Source of the DNA: Candidatus Altimarinota bacterium
GTDB lineage: Bacteria > Patescibacteriota > Gracilibacteria > UBA4473
Assembly: GCA_021734785.1 (NCBI GenBank)
Contig: JAIPIF010000001.1
Span: 248,001 to 312,000 of the forward strand
Reading direction: 5' to 3'
Length of the DNA stretch: 64,000 bases
Below the pieces are notes generated by a model that searched no databases, had not been told where the DNA came from, and saw only the letters and a list, made by a program, of their open reading frames with translations. Positions 1 through 64,000 of this stretch are shown piece by piece (position 1 is the stretch's first letter; the number at the start of each line of letters is the position of its first letter). The position numbers and the translations under genes are program-made.

Positions 1-31
1 AAAACGAGAGGGCTGAATATCTTCTCCACAC

Positions 32-60
32 TTGCAAAAAACCTGTTTTTTTGGTACAAT
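32..60 (+). promoter_or_regulatory. Promoter of the RND export operon
   Basis: TTGCAA at 32-37, a 17-bp spacer and an extended -10 TGGTACAAT ending at 60. The predicted transcript starts about 14 bases before the ATG at 81. An in-frame TTG at 51 lies inside the -10 element, so it cannot be the translation start. Confidence 0.75.
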
Positions 61-80
61 CACCGGATTATTTCTCAAAA

Positions 81-1724
81 ATGAAACAATATCTCACCTG
101 GAAAAATCTCAAAATTGTCGCAGGGATCGTCCTCCTTTTGGTCCTGATCACGGTTCTCTCGGGAGGAGAAAGCCTTCCCGAAGAGGCATCGCCAGACCCG
201 GTGGTCAAAACAGTCGAAGTGATTCCCTTTGGTGCCTGGGATCCGGATGCCTCGCGGGAAATCCTCGGGACGGTGGAGTCCTCCACAAATGTGGATATTT
301 TGGCCGAAATCCCAGGGACGATTGCTTCGGTGCCGGTTTCCATCGGCGACACTGTTTCTTCGGGGCAGATCCTTGCTCGGTACGAAAGACGAAATGATGC
401 CACGCAGCTGGGGTACGAAAATGCATTCCAGAATCTCAATGCCGCTCGCGCTTCGGCTCAAAATTCCGTGCGCTCGGCGGAAATCTCCCTGACGACGGCG
501 GAGCAATCGCTGCGGCAGATACAGGCCACAGAAGGACAGAGCTATTCTCAAAGTCTCGACACCCTGCGGACGACCGCTCGGAATGCGGAGACGACGCTTT
601 CGACGGCAGCCAATTGGGCGGACAGAATCCTGCATGCCTCGGACAAGTTTCGATTTGAAATCGATCCGACGCGGCAAATGATCGGTTCGAATAATTCAGT
701 CCAAAAACAACAGGCAAAAAATATGCTTTCCCGGCTTTTACAAGACATGCAGGCGTTTGATGTCTTTCCTCGGGAATCAGTTCTGAGCGAAGGAACGCTC
801 CTCGTTTTTGCTGAAAAACGGCTTGCGGCATTGCAGGACATACAGAAAATCCTTCGAGATCTCAATGCCCTGATTCATGAAACGCCGATTACCTCACGAT
901 TTTCTGCGGCCAACCGCAGCACCTATCAGGCCGAAGTAGAGGGGCAGATGGCAGCAGTAGACGCTGTGGTGCTTTCGCTGGAAACAAAAATCGAAACCGC
1001 CAAAACATCAACCGAAGGCAATGAGCTTTCCGTCCTGGCGGCACAAAACAAAGTCGAAAACGCTCGCGCGGCGCTGGAGCTGGCACGGGCCAATGCAGCC
1101 TCCAGTGTTTCTGCAGCTGAAAACCAGCTCCGTCTCGCGCAGGCCTCACAGTCGGATCTGTCTGTGCGCGCTCCTTTTGCCGGGACGATCACTGCCAAAG
1201 CCGTCCAGGCGGCGACACAGGTCAAAGCCGGAGCACTCCTTTTTTCTCTGGCGGGAAAAAATGTTGAGCCCAAAATTACTGCCACGCTTTCTGCGGAAGA
1301 GCTTCAAAAACTCAGAAATGCGCCCGAAAAAGTGCAGGTACGATTTCCCGATGGAATGCTTTTTCCTCTCCCGACAGTGCAGGTGAGTGGGACGATCGAT
1401 CCGGCGAGTCAAAAAATGAATGTCGAATTTCCGCTGGAGTCTTTGCCGGATGAGGCACTCGTGGGAAGTTTTGTCCGCATTCTCGTGCCTCTGCGCAATG
1501 GGGTGTCCAATCTTGTGCCGATTTCTGCGGTTTCTTTTGAGCCCGATGGAGCAGAAGTACTGGTCGTTTCCCCAGAAAACACCGCCCGTCGTCAAAAAGT
1601 GGAAACCGGACGCATCATCTCAGATGCCATTGAAATTCGCTCGGGATTACAGCCTGGAGATCAGTTGGTGCGCTTTCGAAAACGGGTCAATGCGGGGGAA
1701 ATGGTTGAAATTCGAAACCAATGA
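81..1724 (+). CDS. HlyD-family periplasmic adaptor subunit of an RND exporter
   Basis: A 547-residue membrane-fusion (adaptor) protein expected to work with the RND permease encoded directly downstream. A single N-terminal membrane segment (about residues 9-27) is followed by a half lipoyl motif (VDILAEIPGTIASVPVSIGD). A long, helix-rich, Ala/Gln-rich hairpin (about 90-330) follows, then the second lipoyl half (VRAPFAGTITAKAV) and a beta-barrel and membrane-proximal region. The ATG at 81 is chosen because the longer TTG reading falls within the promoter; no Shine-Dalgarno is visible. The stop overlaps the permease start by 4 bases (ATGA), so the two are translationally coupled. The substrate cannot be told from sequence, and no outer-membrane channel gene is nearby. 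Confidence 0.85.
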   Translation: MKQYLTWKNLKIVAGIVLLLVLITVLSGGESLPEEASPDPVVKTVEVIPFGAWDPDASREILGTVESSTNVDILAEIPGTIASVPVSIGDTVSSGQILARYERRNDATQLGYENAFQNLNAARASAQNSVRSAEISLTTAEQSLRQIQATEGQSYSQSLDTLRTTARNAETTLSTAANWADRILHASDKFRFEIDPTRQMIGSNNSVQKQQAKNMLSRLLQDMQAFDVFPRESVLSEGTLLVFAEKRLAALQDIQKILRDLNALIHETPITSRFSAANRSTYQAEVEGQMAAVDAVVLSLETKIETAKTSTEGNELSVLAAQNKVENARAALELARANAASSVSAAENQLRLAQASQSDLSVRAPFAGTITAKAVQAATQVKAGALLFSLAGKNVEPKITATLSAEELQKLRNAPEKVQVRFPDGMLFPLPTVQVSGTIDPASQKMNVEFPLESLPDEALVGSFVRILVPLRNGVSNLVPISAVSFEPDGAEVLVVSPENTARRQKVETGRIISDAIEIRSGLQPGDQLVRFRKRVNAGEMVEIRNQ

Positions 1725-4700
1725 TTGAACAACTCTCGCGCTTTTGGACCTTCCTCCTCGACCGCTTCCGGGTGGTGGCGCTAATTGTCATCTTCATTCT
1801 CACAATGGGGTCGGTGTCGTACATGACCATCCCGCGGGAGACAGAGCCCACCGTAGAAATCCCTGCCGCAACCGTGACCACCGTATGGCCGGGAGCTAGT
1901 CCCTCAGATGTCGAAAAACTCGTCACGCGCAAACTGGAGCAAGAGATCAAAACGCTCGACCAGCTCGACACCTTTACTTCCGTCACTCGCTCGGGTGTGT
2001 CCGTGATCGTGGTGGAATTTGATGTAGATGGAGATCGCAATATCAATCTCCAAAAACTTCGTGAAAAAATAAATGATGCCGAGCGGAATCTTCCCAAAAC
2101 GATTCTGGACGAGCCGGAAGTCACTGAAATTTCGATTTCCGATGTGCCGGTAGTGACGCTGGTCCTGTCAGGAGATTTTGCCTGGTCAGAACTCAAGCGG
2201 TTTTCAGACATTCTCGAAGAAGAATTTGAAACCGCTCCCAAGGTGAAACGGGTAAACGTAAAAGGCGCGCCAGAGGACGAAATGCATATCGTGCTGGATC
2301 CGGTGAAATTGGAAGCCCAAAGCATCAGCGTCGGTGAAGTGCTTTCTGCCATTCGCGCTGCACATCAGGACATGCCGCTGGGGACGATCGTGGTAGATGG
2401 ACAGGCGGTGGAAGTGACCGTTCGCGCGGAGATGGAGACGGCGGCAGAGTTTGCCGAAGTGCCGGTCAAAACGATTGGTGAGAGTATCATCAAAATTGGA
2501 GATTTGGGCGTGGTGCGTCGCGAATTTGAAGCCTTCGAAGTCGAGACCTACTTTGCCCAACAAGAAGCGACTGATCCCAAGCCGGCAGTGCAGATTGAAG
2601 TTATCAAATCAGCCGAAGATGGCAATGTACTCAAGATGGTCGGGAATATTCTTTCTCGCGTAGAAACCCTCAAACAAAATGGAACCATCCCCCAGCACTT
2701 GGAAGCAACGGTCACCTACAATCGCGCGGAAGAAATTCAGGACAGCTTGGACACGCTGACGCGAAGTGGGGGACAGACACTTCTTTTAATCGCCATCGTG
2801 ATGCTCATTTTTGTGGGCTGGCGTGAAAGCGTGCTCGCGGCCAGTGCGATCCCACTCTCTATGCTGATTGCGGTGATGGTTCTCAATTTTATGGGACGCA
2901 CTTTCAACGGAATTTCGCTGTTTTCCCTCGTCCTGGGAGTAGGACTTCTCGTCGATAATGCCATCGTGATTGTGGAGGGAATGAGTGAGTCCATTCATGA
3001 GAAAAAAATGAAGCCGCGGGCGGCGGCGGTGGAGACGCTGCGGGTGTTTCGTTGGCCGTTGGTGGCGGGGACACTGACGACCGTGTTTGCGTTTTTGCCG
3101 ATGCTCTTTTTTATCACGGGAGTGAGTGGAGACTACATCTCTGTCATCCCGATCACGGTGATGGCGGTGCTCATTGCGGCGCTGTTTGTCTCGTTGCTTC
3201 TCCTGCCGTCATTGGCACGACAGTTTTTTCTCCGAATTCCTCCCAAAAAAACAAAAGCCTCTCGCAATCTCAAACGTGTCCAGGACTGGTACGGGCGATT
3301 TATGAAACGCATTCTCTCTCGCAGCCGAAGTGTCTGGGCGGTGCTGGGGGCGGCGGTGCTGGCGTTTGCGCTTTCTCTGAGCCTGGTGGTCACCAATCGC
3401 GTGCCGGTGGAAGTATTTCCCTCATCTGATTTTACGTTTTTTAATGCCAATTTTGAATTTCCCCAGGGGACAGATCTCTCGGAAACACGAAAAATTGTAG
3501 ATCCGCTCTCGCAGGAGTTGCGAACCTTTTTCATGCCCCGCGAAAACGGTGACGTGTGGCTCGAGAGCTTTACCTTTACGGTTGGTTCAGCACAGCAGTT
3601 TCAGGCGGGGGGGACGAGCACTCCCGAAGAACATTTGCTCGGACTGACCGTCACCCTCACGGACACAGAGGCCCGCGACAAAAAATCATACGAAATCATG
3701 CCGCTCATTCGGGAGCGACTGGAGTCTGTTTTGCCAGCGCATGTGGAAGCAGAATTTACCGAAATCAAAGGCGGCCCCCCCAGCGGTGCCCCGCTCGAAG
3801 TTCGTTTGCTGGGAGAGGATCTCACGCATTTGATCTCTCTCGCACGTGAACTCAAGGAAAAGATTTCCCAGATGCCTGGGACCGTCAATGCTCGAACCAC
3901 AGCAGCTGACCGCACCACCGAAATGGCCTGGGAATTTGATCGGGAGGTGTTGGCCAAGTTTGGTCTCACTCCCACTCAGGTAGTCGAATCTCTCCGCGCG
4001 GGGGTCCACGGGGTGACCGTTGTGCGATTGACTGAGGGGGACGAAGAAATCGATGTGGATGTGCGTCTGGATTGGGGCGGAGACGGTGCCTGGGAAGATC
4101 CCCAGACGCTCGACATTCTCAACCGCATTCCCGTGCGGACCGCCGCGGGAAAATTTGTGACGCTGTCGCAGATTGCGACACCGCACCTTTCTTCGGAGCT
4201 TTCGCAGATCAACCACCGTGACGGACGACGGATCATTTCCGTTCGGGCGGACATGAAGACGGGGGTGCCGGTTTCCACACTCCGTGAGCCGCTCCAAAAA
4301 GCGATCAACTCCCTTGAGTTGCGCTCGGGAGAAAATGCAGAATTTGGAGGAGATACCGAAGAAGGCAATCGCTTGATGCGGGAGTCTGGGACCGCCATGG
4401 CTTTTTCGCTGGTGCTGATTCTCATCGTCCTCGTGACGCAGTACAATTCGTTTTATCAGTCCTTTGTCACGCTCGTCTTGATCCCACTCTCTCTCACGGG
4501 GGTCTTTCTCGGATTTTGGTTGCTCGGGTATCCGATTTCCTTCCCAACGATGATTGGGATCGTCTCGCTGGCAGGGATTATTGTAAATGATGCCATCGTG
4601 CTGATCGATCACATAAATTTACATCGGGAGGACGGGCTTCCCTGGACAGAGGCCTACATCGAGGCCGGCAAAAAACGCATGCAGCCAATCTTTCTCACCT

Positions 4701-4903
4701 CTATCACGACGGTTGTGGGAATGCTGCCCCTTTCGCTTTCCGATGAAATCTGGGGCGGCCTGGGGTTTGCTATCATTTTTGGCATGGCACTCTCGACCGT
4801 GCTCACACTGCTCCTGATCCCGTGTTTTCTCGCCGCGGGGCGTTCGACACAAACCTTTTGGTATAATCGTGCCCGGTGGGTGCGGGGGATGGTGCGGTCG
4901 TGA
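1721..4903 (+). CDS. RND-family efflux permease (AcrB/MexB-like)
   Basis: A 1060-residue inner-membrane proton-driven exporter of the HAE/AcrB superfamily. It shows the typical duplication: an N-terminal membrane helix, a large extracytoplasmic loop starting with YMTIPRETEPTVEIP and the porter motif TVWPGASPSDVEKLVT, a six-helix block containing the TM4 acidic motif GVGLLVDNAIVIVEG, a second porter loop, and a second six-helix block with IIVNDAIVLIDHIN. Length is normal for the family. It overlaps the adaptor gene by 4 bases. The cargo is unknown (drug, lipid or envelope precursor). The last 45 bases contain a chance or functional TGGTATAAT that may serve the next gene. Confidence 0.93.
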   Translation: MIEQLSRFWTFLLDRFRVVALIVIFILTMGSVSYMTIPRETEPTVEIPAATVTTVWPGASPSDVEKLVTRKLEQEIKTLDQLDTFTSVTRSGVSVIVVEFDVDGDRNINLQKLREKINDAERNLPKTILDEPEVTEISISDVPVVTLVLSGDFAWSELKRFSDILEEEFETAPKVKRVNVKGAPEDEMHIVLDPVKLEAQSISVGEVLSAIRAAHQDMPLGTIVVDGQAVEVTVRAEMETAAEFAEVPVKTIGESIIKIGDLGVVRREFEAFEVETYFAQQEATDPKPAVQIEVIKSAEDGNVLKMVGNILSRVETLKQNGTIPQHLEATVTYNRAEEIQDSLDTLTRSGGQTLLLIAIVMLIFVGWRESVLAASAIPLSMLIAVMVLNFMGRTFNGISLFSLVLGVGLLVDNAIVIVEGMSESIHEKKMKPRAAAVETLRVFRWPLVAGTLTTVFAFLPMLFFITGVSGDYISVIPITVMAVLIAALFVSLLLLPSLARQFFLRIPPKKTKASRNLKRVQDWYGRFMKRILSRSRSVWAVLGAAVLAFALSLSLVVTNRVPVEVFPSSDFTFFNANFEFPQGTDLSETRKIVDPLSQELRTFFMPRENGDVWLESFTFTVGSAQQFQAGGTSTPEEHLLGLTVTLTDTEARDKKSYEIMPLIRERLESVLPAHVEAEFTEIKGGPPSGAPLEVRLLGEDLTHLISLARELKEKISQMPGTVNARTTAADRTTEMAWEFDREVLAKFGLTPTQVVESLRAGVHGVTVVRLTEGDEEIDVDVRLDWGGDGAWEDPQTLDILNRIPVRTAAGKFVTLSQIATPHLSSELSQINHRDGRRIISVRADMKTGVPVSTLREPLQKAINSLELRSGENAEFGGDTEEGNRLMRESGTAMAFSLVLILIVLVTQYNSFYQSFVTLVLIPLSLTGVFLGFWLLGYPISFPTMIGIVSLAGIIVNDAIVLIDHINLHREDGLPWTEAYIEAGKKRMQPIFLTSITTVVGMLPLSLSDEIWGGLGFAIIFGMALSTVLTLLLIPCFLAAGRSTQTFWYNRARWVRGMVRS
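4859..4867 (+). promoter_or_regulatory. Possible internal promoter for the downstream oxidoreductase
   Basis: A perfect extended -10, TGGTATAAT, lies within the last codons of the RND permease (encoding Trp-Tyr-Asn), about 130 bases before the next gene. No convincing -35 is seen at 16-18 bp, so this may be coincidental. A second candidate -10 (TATAAC, 4931-4936) lies between the genes. Confidence 0.3.
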
Positions 4904-4997
4904 ATCTTCGAGAAATCTGACCTGAGAATGTATAACAATTTCAAGATTCTTTTCTGAAGCGCGCAACGGAATTGTTTTTTTAAGTTTTTTATGATAA

Positions 4998-6413
4998 ATG
5001 AAAACATGCATGAAGGGATTAGAAAAAGAATCAGTTACAGGGGTTTTATCAAAAGAGATACCGAAAATGTCTCACTTTGAAACGGAACAAAAAAAACAAG
5101 ATTTTTTAATCCGACTTTTTGAGGCGGGGGATGATTGGCCACTCGTAGCAGGAGGGATGGGCATTGATTTTTCAAATCCTTCCGAGTACATCACTGCACT
5201 CATCAAGGCCGGAGTAATTCCAACAATGACAGCATCTGCCGTCGGCTTGGGAGACCCTAAAGTATACGAAGCGCTGTTTGGTAAAAATCCGATGGTTGGC
5301 GTCGCAGAACGCACAAAGTTTTTTCGAGAAAAAAATATTGAAGTTCTCAAAAAACGCATCGCCGATGCCCGTAAAAAAAATCCACACGGGGTGATCGCGA
5401 TGAATCTAATGGCGGCGGTCAGTGATTACTCAAAAATGCTCGAGACTATCGGAAATTTTGGGGAGAGAGAAAAAGATGAGGATGGGAACGAAATACCGGA
5501 TGGAAAAATCGGAGCAGGTGGTGTGGATATTTTGTGTGTAGGTGCGGGGATGCCCAAAGGTTTGGGGCACGAAATGAACAAGTATCCGCATATGAAATAC
5601 ATGCCAATCGTCTCATCGATCAGTGCTGCTGTTTCGATGATTCGGAAAGCCAAACGGAAAGATGAAAAGGGGAACGTGGGACGACTTCCAGATGGGTTTT
5701 ATGTCGAAGACCCGACAAAAGCCGCGGGACACCTTGGGGCAAAAACGGTTGCGAATGCCAGTGATGAGGAATTTTTTGATGCAGCTGCCGTTGTTGCTGG
5801 AATACAAGAATTGATAAAAACACAGTACCCAAAAGACGCCAAAGTACCAATCTTGCTCGCTGGAGGAATTAATTCAAAATCCAAAATCGATGACGCAAAA
5901 GAAAAAGGATACAGCGGTGCGGTGATCGGGACAAAAGCACTCGTGACACAGGAATCGGGGCTTCCAAATGAAATCCTCGAGGAAGAGTATCTCAATGTGT
6001 TGAACAAAGTCGTCACCACGATGGAAAGCCCCGCAGGACTTCCCTCGCGCGGGGTCGAATATGCCGGCAAAGACATTACCCGAACTATCGAAGAAATTCG
6101 CGCGCAATGTGTGGCCTGCATCGGTGGAGAAAAAGCCTGCAAACATCTTCAGTCCGGAGGAAAAGAATCTTATTGTATCGCAAAAGAACTTGGTGGTGTG
6201 CGACATGGGCGAAAAGGAACGCATTTTGCTGGAACGGTTCTCGAGAAAATACGACAGGAGTCACTGTATAAAAGAAAAAGAGCACATTTCCTGGGAACTC
6301 TTCTCAAAAAAAGGCTAAAGGATTCACAGTATAGAAAGACTATTCCATCGATACAGGAAATGGTAGATCTAATTCTTGCGACAGAAAAAACACCTTCCAT
6401 CCGTAAGGGATGA
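4998..6413 (+). CDS. NAD(P)H-dependent flavin oxidoreductase (nitronate monooxygenase/FabK family)
   Basis: A 471-residue FMN-binding TIM-barrel protein of the 2-nitropropane dioxygenase-like family, which includes nitronate monooxygenases and FabK enoyl-ACP reductases. Supporting motifs are VAGGMGIDFSNP near the N-terminus, DILCVGAGMPKG, the AGHLGAKT segment matching the family's conserved His-containing GGH loop, VPILLAGGINSK and AVIGTKAL for phosphate binding. The Cys-rich stretch CVACIGGEKACKH near the C-terminus is also seen in long members of the family. The C-terminal 60 residues are Lys/Arg rich. The start is uncertain: ATG at 4998 or 5067 (family homology starts after the second). 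No fatty acid genes are nearby, so FabK activity cannot be claimed. Confidence 0.8.
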   Translation: MKTCMKGLEKESVTGVLSKEIPKMSHFETEQKKQDFLIRLFEAGDDWPLVAGGMGIDFSNPSEYITALIKAGVIPTMTASAVGLGDPKVYEALFGKNPMVGVAERTKFFREKNIEVLKKRIADARKKNPHGVIAMNLMAAVSDYSKMLETIGNFGEREKDEDGNEIPDGKIGAGGVDILCVGAGMPKGLGHEMNKYPHMKYMPIVSSISAAVSMIRKAKRKDEKGNVGRLPDGFYVEDPTKAAGHLGAKTVANASDEEFFDAAAVVAGIQELIKTQYPKDAKVPILLAGGINSKSKIDDAKEKGYSGAVIGTKALVTQESGLPNEILEEEYLNVLNKVVTTMESPAGLPSRGVEYAGKDITRTIEEIRAQCVACIGGEKACKHLQSGGKESYCIAKELGGVRHGRKGTHFAGTVLEKIRQESLYKRKRAHFLGTLLKKRLKDSQYRKTIPSIQEMVDLILATEKTPSIRKG

Positions 6414-6428
6414 AACCTGTTTTCGCCC

Positions 6429-6503
6429 TGGAGCGCGCAACGGGAATCGAACCCGTATTTCAGGCTTGGGAAGCCCACGTAATAGCCATTATACGATGCG
6501 CGC
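6429..6503 (-). tRNA. tRNA-Gly (anticodon CCC)
   Basis: On the minus strand the acceptor arm GCGCGCA pairs with TGCGCGC, followed by T and an encoded CCA. The T-arm is ACGGG-TTCGATT-CCCGT. The anticodon loop is TTCCCAA, giving anticodon CCC for GGG codons. Its stem contains G-T and T-G pairs. Confidence 0.9.
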
Positions 6504-6541
6504 GGTGAAAAAAACGAACACAGAATGCGTGTTTCCAAACG

Positions 6542-6616
6542 TGGCTGGGGTGGAGGGATTCGAACCCCCGAATGCTAGGACCAGAACCTAGTGCCTTACC
6601 ACTTGGCGACACCCCA
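6542..6616 (-). tRNA. tRNA-Gln (anticodon CTG)
   Basis: On the minus strand the acceptor TGGGGTG pairs with CACCCCA, followed by G and an encoded CCA. The D-arm TCGCCAAGTGGTAAGGCA is typical of tRNA-Gln. The anticodon stem-loop is CTAGG-TTCTGGT-CCTAG, giving anticodon CTG. It lies 38 bases upstream of tRNA-Gly in the same direction and is probably co-transcribed with it. Confidence 0.93.
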
Positions 6617-6771
6617 TCGTCGTCGCTCGCCTGCGCGTGTTTCGTTCTCCGCGTGCGCGGAGCACTTTACCGGCTTGGCGGCGCCTCCTCTCCCCACAAT
6701 ATCTTCGATCTCGTGGGGTCCCCGAAAGAAAGTTGCTTCGCTCGGAGGTTTGGAAGTTATCTGCGCGGAGG

Positions 6772-6799
6772 ATAGTAATTTTCGGACAAAAAAAATCAA
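6772..6799 (-). promoter_or_regulatory. Probable promoter for the tRNA pair
   Basis: Minus-strand TTGATT (6794-6799), 16-bp spacer, TACTAT (6772-6777). It overlaps the stop codon of the TrmB gene and lies about 155 bases upstream of tRNA-Gln. The leader between contains a CCCCAC/GTGGGG inverted repeat. Confidence 0.5.
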
Positions 6800-7536
6800 G
6801 TTTTTCCGCTCTGTTGCCAGAGCATTTCAAAGATCTGTCGCTGCGTTTCTGCCACGGCAGAGGACTGGATCAGTAGCGCAAAAACCTTTGGGTCAAAGGA
6901 GGTGATCAGGACACAGTCGTCAAAAATATTGATCTCGTTTTCTACCCAAAACTGCTCCTGGGGGAGCAGGTGAATATTTCGGAAAAATTTTTTATTGTCC
7001 TCCTGTACCTGGACGCCCGGCTCATCATCAGGAGCGAGTCCTCGCAAAAAAACCTTTTTTTTCGCACGCTCGGCGACGTATTCTTCATCGTACTCGGGCC
7101 AGTGCTCCCGGAGATTTTTCGAATTCGCGTAGTTGAGGATTTCTGTGTTTGAGTTGAGCGTTTCCCGGTACGCTTGCTTGACTCCCTCCAGGCCATCAAA
7201 AAACTGCACTACCGGCTTGGTTGCTCCTCCGCCAGCGAGTGACCGCAGGAGCGGCAGATTTTTTTTGAAATTTTTTGCTCGCTGCATCACGGTTTCTCCC
7301 AGGATTTCAGGGGAGATGGCGGTGAAATGTTTGACTCCGCTGCGGTTGGTCAGTGTGACGAGTCCCTGCCCCAAGAGTTTCTCCAAAATCGTGTACGTGG
7401 TGATGCGGTTGTATCCCGCACTGTCTGCGATTTTTGACACGGGAGCGGTGCCCTTTTCCAGCGCGGCGAGGTACACGTGGGATTCTTTGTCTGAGAGGCC
7501 GACGTCGGTGAGACACTTCACAATTTTTTCACTCAT
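6796..7536 (-). CDS. TrmB-family transcriptional regulator
   Basis: A 246-residue DNA-binding protein. The N-terminal winged helix-turn-helix (about residues 8-62; LSDKESHVYLAALEKGTAPV, then SAGYNRITTYTILEKLLGQG) matches the TrmB family, known in archaea and bacteria as sugar- or metabolite-responsive regulators. The rest resembles the phospholipase D-like effector fold seen in short TrmB proteins. The gene is divergent from glutamine synthetase with 178 bp between start codons, so control of glnA or itself is a reasonable guess but not shown. Its ATG lies 7 bases from a TACAAC element, predicting a leaderless message. Confidence 0.85.
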   Translation of the reverse strand: MSEKIVKCLTDVGLSDKESHVYLAALEKGTAPVSKIADSAGYNRITTYTILEKLLGQGLVTLTNRSGVKHFTAISPEILGETVMQRAKNFKKNLPLLRSLAGGGATKPVVQFFDGLEGVKQAYRETLNSNTEILNYANSKNLREHWPEYDEEYVAERAKKKVFLRGLAPDDEPGVQVQEDNKKFFRNIHLLPQEQFWVENEINIFDDCVLITSFDPKVFALLIQSSAVAETQRQIFEMLWQQSGKT

Positions 7537-7543
7537 TTTTCAA

Positions 7544-7572
7544 GTTGTAATTTTTTTCGACACGTGGGAAAT
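7544..7572 (-). promoter_or_regulatory. Promoter of the TrmB regulator
   Basis: Minus-strand -10 TACAAC (7544-7549) ends 7 bases before the ATG. The -35 is weak (ATTTCC at 17 bp or TTTCCC at 16 bp). A leaderless mRNA is predicted. Confidence 0.5.
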
Positions 7573-7714
7573 TTTGCCGGATTTTTTTCCAAAAAACAAG
7601 GGAATTTTGGCCCCTGAAATATTTTTAGACACCGCACTTTCTCCTCAAAAATTTGTTTGCCTGCGCTCCCTTTCTCCGCAGAATGGAGTCCGAAATTTCT
7701 CACCCCTTCTCCCC

Positions 7715-9049
7715 ATGACCCCACAGTCTCTCGACGACGTCGCCCAGTCCAAAGGCGTGCTCAAAGCACTCGTCACCGATCTTTCCGGTGGCCTCAAAGA
7801 AATTATTTTTCCCACCAGCATTCTTCCGGAGCTCTGCAGCACGGGTGTGGCGTACGACGGATCGAGTTTCCAGGGGATCAACCAGATCAATGCCAGTGAT
7901 TCTATCCTTCTTGGCGACCCAGAAACGCTGATTTCCGTCCACGAATCCATCGCCGACACGGAGGATCCGGAATTTTGGATTATCTGCTCGATTCTCAACA
8001 CCGACGGCAAGCCGCATCCAAACTGTGCTCGGAGCAAACTGCTCTCTCTGCAAAAAGAACTGGCCAGCGCTTGGGACGGAGGAGCCATGATGATGGGCGC
8101 AGAACCCGAAGCATTTTTTGTTGCCAAAAAAGAAGAGGTCGGCTTTGCCAACGGCGGCAACACCAATTACTTCAACCCAAAAGACCCCAAAAGTTTTTTG
8201 ATCGCGGAAATCGCTCGCGTGCTGGGAGCGATGGAATTTGAAATTGAACGCGCGCATGCCGAGGTGGGGGACGAGCAGTTTGAAATCAACTGGCGGTTTG
8301 ACCGAGCCGAACGCACGGCCGATCGGATCCAGATGTACAAACTGATTTCCCACAAAGTCGCCCGCAATTTTGATCTGGATGTCACCTTCCTTCCCAAGCC
8401 GTACCCGACACGAAATGGATCGGGGATGCACTGCCATCTTTCGGTTCTCAATGAAAAAACGAACCTTTTTTACTCTCCCGACGCGGAGGGACACCGGTAT
8501 TTTTCCGAAAAATCTCGCCATTTTTTAGCGGGAATCCTGGCAAACTCTCGTGCGCTGGCGGCCATCGCCAACCGCACCGAAGCATCGTACGCTCGATTGG
8601 TTCCCGGATTCGAAGCCCCCTCTGTGGTGGCGATTGGCGCCTGCAATCGTTCAGCCGCGTGTCGTATCCCCGCAATCGCGGATCCGGCCCTGCGCGAAAA
8701 AGCCATCCGGGCTGAGTTTCGCTATCCCGATCCCTTGGCCAATCCGTACCTGCTGGGGGCCGGATTTGTTGCTTCTGGGCTGGAGGGCATTGAAAAAAAG
8801 ACGCCGTTCCCAGGGTTTTGTGATCAGAATCTGTACGCGCTGGGACTGGCGGAGCTGGAGAAACAAAAATTTGACCTCCTCCCGCGCACGCTCTGGGAAT
8901 CGTACAAAGAATTTGTGGCCCACAAAGGTCTGCTCTTGCGCCTCGGGAAAACTATGCACACTTCGTACGCCACCCTTTTGCTCGAAGAAATCGACACCTG
9001 CCAGAGCTTTGCCAATGCCGAGTCCATGCGCCGACACTACTTCGACTGA
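7715..9049 (+). CDS. glnA: Glutamine synthetase, type I
   Basis: A 444-residue glutamine synthetase (glutamate + ammonia + ATP to glutamine), close to the normal length for GSI. The N-terminal beta-grasp domain contains VAYDGSSFQGINQINASD. The catalytic domain has MGAEPEAFF and DEQFEINWRFDRA for metal and glutamate binding. NGSGMHCHLS is the ATP/metal histidine loop, followed by ANRTEASYARLVPGFEAPS and ACNRSAACRIP. The reading frame is open for about 580 bases upstream, but homology begins at the ATG at 7715 (MTPQSLDDVAQ). No adenylylation-site tyrosine can be identified with confidence. Its divergent TrmB neighbour is a candidate regulator. Confidence 0.93.
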   Translation: MTPQSLDDVAQSKGVLKALVTDLSGGLKEIIFPTSILPELCSTGVAYDGSSFQGINQINASDSILLGDPETLISVHESIADTEDPEFWIICSILNTDGKPHPNCARSKLLSLQKELASAWDGGAMMMGAEPEAFFVAKKEEVGFANGGNTNYFNPKDPKSFLIAEIARVLGAMEFEIERAHAEVGDEQFEINWRFDRAERTADRIQMYKLISHKVARNFDLDVTFLPKPYPTRNGSGMHCHLSVLNEKTNLFYSPDAEGHRYFSEKSRHFLAGILANSRALAAIANRTEASYARLVPGFEAPSVVAIGACNRSAACRIPAIADPALREKAIRAEFRYPDPLANPYLLGAGFVASGLEGIEKKTPFPGFCDQNLYALGLAELEKQKFDLLPRTLWESYKEFVAHKGLLLRLGKTMHTSYATLLLEEIDTCQSFANAESMRRHYFD

Positions 9050-9075
9050 ATTTTTTGAAACAGGGAAAAAATAAT

Positions 9076-9102
9076 TTGACGAGCGAATATTTTGGGTATA
9101 AA
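9076..9102 (+). promoter_or_regulatory. Promoter of the DUF5320-DUF134 pair
   Basis: TTGACG (9076-9081) and TATAAA (9097-9102) with a 15-bp spacer (16 if the -10 is ATAAAT). It lies 28 bases before the ATG at 9130. Confidence 0.55.
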
Positions 9103-9129
9103 TTCAAAACAGTTTCTTATCTTTTTCTC

Positions 9130-9294
9130 ATGCCCACAGGAGACAAAACCGGTCCCAGAGGCGACGGTCCCCGTACAGGACGGGGACTGGGGGATTGCCC
9201 CCCCACCAAAGAAGCTTCATCGCTTTCCCCCCGAGCACGTGGCCGCGGTCGTGGTCAGGGATTTGGTGCCCGCCGCGATTTCCCCAAAAATTGA
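9130..9294 (+). CDS. DUF5320-type small Gly/Arg-rich protein
   Basis: A 54-residue protein beginning MPTGDKTGPRGDGPRTGRG, which matches the conserved N-terminus of DUF5320 proteins (M-P-x-G-D-x-T-G-P-x-G, then TGRG-x-G and a Cys at position 28). The remainder is a Gly/Arg-rich tail (ARGRGRGQGFGARR). The function of the family is unknown; members are often encoded beside DUF134 regulators and iron-sulfur or molybdenum-cofactor-binding NifX/NafY-like proteins. Here the stop TGA overlaps the start of a DUF134 gene by one base (TGATG), which supports both genes. Confidence 0.75.
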   Translation: MPTGDKTGPRGDGPRTGRGLGDCPPTKEASSLSPRARGRGRGQGFGARRDFPKN

Positions 9295-9578
9295 TGCCGC
9301 GCCCACGAGGACGTCGCCGCATCGGATTTCCCCACGGCCAAAAATTTTTCAAGCCGGCCGGGGTGCCGCTGTCTGTTTTGCAAACCGTCTCTCTCTCGCA
9401 CGAGGAAGCCGAGGCTCTCCGGCTCAAACACGTTCTCAATCTTTCCCAAACTGAATCTGCCAGAGAAATGAACACAAGTCAGTCGACGTTTCAGCGGATT
9501 TTGTCCACAGCACACGCCAAAATTTCCACCGCCCTGGTCCAAAACCAAGCAATTGCCATCGAAGATTCCGCGGAATAG
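9294..9578 (+). CDS. DUF134-family helix-turn-helix protein
   Basis: A 94-residue DUF134 protein. It starts MPRPRGRRRIGFPHGQKFFK, with the family signature P-R-x-x-x-R-R-I and F-K-P-A-G-x-P-L. A sigma-70 region 4-like helix-turn-helix follows (EEAEALRLKHVLNLSQTESA, then STFQRILSTAHAKI). A longer open frame starts at 9195, but the ATG at 9294 begins the homology and overlaps the upstream stop. The family is predicted to be DNA-binding. Pairing with DUF5320 is a known arrangement whose target is unclear; no redox or metal-cofactor gene sits next to it here. Confidence 0.85.
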   Translation: MPRPRGRRRIGFPHGQKFFKPAGVPLSVLQTVSLSHEEAEALRLKHVLNLSQTESAREMNTSQSTFQRILSTAHAKISTALVQNQAIAIEDSAE

Positions 9579-9580
9579 AG

Positions 9581-9609
9581 TTGCCAAAAACCGGATGAGT
9601 TGTCACAAT
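9581..9609 (+). promoter_or_regulatory. Promoter of the isomerase-TsaB pair
   Basis: TTGCCA (9581-9586), 17-bp spacer, CACAAT (9604-9609); the ATG is 19 bases further on. Confidence 0.55.
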
Positions 9610-9628
9610 TTGTCCGAACCCTTTTTGT

Positions 9629-10372
9629 ATGTTGTACCTGACATCGGCATCATTTCCGCATTATGGGCTGGAGCGATTTTTCCGTTTTGCGAGCGAGCTG
9701 GGATTTGACGGCGTGGAGATCAAGGTGTGTGAAAACTTTGACACGCAGAATCCCGCGTACCTCAAAGAACTTTCCGAGCGCTTCAGTCTCCCCATCAAAA
9801 TTTTTTCCCTCCCCAATCACAATCCTGCCGCGTACACGGAGGCATTTGAGCGAGTGGTACGAGACTTTCCCCAGACCACGATCAATCTCGCCCCGCCCGA
9901 GACCTGGGCATCGGGGTACAAGAATTGGACGCAGTCGATGGTGCCGCGGATCGTCCAGCAAAACCGACTTCAGCTCAACCGTCGCAATGTGCCCTTCAAA
10001 ATGACACTCGGATTTATTCCGTCTCACACAGAGGGGTCGCTGCACGCGCTGCGCGAATCTGGTGATGTAAGCTTGGATATTTGTGCGCTCTGGAAAATGC
10101 AGGAGGACATCATTCGTGCGACCAACATGCTCGGCCAGAAATTGAAACATGTGTACCTCGGCAACGTGTACCAGGGACAGATGTACACGCCGCTGACCCA
10201 CGGACTTTTGCCGGTGGAAAGTTTGCTCACCAAACTCGCGCGAGAAAATTACAAAGCTGATTTTACGCTCAAAATTTCTCCGGCAGCGCTCCACGAAGGG
10301 AACGATGACAAGCTCAAACAGACCCTGCAGGAGTCGAAAGAATTTTTTGAAAAATACTTCCGTGCCGGCTAA
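9629..10372 (+). CDS. Sugar phosphate isomerase/epimerase-like TIM-barrel protein
   Basis: A 247-residue protein resembling the xylose isomerase-like/AP endonuclease 2 superfamily: LYLTSASFPHYGLERFFRFA, then ASELGFDGVEIKV as the first strand-helix unit, VSLDICALWKM as the metal-site strand (Asp), and KHVYLGNVYQGQMYTPLTHG near the C-terminal face. The usual His-Glu-Asp-His metal ligands are only partly recognisable, so the reaction cannot be assigned. The gene is followed 10 bases later by a TsaB-like gene, and the two probably form an operon. Confidence 0.6.
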   Translation: MLYLTSASFPHYGLERFFRFASELGFDGVEIKVCENFDTQNPAYLKELSERFSLPIKIFSLPNHNPAAYTEAFERVVRDFPQTTINLAPPETWASGYKNWTQSMVPRIVQQNRLQLNRRNVPFKMTLGFIPSHTEGSLHALRESGDVSLDICALWKMQEDIIRATNMLGQKLKHVYLGNVYQGQMYTPLTHGLLPVESLLTKLARENYKADFTLKISPAALHEGNDDKLKQTLQESKEFFEKYFRAG

Positions 10373-10382
10373 ACTCCACCCC

Positions 10383-10928
10383 GTGAAATTGGTCCTCAAC
10401 ACGGCTGTCGATCCGCACTTTTGCGCGCTGTTTTCTGCGGAAAATAAGTTGCTCCAAAAAATATCGTGGGAAAACCACCGCCAGGATGGGCAAAAAGTCT
10501 GGGACTTTTTGCGCACGGTCGACACCAAGAAAATTACGTTTGCGGGCGGGGTCTCTGGACCGGGGGGATTTTCTTCCCTCCGTGCGGGAGCCGGCATTCT
10601 CAATGCCCTCTCTTTTGCTGCGGACATTCCCGTGCACCAAATCCGCGCCGATCGCTGGATGACGGCGTTTCTCGGCCACGAGGATTTTTTGCTCAATTCG
10701 TTTGGTTCCTCTGTTTGGCACGTTGAAAAAGGCGAAATCGTGCGCACAGAACTTACTGAGTTACCACAGAAAAAATATGTCACGGCCTTTCTCCCGGAGG
10801 CCAAACGGGAGGGAATTGTTTCCCGAGATGCCGATTTTTCTGGTTTAGAAAAGTCCCTTCTCACTGCCCTCGAAAAAACAGAACCCCAGCAGGGGTTTCA
10901 TCCAGACTACGAGTTTCCCGCGGTTTAA
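10383..10928 (+). CDS. tsaB: TsaB-like (YeaZ) ASKHA-fold protein
   Basis: A 181-residue protein resembling TsaB, the partner of TsaD in making threonylcarbamoyladenosine (t6A37) on tRNAs that read ANN codons. Supporting features are the N-terminal strand LVLNTAVD (TsaB usually has L-x-I-D-T-S/A) and the signature AGGVSGPGGFSSLRAGAGIL, followed by a hydrophobic helix and the IPVHQI strand. The GTG at 10383 is chosen because an upstream ATG at 10305 would overlap the previous gene by 68 bases and lies outside the homology. The stop overlaps the convergent kinase gene by 3 bases. TsaC/D/E are not in the window. Confidence 0.7.
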   Translation: MKLVLNTAVDPHFCALFSAENKLLQKISWENHRQDGQKVWDFLRTVDTKKITFAGGVSGPGGFSSLRAGAGILNALSFAADIPVHQIRADRWMTAFLGHEDFLLNSFGSSVWHVEKGEIVRTELTELPQKKYVTAFLPEAKREGIVSRDADFSGLEKSLLTALEKTEPQQGFHPDYEFPAV

Positions 10929-11425
10929 TTTTGGAAAGGGGGCAAATGCAGCAGCATTTCCTCGATACATTTTTCAACGGGTTGTGTGGCATCGATCAAA
11001 ATTCCTGCGTCAAATTCAGTTGATTTTTGGTACACAACTTTTGTTGCCATTTCGCCGTGTGTCTTTTTCCGATTTTTATCTCGTTCGATGCAAGTTTTCA
11101 GCGGAGCGTTGAGTGTAAAAATAAAAAGCGGAAAAGGCAGCTGTTGTTCCAAGTTTTCGATCTGGGAGCGCCAGTAAAAATTACCGTCAAAAATTATCGG
11201 CGTCCTGTTTTTTAGTGTTTTTTCAGCAGTGCGGGCGGCGATTTCGTTCGCCCGAAAAAAACTCTGCTGTGAAATGTAGCCCGCTTCTTTTTCGTGCACG
11301 AGTCCGTGTTTTTCCAAAATGTCATCGATCGAAAAAACGTGCCCGTGAATTTTGTGGGCAAGTGCGACAGCGATTGTTGATTTTCCACAGCCAAGTGGTC
11401 CGCGAACAATTATAAAACAACTCAT
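10925..11425 (-). CDS. P-loop kinase-like NTPase
   Basis: A 166-residue AAA-type small kinase fold with Walker A GPLGCGKST at residues 9-17, an Asp pair (IDDIL) that could be the substrate/metal site, and the strand IIFDGNFY followed by a lid with ERDKNRKK. It resembles shikimate/gluconate kinase-like or zeta-toxin-like P-loop phosphotransferases. No specific substrate can be assigned and no antitoxin is seen. It starts 17 bases after the PBP gene upstream and is probably co-transcribed with it. Confidence 0.7.
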   Translation of the reverse strand: MSCFIIVRGPLGCGKSTIAVALAHKIHGHVFSIDDILEKHGLVHEKEAGYISQQSFFRANEIAARTAEKTLKNRTPIIFDGNFYWRSQIENLEQQLPFPLFIFTLNAPLKTCIERDKNRKKTHGEMATKVVYQKSTEFDAGILIDATQPVEKCIEEMLLHLPPFQN

Positions 11426-11442
11426 CGTTTTCTTTTAAACGG

Positions 11443-14400
11443 TCACAGCTCCACCCACCGCTCGTCGTACCGATCCGACGCCTCTCCGTGCGGTTTGGCA
11501 AAGAGCTGCAGGCGCGTTTCCCCTCCGAAATTTCGGGAAACCTGAAAGCGTAAAAATTTCGCTGGATTTTCTACCCGCTGCGCAAAAACCTGCGTGCCGC
11601 CCTGCTCGCCGACGAGCTCGACCCAGTCAAAATCCTCTGCATCTGGGACAACCACGCTGACGGAGACTGACTGACGATACGAATCCATCTCGGTGATGCT
11701 CGGACTCGTTTCAAAAATCATTTTTTCTCGTTCAATCATGATGGGAATGGCTTTTTCACTCACATTTCCGTGCATGTCCCAGGCACGGACAGAGAGCTCG
11801 TGTCGGCCTTGGTCGGCGGGAGCGGTGAAGCTTTTTTCAAACGGAGGCGCCGAATCATGTCCCAGCGAAGTCTTATCAAAGAAAAATTCCACGGCACGGA
11901 CACCGGATTCATAGTCCTGCACGTCCACCAGCCAGTGCACGTGAGCATTTATCGGGATGCGCTCTTGGGGCAGGGGACCAAGAAAGACAATATTTGGCCC
12001 GATGGTGTCGCGGGCGATCTCTACTTCGATTTCGTGACTGGCAGTGTGAAAGAGTTTGTCCACCGCTACGACAGTGAGCGAGTGTTTTTCTCCTGCGGGG
12101 AGATTGTCTGGGAGGGTGAGTTTCCGCGTCCAGGGAGCATACGTGGCATAGGTCACCAGCTCATCATCAAAATAAAACTCCACCTCTCGCATGCCAAACT
12201 TTGAACTGGCATTGACCACGACCTCTACGGTGCCCGGAGCAATCCGCCCCCCGTCTCGCGGAGAGAGGATCGTGACATTGGGCGCATTGGTCTGGGTGGC
12301 TTCACTGGCAATATAATCATCCGGACGTCGACTCCAGGGAGTGCGTCGCTCGCGGCGTTCTTCCAAATCAGCCTCCTCCTGCTCGGCGCCTTTTTCATCG
12401 TCTCCTTCGCCGTCTAGGACGGCCCCGAGGCTGCTCAAAAACCGCGGATGTTCTTCGATCCATTCTTTGACCGGCTCATTCCACTCAGGACGATCGGGCA
12501 GAAGTGGTGTCAGGGAGAGCACTCTTCGTTTTTCCCGTGAATAAAATGGGGTGCGGTGATCCGCGACTCGGCCGCTGTATTTGTTGACATCAACGGTTTT
12601 GATACTGTCATCCAGTTCCATCGGTACGGCAAAGCTGGCAAAAACTTCCTCGCGCACGAGATCCGGCGGAGTTTCATCGGTGGCGAGTTTCCCAGAAAAT
12701 CGATTGACTTTGCGGGTCTCCAGCGGAATAGCGGTGTAGGGTTTTTCAGGATCGACCCCCTTTTTTACCATCTCTTCGTGCGCATCCAGCATGAAGCGTT
12801 TCCACACAGGCGCAGCGACGGCTAGTCCCGTGGCTCCCGGTTTCATTGGTTCGCCACGATTATTTCCCACCCAGACGCCTCCTACCAGATGTGGCGTGAA
12901 GCCAATGGTCCAGCTGTCGCCGGGCGTGGTGATTTTCCGTGGATTGTCGTCTTCGTCTTCCGGCTTGGTGGGATCAAAATCTGGATTGTCCACCTGACGA
13001 TTGGACGTGCCGGTTTTGGCACCATTATCCCATTCATTGAGTTGCAGGAGCTGATTCCAGTCAAATTCATCGATGGTGGGGCGAGTCGTTTCATCGATGA
13101 GGATATTTCGTACCAGTGCCGCGATTTCAGGATCAATCCCCTTGTGCTCGGTTTTCTGTGGATTAAATTGCTCCAGCACTTTTCCCTCCGAATTTTGAAT
13201 TTCCAAAATAGTTGTCGGGCTGTGCCAGCTTCCATTCCGCACAAACGCCTGGAACGCATTGATGTGTGAGAGGGGTTCGACTTCCGCCACACCGATACCA
13301 ATCGCCACACCGTGATCTTCGGGGCTGCCCTCAATCTTGATCCCCAATTTTTGCGCGTTTTCAAAAATCTTTTTCGGTGTGCCCAGATAGGCCAATTTCA
13401 CGGCAGGGATGTTGATGCTTCGATTGAGCGCTTCCCGCGCAGAGATCGGCCCGAGAAAAGTACCATCGAAATTCTGTGGAATATAGTTGGCGCCAAAGTC
13501 GGTTTCCACATCGAAAATTACCGTAGAGGGACTGTAGCCCTTTTCAAAGGCTGTCGCGTACACGACCGGCTTGAAGCTGGACCCTGGCTGGCGCCGCGAG
13601 GTCAGCACATCCACCTGTCCGTCGTGGGCCTCATCAAAATAATCCTTGCCCCCCACGTATGCCAGCACCTCACCGTTATCGGGATTGATTGCGGCCAGTG
13701 CCACATTTCGTGCTCCGTACATTTCTCCGTAGTGGGGCGTTTTGACCGCAATGGTCTCCTCGGCAATGCGCTGCAGCTCGGGATCGAGCGTCGTAAAAAT
13801 GCGCAACCCGCCCCGCTTGAGAAACTCTTTGCCGTATTTATTTTCCAACTGTTCGCGCACATGAAACACAAAATGTGGCGCGCGGATATCGGTTCGATTG
13901 AGTTTGAATTCCAGCTCCTTGGATTCGGCAAACGCCGTTTTAAATTCTTCAAATGTGATCAGATGCGTGTCGAGCATTCGCTGGAGCACGAGATCTTTGC
14001 GTCCTTTTTTGTACACTCTTTCTCCGGTGTCGGGATCGTACTCATAAAATCCCAGCAATAAATCTTTATTGGACCCATACGGCGAAAACCGCGTCGGCGC
14101 CACCGGCAGGCTTGCCAAGACAGCTGATTCTGCCAGCGTCAGCTCGCGGGAGGATTTTCCAAAAAACTTTTTGCTCGCCGCTTCGATTCCGTGGGCATTG
14201 TGGCCGTACGGAATTTTATTCAGATACATTTCCAAAATGTCCCGTTTGGAATAGGTCAGTTCCATTTTGACCGAGAGCAAAATTTCTTTGAATTTTCGGG
14301 AAACGGTTCGTTCTCGCGAGAGAAAAGTGTTTTTTACGAGCTGCTGGGTGATGGTCGATCCGCCGCGCTGATTTCCAATCCCAAAATATTCATGCAAAAA

Positions 14401-14916
14401 GGCCTTCAAAATTCCGCCGATATCAAAACCAATGTGGTGATAAAAACTATCATCTTCAATGGCGATGGTAGCCTTGACGACCCAGGGGCTGATCTCCTCC
14501 AGCGGGACAAATTCACGATTTTCATCTCCGTGAATGACATACAGGACATGGTCTTCTGCCTTTTCTTCGGGGTCGAGTGCACCCCGATCGTAGATTACCG
14601 TGGACTCGGAAAAAATCAGCTGTGCGGCTTCCTGCACGCTGGGGAGAAAAAATATCGTGTATCCCGTGAGAAGGACAAGAACACTTCCCACCACAATCGT
14701 TAGTCGTCCCCACCAGCGTCGGTACCAACGCTGATCAGAATTTGGATGGTGCGTGCGTTTTTTTGACACGGGTTTTCGTGACGGTTTGGACGTCACCTGC
14801 TGCTCCGAAAAATGAAAAACGGATGACGGATTTACTCCTTTGCCACGGAGTTTTTTCCCCAGAAAGCTGAGGAAAATTTTTCGTGGTCGGCGATGGCGGA
14901 TTTTTCGCACGCGCAT
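11443..14916 (-). CDS. Class A penicillin-binding protein (PBP1A-like) with C-terminal Ig-like domains
   Basis: A 1157-residue bifunctional peptidoglycan synthase. A basic cytoplasmic N-terminus leads into one membrane segment (about residues 65-87). The GT51 glycosyltransferase follows with IEDDSFYHHIGFD (about 150) and RGGSTITQQLVKN. The transpeptidase has SxxK in PGSSFKP (about 445), SxN in LNRSINIPA (about 505) and AKTGTSN (about 635). About 250 C-terminal residues form at least two Ig-like modules (GMREVEFYFDDELV and GVRAVEFFFDKTSLG). The open frame extends 41 codons upstream, but that extension contains the promoter, so the ATG at 14916 is used. At over 1100 residues it is longer than typical PBP1A because of the extracellular tail. 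Confidence 0.93.
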   Translation of the reverse strand: MRVRKIRHRRPRKIFLSFLGKKLRGKGVNPSSVFHFSEQQVTSKPSRKPVSKKRTHHPNSDQRWYRRWWGRLTIVVGSVLVLLTGYTIFFLPSVQEAAQLIFSESTVIYDRGALDPEEKAEDHVLYVIHGDENREFVPLEEISPWVVKATIAIEDDSFYHHIGFDIGGILKAFLHEYFGIGNQRGGSTITQQLVKNTFLSRERTVSRKFKEILLSVKMELTYSKRDILEMYLNKIPYGHNAHGIEAASKKFFGKSSRELTLAESAVLASLPVAPTRFSPYGSNKDLLLGFYEYDPDTGERVYKKGRKDLVLQRMLDTHLITFEEFKTAFAESKELEFKLNRTDIRAPHFVFHVREQLENKYGKEFLKRGGLRIFTTLDPELQRIAEETIAVKTPHYGEMYGARNVALAAINPDNGEVLAYVGGKDYFDEAHDGQVDVLTSRRQPGSSFKPVVYATAFEKGYSPSTVIFDVETDFGANYIPQNFDGTFLGPISAREALNRSINIPAVKLAYLGTPKKIFENAQKLGIKIEGSPEDHGVAIGIGVAEVEPLSHINAFQAFVRNGSWHSPTTILEIQNSEGKVLEQFNPQKTEHKGIDPEIAALVRNILIDETTRPTIDEFDWNQLLQLNEWDNGAKTGTSNRQVDNPDFDPTKPEDEDDNPRKITTPGDSWTIGFTPHLVGGVWVGNNRGEPMKPGATGLAVAAPVWKRFMLDAHEEMVKKGVDPEKPYTAIPLETRKVNRFSGKLATDETPPDLVREEVFASFAVPMELDDSIKTVDVNKYSGRVADHRTPFYSREKRRVLSLTPLLPDRPEWNEPVKEWIEEHPRFLSSLGAVLDGEGDDEKGAEQEEADLEERRERRTPWSRRPDDYIASEATQTNAPNVTILSPRDGGRIAPGTVEVVVNASSKFGMREVEFYFDDELVTYATYAPWTRKLTLPDNLPAGEKHSLTVVAVDKLFHTASHEIEVEIARDTIGPNIVFLGPLPQERIPINAHVHWLVDVQDYESGVRAVEFFFDKTSLGHDSAPPFEKSFTAPADQGRHELSVRAWDMHGNVSEKAIPIMIEREKMIFETSPSITEMDSYRQSVSVSVVVPDAEDFDWVELVGEQGGTQVFAQRVENPAKFLRFQVSRNFGGETRLQLFAKPHGEASDRYDERWVEL

Positions 14917-14925
14917 GCGCGGATT

Positions 14926-14953
14926 GTTGTACCAGAATTTTCGAAAATCACAA
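14926..14953 (-). promoter_or_regulatory. Promoter of the class A PBP gene
   Basis: Minus-strand TTGTGA (14948-14953), 16-bp spacer, extended -10 TGGTACAAC (hexamer 14926-14931). Only 9 bases separate the -10 from the ATG. It overlaps the divergent rpe promoter. Confidence 0.65.
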
Positions 14954-14967
14954 TTTTTTGCTAGACT
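14938..14967 (+). promoter_or_regulatory. Promoter of rpe
   Basis: TGCTAGACT extended -10 (hexamer 14962-14967), 8 bases before the rpe ATG; a weak TTTTCG lies 18 bp upstream. It physically overlaps the divergent PBP promoter, so the two may compete. Confidence 0.5.
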
Positions 14968-14975
14968 TTTTGCAC

Positions 14976-15611
14976 ATGAAAATAGCGCCTTCCATCCTCG
15001 ATACCGATCCGTCTTCCCTCCAGTCCGAAGTGGACTCAATTTCCACCGCTGACCGCATTCATCTCGACATCATGGACGGGGAGTATGTCCCGCGAAAAAC
15101 TTTCACAGCCGATGATTTCACCGATCTCCAGTTTCCCGTTCCCACGGAAGCACACTTGATGTGTGCGCGTCCCGAGGAATGGTTTGACTCGTTTGTTTCC
15201 CTCGGGGTAAGCGGCATCACCATTCACATCGAAACCCAGAGCCCGGCACGGACACAACTTTTGCTCCAATCCCTCAAAGATCACGGTATTCGTGCCGGTG
15301 TCTGTGTGGATGGGTTTACCGATCCTTTGGAAATCACCGACGAGGTGCTGGCGCTTGCGGATCAGATTCTCGTCATGTCGGTCAAAGCCGGCAAGGGCGG
15401 GCAGTCTTTTATGCCCGAGAGTCTGGACAAAATTCGTTTGCTTCGCGACCGCGGTTTCAGTGGCGAAATTGAGGTGGACGGTGGCGTTAATTTAGAAAAC
15501 GTGGCGTCTCTCTCAAAAGCCGGTGCAGGCATCGTGGTGGTGGGGAGTTTCCTGATGAAAAAATCGCCGGCAGAACGAGCAGAAATTATCGAGCGGTTTC
15601 AGGCGATTTGA
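14976..15611 (+). CDS. rpe: Ribulose-phosphate 3-epimerase
   Basis: A 211-residue TIM barrel interconverting ribulose 5-phosphate and xylulose 5-phosphate in the non-oxidative pentose phosphate pathway. Conserved motifs are APSILDTD at the N-terminus, IHLDIMDGEYVPR with the metal-binding His and Asp, EAHLMC, VMSVKAGKGGQSFMP (family consensus VMSVNPGFGGQ-F, here Lys-Ala-Gly-Lys) and EVDGGVN with the second catalytic Asp. The ATG at 14976 fits the homology; a longer frame from 14883 crosses the promoter. Together with the transketolase at 51.9-53.8 kb it indicates a working sugar-phosphate shuffle. Confidence 0.93.
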   Translation: MKIAPSILDTDPSSLQSEVDSISTADRIHLDIMDGEYVPRKTFTADDFTDLQFPVPTEAHLMCARPEEWFDSFVSLGVSGITIHIETQSPARTQLLLQSLKDHGIRAGVCVDGFTDPLEITDEVLALADQILVMSVKAGKGGQSFMPESLDKIRLLRDRGFSGEIEVDGGVNLENVASLSKAGAGIVVVGSFLMKKSPAERAEIIERFQAI

Positions 15612-15622
15612 TCAAGTGGGGA

Positions 15623-15651
15623 TTGATTTTTGGAGCTTTTTCTGGTACAAT
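15623..15651 (+). promoter_or_regulatory. Promoter of the lytic transglycosylase gene
   Basis: TTGATT (15623-15628), 17-bp spacer, extended -10 TGGTACAAT (hexamer 15646-15651). The ATG follows after 17 bases. Confidence 0.75.
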
Positions 15652-15668
15652 GGCCGGAATATTTCGAA

Positions 15669-17828
15669 ATGACAAATATCGATTCTGCGTCCGACACTTA
15701 CTCTTTTTCCCCAGAGGGATCACCGGGAACAGAAGAACAGGACCTGCAAAAACTACAGTTGGATGTTTTATCCACAGAGGCGGAGGTCCTCGCCCCAGGG
15801 AATCTGGAGAAATTTGTACGCGCTCGTCTTAACTGGACAGAGACGCTTGAAGACGCAAACTATGGGTACGTACTTGCTCGACGAAAAAATAAATCAATTC
15901 CGACTTTGACGGGGACAGAAATTCACACGATCGCCAGATTTCTTTCCCAGCATACACGGTGCGACAAAGGAGATAAACTTTCTCTGCGCTGGGAAAATGG
16001 GGAGCCGCATGTGGTGATCAAAAAAAAAGGAGCATCTGAGCCCCTCGTCTTCAGAAACATTTTGAAAAAAGAAAAGGAGAATTCGGGAAAAGAAAAAGAG
16101 GAACAACAGAGCAAAGAGGTGTTTGTCGCTTGGCGAAAGAGCTGGAAAAAAACGATTGAAGATGCCAACGCAAAAATAGGATACAAGTTGACAGCATCAG
16201 AAGTGCTTACTCTACAAGAGATTGTGGCTAGAAAATACAAAATAGCCTACGGCGGAGACCGACTGGCGGTTTTGTTTGAAGAAAGTGGCATGCCGTACCT
16301 CAAATTTAAACGGAATGGAAAAACCATTTCTCTCACGTCAAAGAAGTTGCAGGAGAAATACGAGATTCTGACAGCAGATCCATACAGCGTGGAATCATTA
16401 AACCCCACCTCGCTCAAAATTTTGTACGGAAAAAAAGAAGTTCGACTGTACTACCTTGCTGCAGGGGGAGTGAATGTATTTTATCCTGGAACGGGGCTCC
16501 CGGTTCAAAAAATGGCCGATTTTACAAACGAAGAAGACTTTTACAAAAAAACGCTTCCTCATATTTTGAATAAAGCTTTCCCCGGAAGAAGTACCCGACT
16601 TTCTCGAGAATTATCGGATGAAGTGTATCAGACGATCAACCTTGTTCCGGACGGAGCTGTCCCAGGGGGCAGGGAAGAAGAGCAAGGAACAGAGGAGGAA
16701 ACTCCTCAAGGAGAATACCGTATCGAAGAGCATACGGGAGACCATCTCATGATTTGGTACGGAGTGAAAAAAGTAGATTTGTACTACCTTTCCGAAGGAG
16801 GAGTGAATGTGCTGTATCCGGGAAGGAATGAAGCGATTATCCCCCAAAATACATTTAAAAATAAAACGGATTTTTATCGCAAAACGCTTCCAGAAATTCT
16901 CAATACAGCCTTTTCTGGGAGGACGGCAAAACTCAGTCGAGAAAAATCAGATGAAATTTACAATTTATTGAATTTACGTCCTTCTGACGGGTCGGAGCCC
17001 GAAAAGATTTTTCGTGGAATTATGCAGTACAAAAAAGCAACCAATATTGAGTTTCATCGGGGGGAAGAAATTCAGATTAAAAATCTCAATATTGTGGAGC
17101 ATTTTGGAAGGGGGTCGCAGCACGGGGTTGTAGAGGAGTACAAGACTGGATATGGAAAAATGTTGAGAGCACTCCGCTTTGAAAACATGGCTCGGGCGGC
17201 AGAAAAACGGTACGGACTTCCCGAAAACATTCTCTTAGCCATGATCATGCAGGAAACAGGAGGGCAGCAATTGCTTCCCAATGGTGTTGACGATGGAGGA
17301 GTAGGTCTTTGCCACATGCAACCTTTAACGGCACATCAGTTTGGTCTCAAGACATATGAAAACTGCAAAAAGTTAGTAGACAAAGGGCACGGAAAGAAAA
17401 TTCGAAAAATTATCGAAAAGCATCGGTATAACCCACAGGCGATTGTTGAGGGAGATTATGATGATCGTTTTCATCCGCTCAAAAATATTGATACGGTGGC
17501 ACGCATGCTGGCTTATCACTACAAGAGTCGGCCAGCGAGAGGATATTCACGATACGAAACAATGATCCTTCGGTACACGGGAAAGCCGAACTATGAAAAA
17601 TATAAGAAAAATGTAGAAAAAAATAGGAAGCTTCTTGCAGACAAAAAAATACGTGCGGAAATCGAACGAGTTTTTAATGCAGACAACCCTAATCTTATTA
17701 TCAATGGAAAAAAATGTGCTCCTGGTACACAATTTAATGAGTACATAAACGCATTCTACAAAGAAAACGAAGATGTTTTTGGACTAGAAGAATATAAAAA
17801 GTTGGGGACGGTCAGCTTTAGTCGATAA
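15669..17828 (+). CDS. Repeat-containing SLT-type lytic transglycosylase
   Basis: A 719-residue protein with a C-terminal lysozyme-like transglycosylase domain (about residues 510-640): ILLAMIMQETGG supplies the likely catalytic Glu, GGVGLCHMQP matches the family's G-x-x-Q segment, and AYHYKSRPARGYSRYETMIL ends the domain. Upstream are two internal duplications. One pair (about 52-130 and 155-240) shares W-x-x-T-(L/I)-E-D-A-N. The other pair (about 255-340 and 360-450) shares YYL-x-x-GGVNV-x-YPG and DFY-K-TLP-IL. The repeats have no family I recognise and may bind peptidoglycan or a surface polymer. No signal peptide is evident, so export is unexplained. The start codon is fixed by the promoter. 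Base composition is more AT-rich than in neighbouring genes. Confidence 0.75.
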   Translation: MTNIDSASDTYSFSPEGSPGTEEQDLQKLQLDVLSTEAEVLAPGNLEKFVRARLNWTETLEDANYGYVLARRKNKSIPTLTGTEIHTIARFLSQHTRCDKGDKLSLRWENGEPHVVIKKKGASEPLVFRNILKKEKENSGKEKEEQQSKEVFVAWRKSWKKTIEDANAKIGYKLTASEVLTLQEIVARKYKIAYGGDRLAVLFEESGMPYLKFKRNGKTISLTSKKLQEKYEILTADPYSVESLNPTSLKILYGKKEVRLYYLAAGGVNVFYPGTGLPVQKMADFTNEEDFYKKTLPHILNKAFPGRSTRLSRELSDEVYQTINLVPDGAVPGGREEEQGTEEETPQGEYRIEEHTGDHLMIWYGVKKVDLYYLSEGGVNVLYPGRNEAIIPQNTFKNKTDFYRKTLPEILNTAFSGRTAKLSREKSDEIYNLLNLRPSDGSEPEKIFRGIMQYKKATNIEFHRGEEIQIKNLNIVEHFGRGSQHGVVEEYKTGYGKMLRALRFENMARAAEKRYGLPENILLAMIMQETGGQQLLPNGVDDGGVGLCHMQPLTAHQFGLKTYENCKKLVDKGHGKKIRKIIEKHRYNPQAIVEGDYDDRFHPLKNIDTVARMLAYHYKSRPARGYSRYETMILRYTGKPNYEKYKKNVEKNRKLLADKKIRAEIERVFNADNPNLIINGKKCAPGTQFNEYINAFYKENEDVFGLEEYKKLGTVSFSR

Positions 17829-17830
17829 AA

Positions 17831-18784
17831 CTAAAACGAAAGGATTCGTTCTTTGGGAAAATAGATGTGAAAATGAGCCCCTTCGACGAAGACGGTTGCA
17901 CCGTGCTTGAGAAATAATTCTTTTATCAGTGGGCGAAATTCGTCTTCAATTTTTTTGCGGTACTCGGGATTTCCCGTCCATGTAATTTCTTTTTCGCCTG
18001 GATCTCGAAACCGTCCATCTGGGATATCGAGACTGCGTCCCGTCAGGTGTGTAGACCCCTTTCTTGTTCCAGCAGCGCGTGTTTTTTGCACAGTGGGATT
18101 TCGTAACACATCAGAATAACAAAACTTCCACCCGCCTGTTTTTTCAAAAAAATCTTGTGCAATTGCTTGGAATTTTTGTACAGCATCCGATTCCATTTTT
18201 GCGGGAGAGTCTTCGGATTTTTTTATTTTTCTGAAAAAATATTCTGATTTTGGAATCGCAATCCCATTTTTGAGTGCTCGATCATAAATTTTTTGTCTCT
18301 GTGTGGGATTTTTGATAGGAAATCCATCGAGTATCGCCAAATCTCGGAGATACGAATAATTTTTTGTTTTTTCAGAAAAGAAAGGCTTTATCTGTATCTG
18401 TCCTGGAAAATAAATAGTTTTCCCATTTAATTTTTTAAAATCGTCTAAATCAAGTTCCGGATTAAGTTGGCGACATATTTCGATGATGGAATCAATGTAC
18501 GGGAGTTGATCAGATTGTGGCAGATTTGGGATCTTTTTTTCGAGGATTCCCTTGATGAAATGGTACAAGGTGCGCCCATTTTTGTCGTCAACAATTTTGG
18601 TTGTTTTTGTCAAAATGATAAACTCCCAGCTCCCTTTTTGAACCGAAGAAATTTCAGTAGTTTCGATTTCATTTTGAAATAATCGTTTTTTCGCATCATT
18701 TTGGATCTCATTTTCAAGCGCCAAGAGCCTTGGTTTGGGATCATCAAAAATGTGACTTGTTTCTGAAGGTTGGGGAACTTCCAT
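17831..18784 (-). CDS. LAS-type (peptidase M15-like) carboxypeptidase
   Basis: A 317-residue protein whose C-terminal third carries the LAS zinc-peptidase signature: STHLTGRSLDI (S-x-H-x-x-G-x-x-x-D, about residue 245) and GAHFHIYF (H-x-H, about residue 302). These match D-Ala-D-Ala carboxypeptidases of the VanY/DUF5715 type, which trim peptidoglycan stem peptides. The N-terminal 200 residues are unassigned, helix-rich and contain YFPGQIQIKPFF. It converges on the transglycosylase gene with 2 bp between stops, and the two may act on the same substrate. No clear signal peptide is visible. The start ATG lies 6 bases from a strong TAGAAT -10. Confidence 0.72.
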   Translation of the reverse strand: MEVPQPSETSHIFDDPKPRLLALENEIQNDAKKRLFQNEIETTEISSVQKGSWEFIILTKTTKIVDDKNGRTLYHFIKGILEKKIPNLPQSDQLPYIDSIIEICRQLNPELDLDDFKKLNGKTIYFPGQIQIKPFFSEKTKNYSYLRDLAILDGFPIKNPTQRQKIYDRALKNGIAIPKSEYFFRKIKKSEDSPAKMESDAVQKFQAIAQDFFEKTGGWKFCYSDVLRNPTVQKTRAAGTRKGSTHLTGRSLDIPDGRFRDPGEKEITWTGNPEYRKKIEDEFRPLIKELFLKHGATVFVEGAHFHIYFPKERILSF

Positions 18785-18790
18785 CGTTGC

Positions 18791-18819
18791 ATTCTACCAA
18801 AAAATCGTATTTTTTTCAA
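18791..18819 (-). promoter_or_regulatory. Promoter of the LAS peptidase gene
   Basis: Minus-strand TTGAAA (18814-18819), 17-bp spacer, extended -10 TGGTAGAAT (hexamer 18791-18796), 6 bases from the ATG. A leaderless transcript is predicted. Its -35 is one base from the -35 of the divergent ribE promoter. Confidence 0.75.
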
Positions 18820-18820
18820 C

Positions 18821-18848
18821 TTGGCAAAGCGAGCAAAATCAGTACGCT
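18821..18848 (+). promoter_or_regulatory. Promoter of ribE-ribD
   Basis: TTGGCA (18821-18826), 16-bp spacer, TACGCT (18843-18848), 7 bases before the ribE ATG. There is no room for an FMN riboswitch. Confidence 0.65.
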
Positions 18849-18855
18849 CCCCCCG

Positions 18856-19446
18856 ATGTTTACGGGGATTGTCGAATCGATGGGGACGATTGCGCGGATC
18901 GAGGGCAATCTTTTTACGATCGCACATGAGTTTGACGAAGTGTTTTCCACTGGTGATTCTATTGCGCTGTCGGGAATGTGCGCGACGATTTTGAAATCAA
19001 CCAAAAAAGAATTCACGGTCGAAATCATGGAAGAGTCTCGACGCCGGACGACCTTTGGGGCGGCCAAAAAAGGAGATCCGGTCAACCTCGAGCGTGCGGC
19101 AAAAATGGGCGATCGCAATTCTGGGCATTTTGTCACCGGGCACATCGACGAAGTGGGACTCGTGACCGAACGAGAATTTCTCAAGGATTTCTGGCGCTTT
19201 CGCATCGAAATTTCCCCTAAAAATGCTCCGCTGGTGGTCGAAAAAGGCTCGGTGGCGATCGACGGCGTGTCGATGACGGTATCTGCCTGTGGTCCCGACT
19301 GGCTAGAGGTCTGTGTGATTCTCCATACTTTTGAGCACACCCTCTTTGGCCACAAGCAAGTCCACGAGGGGGTCAACCTGGAATTTGATCTGCTGGGAAA
19401 ATACCTCCTGCGGCAGAAAGAGATTGCCTCACTTGGATTGCAATGA
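18856..19446 (+). CDS. ribE: Riboflavin synthase, alpha chain
   Basis: A 196-residue riboflavin synthase that dismutates two 6,7-dimethyl-8-ribityllumazines to riboflavin. It has the tandem lumazine-binding repeat of the family: MFTGIVESMGTIARI with VFSTGDSIALSGMCATI in the first half, and GHFVTGHIDEVGLVT with VEKGSVAIDGVSMTVSA in the second. Length is close to the usual 200-220 residues. The ATG at 18856 starts the conserved MFTGI motif. It overlaps ribD by 4 bases (ATGA). Lumazine synthase and RibBA, needed to complete the pathway, are not in this window. Confidence 0.93.
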   Translation: MFTGIVESMGTIARIEGNLFTIAHEFDEVFSTGDSIALSGMCATILKSTKKEFTVEIMEESRRRTTFGAAKKGDPVNLERAAKMGDRNSGHFVTGHIDEVGLVTEREFLKDFWRFRIEISPKNAPLVVEKGSVAIDGVSMTVSACGPDWLEVCVILHTFEHTLFGHKQVHEGVNLEFDLLGKYLLRQKEIASLGLQ

Positions 19447-20462
19447 CGAAAAAGGAAATGAAATTTCTCGATCGGGCAGCCGCACTCGCCGCAGCGGTGG
19501 ATCCGCACTTCGTCCGTCCCAATCCGCGGGTGGGATGTGTGATTTCTCGCGGAGAGCGGGTTATCGGAGAGGGCGCGCACGAGATTTTCAACGGTCCGCA
19601 TGCAGAGGTGAATGCGCTTTCCCAGGCGGATCTCTCGGAGACCGGTCTTGCCGAATGTACCGTCTGGGCCACGCTCGAGCCGTGTGATGATTTTGCGGGC
19701 AAAAAAACGCCGAGTTGTACGCAGCGTCTGATTTCTCTCGCGCCAGAAAAAATAGTCATCGGCGCACTTGATCCGCAGTTTCGTGGAAAAAATGTGGAAA
19801 AGCTTCGTGCGGCGGGGATTTCTGTGGAAGTCGTGGATCACGCACCCAGTCGAGCGCTCAACCCTTTTTTTGCGCACTGGATCACCTCTGACCGGCCGTA
19901 TGTGATTCTGAAGTTGGCGCAGTCACTGGACGGAAAAATTACCGCACCGGGGCGACGATTTATTTCCAACAAAAAATCCCGTGAAAAAGTGCACCAGCTG
20001 CGTGCGCAGGTATCAGCGGTGCTGACAACGACCGAGACGGTGTTTGCCGACAGCCCCAAACTTACGGCTCGTCCGGTGAATATTTCTCGCGCTTTTTCTG
20101 ACCCGGATGTGGTGATGGTGGGGGAACGAACTGTCCCGCCAAACTTTGAACTCTTTAAAAATAAGGATCGAAATTATCATCAGTTTCGCCGTGAGGATTT
20201 ACAGGCCATTTTGGAAAAATGCACGCAGCGCGGCATCGACTCCCTTCTCACCGAAGCGGGCGCGCAGGTTTGTACGGAGCTTTTGCGGCGGGATCTGGCG
20301 GATGAAGTGCAGCTCTTTGTGGCGCCGCAGATTTTTGGGAAAGGAAAAAATGCCTTCAACGGCTCCTTTGATCTCAAAAACTTTCATCTGGCGGAGTGGG
20401 AAAATTTAGACGGCGATGTGTGGATGCGATTCATTCGCGTCCCGCGCCCAGCGGAAACTTGA
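19443..20462 (+). CDS. ribD: Bifunctional diaminohydroxyphosphoribosylaminopyrimidine deaminase/reductase
   Basis: A 339-residue RibD. The N-terminal zinc deaminase (about 1-140) has RPNPRVGCVI, the catalytic GPHAEVNAL and TLEPCDDFAGKKTPSC. The C-terminal DHFR-like reductase (about 150-335) has VILKLAQSLDGKI, SAVLTTTETVFADSPKLTAR and SLLTEAGAQVCTELL. In RibD the two zinc cysteines are usually separated by 8 residues (PCSHxGRTPPC); here they are separated by 10. Translation is coupled to ribE through the 4-base overlap. The 3' end overlaps a small gene on the other strand by 32 bases. Confidence 0.92.
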   Translation: MTKKEMKFLDRAAALAAAVDPHFVRPNPRVGCVISRGERVIGEGAHEIFNGPHAEVNALSQADLSETGLAECTVWATLEPCDDFAGKKTPSCTQRLISLAPEKIVIGALDPQFRGKNVEKLRAAGISVEVVDHAPSRALNPFFAHWITSDRPYVILKLAQSLDGKITAPGRRFISNKKSREKVHQLRAQVSAVLTTTETVFADSPKLTARPVNISRAFSDPDVVMVGERTVPPNFELFKNKDRNYHQFRREDLQAILEKCTQRGIDSLLTEAGAQVCTELLRRDLADEVQLFVAPQIFGKGKNAFNGSFDLKNFHLAEWENLDGDVWMRFIRVPRPAET

Positions 20463-20697
20463 GCCCGTCGATCAGGCCAATGATAGCGCCAGAAAATTCT
20501 TTTGAAGCTTGTTTGAGCGGGAGATTTTCAAATGCTTTCAGTGCCGCGGAAAAATTTCCCTCCTGCAATTTTGTGCAGCCGTGGAGCCATTGTTTTTGTG
20601 TTTCAGCATCAGAAGGCATGTGATCGGCCGACATCGAAATCCAGTTCCGAAGATTCAGTAATTTTCCCTCGGGGCTGCCGGGATCCATTTCTCTCAT
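20431..20697 (-). CDS. Small hypothetical protein, possibly TPR-like
   Basis: An 88-residue unrecognised protein. Residues 35-75 (KQWLHGCTKLQEGNFSAALK and following) resemble a single tetratricopeptide-like helical pair. It fills the gap between ribD and guaA, overlapping the ribD 3' end by 32 bases on the opposite strand. A plausible promoter (TTGACT with an AT-rich -10 about 17 bp downstream) sits between it and guaA. An alternative ATG is three codons in. Function unknown. Confidence 0.5.
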   Translation of the reverse strand: MREMDPGSPEGKLLNLRNWISMSADHMPSDAETQKQWLHGCTKLQEGNFSAALKAFENLPLKQASKEFSGAIIGLIDGLKFPLGAGRE

Positions 20698-20758
20698 CGA
20701 GTTTATTTTTCATTTTTTGAGAAATGAGTCAACTGCTTCCCAATTTTCTCAAAATCCG

Positions 20759-20764
20759 TACACT
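20759..20764 (+). promoter_or_regulatory. -10 element of guaA
   Basis: TACACT, 7 bases before the ATG at 20772, in the same arrangement as the guanine deaminase gene (TACACT then 8 bases). The -35 is weak (TTCCCA at 16 bp). Confidence 0.45.
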
Positions 20765-20771
20765 GGGCGCG

Positions 20772-22592
20772 ATGCAGCACGAAAAAATTGTCATTCTGGA
20801 TTTCGGGGGACAGTACGCGCATCTGATTGCCAGTCGGATCCGGCGACTGGGGGTTTTGTCAGAGATTCGCCTGCCCGATCAGACCACAGCAGACGATTTA
20901 CAAGAAAAAAACATCAAAGGCATCATTCTTTCCGGAGGCCCCCAATCGGTTTTTGCGGAGGACTCACCGCGGACAGACGATGCCATTTTTGACCTGGGAA
21001 TTCCCGTGCTGGGGATCTGCTACGGTCACCAATATTTGGCACAAGCATTGGGCGGCAAAGTTGCCCCCGGGACGACCGGGGAGTTTGGCCGGGCAGAATT
21101 TACCCACGATGGGCAGTGTCCGCTTTTTGAAAATATCCCGTCCCCGACGGTCGTCTGGATGAATCACGTCGATGCGGTGGGCACGTTTGCGCCGGGATTT
21201 GACCCTGCCGGCAGTACCGAGCACTGTGAGACGGCGGCAGCATTTGATCCGAAAAAGAATTTTTATTCTGTGCAGTTTCATCTGGAGGTCACGCACACGC
21301 CGGAGGGGAATGCTATTTTTGAAAATTTTCTCGATCTCTGTGGCTGCTCGCGGGACTGGAGTGTGGAGCAGTTTCTGGCAGAGCAAGAAGCGCAGCTTCA
21401 GAAAAAAGTCGGCGACAAAAATGTCTTTCTTTTTGTCTCGGGCGGGGTGGACAGCACGGTGACGTTTGCACTGCTCACAAAAGTCTTGGGCCCCGATCGT
21501 GTGCGGGGGCTCTTTGTCGATACCGGCTTGCTTCGCCAAAATGAAGTGGAGCAGGTCGAAACATCCATCCGAGCGATTGGCGCCGATCTGACGACGTTGC
21601 ACGAGGCGGATCACTTTTTGGGCAAGCTGAAAGGCATCACCGACCCCGAACAAAAACGAGAAATCATTGGGCATGCGTTTCTGGAGGTGCAGCAGCAGTT
21701 TTTTAAGCAGCACAATCTCGACGAATCCTGGCTGCTGGCGCAGGGGACGATTTACCCCGACACCATTGAGACCGGGGGCACGCAGAATGCCGACAAAATC
21801 AAAACCCACCACAACCGAGCACCAGAGGTGCAAAAGTTGATTGACGCGGGAAAAGTCATCGAACCCGTCGCGGAGCTGTACAAAGACGAAGTGCGGCGAC
21901 TCGGGGAGTTGCTGGGTCTGCCAAAAGAACTCGTGTGGCGACATCCATTTCCCGGGCCGGGTCTCGGGGTGCGGATCCTCTGTGCCCCCGAGGACATCGA
22001 TCAGCCGATCGCTGAGCCCGTGAATGCGTTTACCCTTCAGCGGAAAACGCGTCCATTTGTTGCTCTTCCGATCAAATCGGTGGGCGTGCAGGGAGATTTT
22101 CGCACGTACCGGCATCCGGGAGTGCTGACCTCTGTCCCGGGCGAAAAGACGCTCGACAATCTGGAAAAGTTTGCCACCAAACTCGTCAATCACTACGACG
22201 ACATCAACCGCTGTACGTTTCTCCTCGGGCAAAATTTTTCCGGAAAGATTTCCCGCATTCAGGTCGCTCAAACGGACATTTCCCCAGACCGTGTGACGCG
22301 TTTACAACAGGCCGATGCCATCGTGACACGACTTCTCCGCGAGATGAAGGTGTACCAAGACGTCTGGCAGTTTCCGGTGGTGCTGATCCCCGTCGCGTTC
22401 AATGGCACGGGTTCTGAATCCATCGTCCTGCGCCCGATCGACTCGATCGATGCGATGAGTGCTTCGGTCGGGAAGTTGCCCTGGGAATTTTTTGATCGTG
22501 CGGCGACCGAAATTTTGAAACAGGATCCCCAAATCTCTGCCGTACTTCTCGACTGCACGAGCAAGCCGCCGGGGACGATTGAGTGGGAATAA
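20772..22592 (+). CDS. guaA: GMP synthase (glutamine-hydrolysing), long form
   Basis: Converts XMP to GMP using ATP and glutamine. The class I amidotransferase domain (about residues 1-190) begins MQHEKIVILDFGGQYAHLIA and has the nucleophile loop VLGICYGHQYLAQALGG and the His-x-Glu site in FHLEVTHTPEG. The ATP-pyrophosphatase domain has the P-loop FVSGGVDSTV and LAQGTIYPDTIETGG. The C-terminal dimerisation domain has RHPFPGPGLGVRIL and ends KPPGTIEWE. At 606 residues it is about 80 longer than common bacterial GuaA; the extra length lies after GPGLGVRIL, reminiscent of the long eukaryote-type enzyme. ATG 20772 is preferred to ATG 20724 because homology begins there and a -10 precedes it. Confidence 0.93.
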   Translation: MQHEKIVILDFGGQYAHLIASRIRRLGVLSEIRLPDQTTADDLQEKNIKGIILSGGPQSVFAEDSPRTDDAIFDLGIPVLGICYGHQYLAQALGGKVAPGTTGEFGRAEFTHDGQCPLFENIPSPTVVWMNHVDAVGTFAPGFDPAGSTEHCETAAAFDPKKNFYSVQFHLEVTHTPEGNAIFENFLDLCGCSRDWSVEQFLAEQEAQLQKKVGDKNVFLFVSGGVDSTVTFALLTKVLGPDRVRGLFVDTGLLRQNEVEQVETSIRAIGADLTTLHEADHFLGKLKGITDPEQKREIIGHAFLEVQQQFFKQHNLDESWLLAQGTIYPDTIETGGTQNADKIKTHHNRAPEVQKLIDAGKVIEPVAELYKDEVRRLGELLGLPKELVWRHPFPGPGLGVRILCAPEDIDQPIAEPVNAFTLQRKTRPFVALPIKSVGVQGDFRTYRHPGVLTSVPGEKTLDNLEKFATKLVNHYDDINRCTFLLGQNFSGKISRIQVAQTDISPDRVTRLQQADAIVTRLLREMKVYQDVWQFPVVLIPVAFNGTGSESIVLRPIDSIDAMSASVGKLPWEFFDRAATEILKQDPQISAVLLDCTSKPPGTIEWE

Positions 22593-22622
22593 CGTCGCTG
22601 GGGGATTTCATCCGTGGCTCGT

Positions 22623-22693
22623 CCCCGCCAAGGCGGGGTTTCGCACTGGACTTCATCCCCGCTCCTTTCTCCGCGCAAAACCTGCGGTTTTGC
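22623..22693 (+). terminator. Hairpins downstream of guaA, possible terminator
   Basis: Two inverted repeats follow guaA: CCCCGCC-AA-GGCGGGG (22623-22638) followed by TTT, and GCAAAACC-TGC-GGTTTTGC (22675-22693). The first belongs to a CCCGCC-AA-GGCGGG theme also seen near 37.3 and 54.1 kb, so it may be a repeat as much as a terminator. Confidence 0.4.
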
Positions 22694-22712
22694 TTGGGAC
22701 AAAAAGGAAGGT

Positions 22713-22741
22713 TTGTTTCCAGAAAAAGAAATCAGTACACT
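22713..22741 (+). promoter_or_regulatory. Promoter of the guanine deaminase-like gene
   Basis: TTGTTT (22713-22718), 17-bp spacer, TACACT (22736-22741), then 8 bases to the ATG. A leaderless transcript is predicted. Confidence 0.65.
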
Positions 22742-22749
22742 GCTCGGCG

Positions 22750-23241
22750 ATGAGTGAGTCAGTCACCTGGATGCGAGAGGCGATTGCGCTGGGGCGCACC
22801 CATTCTCATGCCGGGGAGGGGGGACCGTTTGGCGCGGTGGTTGTCCGCGATGGCGAGATCGTGGGACGGGGATGGAATCAAGTTTTAACGTCGCACGACC
22901 CCACGATGCACGCAGAGATCAGTGCCATTCGGGATGCCTGCCAGCATTTGCAGACAGAGCATCTGCCCGATTGTCAGCTTTTTTCCTCCTGTGAGCCCTG
23001 TCCGATGTGCCGAGCGGCGACGCAGTGGGCACGGATTCCGATTTCAAGTGTCTTTTTTGCCGCTGGAGCCGAGGATGCGGCTGCGGTGGGGTTTGACGAT
23101 GCAGCGTTTTACGAAGACTTTGGTATTTCTTTCAAAAATCGAAAGACACTTTGGCACCCAGAGAATCAAATTTTACAGGATGAAGCCGTTCAAATGATGC
23201 AAGATTGGAAAGCGACATTTGGGGACAAAAATCTGTACTGA
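22750..23241 (+). CDS. Zinc-dependent nucleobase deaminase, guanine deaminase-like
   Basis: A 163-residue member of the cytidine/guanine deaminase superfamily. TMHAEISAI (His ligand and catalytic Glu, about residue 55) and SSCEPCPMCRAA (two Cys ligands, about residue 83) form the zinc site. The order VTWMREAIALG, GGPFGAVVVRDG, HDPTMHAEISAIRDAC and FFAAGAEDAAAVGFDDAAFY resembles bacterial GuaD-type guanine deaminases more than tRNA-adenosine deaminases. Its position after guaA fits guanine metabolism, but the substrate is an inference. The true start is the ATG at 22750; the frame extends upstream through hairpins and the promoter. Confidence 0.82.
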   Translation: MSESVTWMREAIALGRTHSHAGEGGPFGAVVVRDGEIVGRGWNQVLTSHDPTMHAEISAIRDACQHLQTEHLPDCQLFSSCEPCPMCRAATQWARIPISSVFFAAGAEDAAAVGFDDAAFYEDFGISFKNRKTLWHPENQILQDEAVQMMQDWKATFGDKNLY

Positions 23242-23269
23242 AACAGAGAAACCGGGTATCGTGCCGGCG

Positions 23270-23914
23270 ATGAAATTTGACGCGATTTTTTTTGACAACG
23301 ACGGGATTCTGGTCGAGACGGATGATCTCTTTTTTCAGGCCTGCAAAACACTGCTCAAGGATCTCGTTGGCTACGAGCTCAGCCGCGAGCGGTACTCGGA
23401 TCATATTTTGATGCGGGGGGAGGGGTTTCTCGAAATTCTTTCCCACTACGGATACACCGAAGATCACGAGGATGAGCTGCGCAAAAAGCGCACGGACATT
23501 TATCTCGACTTGCTGCGAAAAGGAGTTTCCCCGATCCCAGAGGTTGAAAGTACATTACAAAAACTCCACAAAAAACTCCCGCTCGGGGTCGTGACGGCTG
23601 CGCAGCAGGCAGAATTTGAAATCATTCATTCGCAGCTGGGACTGTTGCCCTACTTTGATTTCATCGTCCATCGGGATGATGTGGTGCACTCCAAGCCGCA
23701 TCCGGAGGGATACTTGTTGGCAGCGGAGCGGGCAAAGGTTTCCCCCGAAAACTGCCTGGTCATCGAAGACAGTCCCCGCGGGATTGCAGCAGCACAGGCA
23801 GCGGGGATGACCTGCTGGTGCATTCCCACCGAGCAGACAAAACAAATGGATATTTCCGCTGCGGATCAGATCCTGGATTCGATTTCAGAGCTTCCGACGC
23901 GCTTGAAGCTCTAG
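23270..23914 (+). CDS. HAD-superfamily hydrolase, beta-phosphoglucomutase-like
   Basis: A 214-residue HAD phosphatase/phosphomutase. Motif I is FFDNDGILVETD (nucleophile Asp at about residue 9), motif II is LGVVTAA, motif III is the Lys in HSKPHPEGY and motif IV is VIEDSPRGIAAAQAAGM. The helical C1 cap (residues 18-90) places it with the subfamily IA enzymes such as phosphoglycolate phosphatase and beta-phosphoglucomutase. The substrate is unknown. A weak TATCGT lies 7 bases before the ATG. Its stop overlaps the convergent transporter gene by 4 bases. Confidence 0.85.
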   Translation: MKFDAIFFDNDGILVETDDLFFQACKTLLKDLVGYELSRERYSDHILMRGEGFLEILSHYGYTEDHEDELRKKRTDIYLDLLRKGVSPIPEVESTLQKLHKKLPLGVVTAAQQAEFEIIHSQLGLLPYFDFIVHRDDVVHSKPHPEGYLLAAERAKVSPENCLVIEDSPRGIAAAQAAGMTCWCIPTEQTKQMDISAADQILDSISELPTRLKL

Positions 23915-24786
23915 TATCCCAGCAGCTTAAACACGGCAATCTCTGCCGCCAGTGCCAGCAAAAGAATCCATTGCAGCGAGGTGAGTTTTTCTTTGTACAA
24001 AAAATGCGCGAGCAGTGTCCCAATCAAAATTCCTCCCACGCCGATGGCGTTGGCTATGCCGATTGGCCCCAGGCTCACCGCGTAAGCAAAGGCGCCCGTC
24101 CCCACCAGGGTCGGCCAGCTCACCAGCGCGATCCGTCCAAACTCTCGGGTTGAAATTCGTACGATTGGCTTGCGGACAATCCATTCTCGTCCGAGTCCGA
24201 TCAAAACAATAAAGATTCCGATGGAGACTTCCCAAAAATATCCTGCCACTGCTGGAGAGATTTCTCGAGCCATTTTCCCCATCAAAACAAACGATCCTCC
24301 GGCGGCGAGTGCCGAAAATACCACTAACAATGCCCCTGTCCCCGCGCGGTGATCGATGTGAGCGAAATTATTTTTTTGCAGTCCCAGCCAGATCATCGTC
24401 GCAATGATCAGTCCTGCCAGCCCCGCTTCGTACCAGGAGATCGCTTCTCCAAACACAAGAAATCCCAACACAAACATCGTGATGACGCTGAGCGCGCGAC
24501 GAAAAGCATGATTGACGCCCACCGGCAAAAATTTCAGCGCCCAAAACGCAAACATCAGTCCCACCGCTCCGAGAAACCCGGACCACAGGAGCTCGGGCAA
24601 AAAATCGGGCAGCATCTGCAGCTCTTGCCTGGTGGCCAAAAATAACAACGGCGACATGGTCACGATCAGCGAAATATTGCGGTACATCGCCACACTTAGG
24701 CTGTCCTGTTTTCGTACATGATGTGCCAAGAGCGTCCCCTGCACGGAGTACGCGACCATCGAGAGCACCACCAGGAGAAAAAACAT
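23911..24786 (-). CDS. DMT-superfamily (EamA) transporter
   Basis: A 291-residue integral membrane protein with about ten hydrophobic helices in two EamA halves. The first half contains LLWSGFLGAVGLMFAFWALKF-type segments, and the second ends with VGGILIGTLLAHFLYKEKLT followed by the last helix, a classic EamA ending. It is likely an exporter or permease of small metabolites in the cytoplasmic membrane; the substrate cannot be inferred. The ATG lies exactly 7 bases from a TATACT -10, so the message is probably leaderless. Confidence 0.85.
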   Translation of the reverse strand: MFFLLVVLSMVAYSVQGTLLAHHVRKQDSLSVAMYRNISLIVTMSPLLFLATRQELQMLPDFLPELLWSGFLGAVGLMFAFWALKFLPVGVNHAFRRALSVITMFVLGFLVFGEAISWYEAGLAGLIIATMIWLGLQKNNFAHIDHRAGTGALLVVFSALAAGGSFVLMGKMAREISPAVAGYFWEVSIGIFIVLIGLGREWIVRKPIVRISTREFGRIALVSWPTLVGTGAFAYAVSLGPIGIANAIGVGGILIGTLLAHFLYKEKLTSLQWILLLALAAEIAVFKLLGY

Positions 24787-24793
24787 CGGCGGA

Positions 24794-24822
24794 AGTATAA
24801 ATTACAAATGACAAATGACGAA
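24794..24822 (-). promoter_or_regulatory. Promoter of the EamA transporter gene
   Basis: Minus-strand TATACT (24794-24799), 7 bases from the ATG; TTCGTC at 17 bp or TCGTCA at 16 bp as -35. The promoter is embedded in an AT-rich intergenic repeat. Confidence 0.6.
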
Positions 24823-24842
24823 TTAAAAATTACAAATGACGG
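24798..24842. repeat. Short intergenic repeat of the ATTACAAATGAC type
   Basis: Imperfect reiterations of TACAAATGAC/ACAAATGACGAATTAAAA. Related sequence occurs at 36955-36975 (inside a gene end), 38031-38055 and 53872-53888, always at gene borders. Confidence 0.55.
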
Positions 24843-24928
24843 AATGCTTTTGAAAAAGGACGTTGAAGCGCTGTCATTCCAGATTTCATTTGGAAGTTAG
24901 AAAAGACAGAACGGTTTTCTCAAAAAAC

Positions 24929-25552
24929 TCAGGCAGGCTTTTTCCAGGTTTTGTTTTTTGGCTCGGGGTGAAATCGGAGCTCGTCATCATTGAGCACGAT
25001 TTTGGCTCCCGGCTTTTTGAAATCTGGGTTTTTCTCGATCTTCCAGCGCTGGGTTTTTTCCAACAGCGTTTCCAGCATATTTTTTGTTACCGACTGAGGA
25101 TTGGCCCGTTTCCACGGATTTTTTCCGGGCGGATGGAGGGCACTGCGACCAAAGTCTTCACCAAAGGTTTGTACCCATTTCTCATTTTCCGCAACGAAAA
25201 ATTTCCACACGCCTTTTGGATCGTAGAGTGGTTTGTTGTGCGCAAAAAGGTGGGCAGCGTATGCATCTTTCTCATTAATCTCGAGTGCATGATCCGCAAT
25301 GAAATGGTTCGGGCAGATTTTCCGCGCGTGTCGATGGGGTTTCGCCAGTTGGCTAAAAATTTTCAAAACAAAAAAAATAAAAAACCGCGCCGTCCAGAGT
25401 TGGCCTGATTTCGCGATCACAAGAAAATCAATATCAGCGTTTTTTTTCGCCGTGCCCGCGGCGACACTCCCGGAGAGAAAAATCGCCCGCACGCCCGGAA
25501 GGTTCCCCAGTATTTTGGCCCAACGGTGTGCTTTTTGCTCCAAATGTTTCAC
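24929..25552 (-). CDS. Nucleotidyltransferase-fold protein
   Basis: A 207-residue protein starting with GTG. Residues 25-48 carry the minimal nucleotidyltransferase signature: FLSGSVAAGTAKKNADIDFLVIA (G-S-x(3)-G, then D-x-D). The middle contains one or two hydrophobic stretches (WTARFFIFFVLKIF) and the C-terminal half is helical and basic. Such stand-alone proteins are often minimal nucleotidyltransferases of unknown substrate; no HEPN partner is encoded next to it. It starts 21 bases after the upstream zincin gene and is probably in the same transcript. Confidence 0.7.
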   Translation of the reverse strand: MKHLEQKAHRWAKILGNLPGVRAIFLSGSVAAGTAKKNADIDFLVIAKSGQLWTARFFIFFVLKIFSQLAKPHRHARKICPNHFIADHALEINEKDAYAAHLFAHNKPLYDPKGVWKFFVAENEKWVQTFGEDFGRSALHPPGKNPWKRANPQSVTKNMLETLLEKTQRWKIEKNPDFKKPGAKIVLNDDELRFHPEPKNKTWKKPA

Positions 25553-25573
25553 GCTCTGATCCTGCCAGAAAAT

Positions 25574-26410
25574 TTAGTTGCGCGCCAGCACTTCAAATCG
25601 ATGCGGCGTGTCGATTTTTAGCAATGTCGTGTCGAAAAGAATGCCGTGCACGTACCCGTCGCCCGATTTGTCCAGTTGAAATTCAACTCCGTCAAAAACT
25701 TCACGTTTCAAAAAATCATACTTCGCCTGCAAAATATTTGATTTCTCCGCGGCGGATCGAAATTTTTCCCCGTGTAATCGATAAAAAGTGTAGCTTTCTG
25801 CAAAATCCTCAAAACAGTTGTGCATCGCATATCCCGACACAAAATCATCCCGATTGGCCACTCTTTTTCGCTGTTTGGCTGTGACCCAGGAGAGTCGATA
25901 AAACTGAACACTGGAATCATCAGAATAGATCGGTACAGGGCCATCATAAAATCGCGTATGTTTCCCGTTTTCTCCCTTTATCATCCCCAGATCCACCACG
26001 TGCCCCACCTCGTGTACAAACACAGAAATGAGTTCGTCCTCATCATCGATCGTGCCGGTATGGAGAATAATTTTATGCCCGTTTCCTAGTCCCCGAGACT
26101 GATGCGACTGATTGCGGACTTCCAGTTCGCCGAGAAACTGCGTGTGTTCTTGCGGCAGCGAGAGGATCGCCGTGCGAAGATCCTTGCGAATTTCGTACAG
26201 TTCCAGTCGATCGCCGGGAGCGGTTTTGAAGTTTTTTGCAGAAAAATGTCCGTCCCAGGGGAGACGGGACTGCACGGCTGAAAATTTTCGTACAGATGTT
26301 ACGGTTAGCTCCTGTCGTGCGGGCGCAGTGCTCGGAGCCGCCGCATGTACAGCGGGGAGCGTCGGAGCGCTTGTCATCGAATGGAACCAGAGGAGGAGTG
26401 AAAGTAGCAT
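25574..26410 (-). CDS. Secreted zincin-like metallopeptidase
   Basis: A 278-residue exported protein. A short hydrophobic N-terminal segment (MLLSLLLWFHSMTSA) looks like the core of a signal peptide. The zinc motif is FVHEVGHVVDLG (HExxH, about residue 135) and the likely third ligand or helper is in FEDFAESYTFYRLHG (about residue 198), an arrangement resembling anthrax lethal factor-like/ATLF zincins. The start is uncertain: ATG 26410 is used, but a GTG four codons upstream would lengthen the signal peptide. The substrate is unknown; an envelope or surface-protein role is a guess. Confidence 0.7.
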   Translation of the reverse strand: MLLSLLLWFHSMTSAPTLPAVHAAAPSTAPARQELTVTSVRKFSAVQSRLPWDGHFSAKNFKTAPGDRLELYEIRKDLRTAILSLPQEHTQFLGELEVRNQSHQSRGLGNGHKIILHTGTIDDEDELISVFVHEVGHVVDLGMIKGENGKHTRFYDGPVPIYSDDSSVQFYRLSWVTAKQRKRVANRDDFVSGYAMHNCFEDFAESYTFYRLHGEKFRSAAEKSNILQAKYDFLKREVFDGVEFQLDKSGDGYVHGILFDTTLLKIDTPHRFEVLARN

Positions 26411-26459
26411 GAAACAAAACACAAAAAGGATGCGATTTTTGTGTTTGTTTTCACCGAGA

Positions 26460-26488
26460 TGTTTAGCACAAAAACAAAAAACTGTCAA
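26460..26488 (-). promoter_or_regulatory. Promoter of the zincin-nucleotidyltransferase pair
   Basis: Minus-strand TTGACA (26483-26488), 17-bp spacer, TAAACA (26460-26465), about 50 bases before the ATG. The -35 is consensus. Confidence 0.6.
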
Positions 26489-26537
26489 TTCTTTTCTCTG
26501 GCAAACGCATAGAAAATTTTTTTTGTCCCGAAAACTC

Positions 26538-26546
26538 TGGTACAAT
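26538..26546 (+). promoter_or_regulatory. Promoter of the surface pilin/PKD operon
   Basis: Extended -10 TGGTACAAT; the -35 region is only T-rich. The first ATG is 42 bases downstream. The longer open frame beginning at 26112 runs through this element and is not the real start. Confidence 0.6.
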
Positions 26547-26588
26547 CTTCAAAAATCTGCGAAAATTCCTTTGGATTTTTGTGTCCTC

Positions 26589-27596
26589 ATGAAACAGTTC
26601 CTTCGCGTCCTCTCGTGCTGCGTTTTCCTGCTGGTAGTGGGGAGCTTCTTTATTTCGACGGTTTCAGCGCAAAAAAATGCGGACGATTGCTATTTCAAAA
26701 ACAATGGTCAACCCAGGGAGAAATCCAACTGCTGGTGGACGTCCGGATGTACGTGGGATGCAAACGCTGGAGAAGAAAATAGTGATGGTGCCTGTATCCC
26801 CAAAGGGACTCCTCTCGGAGAAGGGGAGCTTCCGCCGGTCAGTGACCGAAAACTCGAAAAAGCTCTCGGACTTTTTTCTGAAATGTCTCAGCAGCCAGAG
26901 ATGTTTTTTCAAGCAGAGGCATGGAGCATAAATCCTCCTTCTGATCTGTATCAACAGCATGAAATGCTTTCAGTTGAAGGATTTACTCCAACGGAAATGG
27001 TGCAGTTTTGTGCGGATGCCTCCGATTCTCTGACGACGATTGGGAAAGGACGTTGTGAAAATATTTTTGATCTGCTGGGCATTATTGGTCGCGATGGGGT
27101 CTGGTTTCCCGCGTATTCGGGTCCTGTGTTTTACGGTCCGGGTCTCAAATCGGGCGCACACATCGCACGGGCGCAGCTGGATCATTCTATTTCGCACGAA
27201 AAGGACATCCGGGTACTTGCGATTGGCTGGTCCAAGTTTTTCCTTTCGATCGCAGCGGTGGTGGCGGTGATTGCGTTGATTTACGCCGGCATTCTGTACA
27301 TCACCGATTTCGGAACGGGGTCAGGTGCCGAAAAAGCCAAGAAAATTGTGCTCTGGGTCGTGGTGGGAATTCTCCTTATTCTCGGAGCGTATGCCATCGT
27401 CAACACAGTCATCCGCGCCAACATGGGGGCGCCTGATGACGGGGGGGAGATATCTCAGATTGAAATCAACTTTCAAGAAGGGGGACAACAAAAAGAACTC
27501 CCCGATGGGGGAGGATCCCTTGAAGATCCACCCGACAAACCGCTCCCTCCCTGGGGATATGGGAAACCACCTGAACAAGACCCCAACGGCCCATGA
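26589..27596 (+). CDS. Secreted protein with C-terminal VirB2/TrbC-like two-helix pilin module
   Basis: A 335-residue exported protein, first in a four-gene operon. The signal peptide covers about residues 1-27 (VLSCCVFLLVVGSFF, cut after STVSAQ). A Cys-containing domain follows (CYFKNN, CWWTSGCTWDA, then later CADAS and GRCENIF). Near residue 220 come two membrane helices (FFLSIAAVVAVIALIYAGIL and IVLWVVVGILLILGAYAIV) joined by a short loop with GSGAEKAKK, the pattern of VirB2/TrbC conjugative pilins common in CPR genomes. A Pro/Gly-rich acidic tail ends the protein. It is much longer than a classical pilin (about 100 residues). The stop overlaps the next ATG by 4 bases. Confidence 0.75.
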   Translation: MKQFLRVLSCCVFLLVVGSFFISTVSAQKNADDCYFKNNGQPREKSNCWWTSGCTWDANAGEENSDGACIPKGTPLGEGELPPVSDRKLEKALGLFSEMSQQPEMFFQAEAWSINPPSDLYQQHEMLSVEGFTPTEMVQFCADASDSLTTIGKGRCENIFDLLGIIGRDGVWFPAYSGPVFYGPGLKSGAHIARAQLDHSISHEKDIRVLAIGWSKFFLSIAAVVAVIALIYAGILYITDFGTGSGAEKAKKIVLWVVVGILLILGAYAIVNTVIRANMGAPDDGGEISQIEINFQEGGQQKELPDGGGSLEDPPDKPLPPWGYGKPPEQDPNGP

Positions 27597-30500
27597 AAAA
27601 ATGGTTTTTGATTCTCCTTTTGATTTGCTCCTTCGGAATTGCTATTCCGCAGGGGGAGGCGCAGTTTGGTGTCAATCTAGGAAACTCCTGGCAAGATGTC
27701 ACTGGTCGGATTGGCAACTGGTGGGATGATCTGGTGGATGATGGGCTCGATGGTATTTTTGGAGAAGGAACAGGAGGCCCGATTCCCGACGGTTCCTTTT
27801 CACTCGAAGGATACGAGGATGATTTTAGCAGTGAGATTTCGGCACACACGAGTCTGCGGGCCTACATTCGCAACGTCCTTAATTTTATTCTGAGTTTTCT
27901 CGGAATTATTGCGATTGCCGTGATTATTCTCGCGGGGTTTATGTATGTGACGTCTCTGGGGGATGATGGCCAAAAAGACAAAGCCAAAAAGATTTTGCAG
28001 TATGCGGTGATCGGAATTCTAATTATTCTTCTCTCGTATGCGCTGGTAAACACCCTCCTCACGGGTATTCCCGATGAGGCAAATCAATTTGGAGGGGGTG
28101 ATCCGCTCAATGAGGAAACACAACCGAATCCCACCCCACCGACCAACATTTCCAACGTTCTCATTCTGGCACAAGCCGATCCGCCTGATAGCGGGGAGAT
28201 ATATGATTTTCCGGGCGGATATGTGATTGAACCCAACACGACCGTTGTCTTTACCGCACAGGTGCCGGGATACGGAGAAGATCAGATTTCGGCGACATAC
28301 TGGAATTTGGGGAATGGAGATTTTGTCATGGCAGATACGGTTACTCGCACACTGTACGATCCCGGATGGAAAATGGTGCAGGTGCACGGGGAGACGACCG
28401 ATGATCGAGTGTTTGATGCTCGGTCTCGTCTGTACGTGGGCGAGGGAGCGCGAGCCAGATTTACACTCAATAATGCTTCCCCCGAGATAGGAGACTTGAT
28501 CACCTTTGACGCTTCTTCGTCTTCGGTTCCGATCGGAGGAATTCAAGAATATAATTGGACGTGTACGCAGACGAGTCCTTCCAATGGCACGGGGTGTCCG
28601 GAGGCCTTTGAAAATGCGACAAAAAAAGTACAGACGAGCTTTTCCGAATCGGGTACCTACGACATATCCCTCACTGAGACCGGCACACTGGGAGCAACTT
28701 CCGAATCCTTTTCAGAAGTCCTCTTTGTCTCCGAAGCGGGGTCTGGCGGAGGGCCCGGAGGGGGTGTACCGCAGCCAGATTTCCATGTTCCCACCTCTGT
28801 GGAACTGCAGGAAATTATTTCTTTTACCGCGACGGGGGGGGCAGAAGACACGACGTTTGCCTGGACCTTTCCTGATGGATCGACGCAGAGCGGACGACAG
28901 GTTGTCTTTCAGTTTGCTGCTCCGGGACCACGACCCGTGATGCTGGAGGCTTTTGATCCAGATGGCGAGCCGGTAGGAGACCCCGTGACCAAAAATGTAA
29001 TCGTCCTTTCTCCTGGATCGCCTCTCGCGATAGCAACCTTTGAGGGTTCAGAAATTTTGCCGGGACAAGACGTCGAAGTTTTTCGCAGTGTGTCCGGTGG
29101 ATTGGCAGTGGATTCGGCTTCCGTGGACGAAAATGGTGATCCTCTGGGGCCCGGATACACGTCCTGGTCAGTCAATGGACAGGTGGTTCCCTTTGCGCAG
29201 CTTTCACAGCTTTCGACACAATTGGGATTGTACCAGATCAAGTTGGTTGCCATTTCTCCGAGCGACCCCAATAATCGCGATAGTTTTCTTTTTCCGCTTC
29301 GGGTCCTCAACAATGCTCCGGTTCTCGATCCTGGCAGTATCTCTGTGACTCCGGTGGAGCCACTGGGGCCTGGATTTTTTCAGATTGTTGCCAGTGCGGC
29401 TGACCTGGATGGGACGCTCTCCAAATGGAAATTTGAGGTGTTGGAGTTTGGCACGCCGGTGGAAACACAGATGCTCAATTCTGCATCTGGCGGCTCAGCA
29501 GAAACCATGGAAACGATTGTGGATCTGTCGGCACTTTCAGAGGGAGTGCACTTCCTTCAGTTTCGTGTGACGGTGTTTGACAATGACCAGGGACAGGGAA
29601 GCGCTTCAGTGACAGAGGAAATTACGATTGAAGGGGGGGCGGCTTCTGGGGGGGAAGGAAACCAAGCGCCACAGGCAGAAATTTTTGTCACCCCCTCCAC
29701 CAAAGGAATGACCTCGACGCTGTTTCAGTTTTTCACCAACGCAAGCGATCCCGACGGAGACTTTTTGAATTATTCCTGGGAATTTCCCGACATGCCGCCC
29801 ACGTCCAATCCGTCCGTTTCTCACCGGTTTGAAGAAGCGGGACTGCACGAAGTTATTCTCACGGTTTCCGATGGTGAAGACGATACGGTTGTTTCTCAAG
29901 AAGTAGAAATTCTAGAAGATCCCGAAGCCCCGCCTTCTACAGAAAATCGGCCACCGGAAGCCTCTTTTGGCAGTATTCTTCCGAGCAAACAGGGGACGCC
30001 AGAAACACAATTTCAATTCTTTCTCCAGGCGTCTGATCCCGATGGAGATGAGCTCAGCTACAGTTGGGACATGGGAGATGGGACAGAATATTTCCTGCAA
30101 AATGTGGCCCACCAGTACGCGCAGCCGGGGACGTATTCCGCATCCGTTCGTGTCTCCGATGGCCTTGAAGAAGTGATGCTTCCGCTGACACTTCAGGTCT
30201 TTTCCCCTGACGATTCAGACTACAATGCTCCACCAGAAGTCCAAATTTCGAGTGTCATCCCGGCACGGACAGGAGATACCGAGACGGCATTTTCTTTTTT
30301 CCTCGATGCCACAGATCCCGAAGAAGAGGATCTTACCTTTTCTTGGAATCTCGGCGATGGGACCACGGTCACGTCTCAAAACGTAGAAGAACATCTCTTT
30401 TCTCAAAAAGGGCAGTACACGGCTCGGGTCGATGTTTCCGATGGGACAAATACCGTGCGAAAAACAGCGCATATTTCCGTTGTTGACTCTGGGGATTTGC

Positions 30501-32212
30501 CAGCGGCAAAGAACCTGGTCCCTACGGCACAGATCACAAGCATCACCCCTGGAAATTCCGGGGATATCAACACGGAATTTTCCTTCTTTGCTACGGGCAG
30601 CGACGCTGACCAGGACGAACTCGAATTTTCTTGGGATTTGGGGGATGGGACGACCGTTTCTTCCAAAAAAGTGGAAAAGCACGCATATGCCGAAAAAGGA
30701 ACCTACACCGTGACGCTTTCGGTTTCGGATGGTACCGATACGGTGACACGCACCGAGCGCGTGAGGGTTGTCAGTCCTGGAGAAATTATTCCACCAAATA
30801 CGTTTAACAAACCCCCTGAAGTCCAGATTTCTGGAGTGACGCCGGGGACCAGCGGAGACACCGACACTTCATTTTCGCTTTTTGGGACAGCGACAGATCC
30901 AGAAGGCGAATCCCTGACGTATGAATGGAATCTGGGGGATGGGACGATTGTTGCTGCGGAAAACGCACAGAACCATTCTTATTCGCAGAAAGGACACTAC
31001 ACAGCGACACTAACCGTTTCTGACGGAGAAAAAACAGCGTCCAAAAACACACGGATTACGGTCCTTAATCCAGGAGATCCTCTTTTGGTGGACAATCACC
31101 CGCCCACAGCACAACTTTCGAGCTTGGTCCCCGGAAATGCCGGAGACACCGAGACGGCCTTTTCTTTCTTTGCCACCGCGACCGATCCAGAGGAAGAGCC
31201 GCTTACGTTTTCCTGGGACCTCGGGGATGGCACCACAGCGTCTTCTCAAAATGTCCAAAATCATTCCTACAGCCAAAAGGGGCAGTATACCGCGACCCTG
31301 ACGGTCTCCGATGGTGAAAATTCTGTTACTCGAACCACAAAAATAACCGTGGTCGCAAAAGGGGAACCCATTCCCAAAAACACCTTCAACCAGCCGCCAG
31401 CGGCACGCATCTCCAGCATTGTCCCTGCGACAAGAGGTGACACCGAGACGATCTTTTCGTTCTTTTCCAATGCGACAGATCCCGAAGGAGCGGATCTTAC
31501 CTTTTCTTGGAATCTGGGAGATGGGACGGTTTTGGACACACAAAATGTGAGAGATCACATCTATGCACAGCCAGGAGATTATCTCGTGACTCTGTCCGTG
31601 AGTGATGGCGACAAAACCTCCTCCCTCACCAAGCAGATTTCCGTTTTTGCTCCGGGAGAAATTTTAAAAGGGGTCGCCATTAAAACGCCGATGGACAATG
31701 ATCTCTCCAGCTTTACTCACGAGCTCGACACCGTACAGGATGGGTATTGGCAAGAACTTCAGGCGGCAACGACTCCAGAAGAAAAAGCACAGGCGCTTCA
31801 AAAAATCGCGATTTCTGATGAAGTCAAACGGAAGATTTCCGCGCTGGAAACAGCGAGTGACCCCGCAGAGCAAGCCCGTCTCAATGCTGAGATTATTGCT
31901 CTCATGGATGAGCTTCGCGTGCTGGATCCTGCCTTGGAAATCGAAGAAGTTGATTTTACCGAGTACACCATCCGTGGGACGACGAATACAACCTTTTTCT
32001 TGTACGGACAGGTTCCCACAGAGCATCCGATGCCCGTTTCTCTCCAGTGGGACATGGGCAATGGCCAGGTTTTTGCAGGACAAGCGATTTCGTACCAGTA
32101 TCCTGCGCCAGGGACATACCGCGTAAAAATGACGGTGTCTGATGGCTCGACAGAAGCGATCGATTCCCTTACTATTCTGGTAGAAAGCCCGCAAAACACA
32201 TCTCAAAATTAA
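27593..32212 (+). CDS. Giant PKD-repeat surface protein with VirB2/TrbC-like membrane hairpin
   Basis: A 1539-residue exported protein. The signal peptide is about 1-24. Residues about 92-150 form a two-helix pilin-like hairpin (ILSFLGIIAIAVIILAGFMY, loop GDDGQKDKAKK, then YAVIGILIILLSYALVNTLL), closely matching the hairpin of the preceding protein. The rest is an extracellular array of PKD-like beta domains. Several diverged copies occupy about 180-680. Seven near-regular copies of about 97 residues (690-1356) carry YSWDMGDGT or FSWNLGDGT. A charged helical linker and one last PKD copy (LQWDMGNGQ) follow. It reads as a membrane-anchored stalk or fibre. No cell-wall sorting signal is present. 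Confidence 0.82.
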   Translation: MKKWFLILLLICSFGIAIPQGEAQFGVNLGNSWQDVTGRIGNWWDDLVDDGLDGIFGEGTGGPIPDGSFSLEGYEDDFSSEISAHTSLRAYIRNVLNFILSFLGIIAIAVIILAGFMYVTSLGDDGQKDKAKKILQYAVIGILIILLSYALVNTLLTGIPDEANQFGGGDPLNEETQPNPTPPTNISNVLILAQADPPDSGEIYDFPGGYVIEPNTTVVFTAQVPGYGEDQISATYWNLGNGDFVMADTVTRTLYDPGWKMVQVHGETTDDRVFDARSRLYVGEGARARFTLNNASPEIGDLITFDASSSSVPIGGIQEYNWTCTQTSPSNGTGCPEAFENATKKVQTSFSESGTYDISLTETGTLGATSESFSEVLFVSEAGSGGGPGGGVPQPDFHVPTSVELQEIISFTATGGAEDTTFAWTFPDGSTQSGRQVVFQFAAPGPRPVMLEAFDPDGEPVGDPVTKNVIVLSPGSPLAIATFEGSEILPGQDVEVFRSVSGGLAVDSASVDENGDPLGPGYTSWSVNGQVVPFAQLSQLSTQLGLYQIKLVAISPSDPNNRDSFLFPLRVLNNAPVLDPGSISVTPVEPLGPGFFQIVASAADLDGTLSKWKFEVLEFGTPVETQMLNSASGGSAETMETIVDLSALSEGVHFLQFRVTVFDNDQGQGSASVTEEITIEGGAASGGEGNQAPQAEIFVTPSTKGMTSTLFQFFTNASDPDGDFLNYSWEFPDMPPTSNPSVSHRFEEAGLHEVILTVSDGEDDTVVSQEVEILEDPEAPPSTENRPPEASFGSILPSKQGTPETQFQFFLQASDPDGDELSYSWDMGDGTEYFLQNVAHQYAQPGTYSASVRVSDGLEEVMLPLTLQVFSPDDSDYNAPPEVQISSVIPARTGDTETAFSFFLDATDPEEEDLTFSWNLGDGTTVTSQNVEEHLFSQKGQYTARVDVSDGTNTVRKTAHISVVDSGDLPAAKNLVPTAQITSITPGNSGDINTEFSFFATGSDADQDELEFSWDLGDGTTVSSKKVEKHAYAEKGTYTVTLSVSDGTDTVTRTERVRVVSPGEIIPPNTFNKPPEVQISGVTPGTSGDTDTSFSLFGTATDPEGESLTYEWNLGDGTIVAAENAQNHSYSQKGHYTATLTVSDGEKTASKNTRITVLNPGDPLLVDNHPPTAQLSSLVPGNAGDTETAFSFFATATDPEEEPLTFSWDLGDGTTASSQNVQNHSYSQKGQYTATLTVSDGENSVTRTTKITVVAKGEPIPKNTFNQPPAARISSIVPATRGDTETIFSFFSNATDPEGADLTFSWNLGDGTVLDTQNVRDHIYAQPGDYLVTLSVSDGDKTSSLTKQISVFAPGEILKGVAIKTPMDNDLSSFTHELDTVQDGYWQELQAATTPEEKAQALQKIAISDEVKRKISALETASDPAEQARLNAEIIALMDELRVLDPALEIEEVDFTEYTIRGTTNTTFFLYGQVPTEHPMPVSLQWDMGNGQVFAGQAISYQYPAPGTYRVKMTVSDGSTEAIDSLTILVESPQNTSQN
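29663..31660 (+). repeat. Seven tandem PKD-coding repeats
   Basis: Within the giant PKD gene, seven units of about 290 bp begin near 29663, 29950, 30229, 30519, 30810, 31099 and 31390. They share segments encoding GDTET-FSFF, DPE--LTFSW and LGDGT. The last five are most alike, suggesting recent duplication or recombination. Confidence 0.8.
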
Positions 32213-32222
32213 CACTTTTTCC

Positions 32223-34466
32223 ATGCCGGATACTCCCCCGCCCATTCCGCCAAAGCCAAATTCTGGAGACAATTCAGAGGAAAATACGGCTGCTTCCACA
32301 GAGGAGACTTCTTCTGAAGAAAAGAGGACCGCTGCTTCTTCCGAAGCTCCTTCTCAGAAAAAAGAAACGCCCCCAACCAAAGAGAAAGAAGAAACATCCG
32401 CTGCAGAAAAATCAAAATCAGGAGGGAGTGGTCGCTCTATTTTTGTTGGTTTTTTTGCGGTCATCTTGGGACTCTTTTGTGTGTTTTATTCTCTTCTGCT
32501 CTGGGGTCTTCTCAGCGGGAATCTTTCCAATCCGCTTTTTACGACGCTCGGAGTTGAGCCACAGCAGCTCAAAGATGTGTTGCTGCAGGTGACCAATTCG
32601 GTCTTTGGGTTTTTTGCGCTTTTGTTTCTCATCATGATGCTGATTAAGTTTTTTCAGTGGGTGATGATTTCCAAAAAACATCCGCGCAAAAAAAGTTATG
32701 GTCAGCGGACCGGTATTTTTCTCTTTGTGCTTCTCGTGGTAATCAGTGCTTGGGTAGCATTGTATTTGCTGATTCTCAACGCAAAAGTTGAAATAGTTGG
32801 GAACCAAATTCATGCGGAAAACTCTCTCATTGTCACCGATCCTGCCAACACGATTGGTATCTCGGTGCCCAAGACGATTAAATTCGACATCGCGCAAAAA
32901 CTCTACGAACGGATTGACCAGCAGTACGTACGCCAGATTCTTTGGGATCTCAATGGAGATGGAGAATACGGCGACGCTGCGGGATCGGTGGTGACCTACC
33001 GGTATCAAGAAGCACTGGGAGAAGAAGGCCGATTTACCGTTCGGGCAAAGGTCATTTATTTTTCGCCCAACAGCAACGAAGAAAAAGAATTTGTCGATGT
33101 GCGAGAAATTATCGTTCTCAATGAAGCGGCACAGGCAAAAATTACTGCCGAGCCTCTGATGGGGCAGGTCCCTCTGACGGTCAACTTATCGGCCGCGGAC
33201 TCGGTCGATCCAGATGGATCAATCGTTCAGTACGAGTGGGACCTGGACGATGATGAAAATTTTGAGATCAGTGGCGAGACAGAATCCCAAGTACAGACCG
33301 TACTGACTACGGTCGGAGATCACACGATCCGTCTTCGGGTAACGGGACAAAATAATGACTACGATGTCGCGGAAGTCACCATTACCGCGTTGGCAGCGGA
33401 TGAAAAAATTCGAGCGGAAATCACCTCTCCGGATGCTTCATTTTCGGGGATTGCCCCCTTTGAAATTACGCTGAGTGGAGAAAAGTCTTTTTCCAAGGAA
33501 GGGGGAATCGTGGAGTATGAGTGGGACATCTCCGGAGAAGAAAAAACCGTCCTCGGACGGAAAATTCAGCGAGAATTTACAGATCCCGGTACGTATGAAG
33601 TCACGCTGACAGTGACCAACGCAGACGAAGAAAGAGATCAGGAGACGGTGACGATTGAGGTATTTGAAAAACGCGAGGTTGTCATCCAGACTGCGCCGCC
33701 GATTCCCGAAGAAGGGCCGCTCCGAGGAACGGCACCGTTTGAAGTAACCTTTGACGCTTCGGCCTCAGAAGTTCCTCGTGCTGTAGAATGGCGATGGGAT
33801 TTTGAATCCGATGGCATCATCGATGATTTTTCTCAGCAGACGACCCATGTCTTTCGCGATCCCAAAACGTATACTGTGTCGCTGACCATTGTGGATTCAG
33901 CAAACCAGGAATTTGAGAGCACACAAAAGGTGGTGGTTGATCCCATCAATTTGATTCCGCGGATTTCTGCCGAACCCTCATCGGGCACAGTGCCACTGAC
34001 AGTGGACTTCGATGGCTCGGGCTCCACGGTCAAATCAGACGATGAGATCATTGATTTTATCTGGGAATTTCCAGGCGAAGACCCCATTCACTACCGGGCA
34101 AAAATTTCCTACGAATTCCGACGGGTGGGTGTGTTTCCTGTCAAAATGACGATTCTCACGGCCAAAGGACAGCGAGCCAGTACGGATATTCTGGTTTCAG
34201 TTCGTGCACAACCCCTGGAAGCTGCTTTTAGCGCGAGTCCCGTGCAGGGAGATGCGCCGTTGGAGGTATCATTCAATCCGCTCGATTCGACGGGAAATGT
34301 CCAGGAATATCTCTGGAACTTTGGAGACGGAGAAACCTCCCGCAAAATTTTGACCACGCATACCTACCAGACACCAGGGGAATACACGGTTCGGCTCCGG
34401 ATTACCAATGGCCGAGGGGTTGTGTCTGAAGCAACCAAAACCATCACGGTGACTGGCGACGAATGA
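32223..34466 (+). CDS. Membrane-anchored PKD-repeat protein
   Basis: A 747-residue protein, third in the surface operon and 10 bases after the giant PKD gene. An acidic, Pro/Ser/Glu-rich cytoplasmic N-terminus (about 1-72) is followed by three membrane helices (about 75-98, 122-146 and 163-186). About six PKD-like domains then extend outside (about 215-745), with cores such as YEWDLDDDENFE, YEWDISGEEKT, WRWDFESDG and YLWNFGDGE. There is no signal peptide, so orientation relies on the three helices. It probably assembles with the other products of the operon at the cell surface. The stop overlaps the next ATG by 4 bases. Confidence 0.78.
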   Translation: MPDTPPPIPPKPNSGDNSEENTAASTEETSSEEKRTAASSEAPSQKKETPPTKEKEETSAAEKSKSGGSGRSIFVGFFAVILGLFCVFYSLLLWGLLSGNLSNPLFTTLGVEPQQLKDVLLQVTNSVFGFFALLFLIMMLIKFFQWVMISKKHPRKKSYGQRTGIFLFVLLVVISAWVALYLLILNAKVEIVGNQIHAENSLIVTDPANTIGISVPKTIKFDIAQKLYERIDQQYVRQILWDLNGDGEYGDAAGSVVTYRYQEALGEEGRFTVRAKVIYFSPNSNEEKEFVDVREIIVLNEAAQAKITAEPLMGQVPLTVNLSAADSVDPDGSIVQYEWDLDDDENFEISGETESQVQTVLTTVGDHTIRLRVTGQNNDYDVAEVTITALAADEKIRAEITSPDASFSGIAPFEITLSGEKSFSKEGGIVEYEWDISGEEKTVLGRKIQREFTDPGTYEVTLTVTNADEERDQETVTIEVFEKREVVIQTAPPIPEEGPLRGTAPFEVTFDASASEVPRAVEWRWDFESDGIIDDFSQQTTHVFRDPKTYTVSLTIVDSANQEFESTQKVVVDPINLIPRISAEPSSGTVPLTVDFDGSGSTVKSDDEIIDFIWEFPGEDPIHYRAKISYEFRRVGVFPVKMTILTAKGQRASTDILVSVRAQPLEAAFSASPVQGDAPLEVSFNPLDSTGNVQEYLWNFGDGETSRKILTTHTYQTPGEYTVRLRITNGRGVVSEATKTITVTGDE

Positions 34467-36982
34467 GCCTTCTTTCCCGCTTTAGTTTTGTCGCCTTGGC
34501 CTGTCTGCTTCCGCTGGGGGTGTCCGCTTTTTTTTCGGCTCCCGAGACCACGCGGCTCAAACGCCAAATATCACTGGATGTCCTGCCGCCTCAGCAGGCA
34601 CAGCTGACGGTGACCCAGACGATTTCCAATCCGACAGACCAGCCGCTATCTGGTCGATTTTGGTTTCCGCTGCCTGCCGAGACACAATCCGTTCAGTTTT
34701 TTGTCGATGCGGCGGGAGAAAGTTTTGAAATTCTGCGTGAGACCGAGCGCCTGGAGGCGCTGTTTTCCGCCGCAAAATCCAGTGGACAGTCGCGCTTTTT
34801 TCGACTGGCCGCGGCACCGTTTTCTGCGATATTTCGCTCAGAGGAATTTTTTCTCCCTGCACAAAAAACGCGCCAGTTTAAACTCCAGTTGTTGTTGCCA
34901 CTCCAGCAGCAAGATGATTTTTGGCGCGCCGATATTTTTACTCATGACAGCGTCATCGACGCACAGACAGAAATTTCCGCTTCGATCACCCAAGCCGGAG
35001 GAGTGGCACATTTTTTTTCCAATCTGCCCCCGGGAAATGCGCTGGCTGATCATTCCGAGTCTGGGAGTGTTTTTCTCTTTCAGCAGACTGACTGGGAGGC
35101 CCCGGACAATCTCCATTTCTGGTGGTCTTCTGAGCCGGAAGCCATTCTCGCCGCCCCAGGACCAGCTGGAGAGTATGTGGGGCATTTTGTGCCGCGTCCG
35201 ACACCAGCCTCTTTTGAAACAGTGACGCTCCTGATTGACCGGTCTGGGTCGATGTCGGGGAGTGTGTGGTTTCGTGTGCGAGAGCTGCTGCAGTTTCTCT
35301 TTTCTCTTCTCTCCGAAAAATCTGTTCGGGTGGCCTTTTTTGACACAAAACTTGAATGGGTTGAGCCTTCGTTTGTTTCTCCTGACCTGTCCTGGCAGGA
35401 ATCGTTTCTTGAGAGACTGACAAATGTCAGTCCTGTGGGAGCGACGGATCCGGATGCTGTTTTGTCTGAACTGCGAGAGACAGAGCCTTCAGAAAATCTG
35501 ATCATTTTGCTCACCGATGATCCGGCGCGTGAGGCGTGGCAGCAAGAATTTTCAGATCGGCGGCTTGTCATTTTTTCCTTCACTGCCGCAGAGCAGGCAG
35601 CCGAATCCTCTCAAAACTGGAGTGTGCCTTCTTGGCGGAGTGGGGGATTTTTTCAGCGGCTTTTTCGGTCGGCTGTGCAACTGATCGAAAAACCAGAAAT
35701 TCTCCAGAAATGGAATCAGCTCCGGGAGCCGGTTTCGGTTACAGCCCTTTCTCCACTCCCGCAGGAACAAGAGATTTTGCCCGAAACGCTGCGTCAATTT
35801 TCAGAAGAAAAAAGTCCGTTTTTTGTAGGGCGAATCCTGCGAGACGCCCCAGATTTTTCCCTGGAATCGATCGGAAAATTTCTCTCGCGATCTTGGGCTG
35901 AGCGCCGGATTGCTGGCATTTTTGAAACGCTTTTGGCGGTCGCCAAAAAAGGGGAACCCCTGCCGGAGGATCTTCTCGATGCCGTGCTCTCGATCGGTCG
36001 TATTTTTGGGGTAGAGACGTCTGTTTTTTCCACAGAAACCGTTCGGGATGAACTGCGAGACCGCATTCTTTCTGTGGCGGATACACCGGCGTTTCACCAG
36101 GAAATCCAGCAGCTCTCGCAGTCTGTCGGGTCGCCAGGAGCCACGGCTCTTTTTTCTTATCGCGGCATTCCCTTTCGCTTTTTGCCGTCAGAAAACATCT
36201 GGCGGACCATTTCTTTTTTGGAGGAAGTCCGTCCTGAGCGGCTCGTAAAAATCGCGCCATTTTCTCAGGCCCAAAAAGAACTGTTTCTCGAATTCCCGGA
36301 AATATTTTCCTCCGCCTTTGGTGTGGGAATGCAGACGGAGTTTTGTACCTTTTTCCGCTGTTTTTCGGTTCGGTACGGTCATCGCGAAGCTTCTTTGCCC
36401 ACGGATCGGGCATTTCTCCGTGATTTTGATCCGCATCACTGGGCCGTTCCGTCTGTGGTGGAGCTTGTGCAGCAGGGAGTTTTTGTCCCTGCCAAAAACG
36501 GGAAATTGCATCTCGATCGGGCGATAGATCGTGGTGAATTTCTCCGGATGTTATTTGTACTCCAAGATCCTGACTTTTCTCCCCCAGAAAACACTCTCGA
36601 AACCTTTTCGGACGTCTCTCGTGAGCAACAGTACTTTCTCCCTATTGAATTTTATGCACGCACAGGAGTTGTGAGTGGCTACAAAGACGGGAGTTTTCGT
36701 CCACTGCAGGAATTGACACGGGCCGAAGCGGTCAAGATTTTGCTCGCAGCAGATGGATTTATCCCTGATCCCGAAAAACTCGAAATCGGCGAATTCAACG
36801 ATGCGCTTGGGTGGGAAAAACGCTGGGTCAATGAGGCGGTGCGTCGGGGACTGGTTTCTGGTTACTCGGACGGCACGTTTCGGCCGCATCGGGAGATGAC
36901 GCGCGCGGAGGCCGCGAAGGTGCTCGTTGAGTGGAAGAAAACAAGGAACAACTTCAATTACGAATTACAAATGGGGAGATGA
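34463..36982 (+). CDS. VIT/vWA surface protein with S-layer homology repeats
   Basis: An 839-residue exported protein, last in the operon. After a signal peptide (about 1-21) comes a VIT-like domain (LTVTQTISNPTDQPLSGRFW). A von Willebrand A domain follows at about 250-400 with the MIDAS motif DRSGSMSG and LIILLTDD. The middle region is unassigned. The C-terminus holds three SLH-type repeats, the last two clearest (GVVSGYKDGSFRPLQELTRA and GLVSGYSDGTFRPHREMTRA), which usually bind S-layer secondary polymers. The final dozen residues (NNFNYELQMGR) are encoded by an intergenic ATTACAAATG-type repeat that has run into the gene. VIT-vWA proteins often act in adhesion or metal-dependent assembly. 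Confidence 0.85.
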   Translation: MSLLSRFSFVALACLLPLGVSAFFSAPETTRLKRQISLDVLPPQQAQLTVTQTISNPTDQPLSGRFWFPLPAETQSVQFFVDAAGESFEILRETERLEALFSAAKSSGQSRFFRLAAAPFSAIFRSEEFFLPAQKTRQFKLQLLLPLQQQDDFWRADIFTHDSVIDAQTEISASITQAGGVAHFFSNLPPGNALADHSESGSVFLFQQTDWEAPDNLHFWWSSEPEAILAAPGPAGEYVGHFVPRPTPASFETVTLLIDRSGSMSGSVWFRVRELLQFLFSLLSEKSVRVAFFDTKLEWVEPSFVSPDLSWQESFLERLTNVSPVGATDPDAVLSELRETEPSENLIILLTDDPAREAWQQEFSDRRLVIFSFTAAEQAAESSQNWSVPSWRSGGFFQRLFRSAVQLIEKPEILQKWNQLREPVSVTALSPLPQEQEILPETLRQFSEEKSPFFVGRILRDAPDFSLESIGKFLSRSWAERRIAGIFETLLAVAKKGEPLPEDLLDAVLSIGRIFGVETSVFSTETVRDELRDRILSVADTPAFHQEIQQLSQSVGSPGATALFSYRGIPFRFLPSENIWRTISFLEEVRPERLVKIAPFSQAQKELFLEFPEIFSSAFGVGMQTEFCTFFRCFSVRYGHREASLPTDRAFLRDFDPHHWAVPSVVELVQQGVFVPAKNGKLHLDRAIDRGEFLRMLFVLQDPDFSPPENTLETFSDVSREQQYFLPIEFYARTGVVSGYKDGSFRPLQELTRAEAVKILLAADGFIPDPEKLEIGEFNDALGWEKRWVNEAVRRGLVSGYSDGTFRPHREMTRAEAAKVLVEWKKTRNNFNYELQMGR

Positions 36983-37367
36983 ACCCGGGTTCGGATTTCA
37001 AACATTTGTCCTTTTTTGGCGTCAAAAAAGGACGAAAAAACCGCCGTCCGGATGCTCGTCGCCACTCACAGCACACAAAAAAATTCTGTTTCGCGACAAC
37101 TCGTCCCGCTCGTGCGGGACTCAGACACGCCGCTCCACGACGCATTTTTTTGCTCTGTGAAATGGCTCCTGCGCAGGGACGGAAAAAAAGCAAAGAACAA
37201 TTACAGATTACAAATTATAAATCGGAAAATCCCCCCATCCCCCTTTGAAAAAGGGGGGAAAGATTGCTTCGTTCCCCGCTTCGCGTGATCCTCGCAATGA
37301 CGGAGAGTTTTTGAAAAAGGGGAGGCTTCGTCTCCCGCCAAGGCGTGATCCTCGCAATGACAATTTT
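36953..37367. repeat. Cluster of intergenic repeats between the surface operon and pyrE
   Basis: No gene is seen from 36983 to 37368. The stretch holds ATTACAAAT-type repeats (also at the end of the preceding gene), a CCCCCTTT-GAA-AAAGGGGG hairpin at 37239-37257, and two exact copies of GCGTGATCCTCGCAATGAC (37283-37301 and 37343-37361). Read on the minus strand, those copies are the widespread GTCATTGCGAGGATCACGC type of dispersed repeat. Confidence 0.65.
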
Positions 37368-37368
37368 T

Positions 37369-37995
37369 TTATCCCTGCCACCAGGCAGGGGGGTCGTCGT
37401 GGAATCGCTCGAGTTCTGCTCTTTCTTCTGCCGATATTTTTCCGCGTGCCTCCAGTGCATCCGCAATCTCTCCAAATTCCGTCAGGGGCCAGAGTTTGAG
37501 ATTTGCGTTTTTTGCTTTCTCGGGAGCGGCGGGGGTGTCCCAGCTGAAGATCGCCAGAATGTGTTCGACGGTTGCATCGAGCTCTTTCCGTAGCGCTTCA
37601 GCAGACCGCACAGAGGATCCGGCAGTGGAGAGCGCATCTTCGACCACCAGAATGTTTTTCCCCATCTCGCCGCGACCCTCGACCTGCTTGCCGGCACCGT
37701 GTCCTTTTGGCTCTGGGCGGACGTACAGCATGGGTTTTCCCAGCCGTTGTGCGACAAATGCGGCCCAGGGGATGCCGGCGGTTGCGGTTCCGGAGACGAA
37801 GTCGACCGGAAAGTTTTCTGCTTGAATTTTTTTTACCAGTGCATCCACAATCGCCTCCCGCGCTTCAGAGATCGAAATCAGCTCGCGGCAGTCGCAGTAG
37901 ATCGGGGAGCGAATGCCGCTGACCCAGGTGAAGGGATTTTGAAATTGTGTTTTGACCACATCGTGGTCGACGAGGATTTGAGCGATTGGGTTCAT
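37369..37995 (-). CDS. pyrE: Orotate phosphoribosyltransferase
   Basis: A 208-residue type I phosphoribosyltransferase making OMP from orotate and PRPP in pyrimidine synthesis. FTWVSGIRSPIYCDCRELIS matches the N-terminal OPRTase motif (F-x-x-x-S-G-x-x-S-P-x-Y). The PRPP loop is ILVVEDALSTAGSSVRSAEA, and RPEPKGHGAGKQVEG forms the flexible catalytic loop with Lys residues. Length is normal. The other pyr genes are not present in the window. The ATG lies 8 bases from a TACAAT within a 42-bp repeat that is found exactly again in front of the transketolase gene. Confidence 0.93.
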   Translation of the reverse strand: MNPIAQILVDHDVVKTQFQNPFTWVSGIRSPIYCDCRELISISEAREAIVDALVKKIQAENFPVDFVSGTATAGIPWAAFVAQRLGKPMLYVRPEPKGHGAGKQVEGRGEMGKNILVVEDALSTAGSSVRSAEALRKELDATVEHILAIFSWDTPAAPEKAKNANLKLWPLTEFGEIADALEARGKISAEERAELERFHDDPPAWWQG

Positions 37996-38002
37996 CGCGC
38001 TT

Positions 38003-38044
38003 GATTGTAGCGGAAAAAAGGAAGAAATGAAAAATTACAAATGA
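38003..38044 (-). repeat. 42-bp promoter-bearing repeat, copy 1 (pyrE)
   Basis: A 42-bp sequence identical to 53847-53888. Read on the minus strand it contains TTTCAT and TACAAT. In this copy TACAAT ends 8 bases before the pyrE ATG. Confidence 0.85.
38004..38032 (-). promoter_or_regulatory. Promoter of pyrE
   Basis: Minus-strand TTTCAT (38027-38032), 17-bp spacer, TACAAT (38004-38009), 8 bases from the ATG; a leaderless mRNA is predicted. Confidence 0.65.
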
Positions 38045-38205
38045 CGAATGAAAAATGGGGGAAGCTGAAAAGTCAAAAAGCTCAAAAGCTTAAAAGTTGA
38101 GAAGAAGAGAAGTTTTGAAGAAAAATCCCCCCGTCCCCCTTTGAAAAAGGGGGGGAGTTTTGAAAAAAGAAAAAAGAAAAAAGAAAAAAGAAAGAATGGC
38201 TCTTC
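38045..38205. repeat. Intergenic simple and hairpin repeats
   Basis: Contains AAAGCTCAAAAGCTTAAAAG-type reiterations, a CCCCCTTT-GAA-AAAGGGGG hairpin (38135-38153) and a heptamer run GAAAAAA repeated about four times (near 38162-38190). The hairpin and the AAAAAAGAAAGAAT end also occur at 53903-53975. Confidence 0.6.
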
Positions 38206-38211
38206 GACAGA

Positions 38212-41040
38212 TTATGTAGATTTTTTCTCCGGTTCTGTGTCGAGGAGTGCCTCCGTGGGGGCCGCCTTTTTGACATTCTCCGGAATCTTTTTCGGATCAA
38301 ACACGGCTCCGGCACCGGGATTTTCTACCTGATCCTGGAGCGTACCGGTGGTAGCACTGATCTCTTCTTCTTTGATCTTTGTCGGAATGGGGGTGTCTCC
38401 CAGCAGATTATCATTGACGGTGGGATCGTCTTTGGCGGTTTTTTCAATCGCTCCGAGATTGTCGATTCCCATGCGAGCCTCGATTTCGGCATCAACAAAT
38501 TCTTTCTTTCTTCCGTATTTCATCCGCGAGTATTTTTTGAGCACCTCCAATACCTTGTCATTTTTCAAGCTCGGATCGTACAGTGTCTCCATCGAAAAGA
38601 CACGGCTGGTGGTGTTTTCGATATTGAGCTTGATATAGGTTTTGTAGTTGGCAATGGACAAAATATCTTGTGCGGACAAAAGCGGTGCATATTCTTTTTC
38701 CAAATATTCCGCATCCTCTGCGCCGACCTTGAAGCTCACCATTGTCCCGACGTTTCCAAAGACCGCATCGCGGATTTTGCTGTCTTTTTGGCCAATCGAA
38801 ATGCCCGCGGCACTTTCGGATAATTGCGCAATGTACTGGTGGGCCATGATCAGGTTGAGTCGATATTTTCGTGCTTCCGAGAGAATCGTGGCAAAAGTAT
38901 CGGTGGCAAAGTTTTGAAATTCATCGACATACAAATAAAAATCCTTGCGTTCTTTTTGGGGGATGTCGGCGCGGCCCATCGCGGCCATGTTGATCTTACT
39001 CACGACCACCAGTCCCAGGAGCTGGGCATTGATGCCGCCGATTTTTCCTTTCGACAGATTGATCAGCAGGACTTTTTTGTTGTCCATACAATCGCGTACG
39101 TCAAACGCCGATTTGGTTTGTCCGATCACGTTTCGCATCGTCGTATTGGTCACAAACGGCCCAAACTTCGACGTAAAGTACGGGATCATTTCCTGTTTTT
39201 CGCGTTGACCGGTGTTGGCCATTTCATTTTCCCAAAAGCTGCGTACGACGGGGTTGCGGACTTTTGCGACTTTGTACCGCTGGAAATCGTCATCAATAAA
39301 AAGCCGCGGAACATCAATGAGTGTGGCGCCCTCTCCCTTGTCAGACATCAGCGTGAGACAGCCGTTTCGAAAGTAATGCTGGATGCGGGGACCAAAGATT
39401 TCATTTCCAAATAGTTTGATCATAATTTCCATGGCGTCGAGGGACGCTCGATCCTGTTCGTCATCATTTTTCGTCTCCAAAATATTCAGCCCCATAGGAC
39501 GCCCCTTGTCAGAGGGATCAAAAATAATGGTGTCTTTGGCCCGTTCTTTGGGGACACAGCTTGCTACGTCATCAATCAAGTCTCCGTGGGGATCGACCAC
39601 ACAAACTCCTTCGCCGTTGGCAATGTCTTGGATGGCTTGATTCCACAGAAGGACCGATTTACCCGACCCGGATTTTCCGATGATGTACTGATGTCGAGTG
39701 CGATCTTCTTTGAGAAAATGTACCTGCTTTTCTACCCCGCGATATACAGATTTTCCCAGGACCACTCCTTCTTCTGGCAAATTGATGGGCGGAGGAAGAA
39801 TTTTGTACGTGAGCCATTTGATCGTAGGAATGCGGTTGTATCGCGCATCCGGGAAGTGAAACATGGTGGCGAGCTCTTCCGAGCAAAGCGTCGAATGTTT
39901 TTCAAACACATCTCGGAGGCGGTATCGAAACCGCCACAGAATCAGTTTGTGGTTGATCGAATTGAAGGGGACGATTCGCTTGTACTCAAATCGGTTGGTG
40001 CCTTTTCCCTTGAAAATATTGAACGCCACAAACATGCCATTCAAAATAGGGGAGACCCGATTTTCTCTGGGAGAACTCGCCATCACACGGACGGTGGTGT
40101 GAAATCCAGACTGGAGTGCTTTTTCGCCCATCGATTTGGCGACGTCCTCTTCACTTTGGAGCATACGAATGTAGCTATCGCCACTTTTGGCTCCGGGAGC
40201 GTTTGTGCCGCCACCATCGACGGCAGGGTCATAGCCGCGGATGAGAATTTTGATCGGAAACCAGATGCCGCGGAGAATGGGCCCCAAAATGGGGACACGG
40301 AGTCCGGATTTTTTTTCGCGTTTAAATTTTTTATTGGCAGCTTCACTGGCTTTTTTCTTCCAGCCATCGCCGCGTGGATGCACGACAAACTGGATGACCG
40401 CTTTTTCATCGGGCTGGAGCTGTGCAAAGCTGTTTGCCAAACCATTGAGAGAATCATCTTCAATTTTTTTGTACGTCTGGATTGGATACCAGTACGGCTC
40501 GGCGGTGTAGAGATTGTAGCCGTTGACGTGTTCTTTTTGCAGATCAAATTTGAGCTGTTGTTCGGGGGTCATCGAATGGATTTCGGCAGACTCATAAAAC
40601 GTCGTGATCTGTTTTTCGATCAGGGGCCGGTAGTAGGGATGACACACCACCACAAAGTCCATCTGGCGATCCCGAAACTGGAGCTCGAATGAAATGTGGG
40701 GTTCGGCCCAGGGGATGCGGCGCAGGGCAATGTTGTACAGATTGAGATCGCGTGTCTCGTGAATGGCTCGAAAAAATTGCTCGCCCTTGCTCACCGCTTC
40801 GTGGAAATCTTTTTCCGTCCGTTTTTCATTGTCGAGTTTGGAATCATTGCGAGGAAGGGTGACCCGCAGCTGGACATATTTTTTGAACCCGTGTACCTGG
40901 TGCCAGATCCGTGCCCAAAAGATGAGCAGTTTTAGCACCCACCACGCCAGAATGAGTCCGATGCCGACGTAGACCGTTTTCCAGCTCCAGAGGGAGCGCA
41001 GGAATTCACTCCAGTCGACGTGTTGAAACCATTCCATCAT
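38212..41040 (-). CDS. VirD4/TraG-family type IV secretion ATPase
   Basis: A 942-residue membrane-anchored ATPase. One N-terminal membrane helix (about residues 22-45) precedes about 350 residues of unassigned sequence. The RecA-like motor follows: Walker A IIGKSGSGKSVL (about 455), CVVDPHGDLI, and Walker B FYLYVDEFQNFA (about 703). The segment SEARKYRLNLIMAHQYIAQL is the conserved sensor region of VirD4/TraD coupling proteins. A charged Pro-rich tail ends the protein. No relaxase, VirB4 or mating-channel gene is present, so its cargo may be protein or surface structures rather than DNA. It lies 30 bases downstream of the DUF11 gene in the same direction and is probably the last gene of that operon. 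Confidence 0.85.
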   Translation of the reverse strand: MMEWFQHVDWSEFLRSLWSWKTVYVGIGLILAWWVLKLLIFWARIWHQVHGFKKYVQLRVTLPRNDSKLDNEKRTEKDFHEAVSKGEQFFRAIHETRDLNLYNIALRRIPWAEPHISFELQFRDRQMDFVVVCHPYYRPLIEKQITTFYESAEIHSMTPEQQLKFDLQKEHVNGYNLYTAEPYWYPIQTYKKIEDDSLNGLANSFAQLQPDEKAVIQFVVHPRGDGWKKKASEAANKKFKREKKSGLRVPILGPILRGIWFPIKILIRGYDPAVDGGGTNAPGAKSGDSYIRMLQSEEDVAKSMGEKALQSGFHTTVRVMASSPRENRVSPILNGMFVAFNIFKGKGTNRFEYKRIVPFNSINHKLILWRFRYRLRDVFEKHSTLCSEELATMFHFPDARYNRIPTIKWLTYKILPPPINLPEEGVVLGKSVYRGVEKQVHFLKEDRTRHQYIIGKSGSGKSVLLWNQAIQDIANGEGVCVVDPHGDLIDDVASCVPKERAKDTIIFDPSDKGRPMGLNILETKNDDEQDRASLDAMEIMIKLFGNEIFGPRIQHYFRNGCLTLMSDKGEGATLIDVPRLFIDDDFQRYKVAKVRNPVVRSFWENEMANTGQREKQEMIPYFTSKFGPFVTNTTMRNVIGQTKSAFDVRDCMDNKKVLLINLSKGKIGGINAQLLGLVVVSKINMAAMGRADIPQKERKDFYLYVDEFQNFATDTFATILSEARKYRLNLIMAHQYIAQLSESAAGISIGQKDSKIRDAVFGNVGTMVSFKVGAEDAEYLEKEYAPLLSAQDILSIANYKTYIKLNIENTTSRVFSMETLYDPSLKNDKVLEVLKKYSRMKYGRKKEFVDAEIEARMGIDNLGAIEKTAKDDPTVNDNLLGDTPIPTKIKEEEISATTGTLQDQVENPGAGAVFDPKKIPENVKKAAPTEALLDTEPEKKST

Positions 41041-41070
41041 GGGTATTTCTGTTTGTTTGGGTATTTGTTT

Positions 41071-44000
41071 TTATTCCTCTGGCTGGCCCCAGCCCTGTCC
41101 GAGGAAGGACTCGAGTGCTGGAGGCGTCGCATCGATCAGCCGCCAGTCAAAGGTGATCACAATATTGGGTTCGAGCTGGAAATTTCCAGTGTCATCCGTG
41201 TATCCGATGTACTTCCGATCACGCAGGAGATGGCGGGCATCGCCCATCAGCGATCCCGAGATCAGGAGCTGTTTGTGGGAGACACCGGCGGAAAATATTT
41301 TTCCCTGCTCGGCGATGAAGACGCCGTCAATGTCGCTGACATCTTTGTCGATGTAAATGTTTCCCTCGCGCACAATGAACGCGGCGATGTCTCCGGTAAG
41401 GTCTACGTTTTCATCGATGATCAGATCGCCGGTTTCAATGAAGAAGGTTTTGGCTTGGTCGAAATTCTTATCTTCATCAATTGTTAGGTTTCCACTCTCC
41501 AAAAAGTGTACGCCAGACTCGTCCGCGATGGTTTTAAATTCTGTTCCCCAGAAAGTATCCCCTGTTTGGGTAGTATTTTCTTTCAGGTTTGCGACCAGTG
41601 CGTCGAGCGAAGTGGTGAAGTCGTCCAAATTTTCGAGGTCTTCCTCGCCCACCTGCTGCTCATCAAAGATGCCCTGTGTGCCGGTGAGTTTTTCATAGTC
41701 CGTCTGGAGGTTTTGGGCACCCAGGCTGCCGCCGCCGCCGATCTCGACGTAGGGGCGTTGGATGGAGACTTCTGCGGTGTCTCCCTCCGTGGAATCGAAC
41801 AAGTCACGCACCCTGAGAAATTCCTCACAGGACTCAATGGTGGAGGTGCTTGCTGCTTCTTCAACAGCAGTTCCCCCTTCATCGTATTTTACCGCCTCTA
41901 ACTCTACGACGGCAAAGGCGACATTCTTGATATTTTCTGCAAAATCATCCTCGACCGTCAGCATCGTATTCATGTCGTAGGAGACGGTGAAGGCTTTTCC
42001 AGTGGCGGGAAGGGTAACCCCCCCACCGATGTCGTTGTACCAGAAAAAGTTTTCTCCGTACGTCGCATCTTCACCATGAGGATTCCACTCCCAGCGAGTG
42101 TATGGATCGGATAGTTGTCGATTCCAAATCCATCCAGAATCAGCCGGTACGGAGAAGTCAAAAATTTTGATGTCTTTGAGTGTGACCGTCCAAGGAGCTA
42201 CAGGAGTAGCAATCAGCGAAACGGTGTAGTGTGGATTTTCGTGCAGGGCTACGGTCTCAGGGGTGACGGTTTTTGTGATGCTGAGATTTACATATTCACA
42301 CGGATCGGGAGGACATTCAATCTGTGGATCACATTGTTCCTGCCAGAGGTCGTCCCAATCAGTGCCGCCAGCAGCGGCAAGACTAAATCCATCTTTTGGA
42401 GTACAGAGTGGGAAGTACCCGACACCCTCGGCCCATTTGGCAAGACAGATAGCCTTGGCTTCGTTTGTGTTTTCGAGGTCTTCGAGGCACTGTTTATATG
42501 CAATGTACGCAGGGTCATCGAGATCCCAGTCGGGGTAGGCTTGCTTGCAAACCCAGTCGGATGAGTTTGGATTGGTGTCACAAAATCCAATCGAAGGGTT
42601 GACCGGGGGGCTGCCGTTTCCTTCTTCTGTACAGCTGGCAGAGCAGCCATCGCCATTGTTGGTGTTGCCATCGTCACACTCCTCGCCGGGCTCGACAATG
42701 CCGTTTCCACACACGGGCTCGGGCGGAGGACCGCCTCCCTCGACCTCCAGACAGAGGGGAGGGGTGACGACGGCTTGATTGACGCCACCACCGAGCTGAG
42801 AGACAGCCGAGACAGAATTGCAAATGATCGTTCCATCGGGGGTGTCTTGGTTGACGAGTACGTCGATCGTGAAAGTTTCGCTCGAGGTCACTTTCCACTC
42901 GATGATTTGGTTCGTTCCCAGATTATTTCCTGAGAAATCCAAAAAGGTGAGGTTTTCATCCAGTGCATCGGTGGCAAACACTGTACTGCTGACATTTTCA
43001 AACGTGATGTGGTAGGAAATATTTTCCCCTGGCGTGACGGTGTCTCCATCTTGCAGAGGAGCGCCACCACTGTCAGAGGCAGTTTTTTCGACATCAAACG
43101 GATCACCACCGCCCGTGATAGTGAGGCAGACCTCGTCCATCACCGCCCAGTCGATTTCTGCTGTGGTGGCAGACACGAGATTGCAGAGAGTCTCCCCCGC
43201 GCTTCCACTGACCAAAACAGAAAACTGGTGCATTTTGGACTGTCCCGGCTCAAGCGATCCAAAATCAATCGTGACGATTTGATTGTCGAGGGTTAATTCT
43301 CCTTCCATGATGGGGCCCTCTCCAGTCAGAAGGAAAGAGTCTCCCAGATTATCCGTGGCGATGACTTCGGTGAGGGGGTTGTCACCTGTATTTTCCACCA
43401 CAATCGAAAAGGTCGTCATGCCGCCCACAGGAACGCTCGAGGCACTACTTGTTTTTTCGATGTTGAGTTCGTACTCTCCACTGCCGCCAGTGATCGTCAG
43501 ACACGCTTCGGCGAGCTCCGACCAGTCAATCTCGGCCGCGGTGGCGGTGACGGTGTTGCAGATTTCTTCGCCGGGGTCGCCCTCGACCTGCACCGAAAAT
43601 TCATGCATTTTTGATTCGCCGGGGGCAAGTGTATCAAAGTCAATCGTGACAATTTGTCCGTTAACGGTGAGATTTCCCTCCATCACAGGACCTTCTCCCT
43701 GGAAGGTAAACGCCAGATCGAGTTCATCGGTGGCAATGACCTCGGTGAGCAGGAGATCACCGGTATTTTCCACGACAATGGAGAACGTAGCTTTTTCCCC
43801 GGAGGGGAGTGAAGCGGGATCGATCAGTTTTGTGAGGGTGAGATCGTAATTTCCGCCCGTAACGGTCACGCATGCAGTAGCGGTCTCCGACCAGTTGATT
43901 TCTGCTGCCGTGGCAGATACCTGATTGCAAATGGTTTCTCCTGCCTCTCCGTTCACTTCCACTACAAATTGATGCACTTTGGATTCTCCAAGCGCAAGAT

Positions 44001-47000
44001 CTCCAAAGTCAATAATGACGGTTTGGCCACTGACCGTGAGATCGCCCTGAGTGTATTGACCTTCGCCCTGGTAGGTAAACGCTGGGTCAAGCTCATCGGT
44101 GGCAATCACATTTGTAAGAGGAATGTCTCCTTCGTTTTCTACGACAATCGTAAACGTCACCGTTTCTCCAGAGGGGACCGTATCGGGATAAATAAATTTT
44201 TGTACTTTTAAGTCCGGTTCTCCACCATCCTCGATCACGGTGTGACAAATGGTGTTGGCCGCTTGGACGCCGCCTCCGCTTCCGCCAGCGCCACTCACAG
44301 AGGTCTGAAGCATCGGGAAAATCCCGGCGGTCGCCCCGCCACCTCCTCCACCTCCGACAGAGGCAGTGGTGGCAGTGTTACAGATTTCGGTGTAGTTGGG
44401 GGTGGTGCCATCTACCTGTACGCGAAAAGAGAGGGTCTCTTCTCCATTCACCGGAATGGTGGAATAGGTGAGGGTCACCGTGTGTGTCCCGGAATCATAA
44501 CTGACCCCGGCGTCTCCACTGACAAAATTGAGCCAGCTGTCCAGTGGATCATCGAGAATCAGATTTTCCACCGGCTCAGTGCCGGTATTGACGACGCGAA
44601 CATTGTAAAAGAATTCCTGCATCGGCTGGAGGATGGCTCCGTTTGGCAGGTTGTTTCCGTCCATGTCTTCAGCCGTTTTATACACCTGGTATGCGACAAA
44701 TCCACCGCCGTCATCCACGTAGTGACAGATCGTGTTTTGTGCCTGTGGTCCACCAGGAGGATTGGAAAGCGCTGCCATCAAAAACTGTGCAAATCGCCAG
44801 ACGATTTTTTGATACAGACTCTGCTCCTGTGCTGTGGCGCCGCCGCCTCCTCCTCCGCCAGTGGTTTCCTCTGCCGTGTTACAGATTTCCGTGCCGTTTT
44901 GTGTCGAGTCTTCGACCTCCACCAAAAAGGTCTTGGTGTGACTGCCTCCCACAGGGATGGTGGGATAGGTGAGGGAGACGGTGTGGGTTGTTGTATCATA
45001 ACTGATGCCACTTCCTCCGCTGACAAAAAGAAGGGTTTCATCCAACTCATCTTCTAGAAAGAGTCCGGTCACGGCGACATCACCGGTATTGGTAACCACA
45101 ATGTCGTAGAAGAACTGTTCTCCCGGTTCGACCGTCGCGCCATTGGGCAGATCATTGCCCTGGAGATCATGTGCATTTTTTTCAATCGTGTAGTCTTCGG
45201 GGGGAATTGAAATTAAAAAACACTGCTGTGGAAGCGTGACTTCGGTTCCTGTCGGCTGATGAACCGCTTCCAAAAGTTCTCCGGCCAGCGGGTTACACAC
45301 CACGCCTGTGGCATCTTCGGCGAGTGACACATCAAAACTCTTGGAAACAGTCCCATTTCCGGGAATTTGATTCCCAAACGTGAGGGTCACCATTCCGTTG
45401 GAATACGAAATGCCACTCTCTCCGCCCTCAAACGTGAAATCAGAATCGAGCGGATCGGTCACAATGATATTCGGCGCGAGCGGGTCGCTTTGATTATTCG
45501 TAATCAAAATCGTAAACGTATAATCCTCTCCGGCTTCGAGCTGATCCGATCCCGGGGTGAGCTGATTTCCATTTTCATCATAGAATCGTTTTTCCAGCGA
45601 AAAGGAAACGCCGGGCTCACTCACGTCAAAACAGATGGGATCGGCGGAAGCCGTGACCCCCGAGGCCGTTTCCACTGCCGTGAGAAGTTCCCCAGAAACG
45701 GGGTTGCAGACGGATCCGGTGGCGCTTTGCGCTAGCTGGACTCCAAATGATTTGAGCGCAGTTTGACCCGCAGCAATCGGGTCAAAATCGACCGTGACAG
45801 TTCCACCGTTGTGCGTGACTCCGGTGTCTCCAGAAAGAAAAGAGAATCGCGGATCGAGTTCGTCGGTGACGACAATGTTTTCTGCGGTGACAGTGCCGGT
45901 GTTGGTCGCGGTGATGCGAAAGGTGTACGTGGCGCTGGGGTCGAGCTCGTCGGCTCCTGGAATTTTGAGATTTCCCGCCGTGTCAAACACCTGCTTCAAA
46001 ATGGAATATTCCGGAGGCGTGGTACTTTGTACGGGAAAACAAAGGGGCACTGCTGTCGCAGAGGTTCCGTCTGCCGCTATGGCAATGAGAGTTTGCCCCG
46101 AAAGTGGATTGCATACTTGACCACTTGCCGTGTCACTGAGCTCGACGATAAATGATTTGGTGACGAGGCTCCCGATCGGAATATTGCCAAAATTGATCGA
46201 AACAACACCGTTGGCATAGGATACGCCACTGTCACCGCCGGTAAAAGTAAACTGAGAATCAAGCGGATCGGTTGCTTGAACATTTTGAAGGAGAACGCTG
46301 CCCGTGTTTTCAGCCAGTATGGAAAACGTGTAGCTTTCTCCTGGAATCATTTCATCTTGTCCGGAGACAAGCTCGTTTCCATTGTTATCATAGGCTCGTT
46401 TTTCCAGTGTCATTTCTGGAGTCGCAACAGAAACAACCTCGAGGTCGAAGTACACCAAGGCGATGTTGGCAGCAGAAGAATACAGGGTATCAAGAACAAT
46501 CGTTCCGCTTGTATCGCTGACGACAAATTCCGGAGAACCCGCAGGATAGGTCTGCGAATACCCCACGGGCAATACTTTTTTGACCGTGACTTCTTCCGCA
46601 GAAAAAGAAAGATTGGCGGGGGTCATCCCCGGAAAATCAATGGTACCAATGGGAGCATTCAGGGCATCAGGAGAAGAAACATTCACGGTAAAAATTTCCG
46701 GATTGCTCCAGTCCAATGCGATCTCAACATTGTGAGCGGCATAGTTTTCATAATTTGGGTCTCCCGGAAGCTGCTGAGTAGCATTGTTGTGCAAATAGAC
46801 AAATACCCGTACCTGATCTCCTTCGTTCACAGTATCAACTGTTCGATAAAAGGGGAGAATGGTTGAAGAAAAGGAAGGAGCGGGTGGCGGAGGGCAGGGG
46901 GAGGCTCCACAATTACGTCCGTTGGCAAAATAAGGCTCCTGCAGTTGTAGCTCAGAAAACTGTGGATAATTTTGGGCTGCGTAATTGTGAACACAAGTCG

Positions 47001-47256
47001 GTTCCAGACAGGTTTGTGTGGTTCCATTATTATTCACAAATGTTCCCTCACAGCTGGTGAGCATCTCATCTTCGAGCTGTATCCCCGTGTTATAAAAATA
47101 CAAAAGGCGGGACAGGTCAAGAGCATTGATCCAGACTTCCTCTTCTGTCCCGTAAGGGGCCGCACAAGAAGGCAAACTCATTGTTGCTTCTGTGAGAGAG
47201 AGGTTCCCCGCGAGGCCAAAGACCAAAATACTGAGAACGAGCCATATTTTTTTCAT
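41071..47256 (-). CDS. Giant DUF11-repeat surface protein
   Basis: A 2061-residue exported protein. After the signal peptide (about 1-24) comes a Cys-containing N-terminal domain (about 25-270). Nine or so DUF11-type beta repeats follow (about 275-1490), each with a core such as YTFSILAENTGSVLLQNV and a pair of cysteines near its end (for example CNPVSG...CFDV). A DUF4215-like Cys motif (GEECDDGNTNNGDGCSASC) follows, then a further beta domain. The C-terminal region alternates SGNLTIDEDKNF, TGDLIIDENVDL and EGNIYIDKDV and looks like a short beta-solenoid. Two repeats carry poly-Gly insertions between their cysteines. The start overlaps the upstream small gene by 4 bases. It probably forms a fibre or adhesin. 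Confidence 0.83.
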   Translation of the reverse strand: MKKIWLVLSILVFGLAGNLSLTEATMSLPSCAAPYGTEEEVWINALDLSRLLYFYNTGIQLEDEMLTSCEGTFVNNNGTTQTCLEPTCVHNYAAQNYPQFSELQLQEPYFANGRNCGASPCPPPPAPSFSSTILPFYRTVDTVNEGDQVRVFVYLHNNATQQLPGDPNYENYAAHNVEIALDWSNPEIFTVNVSSPDALNAPIGTIDFPGMTPANLSFSAEEVTVKKVLPVGYSQTYPAGSPEFVVSDTSGTIVLDTLYSSAANIALVYFDLEVVSVATPEMTLEKRAYDNNGNELVSGQDEMIPGESYTFSILAENTGSVLLQNVQATDPLDSQFTFTGGDSGVSYANGVVSINFGNIPIGSLVTKSFIVELSDTASGQVCNPLSGQTLIAIAADGTSATAVPLCFPVQSTTPPEYSILKQVFDTAGNLKIPGADELDPSATYTFRITATNTGTVTAENIVVTDELDPRFSFLSGDTGVTHNGGTVTVDFDPIAAGQTALKSFGVQLAQSATGSVCNPVSGELLTAVETASGVTASADPICFDVSEPGVSFSLEKRFYDENGNQLTPGSDQLEAGEDYTFTILITNNQSDPLAPNIIVTDPLDSDFTFEGGESGISYSNGMVTLTFGNQIPGNGTVSKSFDVSLAEDATGVVCNPLAGELLEAVHQPTGTEVTLPQQCFLISIPPEDYTIEKNAHDLQGNDLPNGATVEPGEQFFYDIVVTNTGDVAVTGLFLEDELDETLLFVSGGSGISYDTTTHTVSLTYPTIPVGGSHTKTFLVEVEDSTQNGTEICNTAEETTGGGGGGGATAQEQSLYQKIVWRFAQFLMAALSNPPGGPQAQNTICHYVDDGGGFVAYQVYKTAEDMDGNNLPNGAILQPMQEFFYNVRVVNTGTEPVENLILDDPLDSWLNFVSGDAGVSYDSGTHTVTLTYSTIPVNGEETLSFRVQVDGTTPNYTEICNTATTASVGGGGGGGATAGIFPMLQTSVSGAGGSGGGVQAANTICHTVIEDGGEPDLKVQKFIYPDTVPSGETVTFTIVVENEGDIPLTNVIATDELDPAFTYQGEGQYTQGDLTVSGQTVIIDFGDLALGESKVHQFVVEVNGEAGETICNQVSATAAEINWSETATACVTVTGGNYDLTLTKLIDPASLPSGEKATFSIVVENTGDLLLTEVIATDELDLAFTFQGEGPVMEGNLTVNGQIVTIDFDTLAPGESKMHEFSVQVEGDPGEEICNTVTATAAEIDWSELAEACLTITGGSGEYELNIEKTSSASSVPVGGMTTFSIVVENTGDNPLTEVIATDNLGDSFLLTGEGPIMEGELTLDNQIVTIDFGSLEPGQSKMHQFSVLVSGSAGETLCNLVSATTAEIDWAVMDEVCLTITGGGDPFDVEKTASDSGGAPLQDGDTVTPGENISYHITFENVSSTVFATDALDENLTFLDFSGNNLGTNQIIEWKVTSSETFTIDVLVNQDTPDGTIICNSVSAVSQLGGGVNQAVVTPPLCLEVEGGGPPPEPVCGNGIVEPGEECDDGNTNNGDGCSASCTEEGNGSPPVNPSIGFCDTNPNSSDWVCKQAYPDWDLDDPAYIAYKQCLEDLENTNEAKAICLAKWAEGVGYFPLCTPKDGFSLAAAGGTDWDDLWQEQCDPQIECPPDPCEYVNLSITKTVTPETVALHENPHYTVSLIATPVAPWTVTLKDIKIFDFSVPADSGWIWNRQLSDPYTRWEWNPHGEDATYGENFFWYNDIGGGVTLPATGKAFTVSYDMNTMLTVEDDFAENIKNVAFAVVELEAVKYDEGGTAVEEAASTSTIESCEEFLRVRDLFDSTEGDTAEVSIQRPYVEIGGGGSLGAQNLQTDYEKLTGTQGIFDEQQVGEEDLENLDDFTTSLDALVANLKENTTQTGDTFWGTEFKTIADESGVHFLESGNLTIDEDKNFDQAKTFFIETGDLIIDENVDLTGDIAAFIVREGNIYIDKDVSDIDGVFIAEQGKIFSAGVSHKQLLISGSLMGDARHLLRDRKYIGYTDDTGNFQLEPNIVITFDWRLIDATPPALESFLGQGWGQPEE

Positions 47257-47501
47257 TCTTGTGAAGGAGGAGGGAAGAGGTCTGCTGCGCGCATAAAATT
47301 ATCAGGGACGGATAAAATCGCACCGGATTCATCTGTTACAAAGTCAATATGCGGGAGCTGATCCGGTGACACGGTCGTCGTAATAGGAATCGGTTTTTTG
47401 GTTTCTGCTGGTGGCGAAGGCGCAAAAAACTCTTTCCGGACGAGAAAAAGCACGGTCACGGCCACCACGAGAATGAGGACGCCGAGAATCCATCGTTTCA
47501 T
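47253..47501 (-). CDS. Small single-pass membrane protein
   Basis: An 82-residue protein with one N-terminal membrane helix (WILGVLILVVAVTVLFLV, residues 3-20) and a Pro-rich extracytoplasmic tail ending with PPPSQE. No family is recognised. It is the first gene of the operon with the giant DUF11 protein and the VirD4-like ATPase, overlapping the DUF11 gene by 4 bases. That coupling suggests a role in export or anchoring of the large protein. Confidence 0.75.
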   Translation of the reverse strand: MKRWILGVLILVVAVTVLFLVRKEFFAPSPPAETKKPIPITTTVSPDQLPHIDFVTDESGAILSVPDNFMRAADLFPPPSQE

Positions 47502-47527
47502 GAAAAACAGGAGAGGAAATCCATATC

Positions 47528-47556
47528 ATTGTCTCGTGTTTCATGCGGTATGACAA
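47528..47556 (-). promoter_or_regulatory. Promoter of the DUF11-VirD4 operon
   Basis: Minus-strand TTGTCA (47551-47556), 17-bp spacer, GACAAT (47528-47533), about 26 bases before the ATG. Confidence 0.6.
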
Positions 47557-47596
47557 ATTTTTTCCCCTATTTTTTTCTGAAAAAATTGGCACTCGG

Positions 47597-47625
47597 CTGT
47601 ACTTTTTGCCAAAACTTTCTACAAT
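47597..47625 (+). promoter_or_regulatory. Promoter of dnaJ
   Basis: TACAAT (47620-47625), 7 bases before the ATG; CTGTAC at 17 bp is a weak -35. A leaderless mRNA is predicted. No CIRCE-type inverted repeat is seen. Confidence 0.55.
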
Positions 47626-47632
47626 CCTGCCG

Positions 47633-48694
47633 ATGACCGAAAATCTGTACGACATTCTCGGTGTTTCCAAAAGCGCATCCAAAGAGGAAATAAAAAAGGC
47701 GTACCGCGCTGCCGCCAAAAAGCATCATCCGGACAAAGGCGGTGACGCAGAAACCTTCAAAAAAATTCGCGAAGCGTACTCAGTTCTTTCTGACGAGGAC
47801 AAACGGGCTCAGTACGACCAATTTGGATCGGCAGAGGGTCCTCGCGGAGGCATGAATGGATTTTCTGGTTTTGGGGGCGGCGGCGGATTTTCCGCCTCTG
47901 GTGCTGGATTTGATTTTGACAATGTTGAGGATATTTTTTCCAGCTTTTTTGGCGGAGGGACCCAGTTTCGTTCCGCTCGAAAGACCTCAAACAGAGGGGG
48001 AGATCTCGAAGTGGAGGTCGAGCTTGATTTCGGTGAGGCACTCCGCGGAACCGAAAAAACCTTCACCTCCAAACACCTTGTCTCCTGCGAAAAATGTGAC
48101 GGCAAGGGGGGAAAAGATGCCAAAAAATGTTCTGTCTGTCAGGGAACAGGCCAGGTGTCCCAAAAAATGTCGACGCCGTTTGGGATGGTGCAGCAGCGCA
48201 CCGTGTGCTCCGAATGCGGGGGTTCCGGGTCGACGTTTGCCGAAAAATGCGCAGTCTGCCAGGGCGAAGGACGCGTCGAAAAATCACGAAAAATTACGGT
48301 GAAGATCCCAGAAGGCGTACAGAGTGGCGAAACGCTGCGTGTCCGCGGTGAGGGGGAGGCCGGTCGTCGAGAGGGGGCGGCGGGAGATCTCTTTGTTCAC
48401 ATCCGCGTCAAGCCCTCCAAGCAATTTGAACGCCGCGGATTGGATTTGATTTCCGAGCTTTCGCTCTCTCTCAAAGATGCCCTGCTCGGCGGAAAATTTC
48501 CTGTGGAAACCTTCTGGGGCAAGGGAGAAATCACGGTACCAGAGCTGACCCGAGACGGAACCCGTCTTCGCCTGATTGGCAAAGGCGTGCGTCGTGGCGG
48601 GCAAAAAGGCGATCACTTTGTCATTGTGCGATACGATTTCCCCAAAAAACTGTCGGCTAAAGAAAAAGAATTGCTCAAAAAACTTGAGATTTAA
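47633..48694 (+). CDS. dnaJ: Chaperone DnaJ
   Basis: A 353-residue type I Hsp40. The J domain (about 1-70) has the HPD motif in KKHHPDKGG and ends RAQYDQFG. A Gly/Phe-rich linker follows ([18 protein letters not shown]). The zinc-binding region has four C-x-x-C-x-G-x-G motifs ([32 protein letters not shown]). The C-terminal substrate-binding domains follow ([20 protein letters not shown]). DnaK and GrpE are not adjacent. The ATG at 47633 is fixed by homology and by the -10 that precedes it. Confidence 0.95.
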
Positions 48695-48813
48695 TCTTCT
48701 TCGGGAGCAAGGTGCCGGTGAACCGCGTCAGAGATGTGTTGGGAGGTAGAGACGATTTCAAATGGCAGGTCTTCAATGTTCCATTCCTGTTCCGGTGTGC
48801 TTGAGAGATTCAT
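48691..48813 (-). CDS. 40-residue hypothetical small protein with strong promoter
   Basis: A short open frame encoding 40 residues, starting [20 protein letters not shown] and ending RHLAPEED. It is acidic and has no membrane segment. Support comes from a near-consensus promoter (TTGACC-17-TAAAAT) 27 bases upstream and from the compact fit: its TAA shares 2 bases with the convergent dnaJ stop. No family is recognised. It could be a small regulatory or binding peptide; the function is unknown. Confidence 0.6.
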
Positions 48814-48840
48814 GTTTCTTTTTTTGAAATCCGAGAAGAG

Positions 48841-48869
48841 ATTTTAACACAAAAAAACAAAAAGGTCAA
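48841..48869 (-). promoter_or_regulatory. Promoter of the 40-residue gene
   Basis: Minus-strand TTGACC (48864-48869), 17-bp spacer, TAAAAT (48841-48846). Confidence 0.65.
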
Positions 48870-48903
48870 ACCCCTTCTTCGCAAAAAACAAAAAAAGTGC
48901 CCT

Positions 48904-49047
48904 CTAGCAATTGAGTCCCTTCTCTCGAAGTTCTTCGCGCCGCTCACGAGCTTTGGCTTTATTGTTTCGTTTGGCCATCGATGACTTGCGTCGTCGCTCA
49001 TTAATTTCGTGTCCGCCGTGCTGTTTGGCGCCGCCTTTGTTGGTCAT
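48904..49047 (-). CDS. 47-residue very basic small protein
   Basis: A short open frame encoding 47 residues, starting MTNKGGAKQHGGHEINERRR and ending LREKGLNC. Nearly a third of residues are Lys or Arg, with KRNNKAKARERREELREKG forming a likely basic helix. A strong promoter (TTGACA-16-TACACT) lies 24 bases upstream. Such composition fits a nucleic-acid- or ribosome-associated protein, but I recognise no family. It lies between the 40-residue gene and the amidase-SpoIID gene, on the same strand. Confidence 0.65.
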   Translation of the reverse strand: MTNKGGAKQHGGHEINERRRKSSMAKRNNKAKARERREELREKGLNC

Positions 49048-49071
49048 TTTTTCAAAAGAAAATTCAGGCGA

Positions 49072-49099
49072 AGTGTAGTTTCCCTCTCGGTTTTGTCAA
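49072..49099 (-). promoter_or_regulatory. Promoter of the 47-residue gene
   Basis: Minus-strand consensus TTGACA (49094-49099), 16-bp spacer, TACACT (49072-49077). Confidence 0.7.
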
Positions 49100-49124
49100 C
49101 TTTTTCCACAAAAGCTCTTTTCTC

Positions 49125-51674
49125 TCAGTACACTTTCTGCACTTCCAGCCCCTCAAAAAAGTAATCGATGATTTCTTTGGCAGACTTGCCCTGCTCTGCC
49201 AAGACGCGGGCGGAATTTCCCGAGAGTCCTACCCCGTGGCCTTTTTTCTCCAGCCCTTTGTCGTAGGGCAGCTCTCGCTCACGTGCCCAGGGATATTGTG
49301 ATTTCCAGGGATTGATACTTCTCCCGTCTGATTGAGTATAGTAGGGTCCAATGACCGGAACCCCATCTTTGGTCAGCACTTCTCCGGCTGTTTCTTGTAC
49401 CAGTGATTTTTGTTCTGTGTGGTAGTTTTCCCACATTTTCCCCAGATACAGCTGGCTCGTCCGAGGATCATCTTCCAAATCATACAGATCGGTGGGAAAT
49501 TTTTCTCGGGTGGTGGAGTACACCAGCGCATAGCTTCGCGCTAGGATATGGATCACATGTCGCTTGGTTTCCGGTTCGGTGGAGGGTTCCTCCCCCAGTC
49601 CCCAGAGGTATTTTTCAATCGAGAGTTCATTGACCACCAGGAGGGATTCATCCTGCTCTGGGTACAGATGGAGGACGTCACGAAACTGATTGTACGGCGT
49701 CTGGGCACTGCCAAATTGCGGATGCTGATAGTTTTCAATCGTGAGCGTGCCGGTGGTTTTGAGCGACAGATTTGCGAGTCCGCTTCGTTCAATGGGTTTT
49801 TCTATTCCCTCAATCTTTACACGGATACGCGGAAATTTTCCGTCGACCAAATGAGTAAACACTTTGACAGCGGTAAATGCCGGAATTTCTGCGATTTTTT
49901 CCGACCCCGTCCAAAGGCCGACCGACTTGTCGGCAGTGATTTCTGCAAAACGATCGTCAAATCCTGCGATTTTAATTTTCGTTGGAGGGGCATTTTCCGC
50001 GGTACGGTTTTCTGCCTGTACGACAGCGGGGTCATTTTTTTTGATGGTGGGGCCCTGACGGACAAAGTTCTCTCGTCCCCCGCGAATCAGACTTTTGTCT
50101 CCTGAAACCTGAAATGGAACAAAAAACTGCATTTTTGCAAACAGGCTCTCAAATACTTCGTCGGCCAAAAAGGTGGGGGAGAGCTTCAAATAATATAGGC
50201 CGTTGGGTGTTTTTTTGACCTGGAGCTCGCTCTGAAAAATTCCGCGAGATCCCGGACGGGTGTCTTCGCTGAGATAAAACTTGCCAATCGTCGATCCCTC
50301 CGGAACATTTTCTACGGCGAGAGAGGTGCCTTTGAGCCAGGTTTTGTCGGTATTGTTTCTCGCACGAGCCTGGAGCATGACCGTGTCTTTTCGCTGGACC
50401 TGTGTGGGGTTGAGGATGGAGTCGGGCTCAAAAGGAAGTTTTTTTTCTGCTCGGACAAATTTTTTCTCAGCGTACACCTGTGGGGCGACAGTACTTTTAC
50501 TCAAGAAATCTTTTCCTTTTGGTCCCTGGTCACGAAATTCTTCTAGCAGCTCCAGGTACTGTTTGGTCTGCAGTCGAATGAGGGGGAGCATTTCCAGCAG
50601 ATTTTTCCCAGGACACGCCGTGCCGTGCCCGTATCGTGCGACCTGGCTATGCCCCGAGACATTGTATGAATTTTTTCCCAAAAAATCCGTACGCCCGAGC
50701 GGGTCCACTTCCAACCGATCAGAGAGATCTGCCAGGAGTAGTGAGAGGATATGGATTTGTGCATCGGTGGGGGACTCGTACTGAAAATTTCCCATCAGGC
50801 AGATGCCCACGGAGCCGACATTGTGGTAGGCCGTGTGTGCTCCGACGGATCTTGGGCCCCCAGAGCGTCCTTCATAAATATTGCCCTGCTTGTCAACAAT
50901 GTAGTTGTATCCGATGTCTCCCCACCCATTTGTCACCGTGTGATAAAAATAAATGGCGCGCAGCAGTTCTTTTGGGCTGTAGCGGCGCGCGCGGGAATCT
51001 TCATTTTCTGCGGTATGATGGATCACAAATTTTTCGATTTTTGGACTTTCTTTGATCGGCCAAAATAACCGTTCGCCATTTTCTTCTGTGCGAATGGTCT
51101 CCGGTTTGTACTTCGGCGGTACCACAGCGATCTCTGGATGAAACCATCGCCGGAGGATCTGCCCGGGCTTGAGTTTTGTCCTGAGCGTGCTCTCCCAGCG
51201 GAGTGACTCATCGGCACCCCATTCGCTTCTGGTAAAAAACCGAGGACTCATGCCTTCGGGAAACTGCAGGGATTCGGGTAAGTTTTTGTTGTTGAGCAGT
51301 GTCTGATCATTTGCTCCCAGCTGTGCGACGAGGTTTTCTCCGGGACGGTGTGTGTTGAAAAAATGAAAGACGACCGGCGTTTCGGTTTCCGTTCGAAGTT
51401 TGAGCGAGTGTCTGGGGTCTGAAAAAAAGAGCAGCTGCAGGGTTCCGGGGTTGTCTTCACTTGGCTCCCAGGCAGTCCACTCATTTGTTTCGGGGTGCAA
51501 AAATTCTACCGCCGGTGGGAGCGTTTTCTCTTGCGAAAAAAGAGTCACGGCATTCCACGGTGCGTCGGTTTGCATTGCAAAGGTTGCTGCAGGGAGCGTG
51601 GCCGTTTCTTCAAAAAATGGCATCGGTGTACCGTGCCAGAGCGACGCGAGTCCCAAAACAATTCCTTCAAGCAT
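49125..51674 (-). CDS. N-acetylmuramoyl-L-alanine amidase fused to a SpoIID/LytB domain
   Basis: An 849-residue envelope protein with two cell-wall modules. The N-terminal segment (MLEGIVLGLASLWHGTPM) may be a weak signal. Residues about 215-365 form a PGRP/Amidase_2 domain: KFVIHHTAEN (first zinc His), GYNYIVDKQGNIYEGR, VGAHTAYHNVGSVGICLMG, and VSGHSQVARYGHGTACPGK (later His and Cys). A beta-rich linker of about 280 residues follows. Residues about 665-845 match SpoIID/LytB: LHLYPEQDESLLVVNELSIE, ARSYALVY, VQETAGEVL and GHGVGLSGNSARVLAEQGKS. SpoIID enzymes cleave denuded glycan made by amidases, so this fusion places both steps in one chain. It has its own promoter. Confidence 0.9.
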   Translation of the reverse strand: MLEGIVLGLASLWHGTPMPFFEETATLPAATFAMQTDAPWNAVTLFSQEKTLPPAVEFLHPETNEWTAWEPSEDNPGTLQLLFFSDPRHSLKLRTETETPVVFHFFNTHRPGENLVAQLGANDQTLLNNKNLPESLQFPEGMSPRFFTRSEWGADESLRWESTLRTKLKPGQILRRWFHPEIAVVPPKYKPETIRTEENGERLFWPIKESPKIEKFVIHHTAENEDSRARRYSPKELLRAIYFYHTVTNGWGDIGYNYIVDKQGNIYEGRSGGPRSVGAHTAYHNVGSVGICLMGNFQYESPTDAQIHILSLLLADLSDRLEVDPLGRTDFLGKNSYNVSGHSQVARYGHGTACPGKNLLEMLPLIRLQTKQYLELLEEFRDQGPKGKDFLSKSTVAPQVYAEKKFVRAEKKLPFEPDSILNPTQVQRKDTVMLQARARNNTDKTWLKGTSLAVENVPEGSTIGKFYLSEDTRPGSRGIFQSELQVKKTPNGLYYLKLSPTFLADEVFESLFAKMQFFVPFQVSGDKSLIRGGRENFVRQGPTIKKNDPAVVQAENRTAENAPPTKIKIAGFDDRFAEITADKSVGLWTGSEKIAEIPAFTAVKVFTHLVDGKFPRIRVKIEGIEKPIERSGLANLSLKTTGTLTIENYQHPQFGSAQTPYNQFRDVLHLYPEQDESLLVVNELSIEKYLWGLGEEPSTEPETKRHVIHILARSYALVYSTTREKFPTDLYDLEDDPRTSQLYLGKMWENYHTEQKSLVQETAGEVLTKDGVPVIGPYYTQSDGRSINPWKSQYPWARERELPYDKGLEKKGHGVGLSGNSARVLAEQGKSAKEIIDYFFEGLEVQKVY

Positions 51675-51695
51675 GTGTATTTTTGTATCGCGGGA

Positions 51696-51723
51696 ATTGT
51701 AGCACGCCCGTGAGTTTGGTCAA
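51696..51723 (-). promoter_or_regulatory. Promoter of the amidase-SpoIID gene
   Basis: Minus-strand TTGACC (51718-51723), 16-bp spacer, TACAAT (51696-51701), 21 bases before the ATG. Confidence 0.7.
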
Positions 51724-51877
51724 AAATTTTGTTCAGAAAATTTTAGGAAATTGGTTTTCGGCCGGAGGGAATTTTTTTATGATGCGCAAGATCCAATCTT
51801 GGCCCTCTGAGGCAGGGCGTTTGCAAAACGCCCAAACGGGATTTTTTACTGTGTTTTTCCAAAAGAGAGACTGCTTT

Positions 51878-53821
51878 TTAGGCAAATTTCCCCAGCGCTT
51901 TCCCAATCCCTGCAGCATCGATCCCCGCGGCGCGGTACAGATCGGCGGGTTTGCCTGACAGCTGATATTTTTTGACGCCCAGCATCTCAAATTTTTTCAC
52001 AGAAAGGTTGTTTTCCACCATCCAGCGGGCGACGGCGCTGCCGAGGCCGACCGCGGGATTGTGGTCTTCGACCGTCAACACTCGTCCTGTTTTTTCCACT
52101 GATTTTCGGAGCACGTCATCGAATTGTTTTACGCTGCTGGCGATCACGATTTCCACGTCCTCTGAATTTTTCAAATTCTCTCGCGCAGCCAGTGCCTCGC
52201 TGACACACGGACCGGACGCGACAATCGTCACCTTTTTCCCCGAGCGCAGCAGATCACAGCGGCCGTATTTATATTTGTAGGCTTCATCGAAAAACACGCT
52301 CCCGTCTTCGTGGGTCAAAACGGGAATCTTGTGCCGGCCCATTCGGACATAAAAATTGCCCTCGTGACTGGCCACAAAGCGGATGAGTCGATCACAGTGA
52401 TTGGGGTCGGCGGGTTCGAGCAAGTGCGTGTGAAAAAACCCGGCAAAACTCCCCAGATCGTCAATTGCCTGGTGGGTGGGGCCGTCTTCCCCGACCGAGA
52501 GGCCGCAATGAGTGGAGACCATCTTGACATTGGTTTCATTGAGATCATTGACCCGGGCCTGATCTTTTGCCCGGCTGGTCATAAAGGCCCCGAAGGTTGA
52601 CACAAACGGCACCCAGCAGGTGCACTGATCTTTTTGACACGGAGCCAGGGAGAGACCTCCTGCGGCGGAGATCATGTTTTGTTCGCACACCCCAAACTCC
52701 ACGTACTGGGAGGGGAGCTCTTTTTCCACCCCATCGGTTTTGACACTGCCGGAGAGATCGGCTGATCCCGCAATAATTTGTTTGTTGTGTTTGGCCAGAT
52801 CCAGGAGAGCCGCGCCGTAGGCTGAGCGACAGTCGGTGAGTTTCTCCGCCGGATACAGAATGGGATTTCCCGTTTTGATCGCGGGATTTTGGGTCAAATG
52901 TTTTACCACACGATTGGGAACGGGGTTCCATTTGCGCGCGGTTCGAAACGCTTCCAGCACCTTTTTTTCCGCGACTGAAACCTGCATTTTTTCGTGTGCC
53001 AGCATTTTTTTGGCTTCTTCGGGTGAAGCGGCTTTTCCGTGCCATTTGGGATTGAGGACTTTTCCGTCCTCCTCCATTCCGGGGACGCCGTGGCCCATGA
53101 TGGTTCTCCCCACAATCGCCAACGGACGGCCGCGCTTGCACGGAGCATTCATCGCTTTCCAAATCTGCTCGGGGTTGTGGCCGTTTACCTCAATCACTTT
53201 CCAGCCTTTCGACTTAAAAAATTCCGGGACATCGATGCTGCAGACTTTTTGAATAGTTCCCGAGATCTGCACGTGATTCCAGTCGACGAAGACCGTGAGA
53301 TTATTCAATTTATGCTGCGCCGCAAAAAGTGCCGCCTCGTGTACCTGCCCCTCCTGCATCTCGCCATCGCCCAGGGTGCACCAGACGCGACGATTCGTTT
53401 TGTCCAGCTTTTCTCCCAGGGCAAATCCGCACGCGGCGGAAATGCCGACCCCCAGTGGGCCAGTGCCGTAATGAATCCCCGGGACATGCCGGGTCACGTG
53501 GCCTTCAAAGTTTGATTCGTACTGTCGAAACCCTTCGATCACTTCTTCGCGCCCAAAGGCGCCACATTCGGCCAGCACAGCGTAGGTCGCGGGGGACGTG
53601 TGGCCGTTGGAAATGACGACCTTTTCATCGGTTTCACTCACACGAAACGCGTACAAAACACTGAGAAAATCGAGCACGGACAGAGACCCCCCCGGGTGTC
53701 CAGACTGTGCGGCAGTCGTCATTTTTACAATTGCACGGCGACCGCTTCGACGAAAAGCATCCAAAAAAGCCACGCGGTCTTTGCCGAGCTTTTCACCGGG
53801 AGCGGGGAGCGAAAAATCCAT
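51878..53821 (-). CDS. tkt: Transketolase
   Basis: A 647-residue thiamine diphosphate enzyme moving two-carbon units in the non-oxidative pentose phosphate pathway. The N-terminal domain has TAAQSGHPGGSLSVLDFLSV, GTGPLGVGISAACGFALG and the ThDP/metal motif TLGDGEMQEGQVHEA with the conserved N in VDWNHVQISG. The central pyrimidine domain has QYVEFGVCEQNMISAAGGLS and THCGLSVGEDGPTHQAIDDL. The C-terminal domain closes with VLTVEDHNPAVGLGSAVA. Length is normal. The gene is preceded by the second copy of the 42-bp promoter repeat found before pyrE. Confidence 0.95.
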   Translation of the reverse strand: MDFSLPAPGEKLGKDRVAFLDAFRRSGRRAIVKMTTAAQSGHPGGSLSVLDFLSVLYAFRVSETDEKVVISNGHTSPATYAVLAECGAFGREEVIEGFRQYESNFEGHVTRHVPGIHYGTGPLGVGISAACGFALGEKLDKTNRRVWCTLGDGEMQEGQVHEAALFAAQHKLNNLTVFVDWNHVQISGTIQKVCSIDVPEFFKSKGWKVIEVNGHNPEQIWKAMNAPCKRGRPLAIVGRTIMGHGVPGMEEDGKVLNPKWHGKAASPEEAKKMLAHEKMQVSVAEKKVLEAFRTARKWNPVPNRVVKHLTQNPAIKTGNPILYPAEKLTDCRSAYGAALLDLAKHNKQIIAGSADLSGSVKTDGVEKELPSQYVEFGVCEQNMISAAGGLSLAPCQKDQCTCWVPFVSTFGAFMTSRAKDQARVNDLNETNVKMVSTHCGLSVGEDGPTHQAIDDLGSFAGFFHTHLLEPADPNHCDRLIRFVASHEGNFYVRMGRHKIPVLTHEDGSVFFDEAYKYKYGRCDLLRSGKKVTIVASGPCVSEALAARENLKNSEDVEIVIASSVKQFDDVLRKSVEKTGRVLTVEDHNPAVGLGSAVARWMVENNLSVKKFEMLGVKKYQLSGKPADLYRAAGIDAAGIGKALGKFA

Positions 53822-53846
53822 GTTTTTTTCTGCCAGAATTCGGGTG

Positions 53847-53888
53847 GATTGTAGCGGAAAAAAGGAAGAAATGAAAAATTACAAATGA
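53847..53888 (-). promoter_or_regulatory. 42-bp promoter-bearing repeat, copy 2 (transketolase)
   Basis: Identical over 42 bp to 38003-38044. Minus-strand TTTCAT (53871-53876), 17-bp spacer, TACAAT (53848-53853), here 26 bases before the transketolase ATG rather than 8. Confidence 0.7.
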
Positions 53889-54137
53889 GAAAATCCCCCC
53901 ATCCCCCTTTGAAAAAGGGGGGGTGAAGTTTTGAAGAAGAGAAGAAGGGAAGTTTTGAAGAAAAAAGAAAGAATTGGAGGGGCAAGATATATCTTGCCCG
54001 TACAGAAAAACAGACGGATCCTTGGAAAAAAGAAGAGGTTGCTTTGTTTCCCCCCAAAGCGAGATCATCGCAATAACGGCATGGATTTATTTTCAACAAA
54101 TTGCTTCTCACGACTCGAGGGCATCCCGCCTTGGCGG
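53889..54137. repeat. Intergenic hairpin and palindrome cluster
   Basis: No gene seen. It holds a CCCCCTTT-GAA-AAAGGGGG hairpin (53903-53921), AAGTTTTGAAGAA-type reiterations shared with 38.1 kb, and a perfect 20-bp palindrome GGGCAAGATA-TATCTTGCCC (53980-53999). A degenerate GCGAGATCATCGCAATAACG copy of the dispersed repeat also found at 37.3 kb lies near 54058. Confidence 0.6.
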
Positions 54138-54513
54138 AATGAATTCCACCAGCTGCTCGTTTCTCACATTCCAAAAAGATCCCCGCCTGCGCAGCTATGA
54201 ATTTCACCGACTGTTTGTTTCTTACAACTCAAGGAGATTTCGCGAGGATGAATTCCACCAACCAGTTCCTCTCACTCGACACAAAGAACTATCGACTTTT
54301 ACAAGAAGATTTCCCAAAGGACGCTGCTTGCAGTGGGGGATCCCGACTTTCGTCGGGATGAATTCCACCAACAGCTCGCTTCTCACATTCCAAAAAGATC
54401 CCCGCTTTCGTCGGGATGAATTCCACCAACAGCTCGCTTCTCACATTCCAAAAAGATCCCCGCTTTCGCGAGGATGAATTCCACCAACAGCTCGCAAGCT
54501 CGCTGGGTGTCAT
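54138..54513. repeat. 58-bp tandem repeat array
   Basis: Units begin with (G/A)ATGAATTCCACCA at 54138, 54196, 54247, 54357, 54415 and 54473. Spacing is 58 bp for the first pair and for the last three units, with a shorter and a degenerate unit between. Each unit carries ACAGCTCGCTTCTCACATTC and a CCCGC/GCGGG or CCCGAC-TTTC-GTCGGG hairpin. The array sits directly downstream of the FtsI-type PBP gene. It is not a CRISPR because whole units repeat and there are no unique spacers. Confidence 0.8.
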
Positions 54514-56700
54514 TCACTTCTCCGGGGGAATCTTGAAATAATCAAACAGGAAATCGGCCACGCGGTGAAAGGTGATCGCGGCGGTCTCCGAGCCCCAGGG
54601 GGAGTACTTTGGGTAGTCGTATTTGACCAGCACCACAAACCGAGGTTTCTCAAACGGGCCAAACCCCGCGAAACTCGCAATGGTCGTGCCATCGCCGGTG
54701 AGCGCTTCGCCCTTTTTGTACGTCTGGCTGGTGCCGGTTTTCCCCATCACGGAGTGTCCCCACACGCGGGCGCCACGGCCAGTGCCTTCTTCGACTGCAT
54801 TGAGCAGCATGGCCTTGATGGTGTGGTAGGTTTCTTCGGATACCACCCGCCGGATTCTCTCGGGCTCAAAAAGTTCTTTGTCCCCCTCTGGATCAAGAAC
54901 GGCTTCCACCAGCAGTGGTTTCATGAGATATCCGCCGTTTGCCAGAGCCGCAAATCCCATCGCGACCTGGAGCGGACTGGCGGTGAGTCCCTGGCCAAAT
55001 CCACGGGTCACCAGCTCAGAGGCTTCCCAATCTTTCCAATGTTCTAGCTGACCTTTTGCCTCACCATCCAGTTTGATATCCGTGTACTGCGCAAACCCAA
55101 AATCCTGCAGGTACTCGTGCAACATTTTGGCACCCATTTTTTGGGTGATAAAAGCAATGCCGGTATTGAGCGAGCGACTAAGGACCTCGATCATCGTGGT
55201 GGTGCCGTGGTATTCTTCATCAGAGTTTTTGATCTCAAATTCATCCACTTCCACTGGCCCAGAATCATTGTAGGTTGTCTGCGGGGTGACTTCATCGGCA
55301 TTGAGGGCGGCCGCCATGGTAAAGGCTTTGACCACGGATCCGGGCTCGTACTCGTCGGCAATAATTTTGTTTCGAAACACTGCCGGCCCCCAGACATTAA
55401 AGTATCGATACAGGCTGCCTTCTTCGGTCTCAATGGTGGGAATGCGCTGATTGAACGCTTCATCTTCGCGGTCAAGTTCTTCCTGTTCACGAGAAATTTC
55501 ATACGTCGTAAACACATCTCCAAATTCATTCGGATCGAAGGTAGGAGCATGAGCCATCGCCAAAATTTTTCCGGTTTCCGGATCTACGACAATGATCTGT
55601 CCAAAATCAGCTTCATATTTTTCGGTATCCTGCGCGAGAATTTTTTCGACGGCTCCCTGGATCACCCGGTCGATCGAAAGAACGATGTCAGATCCATCCT
55701 CCGCACGTCGGATGCCGAGATCTTTTCCAAAAAGCTGTTTGCCTCCCGCAGATGCCACGCCAAAAATTTCTCCCGTTTGTCCTCGGAGCTCAAAATCAAA
55801 TCGTCCCTCGATGCCGTACTGACCATCGCCCTCATTGTCCACAAATCCAAGGACCTGTGCGGCGAGTGATTTTTCGGGATAAAACCGCCAGTGTTCATCC
55901 CGGAGTTGTATGCCCCGCAGAAGTGCTGCGTACTCGGGATTTTTCTTGAGTTCCTGAATTTTTTCAGACACGGTCGGCACAATTTTATGAACAATTTCCA
56001 CGTATCGTTTCGGCCGCCGTTCGAGCCAGGGTTGCAGTTTGGCGGCGGTTGTCCCCAGGAGGGGGGCGAGCGATTCTGCTCCTTGTGCCGGGTCGCGAAT
56101 GACAGTGGGGTTGGCGATGACCTGACTTCCTTCCATTTGTATGCCGGGGATGCGTCGGGTTTCAATCTCCAGAGCACGTTCGGGAGAAGTATCGGTGAGA
56201 AGAATGACCCGCCGACGCTCAACCTCCTCAAAAACCTGTCGGAGTTCGGTTTCATAGACCTCTACAATGCTGCGTTCGACGGCAGTCCATTCGGTGGGAT
56301 CGGTTTTGATCCGGCAGCCATCGATTTTGTCACAGTGTGCATTGATGAGCAACGGGGCCAGCAGCTCTGCAGCTCGGGCGGGATTGCCTCGTTCCTGTGA
56401 CTCCAGAGGAAGATTGGGATTGTATGTAGGATGCGCCAGGACGATCGGATCCACAAAAAGCATTTGCAACGTATTATTTGTTGCCAGCGGTGTGTGCTCT
56501 GTCGAAAATGAGTTTTTTCGTACCAAAATTTTTCCCCGACGGGCGGGGATGATGGATCGTTTTTGGTGCTGAATTCTTGCTTCTTCCGCAAAGGCATCAT
56601 GGCGCAAGATTTGGAGATCCACCAGTCGTCCGGCGAAAAGCACAAAGACCACCGCAAAAAAAATTTTCAAAAACTTGATTCGGCCGGGAAAATCGTACAT
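54514..56700 (-). CDS. Penicillin-binding protein 2/FtsI-type transpeptidase
   Basis: A 728-residue class B PBP that cross-links peptidoglycan, probably at the septum or during elongation. One membrane helix (about residues 10-26) is followed by the dimerisation domain (GRLVDLQILRHDAFAEEA, and RGKILVRKN in place of the usual RGxIxDRNG). A long insert-rich middle region follows. The transpeptidase has SxxK in EPGSVVKAF (about 452), SxN in SRSLNTG (about 508) and KTG in MGKTGTSQ (about 652). It ends without PASTA domains. There is no neighbouring ftsL, mraW or mur gene, so the assignment between FtsI and PBP2 is open. The ATG is 11 bases from a TACAAT. Confidence 0.9.
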   Translation of the reverse strand: MYDFPGRIKFLKIFFAVVFVLFAGRLVDLQILRHDAFAEEARIQHQKRSIIPARRGKILVRKNSFSTEHTPLATNNTLQMLFVDPIVLAHPTYNPNLPLESQERGNPARAAELLAPLLINAHCDKIDGCRIKTDPTEWTAVERSIVEVYETELRQVFEEVERRRVILLTDTSPERALEIETRRIPGIQMEGSQVIANPTVIRDPAQGAESLAPLLGTTAAKLQPWLERRPKRYVEIVHKIVPTVSEKIQELKKNPEYAALLRGIQLRDEHWRFYPEKSLAAQVLGFVDNEGDGQYGIEGRFDFELRGQTGEIFGVASAGGKQLFGKDLGIRRAEDGSDIVLSIDRVIQGAVEKILAQDTEKYEADFGQIIVVDPETGKILAMAHAPTFDPNEFGDVFTTYEISREQEELDREDEAFNQRIPTIETEEGSLYRYFNVWGPAVFRNKIIADEYEPGSVVKAFTMAAALNADEVTPQTTYNDSGPVEVDEFEIKNSDEEYHGTTTMIEVLSRSLNTGIAFITQKMGAKMLHEYLQDFGFAQYTDIKLDGEAKGQLEHWKDWEASELVTRGFGQGLTASPLQVAMGFAALANGGYLMKPLLVEAVLDPEGDKELFEPERIRRVVSEETYHTIKAMLLNAVEEGTGRGARVWGHSVMGKTGTSQTYKKGEALTGDGTTIASFAGFGPFEKPRFVVLVKYDYPKYSPWGSETAAITFHRVADFLFDYFKIPPEK

Positions 56701-56711
56701 TTTGCTTCCGG

Positions 56712-56740
56712 ATTGTACTCAAAAATTTCCTCGGCGCGAA
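56712..56740 (-). promoter_or_regulatory. Promoter of the FtsI-type PBP gene
   Basis: Minus-strand TACAAT (56712-56717), 11 bases before the ATG; TTCGCG at 17 bp is a weak -35. Confidence 0.5.
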
Positions 56741-56747
56741 TAAAAAC

Positions 56748-56775
56748 TCGACAAAACAGCCGTTCTGCTTACAAT
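56748..56775 (+). promoter_or_regulatory. Promoter of the RelA/SpoT gene
   Basis: TCGACA (56748-56753), 16-bp spacer, TACAAT (56770-56775), 16 bases before the ATG at 56792. Confidence 0.6.
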
Positions 56776-56791
56776 CGAAAGACCTTTGCTC

Positions 56792-58813
56792 ATGCCAGAT
56801 TTTCAAGCGGAATTCCAGCACATTCTCACCCGCGTGAAGGAGTACCATCCAAAGTTTTCTCAGCGGAAGGAGACCCTTTTGCGCAAAGCATTTTTCTTTG
56901 CAAAAGAGGCCCACGAGGGACAGGAGCGATTTTCAGGGGATCCGTATTTTACCCATCCCGTCGAGGCGACCAAGATTCTCCTTTCGATCAAGCCAGACCT
57001 GGATACGATCATTGCGTCGCTCTTGCATGATGTGATCGAGGATACGCCGGTGACGGCGGAGCAGATCGAAAAAAAGTTTGGCTCCGAGATCCGATTTCTC
57101 TGTGAAGGAGTGGAGAAGGTTTCCAAAGTGCAGCTGCAGTCGCAGCATCCGGATCAGAAGAAATTTGAAAACTTCCAAAAACTCTTTATCGCGATCAGCA
57201 AAGATATCCGCGTGGTGTTTGTCAAACTTGCTGATCGAATCCACAATCTGCAAACTCTCGAACACGTTCGTCCAGAAAAACGCGCCCGCATCGCGTACGA
57301 ATCGATGGAAGTCTATGGGCCAGTGGCAGAAAAGCTGGGGCTCTTTCTTTTTAAAAACGAAATCGAAAACCTCTCCTTTCGAGCGCTTGAGCCGGAAAAA
57401 TTTGCGCAACTTTCTCAGGAGGTCGAAGCCTGTAAACAGGAACGAAAAAAGTTTATCGAACAGGCACAAAAAGAAGTGGAGACAATTTTTCGAAAAGAAA
57501 AATTTCTCATCGAAGTTTCTCGCATTTCCGGTCGAGAAAAAACGATTTATTCCATCTACGAAAAGATGCGCCGCAAAAATTATTCTCGCGTGGCAGAGGT
57601 CTTTGATCTTTTTGGCCTGCGGATCATCGTCCGGACACCGGAAGATTGTTATCGTGCCCTTGGGATCATGCACAGCCACTGGCCGCCGATTCCGGGACGG
57701 TTTAAAGACTACATCTCTGTCCCCAAGCCCAACGGCTACCAGTCACTGCATACAACTGTTTTGGGGCTGGGCAGATCAAAACTCCCCACGGAAATTCAAA
57801 TCCGCACAGAAAAAATGCATCTGGACGCAGAGTACGGCCCGGCGGCGCACTGGGCGTACAAAAAACTCAAGCATTCCCGTTTTGACGAAGACTATCTCCG
57901 GCGGACGCAGTGGTTTCCGCATAACATTGAGTTGAGCGAGAGCGATGAGCCAGCAGATTTTTTTCGCGAACTTTCTCAGACCATCTTTGCAGAACAGATT
58001 TATGTGTTTACCCCAAAGGGAGACATTCACATCCTGCCAAAAGGCGCGACGCCGGTTGATTTTGCCTACTCGGTGCATACTGACATCGGGGAGAGTTGTG
58101 CTGGTGCGACGGTAGACGGCATCATCAAGCCGCTGGATTACCAGCTCAAAAACGGAGAAATCGTCCACATCATAACGCGTCCGGGACGCAAGCCCAATGC
58201 CGAATGGCTCAAATCCGTCAAATCCTCCAGCGCGCGAGAAAAAATAAAACACTTTCTTCGCCGGAGAGAAAAAATGGATTTTCCAGAGGTGCGGCAAAAA
58301 AAGAAAGCGACTTCTGCCGAAGTTCCGCGGCTTTCGAGAGCAAGAGCAAAAACCCCCCGTCTGGGAAAATCCACCAAAAAGAAACCGGAATATCAGCTGA
58401 TTATCGGAGGAGCACCCGGATTGCGACATCGACTGTCGTCCTGCTGCAAGTCCTCCATGGGAAAAAATTTGATTGCGTACAAATCCCGCGGACTCGGATT
58501 TACTATCCATGATGCTGATTGTGCGACGCTCCATCGGCTGGATTCGGAGCGATTTTATGAGGCTCATTTTGAGCGCGAAATCACGCTCATGATTAGGGCC
58601 TTTCGCCGTGTAGGACTCTTGCGCGACTACACGACAGTCATCGCCAACAATGGGGTCGATATCTACGACATGAAACTCATGCCATCGACCACGACCAAAG
58701 AGTGCGAATGGCAGTTCCTTATTTCGGTACGTTCAGACGCAGAGCTGTCGCATCTCAAGCGAGACCTGGAGCGGATCGAGGGGGTGCAAAATATCACGGC
58801 CAATTCGTCTTGA
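56792..58813 (+). CDS. Bifunctional (p)ppGpp synthetase/hydrolase (RelA/SpoT family)
   Basis: A 673-residue long RSH protein. The hydrolase (HD) domain (about 30-190) has YFTHPVEATKIL and LLHDVIEDTP, so hydrolysis is probably intact. The synthetase domain (about 235-365) has FDLFGLRIIV and RFKDYISVPKPNGYQSLHTT, then EIQIRTEKMHLDAEYGPAAH. A TGS domain (about 405-465; IYVFTPKGDIHILPKGATPV) follows. The ACT-like domain is at the C-terminus (about 600-673). The TTG at 56786 would add two codons; the ATG is preferred. It sets the stringent response to starvation. Its stop codon overlaps the -35 of the tmRNA promoter. Confidence 0.94.
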   Translation: MPDFQAEFQHILTRVKEYHPKFSQRKETLLRKAFFFAKEAHEGQERFSGDPYFTHPVEATKILLSIKPDLDTIIASLLHDVIEDTPVTAEQIEKKFGSEIRFLCEGVEKVSKVQLQSQHPDQKKFENFQKLFIAISKDIRVVFVKLADRIHNLQTLEHVRPEKRARIAYESMEVYGPVAEKLGLFLFKNEIENLSFRALEPEKFAQLSQEVEACKQERKKFIEQAQKEVETIFRKEKFLIEVSRISGREKTIYSIYEKMRRKNYSRVAEVFDLFGLRIIVRTPEDCYRALGIMHSHWPPIPGRFKDYISVPKPNGYQSLHTTVLGLGRSKLPTEIQIRTEKMHLDAEYGPAAHWAYKKLKHSRFDEDYLRRTQWFPHNIELSESDEPADFFRELSQTIFAEQIYVFTPKGDIHILPKGATPVDFAYSVHTDIGESCAGATVDGIIKPLDYQLKNGEIVHIITRPGRKPNAEWLKSVKSSSAREKIKHFLRRREKMDFPEVRQKKKATSAEVPRLSRARAKTPRLGKSTKKKPEYQLIIGGAPGLRHRLSSCCKSSMGKNLIAYKSRGLGFTIHDADCATLHRLDSERFYEAHFEREITLMIRAFRRVGLLRDYTTVIANNGVDIYDMKLMPSTTTKECEWQFLISVRSDAELSHLKRDLERIEGVQNITANSS

Positions 58814-58837
58814 CACTTTCTCCGAAACCCCCACAAT
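58810..58837 (+). promoter_or_regulatory. Promoter of tmRNA
   Basis: Consensus TTGACA (58810-58815) overlapping the relA/spoT stop codon, 16-bp spacer, CACAAT (58832-58837). The mature 5' end lies 24 bases downstream, consistent with a processed leader. Confidence 0.65.
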
Positions 58838-58861
58838 CAGAGTCCAGATCTTTGGAATATC

Positions 58862-59290
58862 GGGGGTGACAGGATTCGACGGAGAGATCCAGAAGGAGTC
58901 CTCTTGCGTTCCCGGCATGTGTGGTTTGCCGGTCAATCCAATCACACACAAATACGTGTCACCAATAAATGGAACACACTTCGAAATCAGCTCAGCTTGC
59001 GCAGCCGGTCTTTGACCCCTGCGTACGCGTATGCGTAGTTTTCGGAGGCACACCAAACCGCGCTTGAGCCTTTTTGCTCGCGTGTGACGTGAAGACCTGA
59101 TCCGATGTTTTCACGCCCAATTTTAGGATCTCACGAGGAAATATTTGCCTCATTTTCTCGGACACTTTTGGCAGCCGCGACGGGTCTTTTGTCTGGTCTT
59201 GAGCCCGTCGTGTAAACAGATCAGACTATGAACGTAGACAGATGGCGTCTTCCTCTTCGGACGAGGGTTCAATTCCCTCCACCTCCACCA
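58862..59290 (+). ncRNA. ssrA: Transfer-messenger RNA (tmRNA)
   Basis: About 429 nt. The 5' end GGGGGTGACAGGATTCGACG and the 3' end GAGGGTTCAATTCCCTCC with an encoded ACCA form the tRNA-Ala-like half; acceptor GGGGGTG pairs with CACCTCC. The tag reading frame probably ends with codons for AYAYA and a TAG at 59036-59038. A plausible resume site is just after GTGTC at 58956-58960, giving a tag of about 25 residues beginning TNKWN. The C-terminus AYAYA differs from the common LAA ending. It rescues stalled ribosomes together with SmpB, which is not in the window. Confidence 0.93.
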
Positions 59291-59311
59291 TTCTTCGCGT
59301 CAGCGAAGAAT
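59290..59311. terminator. Hairpin at the 3' end of tmRNA
   Basis: ATTCTTCGC-GTCA-GCGAAGAAT, a perfect 9-bp stem starting at the last base of the tmRNA, followed by ATTTATATT. It also lies just beyond the stop codon of the convergent reverse transcriptase gene and may terminate both. Confidence 0.6.
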
Positions 59312-59313
59312 AT

Positions 59314-60849
59314 TTATATTGCTAAAAAAGAAATATTTTTTTCCTTTAGTTTTTGAAATAACTGAGGTGGTTCAGGTAAAAAAATGGCAGAAATAACATC
59401 TAAAGAATCATTTCGATAAATTTCATAAGCGCAGAGCCACCATTCATTTTTAAATGGAGATTCTTCTTTAGAAGATAAAATATTTTGAATTTCTTGAGAA
59501 ATTTCAAACTCTCCATCAATCAAATTATGTTTTTTAAGAATCAGTAGAGATAATACCATCATTGGTCTTTTAGCATCTAAAACTTTCTGTGCAGTATCAG
59601 AATCAATTCTTAGATTCAAATCTAAAAGGATTTGAATGATCCAGCAGACCTCATAATCATGTTGCATTTTTGATTCATCTCTCAAATATTTTGAAAGAAT
59701 TTTAAGGATATGATTTTTATCTTCCTCAGAAATGTGCTCAGAGTTATTTTTCAAAAAGCTTGAAACAATGTCTAAACAATTTGGTTCTATGTGAATGGAC
59801 TGGAGTACAAAGCTTTTAGTCTTATCCCAAATGTTTTCTCCTTTTAATTCTCGTATCGCCTTAAAGGCATATTTCAAGGGATTTTCGGCACTCCCCTGTA
59901 ATTTTTTTGCCCAAAAAAGGGTTGAATTTATAAAATAAGACAAATCAGAGTTACTTACTGTAGCTGAGTCCTTTATTTTCTCAATAATTGTACTTAATTC
60001 AGTTTTCCATTTAGGTTCAAATTCAAAGGGAGCTTCCTTGATATGTGTTTTTTGAGCATTTATTTCTAAATTAAATTCACTTAAGGCTATTGCTATATCA
60101 CTTAGAGCTGATTCAGCATCTTTCCTACTGGCAAAATAAAACCAAAAATCATCAACATAACGACTTCCATTCCACATATCGTTTCCAAATTTTTTGTTAA
60201 AAATATCTGTTAAATTTTTATCGACTTTTTTTAAAATAATTTCCGAAACCACCAAAGATAAAATAGGACCAACCTGTATGCCAACTGTTTCGCAATCTTG
60301 CATGTTTCTTATGAACTTATCTAATTTATTTGACCAATGATCATCATTTCGGGATTCCTTAGCAGTCGTTTTTCCTCTGACAGCCCAGCTAATTGAGTGT
60401 GTGTAAATACTTGAAAAAAATTGAGCAATATCAGTAGAAAGCCTAAAGCAAAGACCTCTTGCTTTAAAAAAGGATACATCTTCCATTTTTATATTTTGGA
60501 TCAATTCTGGATCATAGGGACTGTCATCTTCTGATAGTTTTCGATTTTCTATTTCGTGAAATGGACACGCATAAGATTCAATTTCTGTATTTTGCCAAGG
60601 AAGAGAATTTAAGTTTGTAATTAATTGAACTGCAGAAATATATCCTAAAGGATTTGGCAAATGCAATGTTCTTCTTCTAAAGCCGGACTTGGGAATGTTA
60701 AAGAGTACAGGTTTAGTTGCACAGATTGGTTCAAAGAAATTTGAAAGTTGAGATATTTTTTCAGAGAAATTTTCAGTTGAAAAAGAGGGGGGCAATTCTT
60801 TCGGAAAATATCCATATTTTATAAACTCTTTTAAAGGAATGTTTCTCAT
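59314..60849 (-). CDS. Reverse transcriptase of the Abi/UG (defence-associated) type
   Basis: A 511-residue protein with an RNA-directed DNA polymerase core. Motif A-like DIAQFFSSIYTHSISWA is at about residue 140, motif B-like GIQVGPILSLVVSEI at about 200, and the catalytic box YVDDFWFYF at about 235. The DIxQFF-x-SIYTHSI and GI-x-x-GP patterns recall abortive-infection (AbiA/AbiK) and unknown-group reverse transcriptases used in phage defence. About 230 C-terminal residues are all-helical, like the HEAT-like tail of that group. No maturase or integrase domain is present, which argues against a group II intron. The gene is strikingly AT-rich and ends 24 bases from the 3' end of tmRNA, a classic island insertion site. 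A leaderless start is possible (TTGCTT-16-TAAATT, then 6 bases). Confidence 0.85.
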   Translation of the reverse strand: MRNIPLKEFIKYGYFPKELPPSFSTENFSEKISQLSNFFEPICATKPVLFNIPKSGFRRRTLHLPNPLGYISAVQLITNLNSLPWQNTEIESYACPFHEIENRKLSEDDSPYDPELIQNIKMEDVSFFKARGLCFRLSTDIAQFFSSIYTHSISWAVRGKTTAKESRNDDHWSNKLDKFIRNMQDCETVGIQVGPILSLVVSEIILKKVDKNLTDIFNKKFGNDMWNGSRYVDDFWFYFASRKDAESALSDIAIALSEFNLEINAQKTHIKEAPFEFEPKWKTELSTIIEKIKDSATVSNSDLSYFINSTLFWAKKLQGSAENPLKYAFKAIRELKGENIWDKTKSFVLQSIHIEPNCLDIVSSFLKNNSEHISEEDKNHILKILSKYLRDESKMQHDYEVCWIIQILLDLNLRIDSDTAQKVLDAKRPMMVLSLLILKKHNLIDGEFEISQEIQNILSSKEESPFKNEWWLCAYEIYRNDSLDVISAIFLPEPPQLFQKLKEKNISFLAI

Positions 60850-60930
60850 TTAAAAAATTTAAGTTACAAACAGACTAAAGCAAAATATAAAGAATTTTTC
60901 CATTGAAATTTTTCTTATCTCTGCAAAAAT

Positions 60931-61380
60931 ATGCGCGACATGACACAGCAGACCCTCATTTTCATCAAACCCGACGCGGTGGATCGCGCCGAGGAAATTT
61001 TCTCACTTCTTGACCAGCACGGGACACGCGTGCAGACCGTTGCCCTTGACTCCACGCCCCGCGAGGACATGGAGGCTCACTACGCTCCGCATCGCGAGAA
61101 GTTTTTCTTTGACTACGTGGTGGGAGAGTTTGTCGGCCAGCCGTTGGTGCTCGCACTGTACGAGGGGGAGGACGTGATCGAAAAAATGAAAACCGCCATC
61201 GGCCCGACCGATCCGGCAAAAGCTCCTGACGACACCATTCGTGGGAAATTTAGCGATGATTCCTTGGACACAGCGGTTTCGGAGAAACGTGGTGTCCGCA
61301 ATGCCATTCACCGTTCGGATTCGCCCGAGGAATTTGCCCGGGAGTGGGGCGTGTGGAAAAAATATTTCACCGCGGAATAA
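60931..61380 (+). CDS. ndk: Nucleoside diphosphate kinase
   Basis: A 149-residue Ndk that balances nucleoside triphosphate pools by phosphate transfer through a histidine. Motifs are TLIFIKPDAVDRA, HYAPHREKFFFDYVVGEFVG, LALYEGEDVIEKMKTAIGPT, TIRGKFS and the active-site loop RNAIHRSDSPEEF with the catalytic His. Family members usually have N-x-x-H-x-SDS, matched here. The start is either ATG 60931 or ATG 60940; the second lies 7 bases from an AAATAT that could be a -10. Composition returns to the balanced background of the chromosome, unlike the AT-rich gene before it. Confidence 0.92.
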   Translation: MRDMTQQTLIFIKPDAVDRAEEIFSLLDQHGTRVQTVALDSTPREDMEAHYAPHREKFFFDYVVGEFVGQPLVLALYEGEDVIEKMKTAIGPTDPAKAPDDTIRGKFSDDSLDTAVSEKRGVRNAIHRSDSPEEFAREWGVWKKYFTAE

Positions 61381-61393
61381 AAATCGGTACGAT
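61365..61393 (+). promoter_or_regulatory. Promoter of the Memo-AMMECR1 lipoprotein gene
   Basis: TTTCAC (61365-61370), 17-bp spacer, TACGAT (61388-61393), 7 bases before the ATG. The -35 overlaps the 3' end of ndk. Confidence 0.6.
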
Positions 61394-61400
61394 CCGCGTG

Positions 61401-62900
61401 ATGAAACGCCTGATTTTTTTTGCGCTCTTGCTCGGACTCGTTGGTTGTTCGGACTCGCCGCAGACGGGTGTTTTGCCTTCTTCATCTTCTCCGATCATGT
61501 CTCCATCCTCCGTCCGTCTCCCCGCTGTCGCTGGTCAATTTTATCCCGGCAACGCCGCACAGATTCGTTCGACCTTGCAGGGGTTTCTCGCCCCGCTTGC
61601 TCCCCAAAAACTGAGTGCGCCGCAGGCGATCCTGGTCCCGCATGCGGGGTGGTCGTTTTCGGGCCCGACGGCGGCACAGGCTTTCGTCGAAACTGCGCAG
61701 CGGGACTATGATCGCGTGATTGTTTTGTCCCCGTCACACCACAGCTTTTTTGCCGGGGCATCCATTCCCGACGTGGATTTGTACCGCACACCGCTGGGCG
61801 ACATTCCGCTGGATCCAGCGATTTCCAAACTGCGAAAAGACGAATACTTTTCTGCGCTCCCCGAGGCACACACGCACGAACACGGGATTGAGGTCGAGCT
61901 GCCGTTTCTCCAGTTTCTCCAGTCCGATTTTACGCTGGTCCCGGTGGTGGTGGGGAGTGACAATTCTTTTGCCGATCTCGAACATATCGCCGACGCGCTG
62001 CGCCCGCTTGTGAATGACACAACGCTTGTCGTCATCAGCACGGACTTTACGCATTTCGGTCAAAACTACGGGTACACGCCGTGGTCGGAAAACATCCCCG
62101 AACACATTGCCGCGGTGGATCAGCAGGCATTCGATTTTCTCACGCGAAAAGACGCCGAAGGATTTTTTAATTTCATCCAGGATTCGGAGGTCACGATCGA
62201 TGGGGGATCGGTGGTGCCGGTGGGACTTTTGCTTTTTCCCGAAGCGGAAGTTTCCCGTCTCTCGTACACCACTTCCGGAGAGATTCTCGAAGACGGGGAG
62301 ACGTCCGTGAGCTATGCCGCGTTTCGATTTTCCGAGCCGGCCGATCTCTCGCTTTCTGATGCCCAAAAAGCAGCGCTCCTGGATCTGGCACAAAAGAGTC
62401 TTGACTCCGCTGTCCGCGGGACGGACTTTCGCCTGCCCGATCCGCCCGATCCTCGTTTGTCCGTTCGTCAGGGAGCCTTTGTCACACTTGAAAAAGACGG
62501 GGAGCTCCGTGGCTGCATCGGACATATTTCTCCCGTGACCTCTTTGTGGCAGGCCGTTGCCCAAAACGCTGCCGCGGCAGCATTGCACGACGATCGATTC
62601 TCGCCGGTTTCTGCCGATGAGCTGGAGTCGCTCTCCCTCGAAGTTTCCGTCCTCTCGGTGCCCGAAAAAATGGAGGGATCGCCTGAAGAGCGGTTGGCAC
62701 GCTTGGCCCCCGGGCAAGATGGGCTCGTGCTGCGCCAGGGGACTCATTCATCGACCTTTCTCCCGCAGGTCTGGGAGCAGCTTCCCGAAAAAAAAGAATT
62801 TCTCTCGCATCTTTCTCAAAAAGCCGGACTCTCCACTGCCGCGTGGAACGATCCTGAAACCGTCTGGTACCGGTATCGTGCGGATCATTTTACGAAATGA
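61401..62900 (+). CDS. Lipoprotein fusing Memo-like and AMMECR1 domains
   Basis: A 499-residue protein. It opens with a lipoprotein signal (MKRLIFFALLLGLVGCSDS; lipobox LVGC). Residues about 38-310 are a Memo-like domain: RLPAVAGQFYPGN, ILVPHAGWSFSG, VIVLSPSHHSFF, EHGIEVELPFLQFL and VVISTDFTHFG carry the conserved His/Asp/Glu pocket related to extradiol dioxygenases. Residues about 318-499 are an AMMECR1 domain with QGAFVTLEKDGELRGCIGHI and DDRFSPVSADELESLSLEVS. These correspond to AmmeMemoRadiSam system proteins B and A fused in one chain. Both are usually cytoplasmic, so the lipid anchor is unusual. The radical SAM partner is not in the window. The biochemical role of the system is unknown. 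Confidence 0.88.
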   Translation: MKRLIFFALLLGLVGCSDSPQTGVLPSSSSPIMSPSSVRLPAVAGQFYPGNAAQIRSTLQGFLAPLAPQKLSAPQAILVPHAGWSFSGPTAAQAFVETAQRDYDRVIVLSPSHHSFFAGASIPDVDLYRTPLGDIPLDPAISKLRKDEYFSALPEAHTHEHGIEVELPFLQFLQSDFTLVPVVVGSDNSFADLEHIADALRPLVNDTTLVVISTDFTHFGQNYGYTPWSENIPEHIAAVDQQAFDFLTRKDAEGFFNFIQDSEVTIDGGSVVPVGLLLFPEAEVSRLSYTTSGEILEDGETSVSYAAFRFSEPADLSLSDAQKAALLDLAQKSLDSAVRGTDFRLPDPPDPRLSVRQGAFVTLEKDGELRGCIGHISPVTSLWQAVAQNAAAAALHDDRFSPVSADELESLSLEVSVLSVPEKMEGSPEERLARLAPGQDGLVLRQGTHSSTFLPQVWEQLPEKKEFLSHLSQKAGLSTAAWNDPETVWYRYRADHFTK

Positions 62901-62919
62901 GAAAATGTTGCAAAATTGG

Positions 62920-62952
62920 TTGACAAATTTTAACAAAAAAAGTATTTACACT
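62920..62952 (+). promoter_or_regulatory. Promoter of the aminotransferase gene
   Basis: Consensus TTGACA (62920-62925) with TATTTA at 17 bp (62943-62948) or TACACT at 21 bp (62947-62952). The ATG is 9 or 5 bases further on. Confidence 0.55.
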
Positions 62953-62957
62953 ACGAA

Positions 62958-64000
62958 ATGGCACTTGAAAAACCAATTAACCTCAAACGAGGAGCACCAG
63001 AGCTCTCAACAATTGACGCAGATCTTGTTTTGGGAAACAAGCCAGGATTGACCAACGTCAATGAATTGGTGGAAGAAAACCCCTTTCTTTTGGGATATCA
63101 GGGATCTGATCAATCGCGTCCTGGCATTAATCCAAAACTCAAAGGGAAAAACTTTTTGGGATTGGATTCTTTTCGGGAAACGCTGGCGGAACTCCACAAT
63201 GTCAAGCCAGAACAAATTGTGGTCGCCGGGGGAGGGATGGATGCCATGTCGTTGGTATTTGATGCGATCAACAGACAGCTCGGGGAAGGACGAGAATTTC
63301 GCCTCGGGAAAATGGCCGTAGAGCAACCGACTTATGATCGTATTCTGGAAAATGCCAAAAATCGTCGATTTGCTACTCGGGGAGTTCGTCTCGATACAAA
63401 AACAGGGTTGGATCTGACAGAATTGGAGGAATTGCTTAAAAGAACACAGATTGATCTCTTTTATGGTATTGATCCAGGGCAAAATCCTTCTTCGTACAGC
63501 TATGCTCCAGAAGAACGACAAGAAATCGAACAAAAAATGGCTGAATACGGGGGACTTGTCCTGTGGGATCGTGCGTATGAAAATCTCCGCTACGGAGAAA
63601 GCGAACAGAATGGGACACCTCACTATTTTCAAGGACCCATCCCGGATAACGTGATTATCGCACGAAACTATACCAAGGAACTGGCTGCAGGATCGGCAAA
63701 GCTGGGATATTTAATCCTTCCCGATGATCCCGGAATTTTAAAATTATTCGATACCGTTGTCTCCAATGCCCGGCTCAATGCAACAAGCTATCTTGTTTCG
63801 GCGTTGGTCAACCAGATTATTGATCCCAAAAACGAAGAACAGTTTCATTATTACTCTCAGCATCTCAAAAAATTACGGGAGCGGTTTCAACCCCGATTAA
63901 AAAAATTCTTAGAGGAAATGCAATCACAGTTTCCAGAAGCAAGAGTCAATCAAAACTGCGATTCAGGATATTTTATGCAGACATTTTACCCGGATATTCC
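62958..64000 (+). CDS. PLP-dependent aminotransferase, class I/II fold (partial)
   Basis: An open frame of 347 complete codons from ATG 62958 that runs off the end of the window. It looks like a fold-type I aminotransferase: VVAGGGMDAMSLVFDAIN (cofactor phosphate loop), YGIDPGQNPSSYSYAPEERQ (counterpart of the family's PxNPTG segment), LVLWDRAYENLRYG (Asp and Tyr contacting PLP) and IIARNYTKELAAGSAKLGY with the likely Schiff-base Lys. The DPGQNPSS version of the NPTG motif is unusual, so this may be a divergent amino acid aminotransferase or a related C-S lyase or decarboxylase. The substrate is unknown. A strong TTGACA promoter precedes it. Confidence 0.8.
   Translation, partial: MALEKPINLKRGAPELSTIDADLVLGNKPGLTNVNELVEENPFLLGYQGSDQSRPGINPKLKGKNFLGLDSFRETLAELHNVKPEQIVVAGGGMDAMSLVFDAINRQLGEGREFRLGKMAVEQPTYDRILENAKNRRFATRGVRLDTKTGLDLTELEELLKRTQIDLFYGIDPGQNPSSYSYAPEERQEIEQKMAEYGGLVLWDRAYENLRYGESEQNGTPHYFQGPIPDNVIIARNYTKELAAGSAKLGYLILPDDPGILKLFDTVVSNARLNATSYLVSALVNQIIDPKNEEQFHYYSQHLKKLRERFQPRLKKFLEEMQSQFPEARVNQNCDSGYFMQTFYPDI

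Follow-up and report, generated by a model that had tools for sequence, protein, structure and literature searches.

Four consecutive genes on the forward strand occupy positions 26589 to 36982 of the window, by which we mean the whole 64,000-nucleotide stretch of DNA analyzed here from the genome of Candidatus Altimarinota bacterium (1.06 Mb in nine contigs, 77% complete). Gene 1 (26589..27596, 335 aa) starts with the ATG at 26589 and encodes a signal peptide, a variable N-terminal ectodomain, and, near its C terminus, a VirB2/TrbC-like hairpin that we call type A. Gene 2 (27593..32212, 1539 aa) encodes a signal peptide, a second VirB2/TrbC-like hairpin (type B), and a giant ectodomain built of PKD domains, while the product of gene 3 (32223..34466, 747 aa) consists of a proline-rich cytoplasmic tail, three transmembrane (TM) helices, and six PKD domains. 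Gene 4 (34463..36982, 839 aa) adds a signal peptide followed by VIT and vWA domains and SLH repeats. Genes 1 and 2 are coupled by an ATGA overlap at 27593, genes 3 and 4 by another at 34463, and only 10 bases separate genes 2 and 3. The initial annotation of this DNA had described the same four consecutive genes with two ATGA overlaps and one 10-base gap, and our coordinates agree with it except at the 5' end, where its proposed start at 26538 reads tgg and is no start codon.

Genes 1 and 2 encode pilin-type hairpins

The type-B hairpin of gene 2 (27860..28060, aa 90-156) scored 34.2 bits against the T4SS_pilin family PF18895, above the cutoff of 26.6. The type-A hairpin core of gene 1 (27207..27407, aa 207-273) scored 19.7 bits against PF18895 and 22.1 bits against the TrbC family PF04956, in each case below the respective cutoff. 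Counting matches of orthologous hairpins at E<=0.01, we found PF18895 in each of the 27 hairpins of the gene-1 type and each of the 26 of the gene-2 type (53/53 tested), and the TrbC/VirB2 family PF04956 in 24/27 and 20/26, respectively. Because every orthologous hairpin matches PF18895, the sub-cutoff match of gene 1 is not a chance result, and the VirB2/TrbC-like hairpins that had been proposed for both genes are borne out by the orthologs.

An AKK-containing loop had also been proposed. AKK is indeed present, but it stands at the start of the second helix, and the loop in the type-B model (pLDDT 82.6) is formed by the four residues GDDG at 44-47, between helices spanning 11-43 and 48-81. 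The model is a clean helix-loop-helix, and being a model of a monomer it does not extend to the packing of pilins against each other. No pilin was listed when the hairpins were used in a profile search of PDB sequences or in a fold search; a bare hairpin is too unspecific a query for this to weigh either way, and the matches listed by the fold search were generic helical hairpins such as those of chemoreceptors and ion channels.

Types A and B are distinct, conserved paralogs, with one type in each gene. Type A follows the consensus GWxNFxL...AKKIIxW..G..AYAIVNT and lies close to the C terminus, in most cases with a short tail after it. Type B follows the consensus LGLxAVxxIIYAGFLYVT...KAKKIIxYAxIG...SYAIVNT and leads into the ectodomain. 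Classical VirB2/TrbC pilins, such as those of the T-pilus and F-pilus, are polymerizing subunits of about 100 residues. They share with the operon proteins the helix-loop-helix, the basic stretch at the loop, and, as far as topology can be predicted, N and C termini that both lie outside, but the operon proteins are far longer. At 335 and 1539 aa, the products of genes 1 and 2 exceed the size of a classical pilin (roughly 100-150 aa, with little beyond the hairpin), and judged by their sequences they are proteins containing a pilin domain rather than classical pilins.

The hairpins are also the slowest-changing segments of both genes. Within the genus, identity in gene 1 reaches 85% in the hairpin compared with 44% in the N-terminal region, and in gene 2 it reaches 78% in the hairpin compared with about 50% in most of the remainder (44-54% over most of the ectodomain). 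That the hairpins are the best conserved parts suggests that their helix surfaces are constrained by partners. By sequence, there is good support for the earlier proposal that the hairpin now serves large stalks as an anchor in the membrane or as an assembly module. The hairpin is found as well in single proteins with an unrelated ectodomain, for example, a CarboxypepD_reg protein (L072:8338-9036).

PKD stalks and a probable third hairpin in gene 3

We counted 11 PKD domains in gene 2, eight strong and three weak, and six in gene 3, five strong and one weak. In gene 2 the three weak domains come first (28232..28969, aa 214-459), followed by seven strong domains in tandem (29660..31639, aa 690-1349) and a last one near the C terminus (31952..32176, aa 1454-1528), and the five strong domains of gene 3 lie at 33120..34436 (aa 300-738). 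The previous estimate of about 12 and 6 domains therefore stands for gene 3 and is lowered to 11 for gene 2. The Pfam family PKD_4 matched genes 2 and 3 at 8.7e-119 and 4.3e-58. Of the 16 PKD_4 matches that the genome contains, 15 fall within these two genes. The structural model of gene 3 shows a disordered proline-rich tail, helices at 70-98, 113-148, and 156-185, and beta domains thereafter, and it superimposes on the PKD domain of ColG (2y72) with a Z score of 14.3 and an rmsd of 1.5 over 85 residues. By fold, the PKD region of gene 3 also matches 1l0q, and PKD domains are a known constituent of S-layer proteins in archaea.

The second and third TM helices of gene 3 (32559..32777, aa 113-185), which the model shows as a helix pair joined by a basic loop, are probably a diverged pilin-type hairpin. 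This segment matched the type-B hairpin profile in hhalign at a probability of 88.5%. Our control was a set of 52 single multi-TM sequences. A lone sequence makes a less powerful query than a profile, so gene 3 sequences were also compared one at a time: 8 of 22 scored above 40% against the type-B profile, and the 52 unrelated controls scored no higher than 8.7%. At one related locus (L095), the type-B profile matched the TM2-TM3 site of the gene 3 homolog with a weak score of 16 bits. This third hairpin is absent from the initial annotation.

Gene 4 combines VIT, vWA, and SLH modules

The N-terminal part of gene 4 holds an ITIH-like region of VIT and vWA (34550..35722, about aa 30-420), and SLH repeats make up its C terminus (36413..36979, aa 651-839). 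VIT and vWA scored slightly below their Pfam cutoffs. With a profile built from 12 sequences, however, the match of gene 4 to ITIH1 (6fpy) spanned residues 30-457 at E=1.1e-14, and that to ITIH4 (9c4f) had E=8.1e-15. The SLH repeats matched Pfam at 1.9e-24 and, as a profile, the S-layer protein Sap (6bt4) at E=2.8e-20. Within the vWA domain, the MIDAS motif reads DRSGS (35237..35251, aa 259-263); D-x-[ST]-G-S and a later Asp are conserved in 15/15 orthologs, and the Thr position is variable. The three modules previously named for gene 4 are confirmed by the ITIH1 and Sap profile matches and by the retained MIDAS. Its N-terminal 430 residues resemble the VIT-vWA of ITIH1/4 heavy chains and its C terminus resembles Sap, but gene 4 differs from both in joining the two sets of modules in one bacterial surface protein. 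Roughly ten open frames across the genome contain SLH repeats.

The core of the operon is conserved within the class

Among 60 relatives, 58 encode gene-1-type hairpins and 43 contain a match to gene 3 (E about 2e-20 or better). For 32 of these 43, which represent nine families of the class, the contig with the gene 3 match also carries a type-B hairpin no more than about 12 kb away; this linkage of giant and gene 3 was compared by eye, and several of the remaining 11 genomes have the genes at contig ends. Gene maps show the order hairpin gene, giant, gene 3. The related loci recovered from a family-level alignment of gene 3 belong to Candidatus Gracilibacteria, Peregrinibacteria, and Patescibacteria MAGs.

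Gene 4 is distributed differently. Among the same 60 relatives it was found in the window's own family only, where 14 of 19 family mates carry it, and in ten of the 14 it adjoins gene 3 with the order gene 3 to gene 4 kept. Because gene 4 is confined to one family, we consider genes 1 to 3 to be the core of the operon and gene 4 a family-specific addition. Co-occurrence of the four genes in related genomes, which had been named as a check on whether they form a shared apparatus, is therefore strong across the class for genes 1 to 3 and is seen inside one family for gene 4. The S-layer protein with a vWA domain, which had been counted as a component of the apparatus, was present only in the window's family among the 60 relatives and is no general component.

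Relation to the type IV secretion system

The host genome encodes several parts of a type IV secretion system (T4SS): VirB4 (L080, 679 aa), PrgI (1.7e-13), a TraC-N/TrsD-like protein, and, beside PrgI and TraC-N, a pilin of 122 aa. A domain search of the operon genes returned no VirB4 or other T4SS core gene, neither ATPase nor channel; near the operon, on the opposite strand, there is a VirD4-like gene (38212-41040). The T4SS island with PrgI and TraC-N lies about 140-150 kb from the operon, and VirB4 is on another contig (contig 9). In family mates, PrgI, TraC-N, RecG, and the pilin are kept together as an island, in agreement with the published remark that in Gracilibacteria these genes sit away from virB4 (PMC12102498).

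Identity between the gene 2 hairpin and the genome's own pilin of 122 aa (L070:5583-5948) is 49%, and in our tree that pilin groups with type B at low support (0.58). Against the type-B model, the short pilins reach 88-110 bits, almost the level of the giants. This kinship between the gene 2 hairpin and the short T4SS pilin had gone unremarked in the initial annotation. A further group of membrane proteins carries three hairpins; in the window's family their genes and that of the T4SS pilin are about 5 kb apart, and in other families they lie directly upstream of the giant operon.

VirB4 was detected in 59 of the 60 relatives, and because it is nearly universal in the class, its co-occurrence with the giants says little about linkage to the T4SS. 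In one genome (G033), the distance between VirB4 and the giant is about 4 kb; elsewhere VirB4 is usually distant. Two genomes that were each scored as 100% complete (G034 and G225) encode hairpin giants with VirB4 undetected, which could be explained by assembly gaps. From these gene relationships, we infer that the giants may be coupled to the T4SS.

Hairpin giants occur across the phylum

A type-B-like hairpin was found at E<=1e-9 in 211 of 241 genomes sampled across the phylum. Among the matches listed, at least 12 genomes that do not belong to the class encode giant frames with a hairpin, 1,934-14,266 aa in length, and most of these giants lie beside another hairpin protein (about 0.55-0.86 kaa). 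At the loci retrieved, the giant comes after this smaller protein, which measures 549-853 aa. In one scanned cluster outside the class, the giant lies beside genes for signal peptidase S26, histidyl-tRNA synthetase, and YqeY. The giants scanned outside the class carry Big_5, Big_7, and TIG modules, and two of them have laminin-G-like or vWA domains close to the C terminus. Giants measure about 0.9-2.9 kaa in the class and 1.9-14 kaa elsewhere. The apparatus had been proposed as possibly CPR-specific. Our search covered the Patescibacteria, and within them the arrangement of hairpin and giant recurs in many families. Their domain content suggests a common theme across the phylum, in which a hairpin is followed by an Ig-like stalk and then by possible binding domains.

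Discussion

We favor a reading, at a probability of about one half, in which the operon encodes an envelope-spanning apparatus for contact or adhesion that is founded on pilin-type hairpins and is probably associated with the T4SS. As predicted from topology, the hairpins of genes 1, 2, and 3, together with the extra TM helix of gene 3, would share the cytoplasmic membrane, their basic loops on its inner side, and the C termini of genes 2 and 3 would project stalks of 11 and 6 PKD domains across the peptidoglycan and the S-layer. If a PKD domain measures about 4 nm, these stalks would be roughly 45 nm and 25 nm long. Gene 4 would be held in the wall or S-layer by its SLH repeats, and its vWA domain, with its metal site, could hold or cap a stalk or bind a partner. 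With less assurance, we suggest that the hairpins may co-assemble with the short T4SS pilin or with the base of the T4SS, in which case the giants would serve the Patescibacteria T4SS as pilus-associated adhesins. The conservation of the hairpins suggests constraint by partners, and we therefore favor a membrane assembly of different pilin-type hairpins that may or may not include the T4SS pilin. A role in attachment or host contact is suggested by the domain content together with published parallels.

The hairpin might instead be a mere two-pass membrane anchor, and genes 1 to 4 might encode ordinary surface stalks or adhesins that have no working link to a T4SS. Such an anchor would be at home in an operon that lacks T4SS core genes and usually lies far from VirB4, in genomes such as G034 and G225, where giants occur without detectable VirB4, and on single proteins whose ectodomains are unrelated. 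A bare anchor should drift, however, and the hairpins have retained the pilin consensus and are more conserved than their ectodomains. One operon moreover keeps two or three different types of hairpin, and that of gene 2 remains close to the genome's own pilin. On balance we consider a simple anchor unlikely, if still a serious alternative to a pilin-based contact apparatus.

We find it improbable that the operon builds envelope structure, with PKD stalks linking membrane and S-layer as tethers and fixing a periplasm-like spacing, with gene 4 as an S-layer component, and with no role in contact with other cells. The SLH repeats of gene 4 and of the other open frames fit a tether, as does the fold match to 1l0q given that archaeal S-layer proteins contain PKD domains; stalks of tens of nanometers would suit the distance from membrane to S-layer, and nearly all genomic PKD matches are concentrated in genes 2 and 3. 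The length of the giants varies widely between species, however, as would be expected of a contact device more than of a fixed spacer, and giants elsewhere bear lectin-like laminin-G and vWA domains, while gene 4 is missing outside the window's family. That the four genes are chance neighbors with no common apparatus we regard as highly improbable and reject. Gene 4 does lie apart from genes 1 to 3 in some family members (by 47 kb in G006), but the start/stop overlaps, the order of genes 3 and 4 in ten relatives, and that of giant and gene 3 in 32 genomes are hard to reconcile with chance, and this synteny largely refutes it.

Very long chains of Ig/PKD-like domains are also known from GhpA, the grappling-hook protein of the predatory bacterium Aureispira. 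The PKD region of gene 3 aligns with GhpA fragments at Z scores of 10.8-12.5, a likeness in tandem Ig-like shape that is not a test of homology. Giant membrane proteins with PKD/DUF11 domains have been proposed to serve host attachment in the CPR predator Vampirococcus lugosii (PMC8080830), and these resemble the giants described here, but neither a pilin hairpin nor an operon is described in the passages of that report that we consulted. On the IncHI1 plasmid R27, the Big-domain proteins RSP and RSP2 bind conjugative pili and aid conjugation (PMC8730810). They are likewise high-molecular-weight Ig-like proteins linked to a conjugative pilus, but they are exported into the medium and found on pili and flagella, and a pilin hairpin is not described in the portion of the report that we consulted (PMC8730810). 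PrgB and LPxTG adhesins of Gram-positive T4SSs (PMC12857230), as surface adhesins of a monoderm T4SS, are possible functional counterparts, but PrgB combines a polymer adhesin domain with sortase anchoring, whereas the proteins described here would place Ig-like stalks on a membrane hairpin.

Within the Patescibacteria, T4SSs with VirB2-like pilins and pilin arrays have been reported (PMC12102498; PMC10633639). Those pilins share with the operon proteins the PF18895/PF04956 hairpin, the signal peptide, and the presence of several divergent copies per genome, but in the operon proteins and their relatives the hairpin is joined to ectodomains of 0.3-14 kaa and is usually encoded away from VirB4. 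In Ca. S. epibionticum, the one case tested, the T4SS and its pilins proved essential (PMC10633639), and proteins with pilin domains and PKD proteins are among the highly expressed genes of archaea-parasitizing Patescibacteria (PMC10936435). PKD domains go unmentioned in the survey of Patescibacteria T4SSs, which detected no PrgB-type adhesins for them (PMC12102498). Each half of the combination was already known, VirB2-like pilins from Patescibacteria (PMC12102498) and giant PKD proteins from predators among the CPR (PMC8080830). In the literature that we searched, which was not exhaustive, we found no description of the fusion of a pilin hairpin to a giant PKD protein, of its operon, or of its recurrence across the phylum.

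In explaining how Patescibacteria (CPR) grip and feed on other cells, a pilin module recurrently fused to giant Ig-like ectodomains offers a concrete candidate for the missing contact device. We propose tentatively, and with less than even confidence, that Patescibacteria widely use a pair of hairpin proteins, one of middle size and the other a giant of as many as 14,266 aa, as adhesins integrated with a pilus or T4SS, the conjugative-pilin fold serving as the socket of giant stalks that would grip a host. If this is true, the hairpin giants would supply the adhesins that the Patescibacteria T4SS was thought to be without. The finding extends the possible uses of the pilin fold, and it offers a simple genomic marker for the phylum, namely, PF18895 in an open frame longer than about 800 aa.

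Upstream of the operon, a divergent gene on the reverse strand (25574..26446) encodes a secreted HExxH metallopeptidase-like protein. It probably lies outside the system, and it stands beside the operon at the loci of seven relatives (L044, L048, L049, L050, L052, L053, and L088).

Tandem-hairpin proteins and a giant outside the class

Membrane proteins that each consist of three or four pilin-type hairpins in tandem are encoded in pairs, both in the window's own genome (L070:10626-12871) and at the sampled loci L061, L062, L063, L064, L065, L066, L067, L133, and L094. These pairs lie close to the T4SS pilin island (PrgI, TraC-N, RecG, and the short pilin) in one family and adjoin the giant operon in other families. 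The tandem-hairpin proteins could be the VirB6-like component reported as missing from Gracilibacteria.

In G136, a genome outside the window's class, a giant open frame of 14,266 aa begins at about 501,270 of contig C1 (L128:7271 through L129 to L130:10129), and a 635-aa hairpin protein is encoded ahead of it. The N terminus of the giant carries a T4SS_pilin hairpin with Big_5, Big_7, and TIG domains, and no Pfam family matched in its final 3,375 aa. More long open frames follow immediately (L130:10268-19999), one of them at least 2198 aa with a hydrophobic segment at its N terminus.

A further ectodomain-hairpin combination occurs within the window's genome, where a CarboxypepD_reg domain lies N-terminal to the pilin hairpin (L072:8338-9036). 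At L071:7975-13039, two hairpin genes adjoin the gene for a 699-aa protein without a Pfam match; on visual inspection this protein looks like a phosphatase with repeats after it.

Genes and repeats around the operon

Divergent to the window's operon is a gene for a secreted, HExxH metallopeptidase-like product (25574-26446, minus strand), an arrangement retained in several family mates. Elsewhere in the window, a VirD4-like gene (38212-41040) adjoins that of a 2061-aa surface protein with DUF11 repeats (41071-47256, minus strand), and a protein combining Amidase_2 and SpoIID domains (49125-51674, minus strand) is a possible wall-remodelling enzyme. Perfect copies of CCCCCTTTGAAAAAGGGGG, of which none would be expected by chance, are found at 37239-37257, 38135-38153, and 53903-53921, all intergenic, and possibly constitute a small dispersed repeat.
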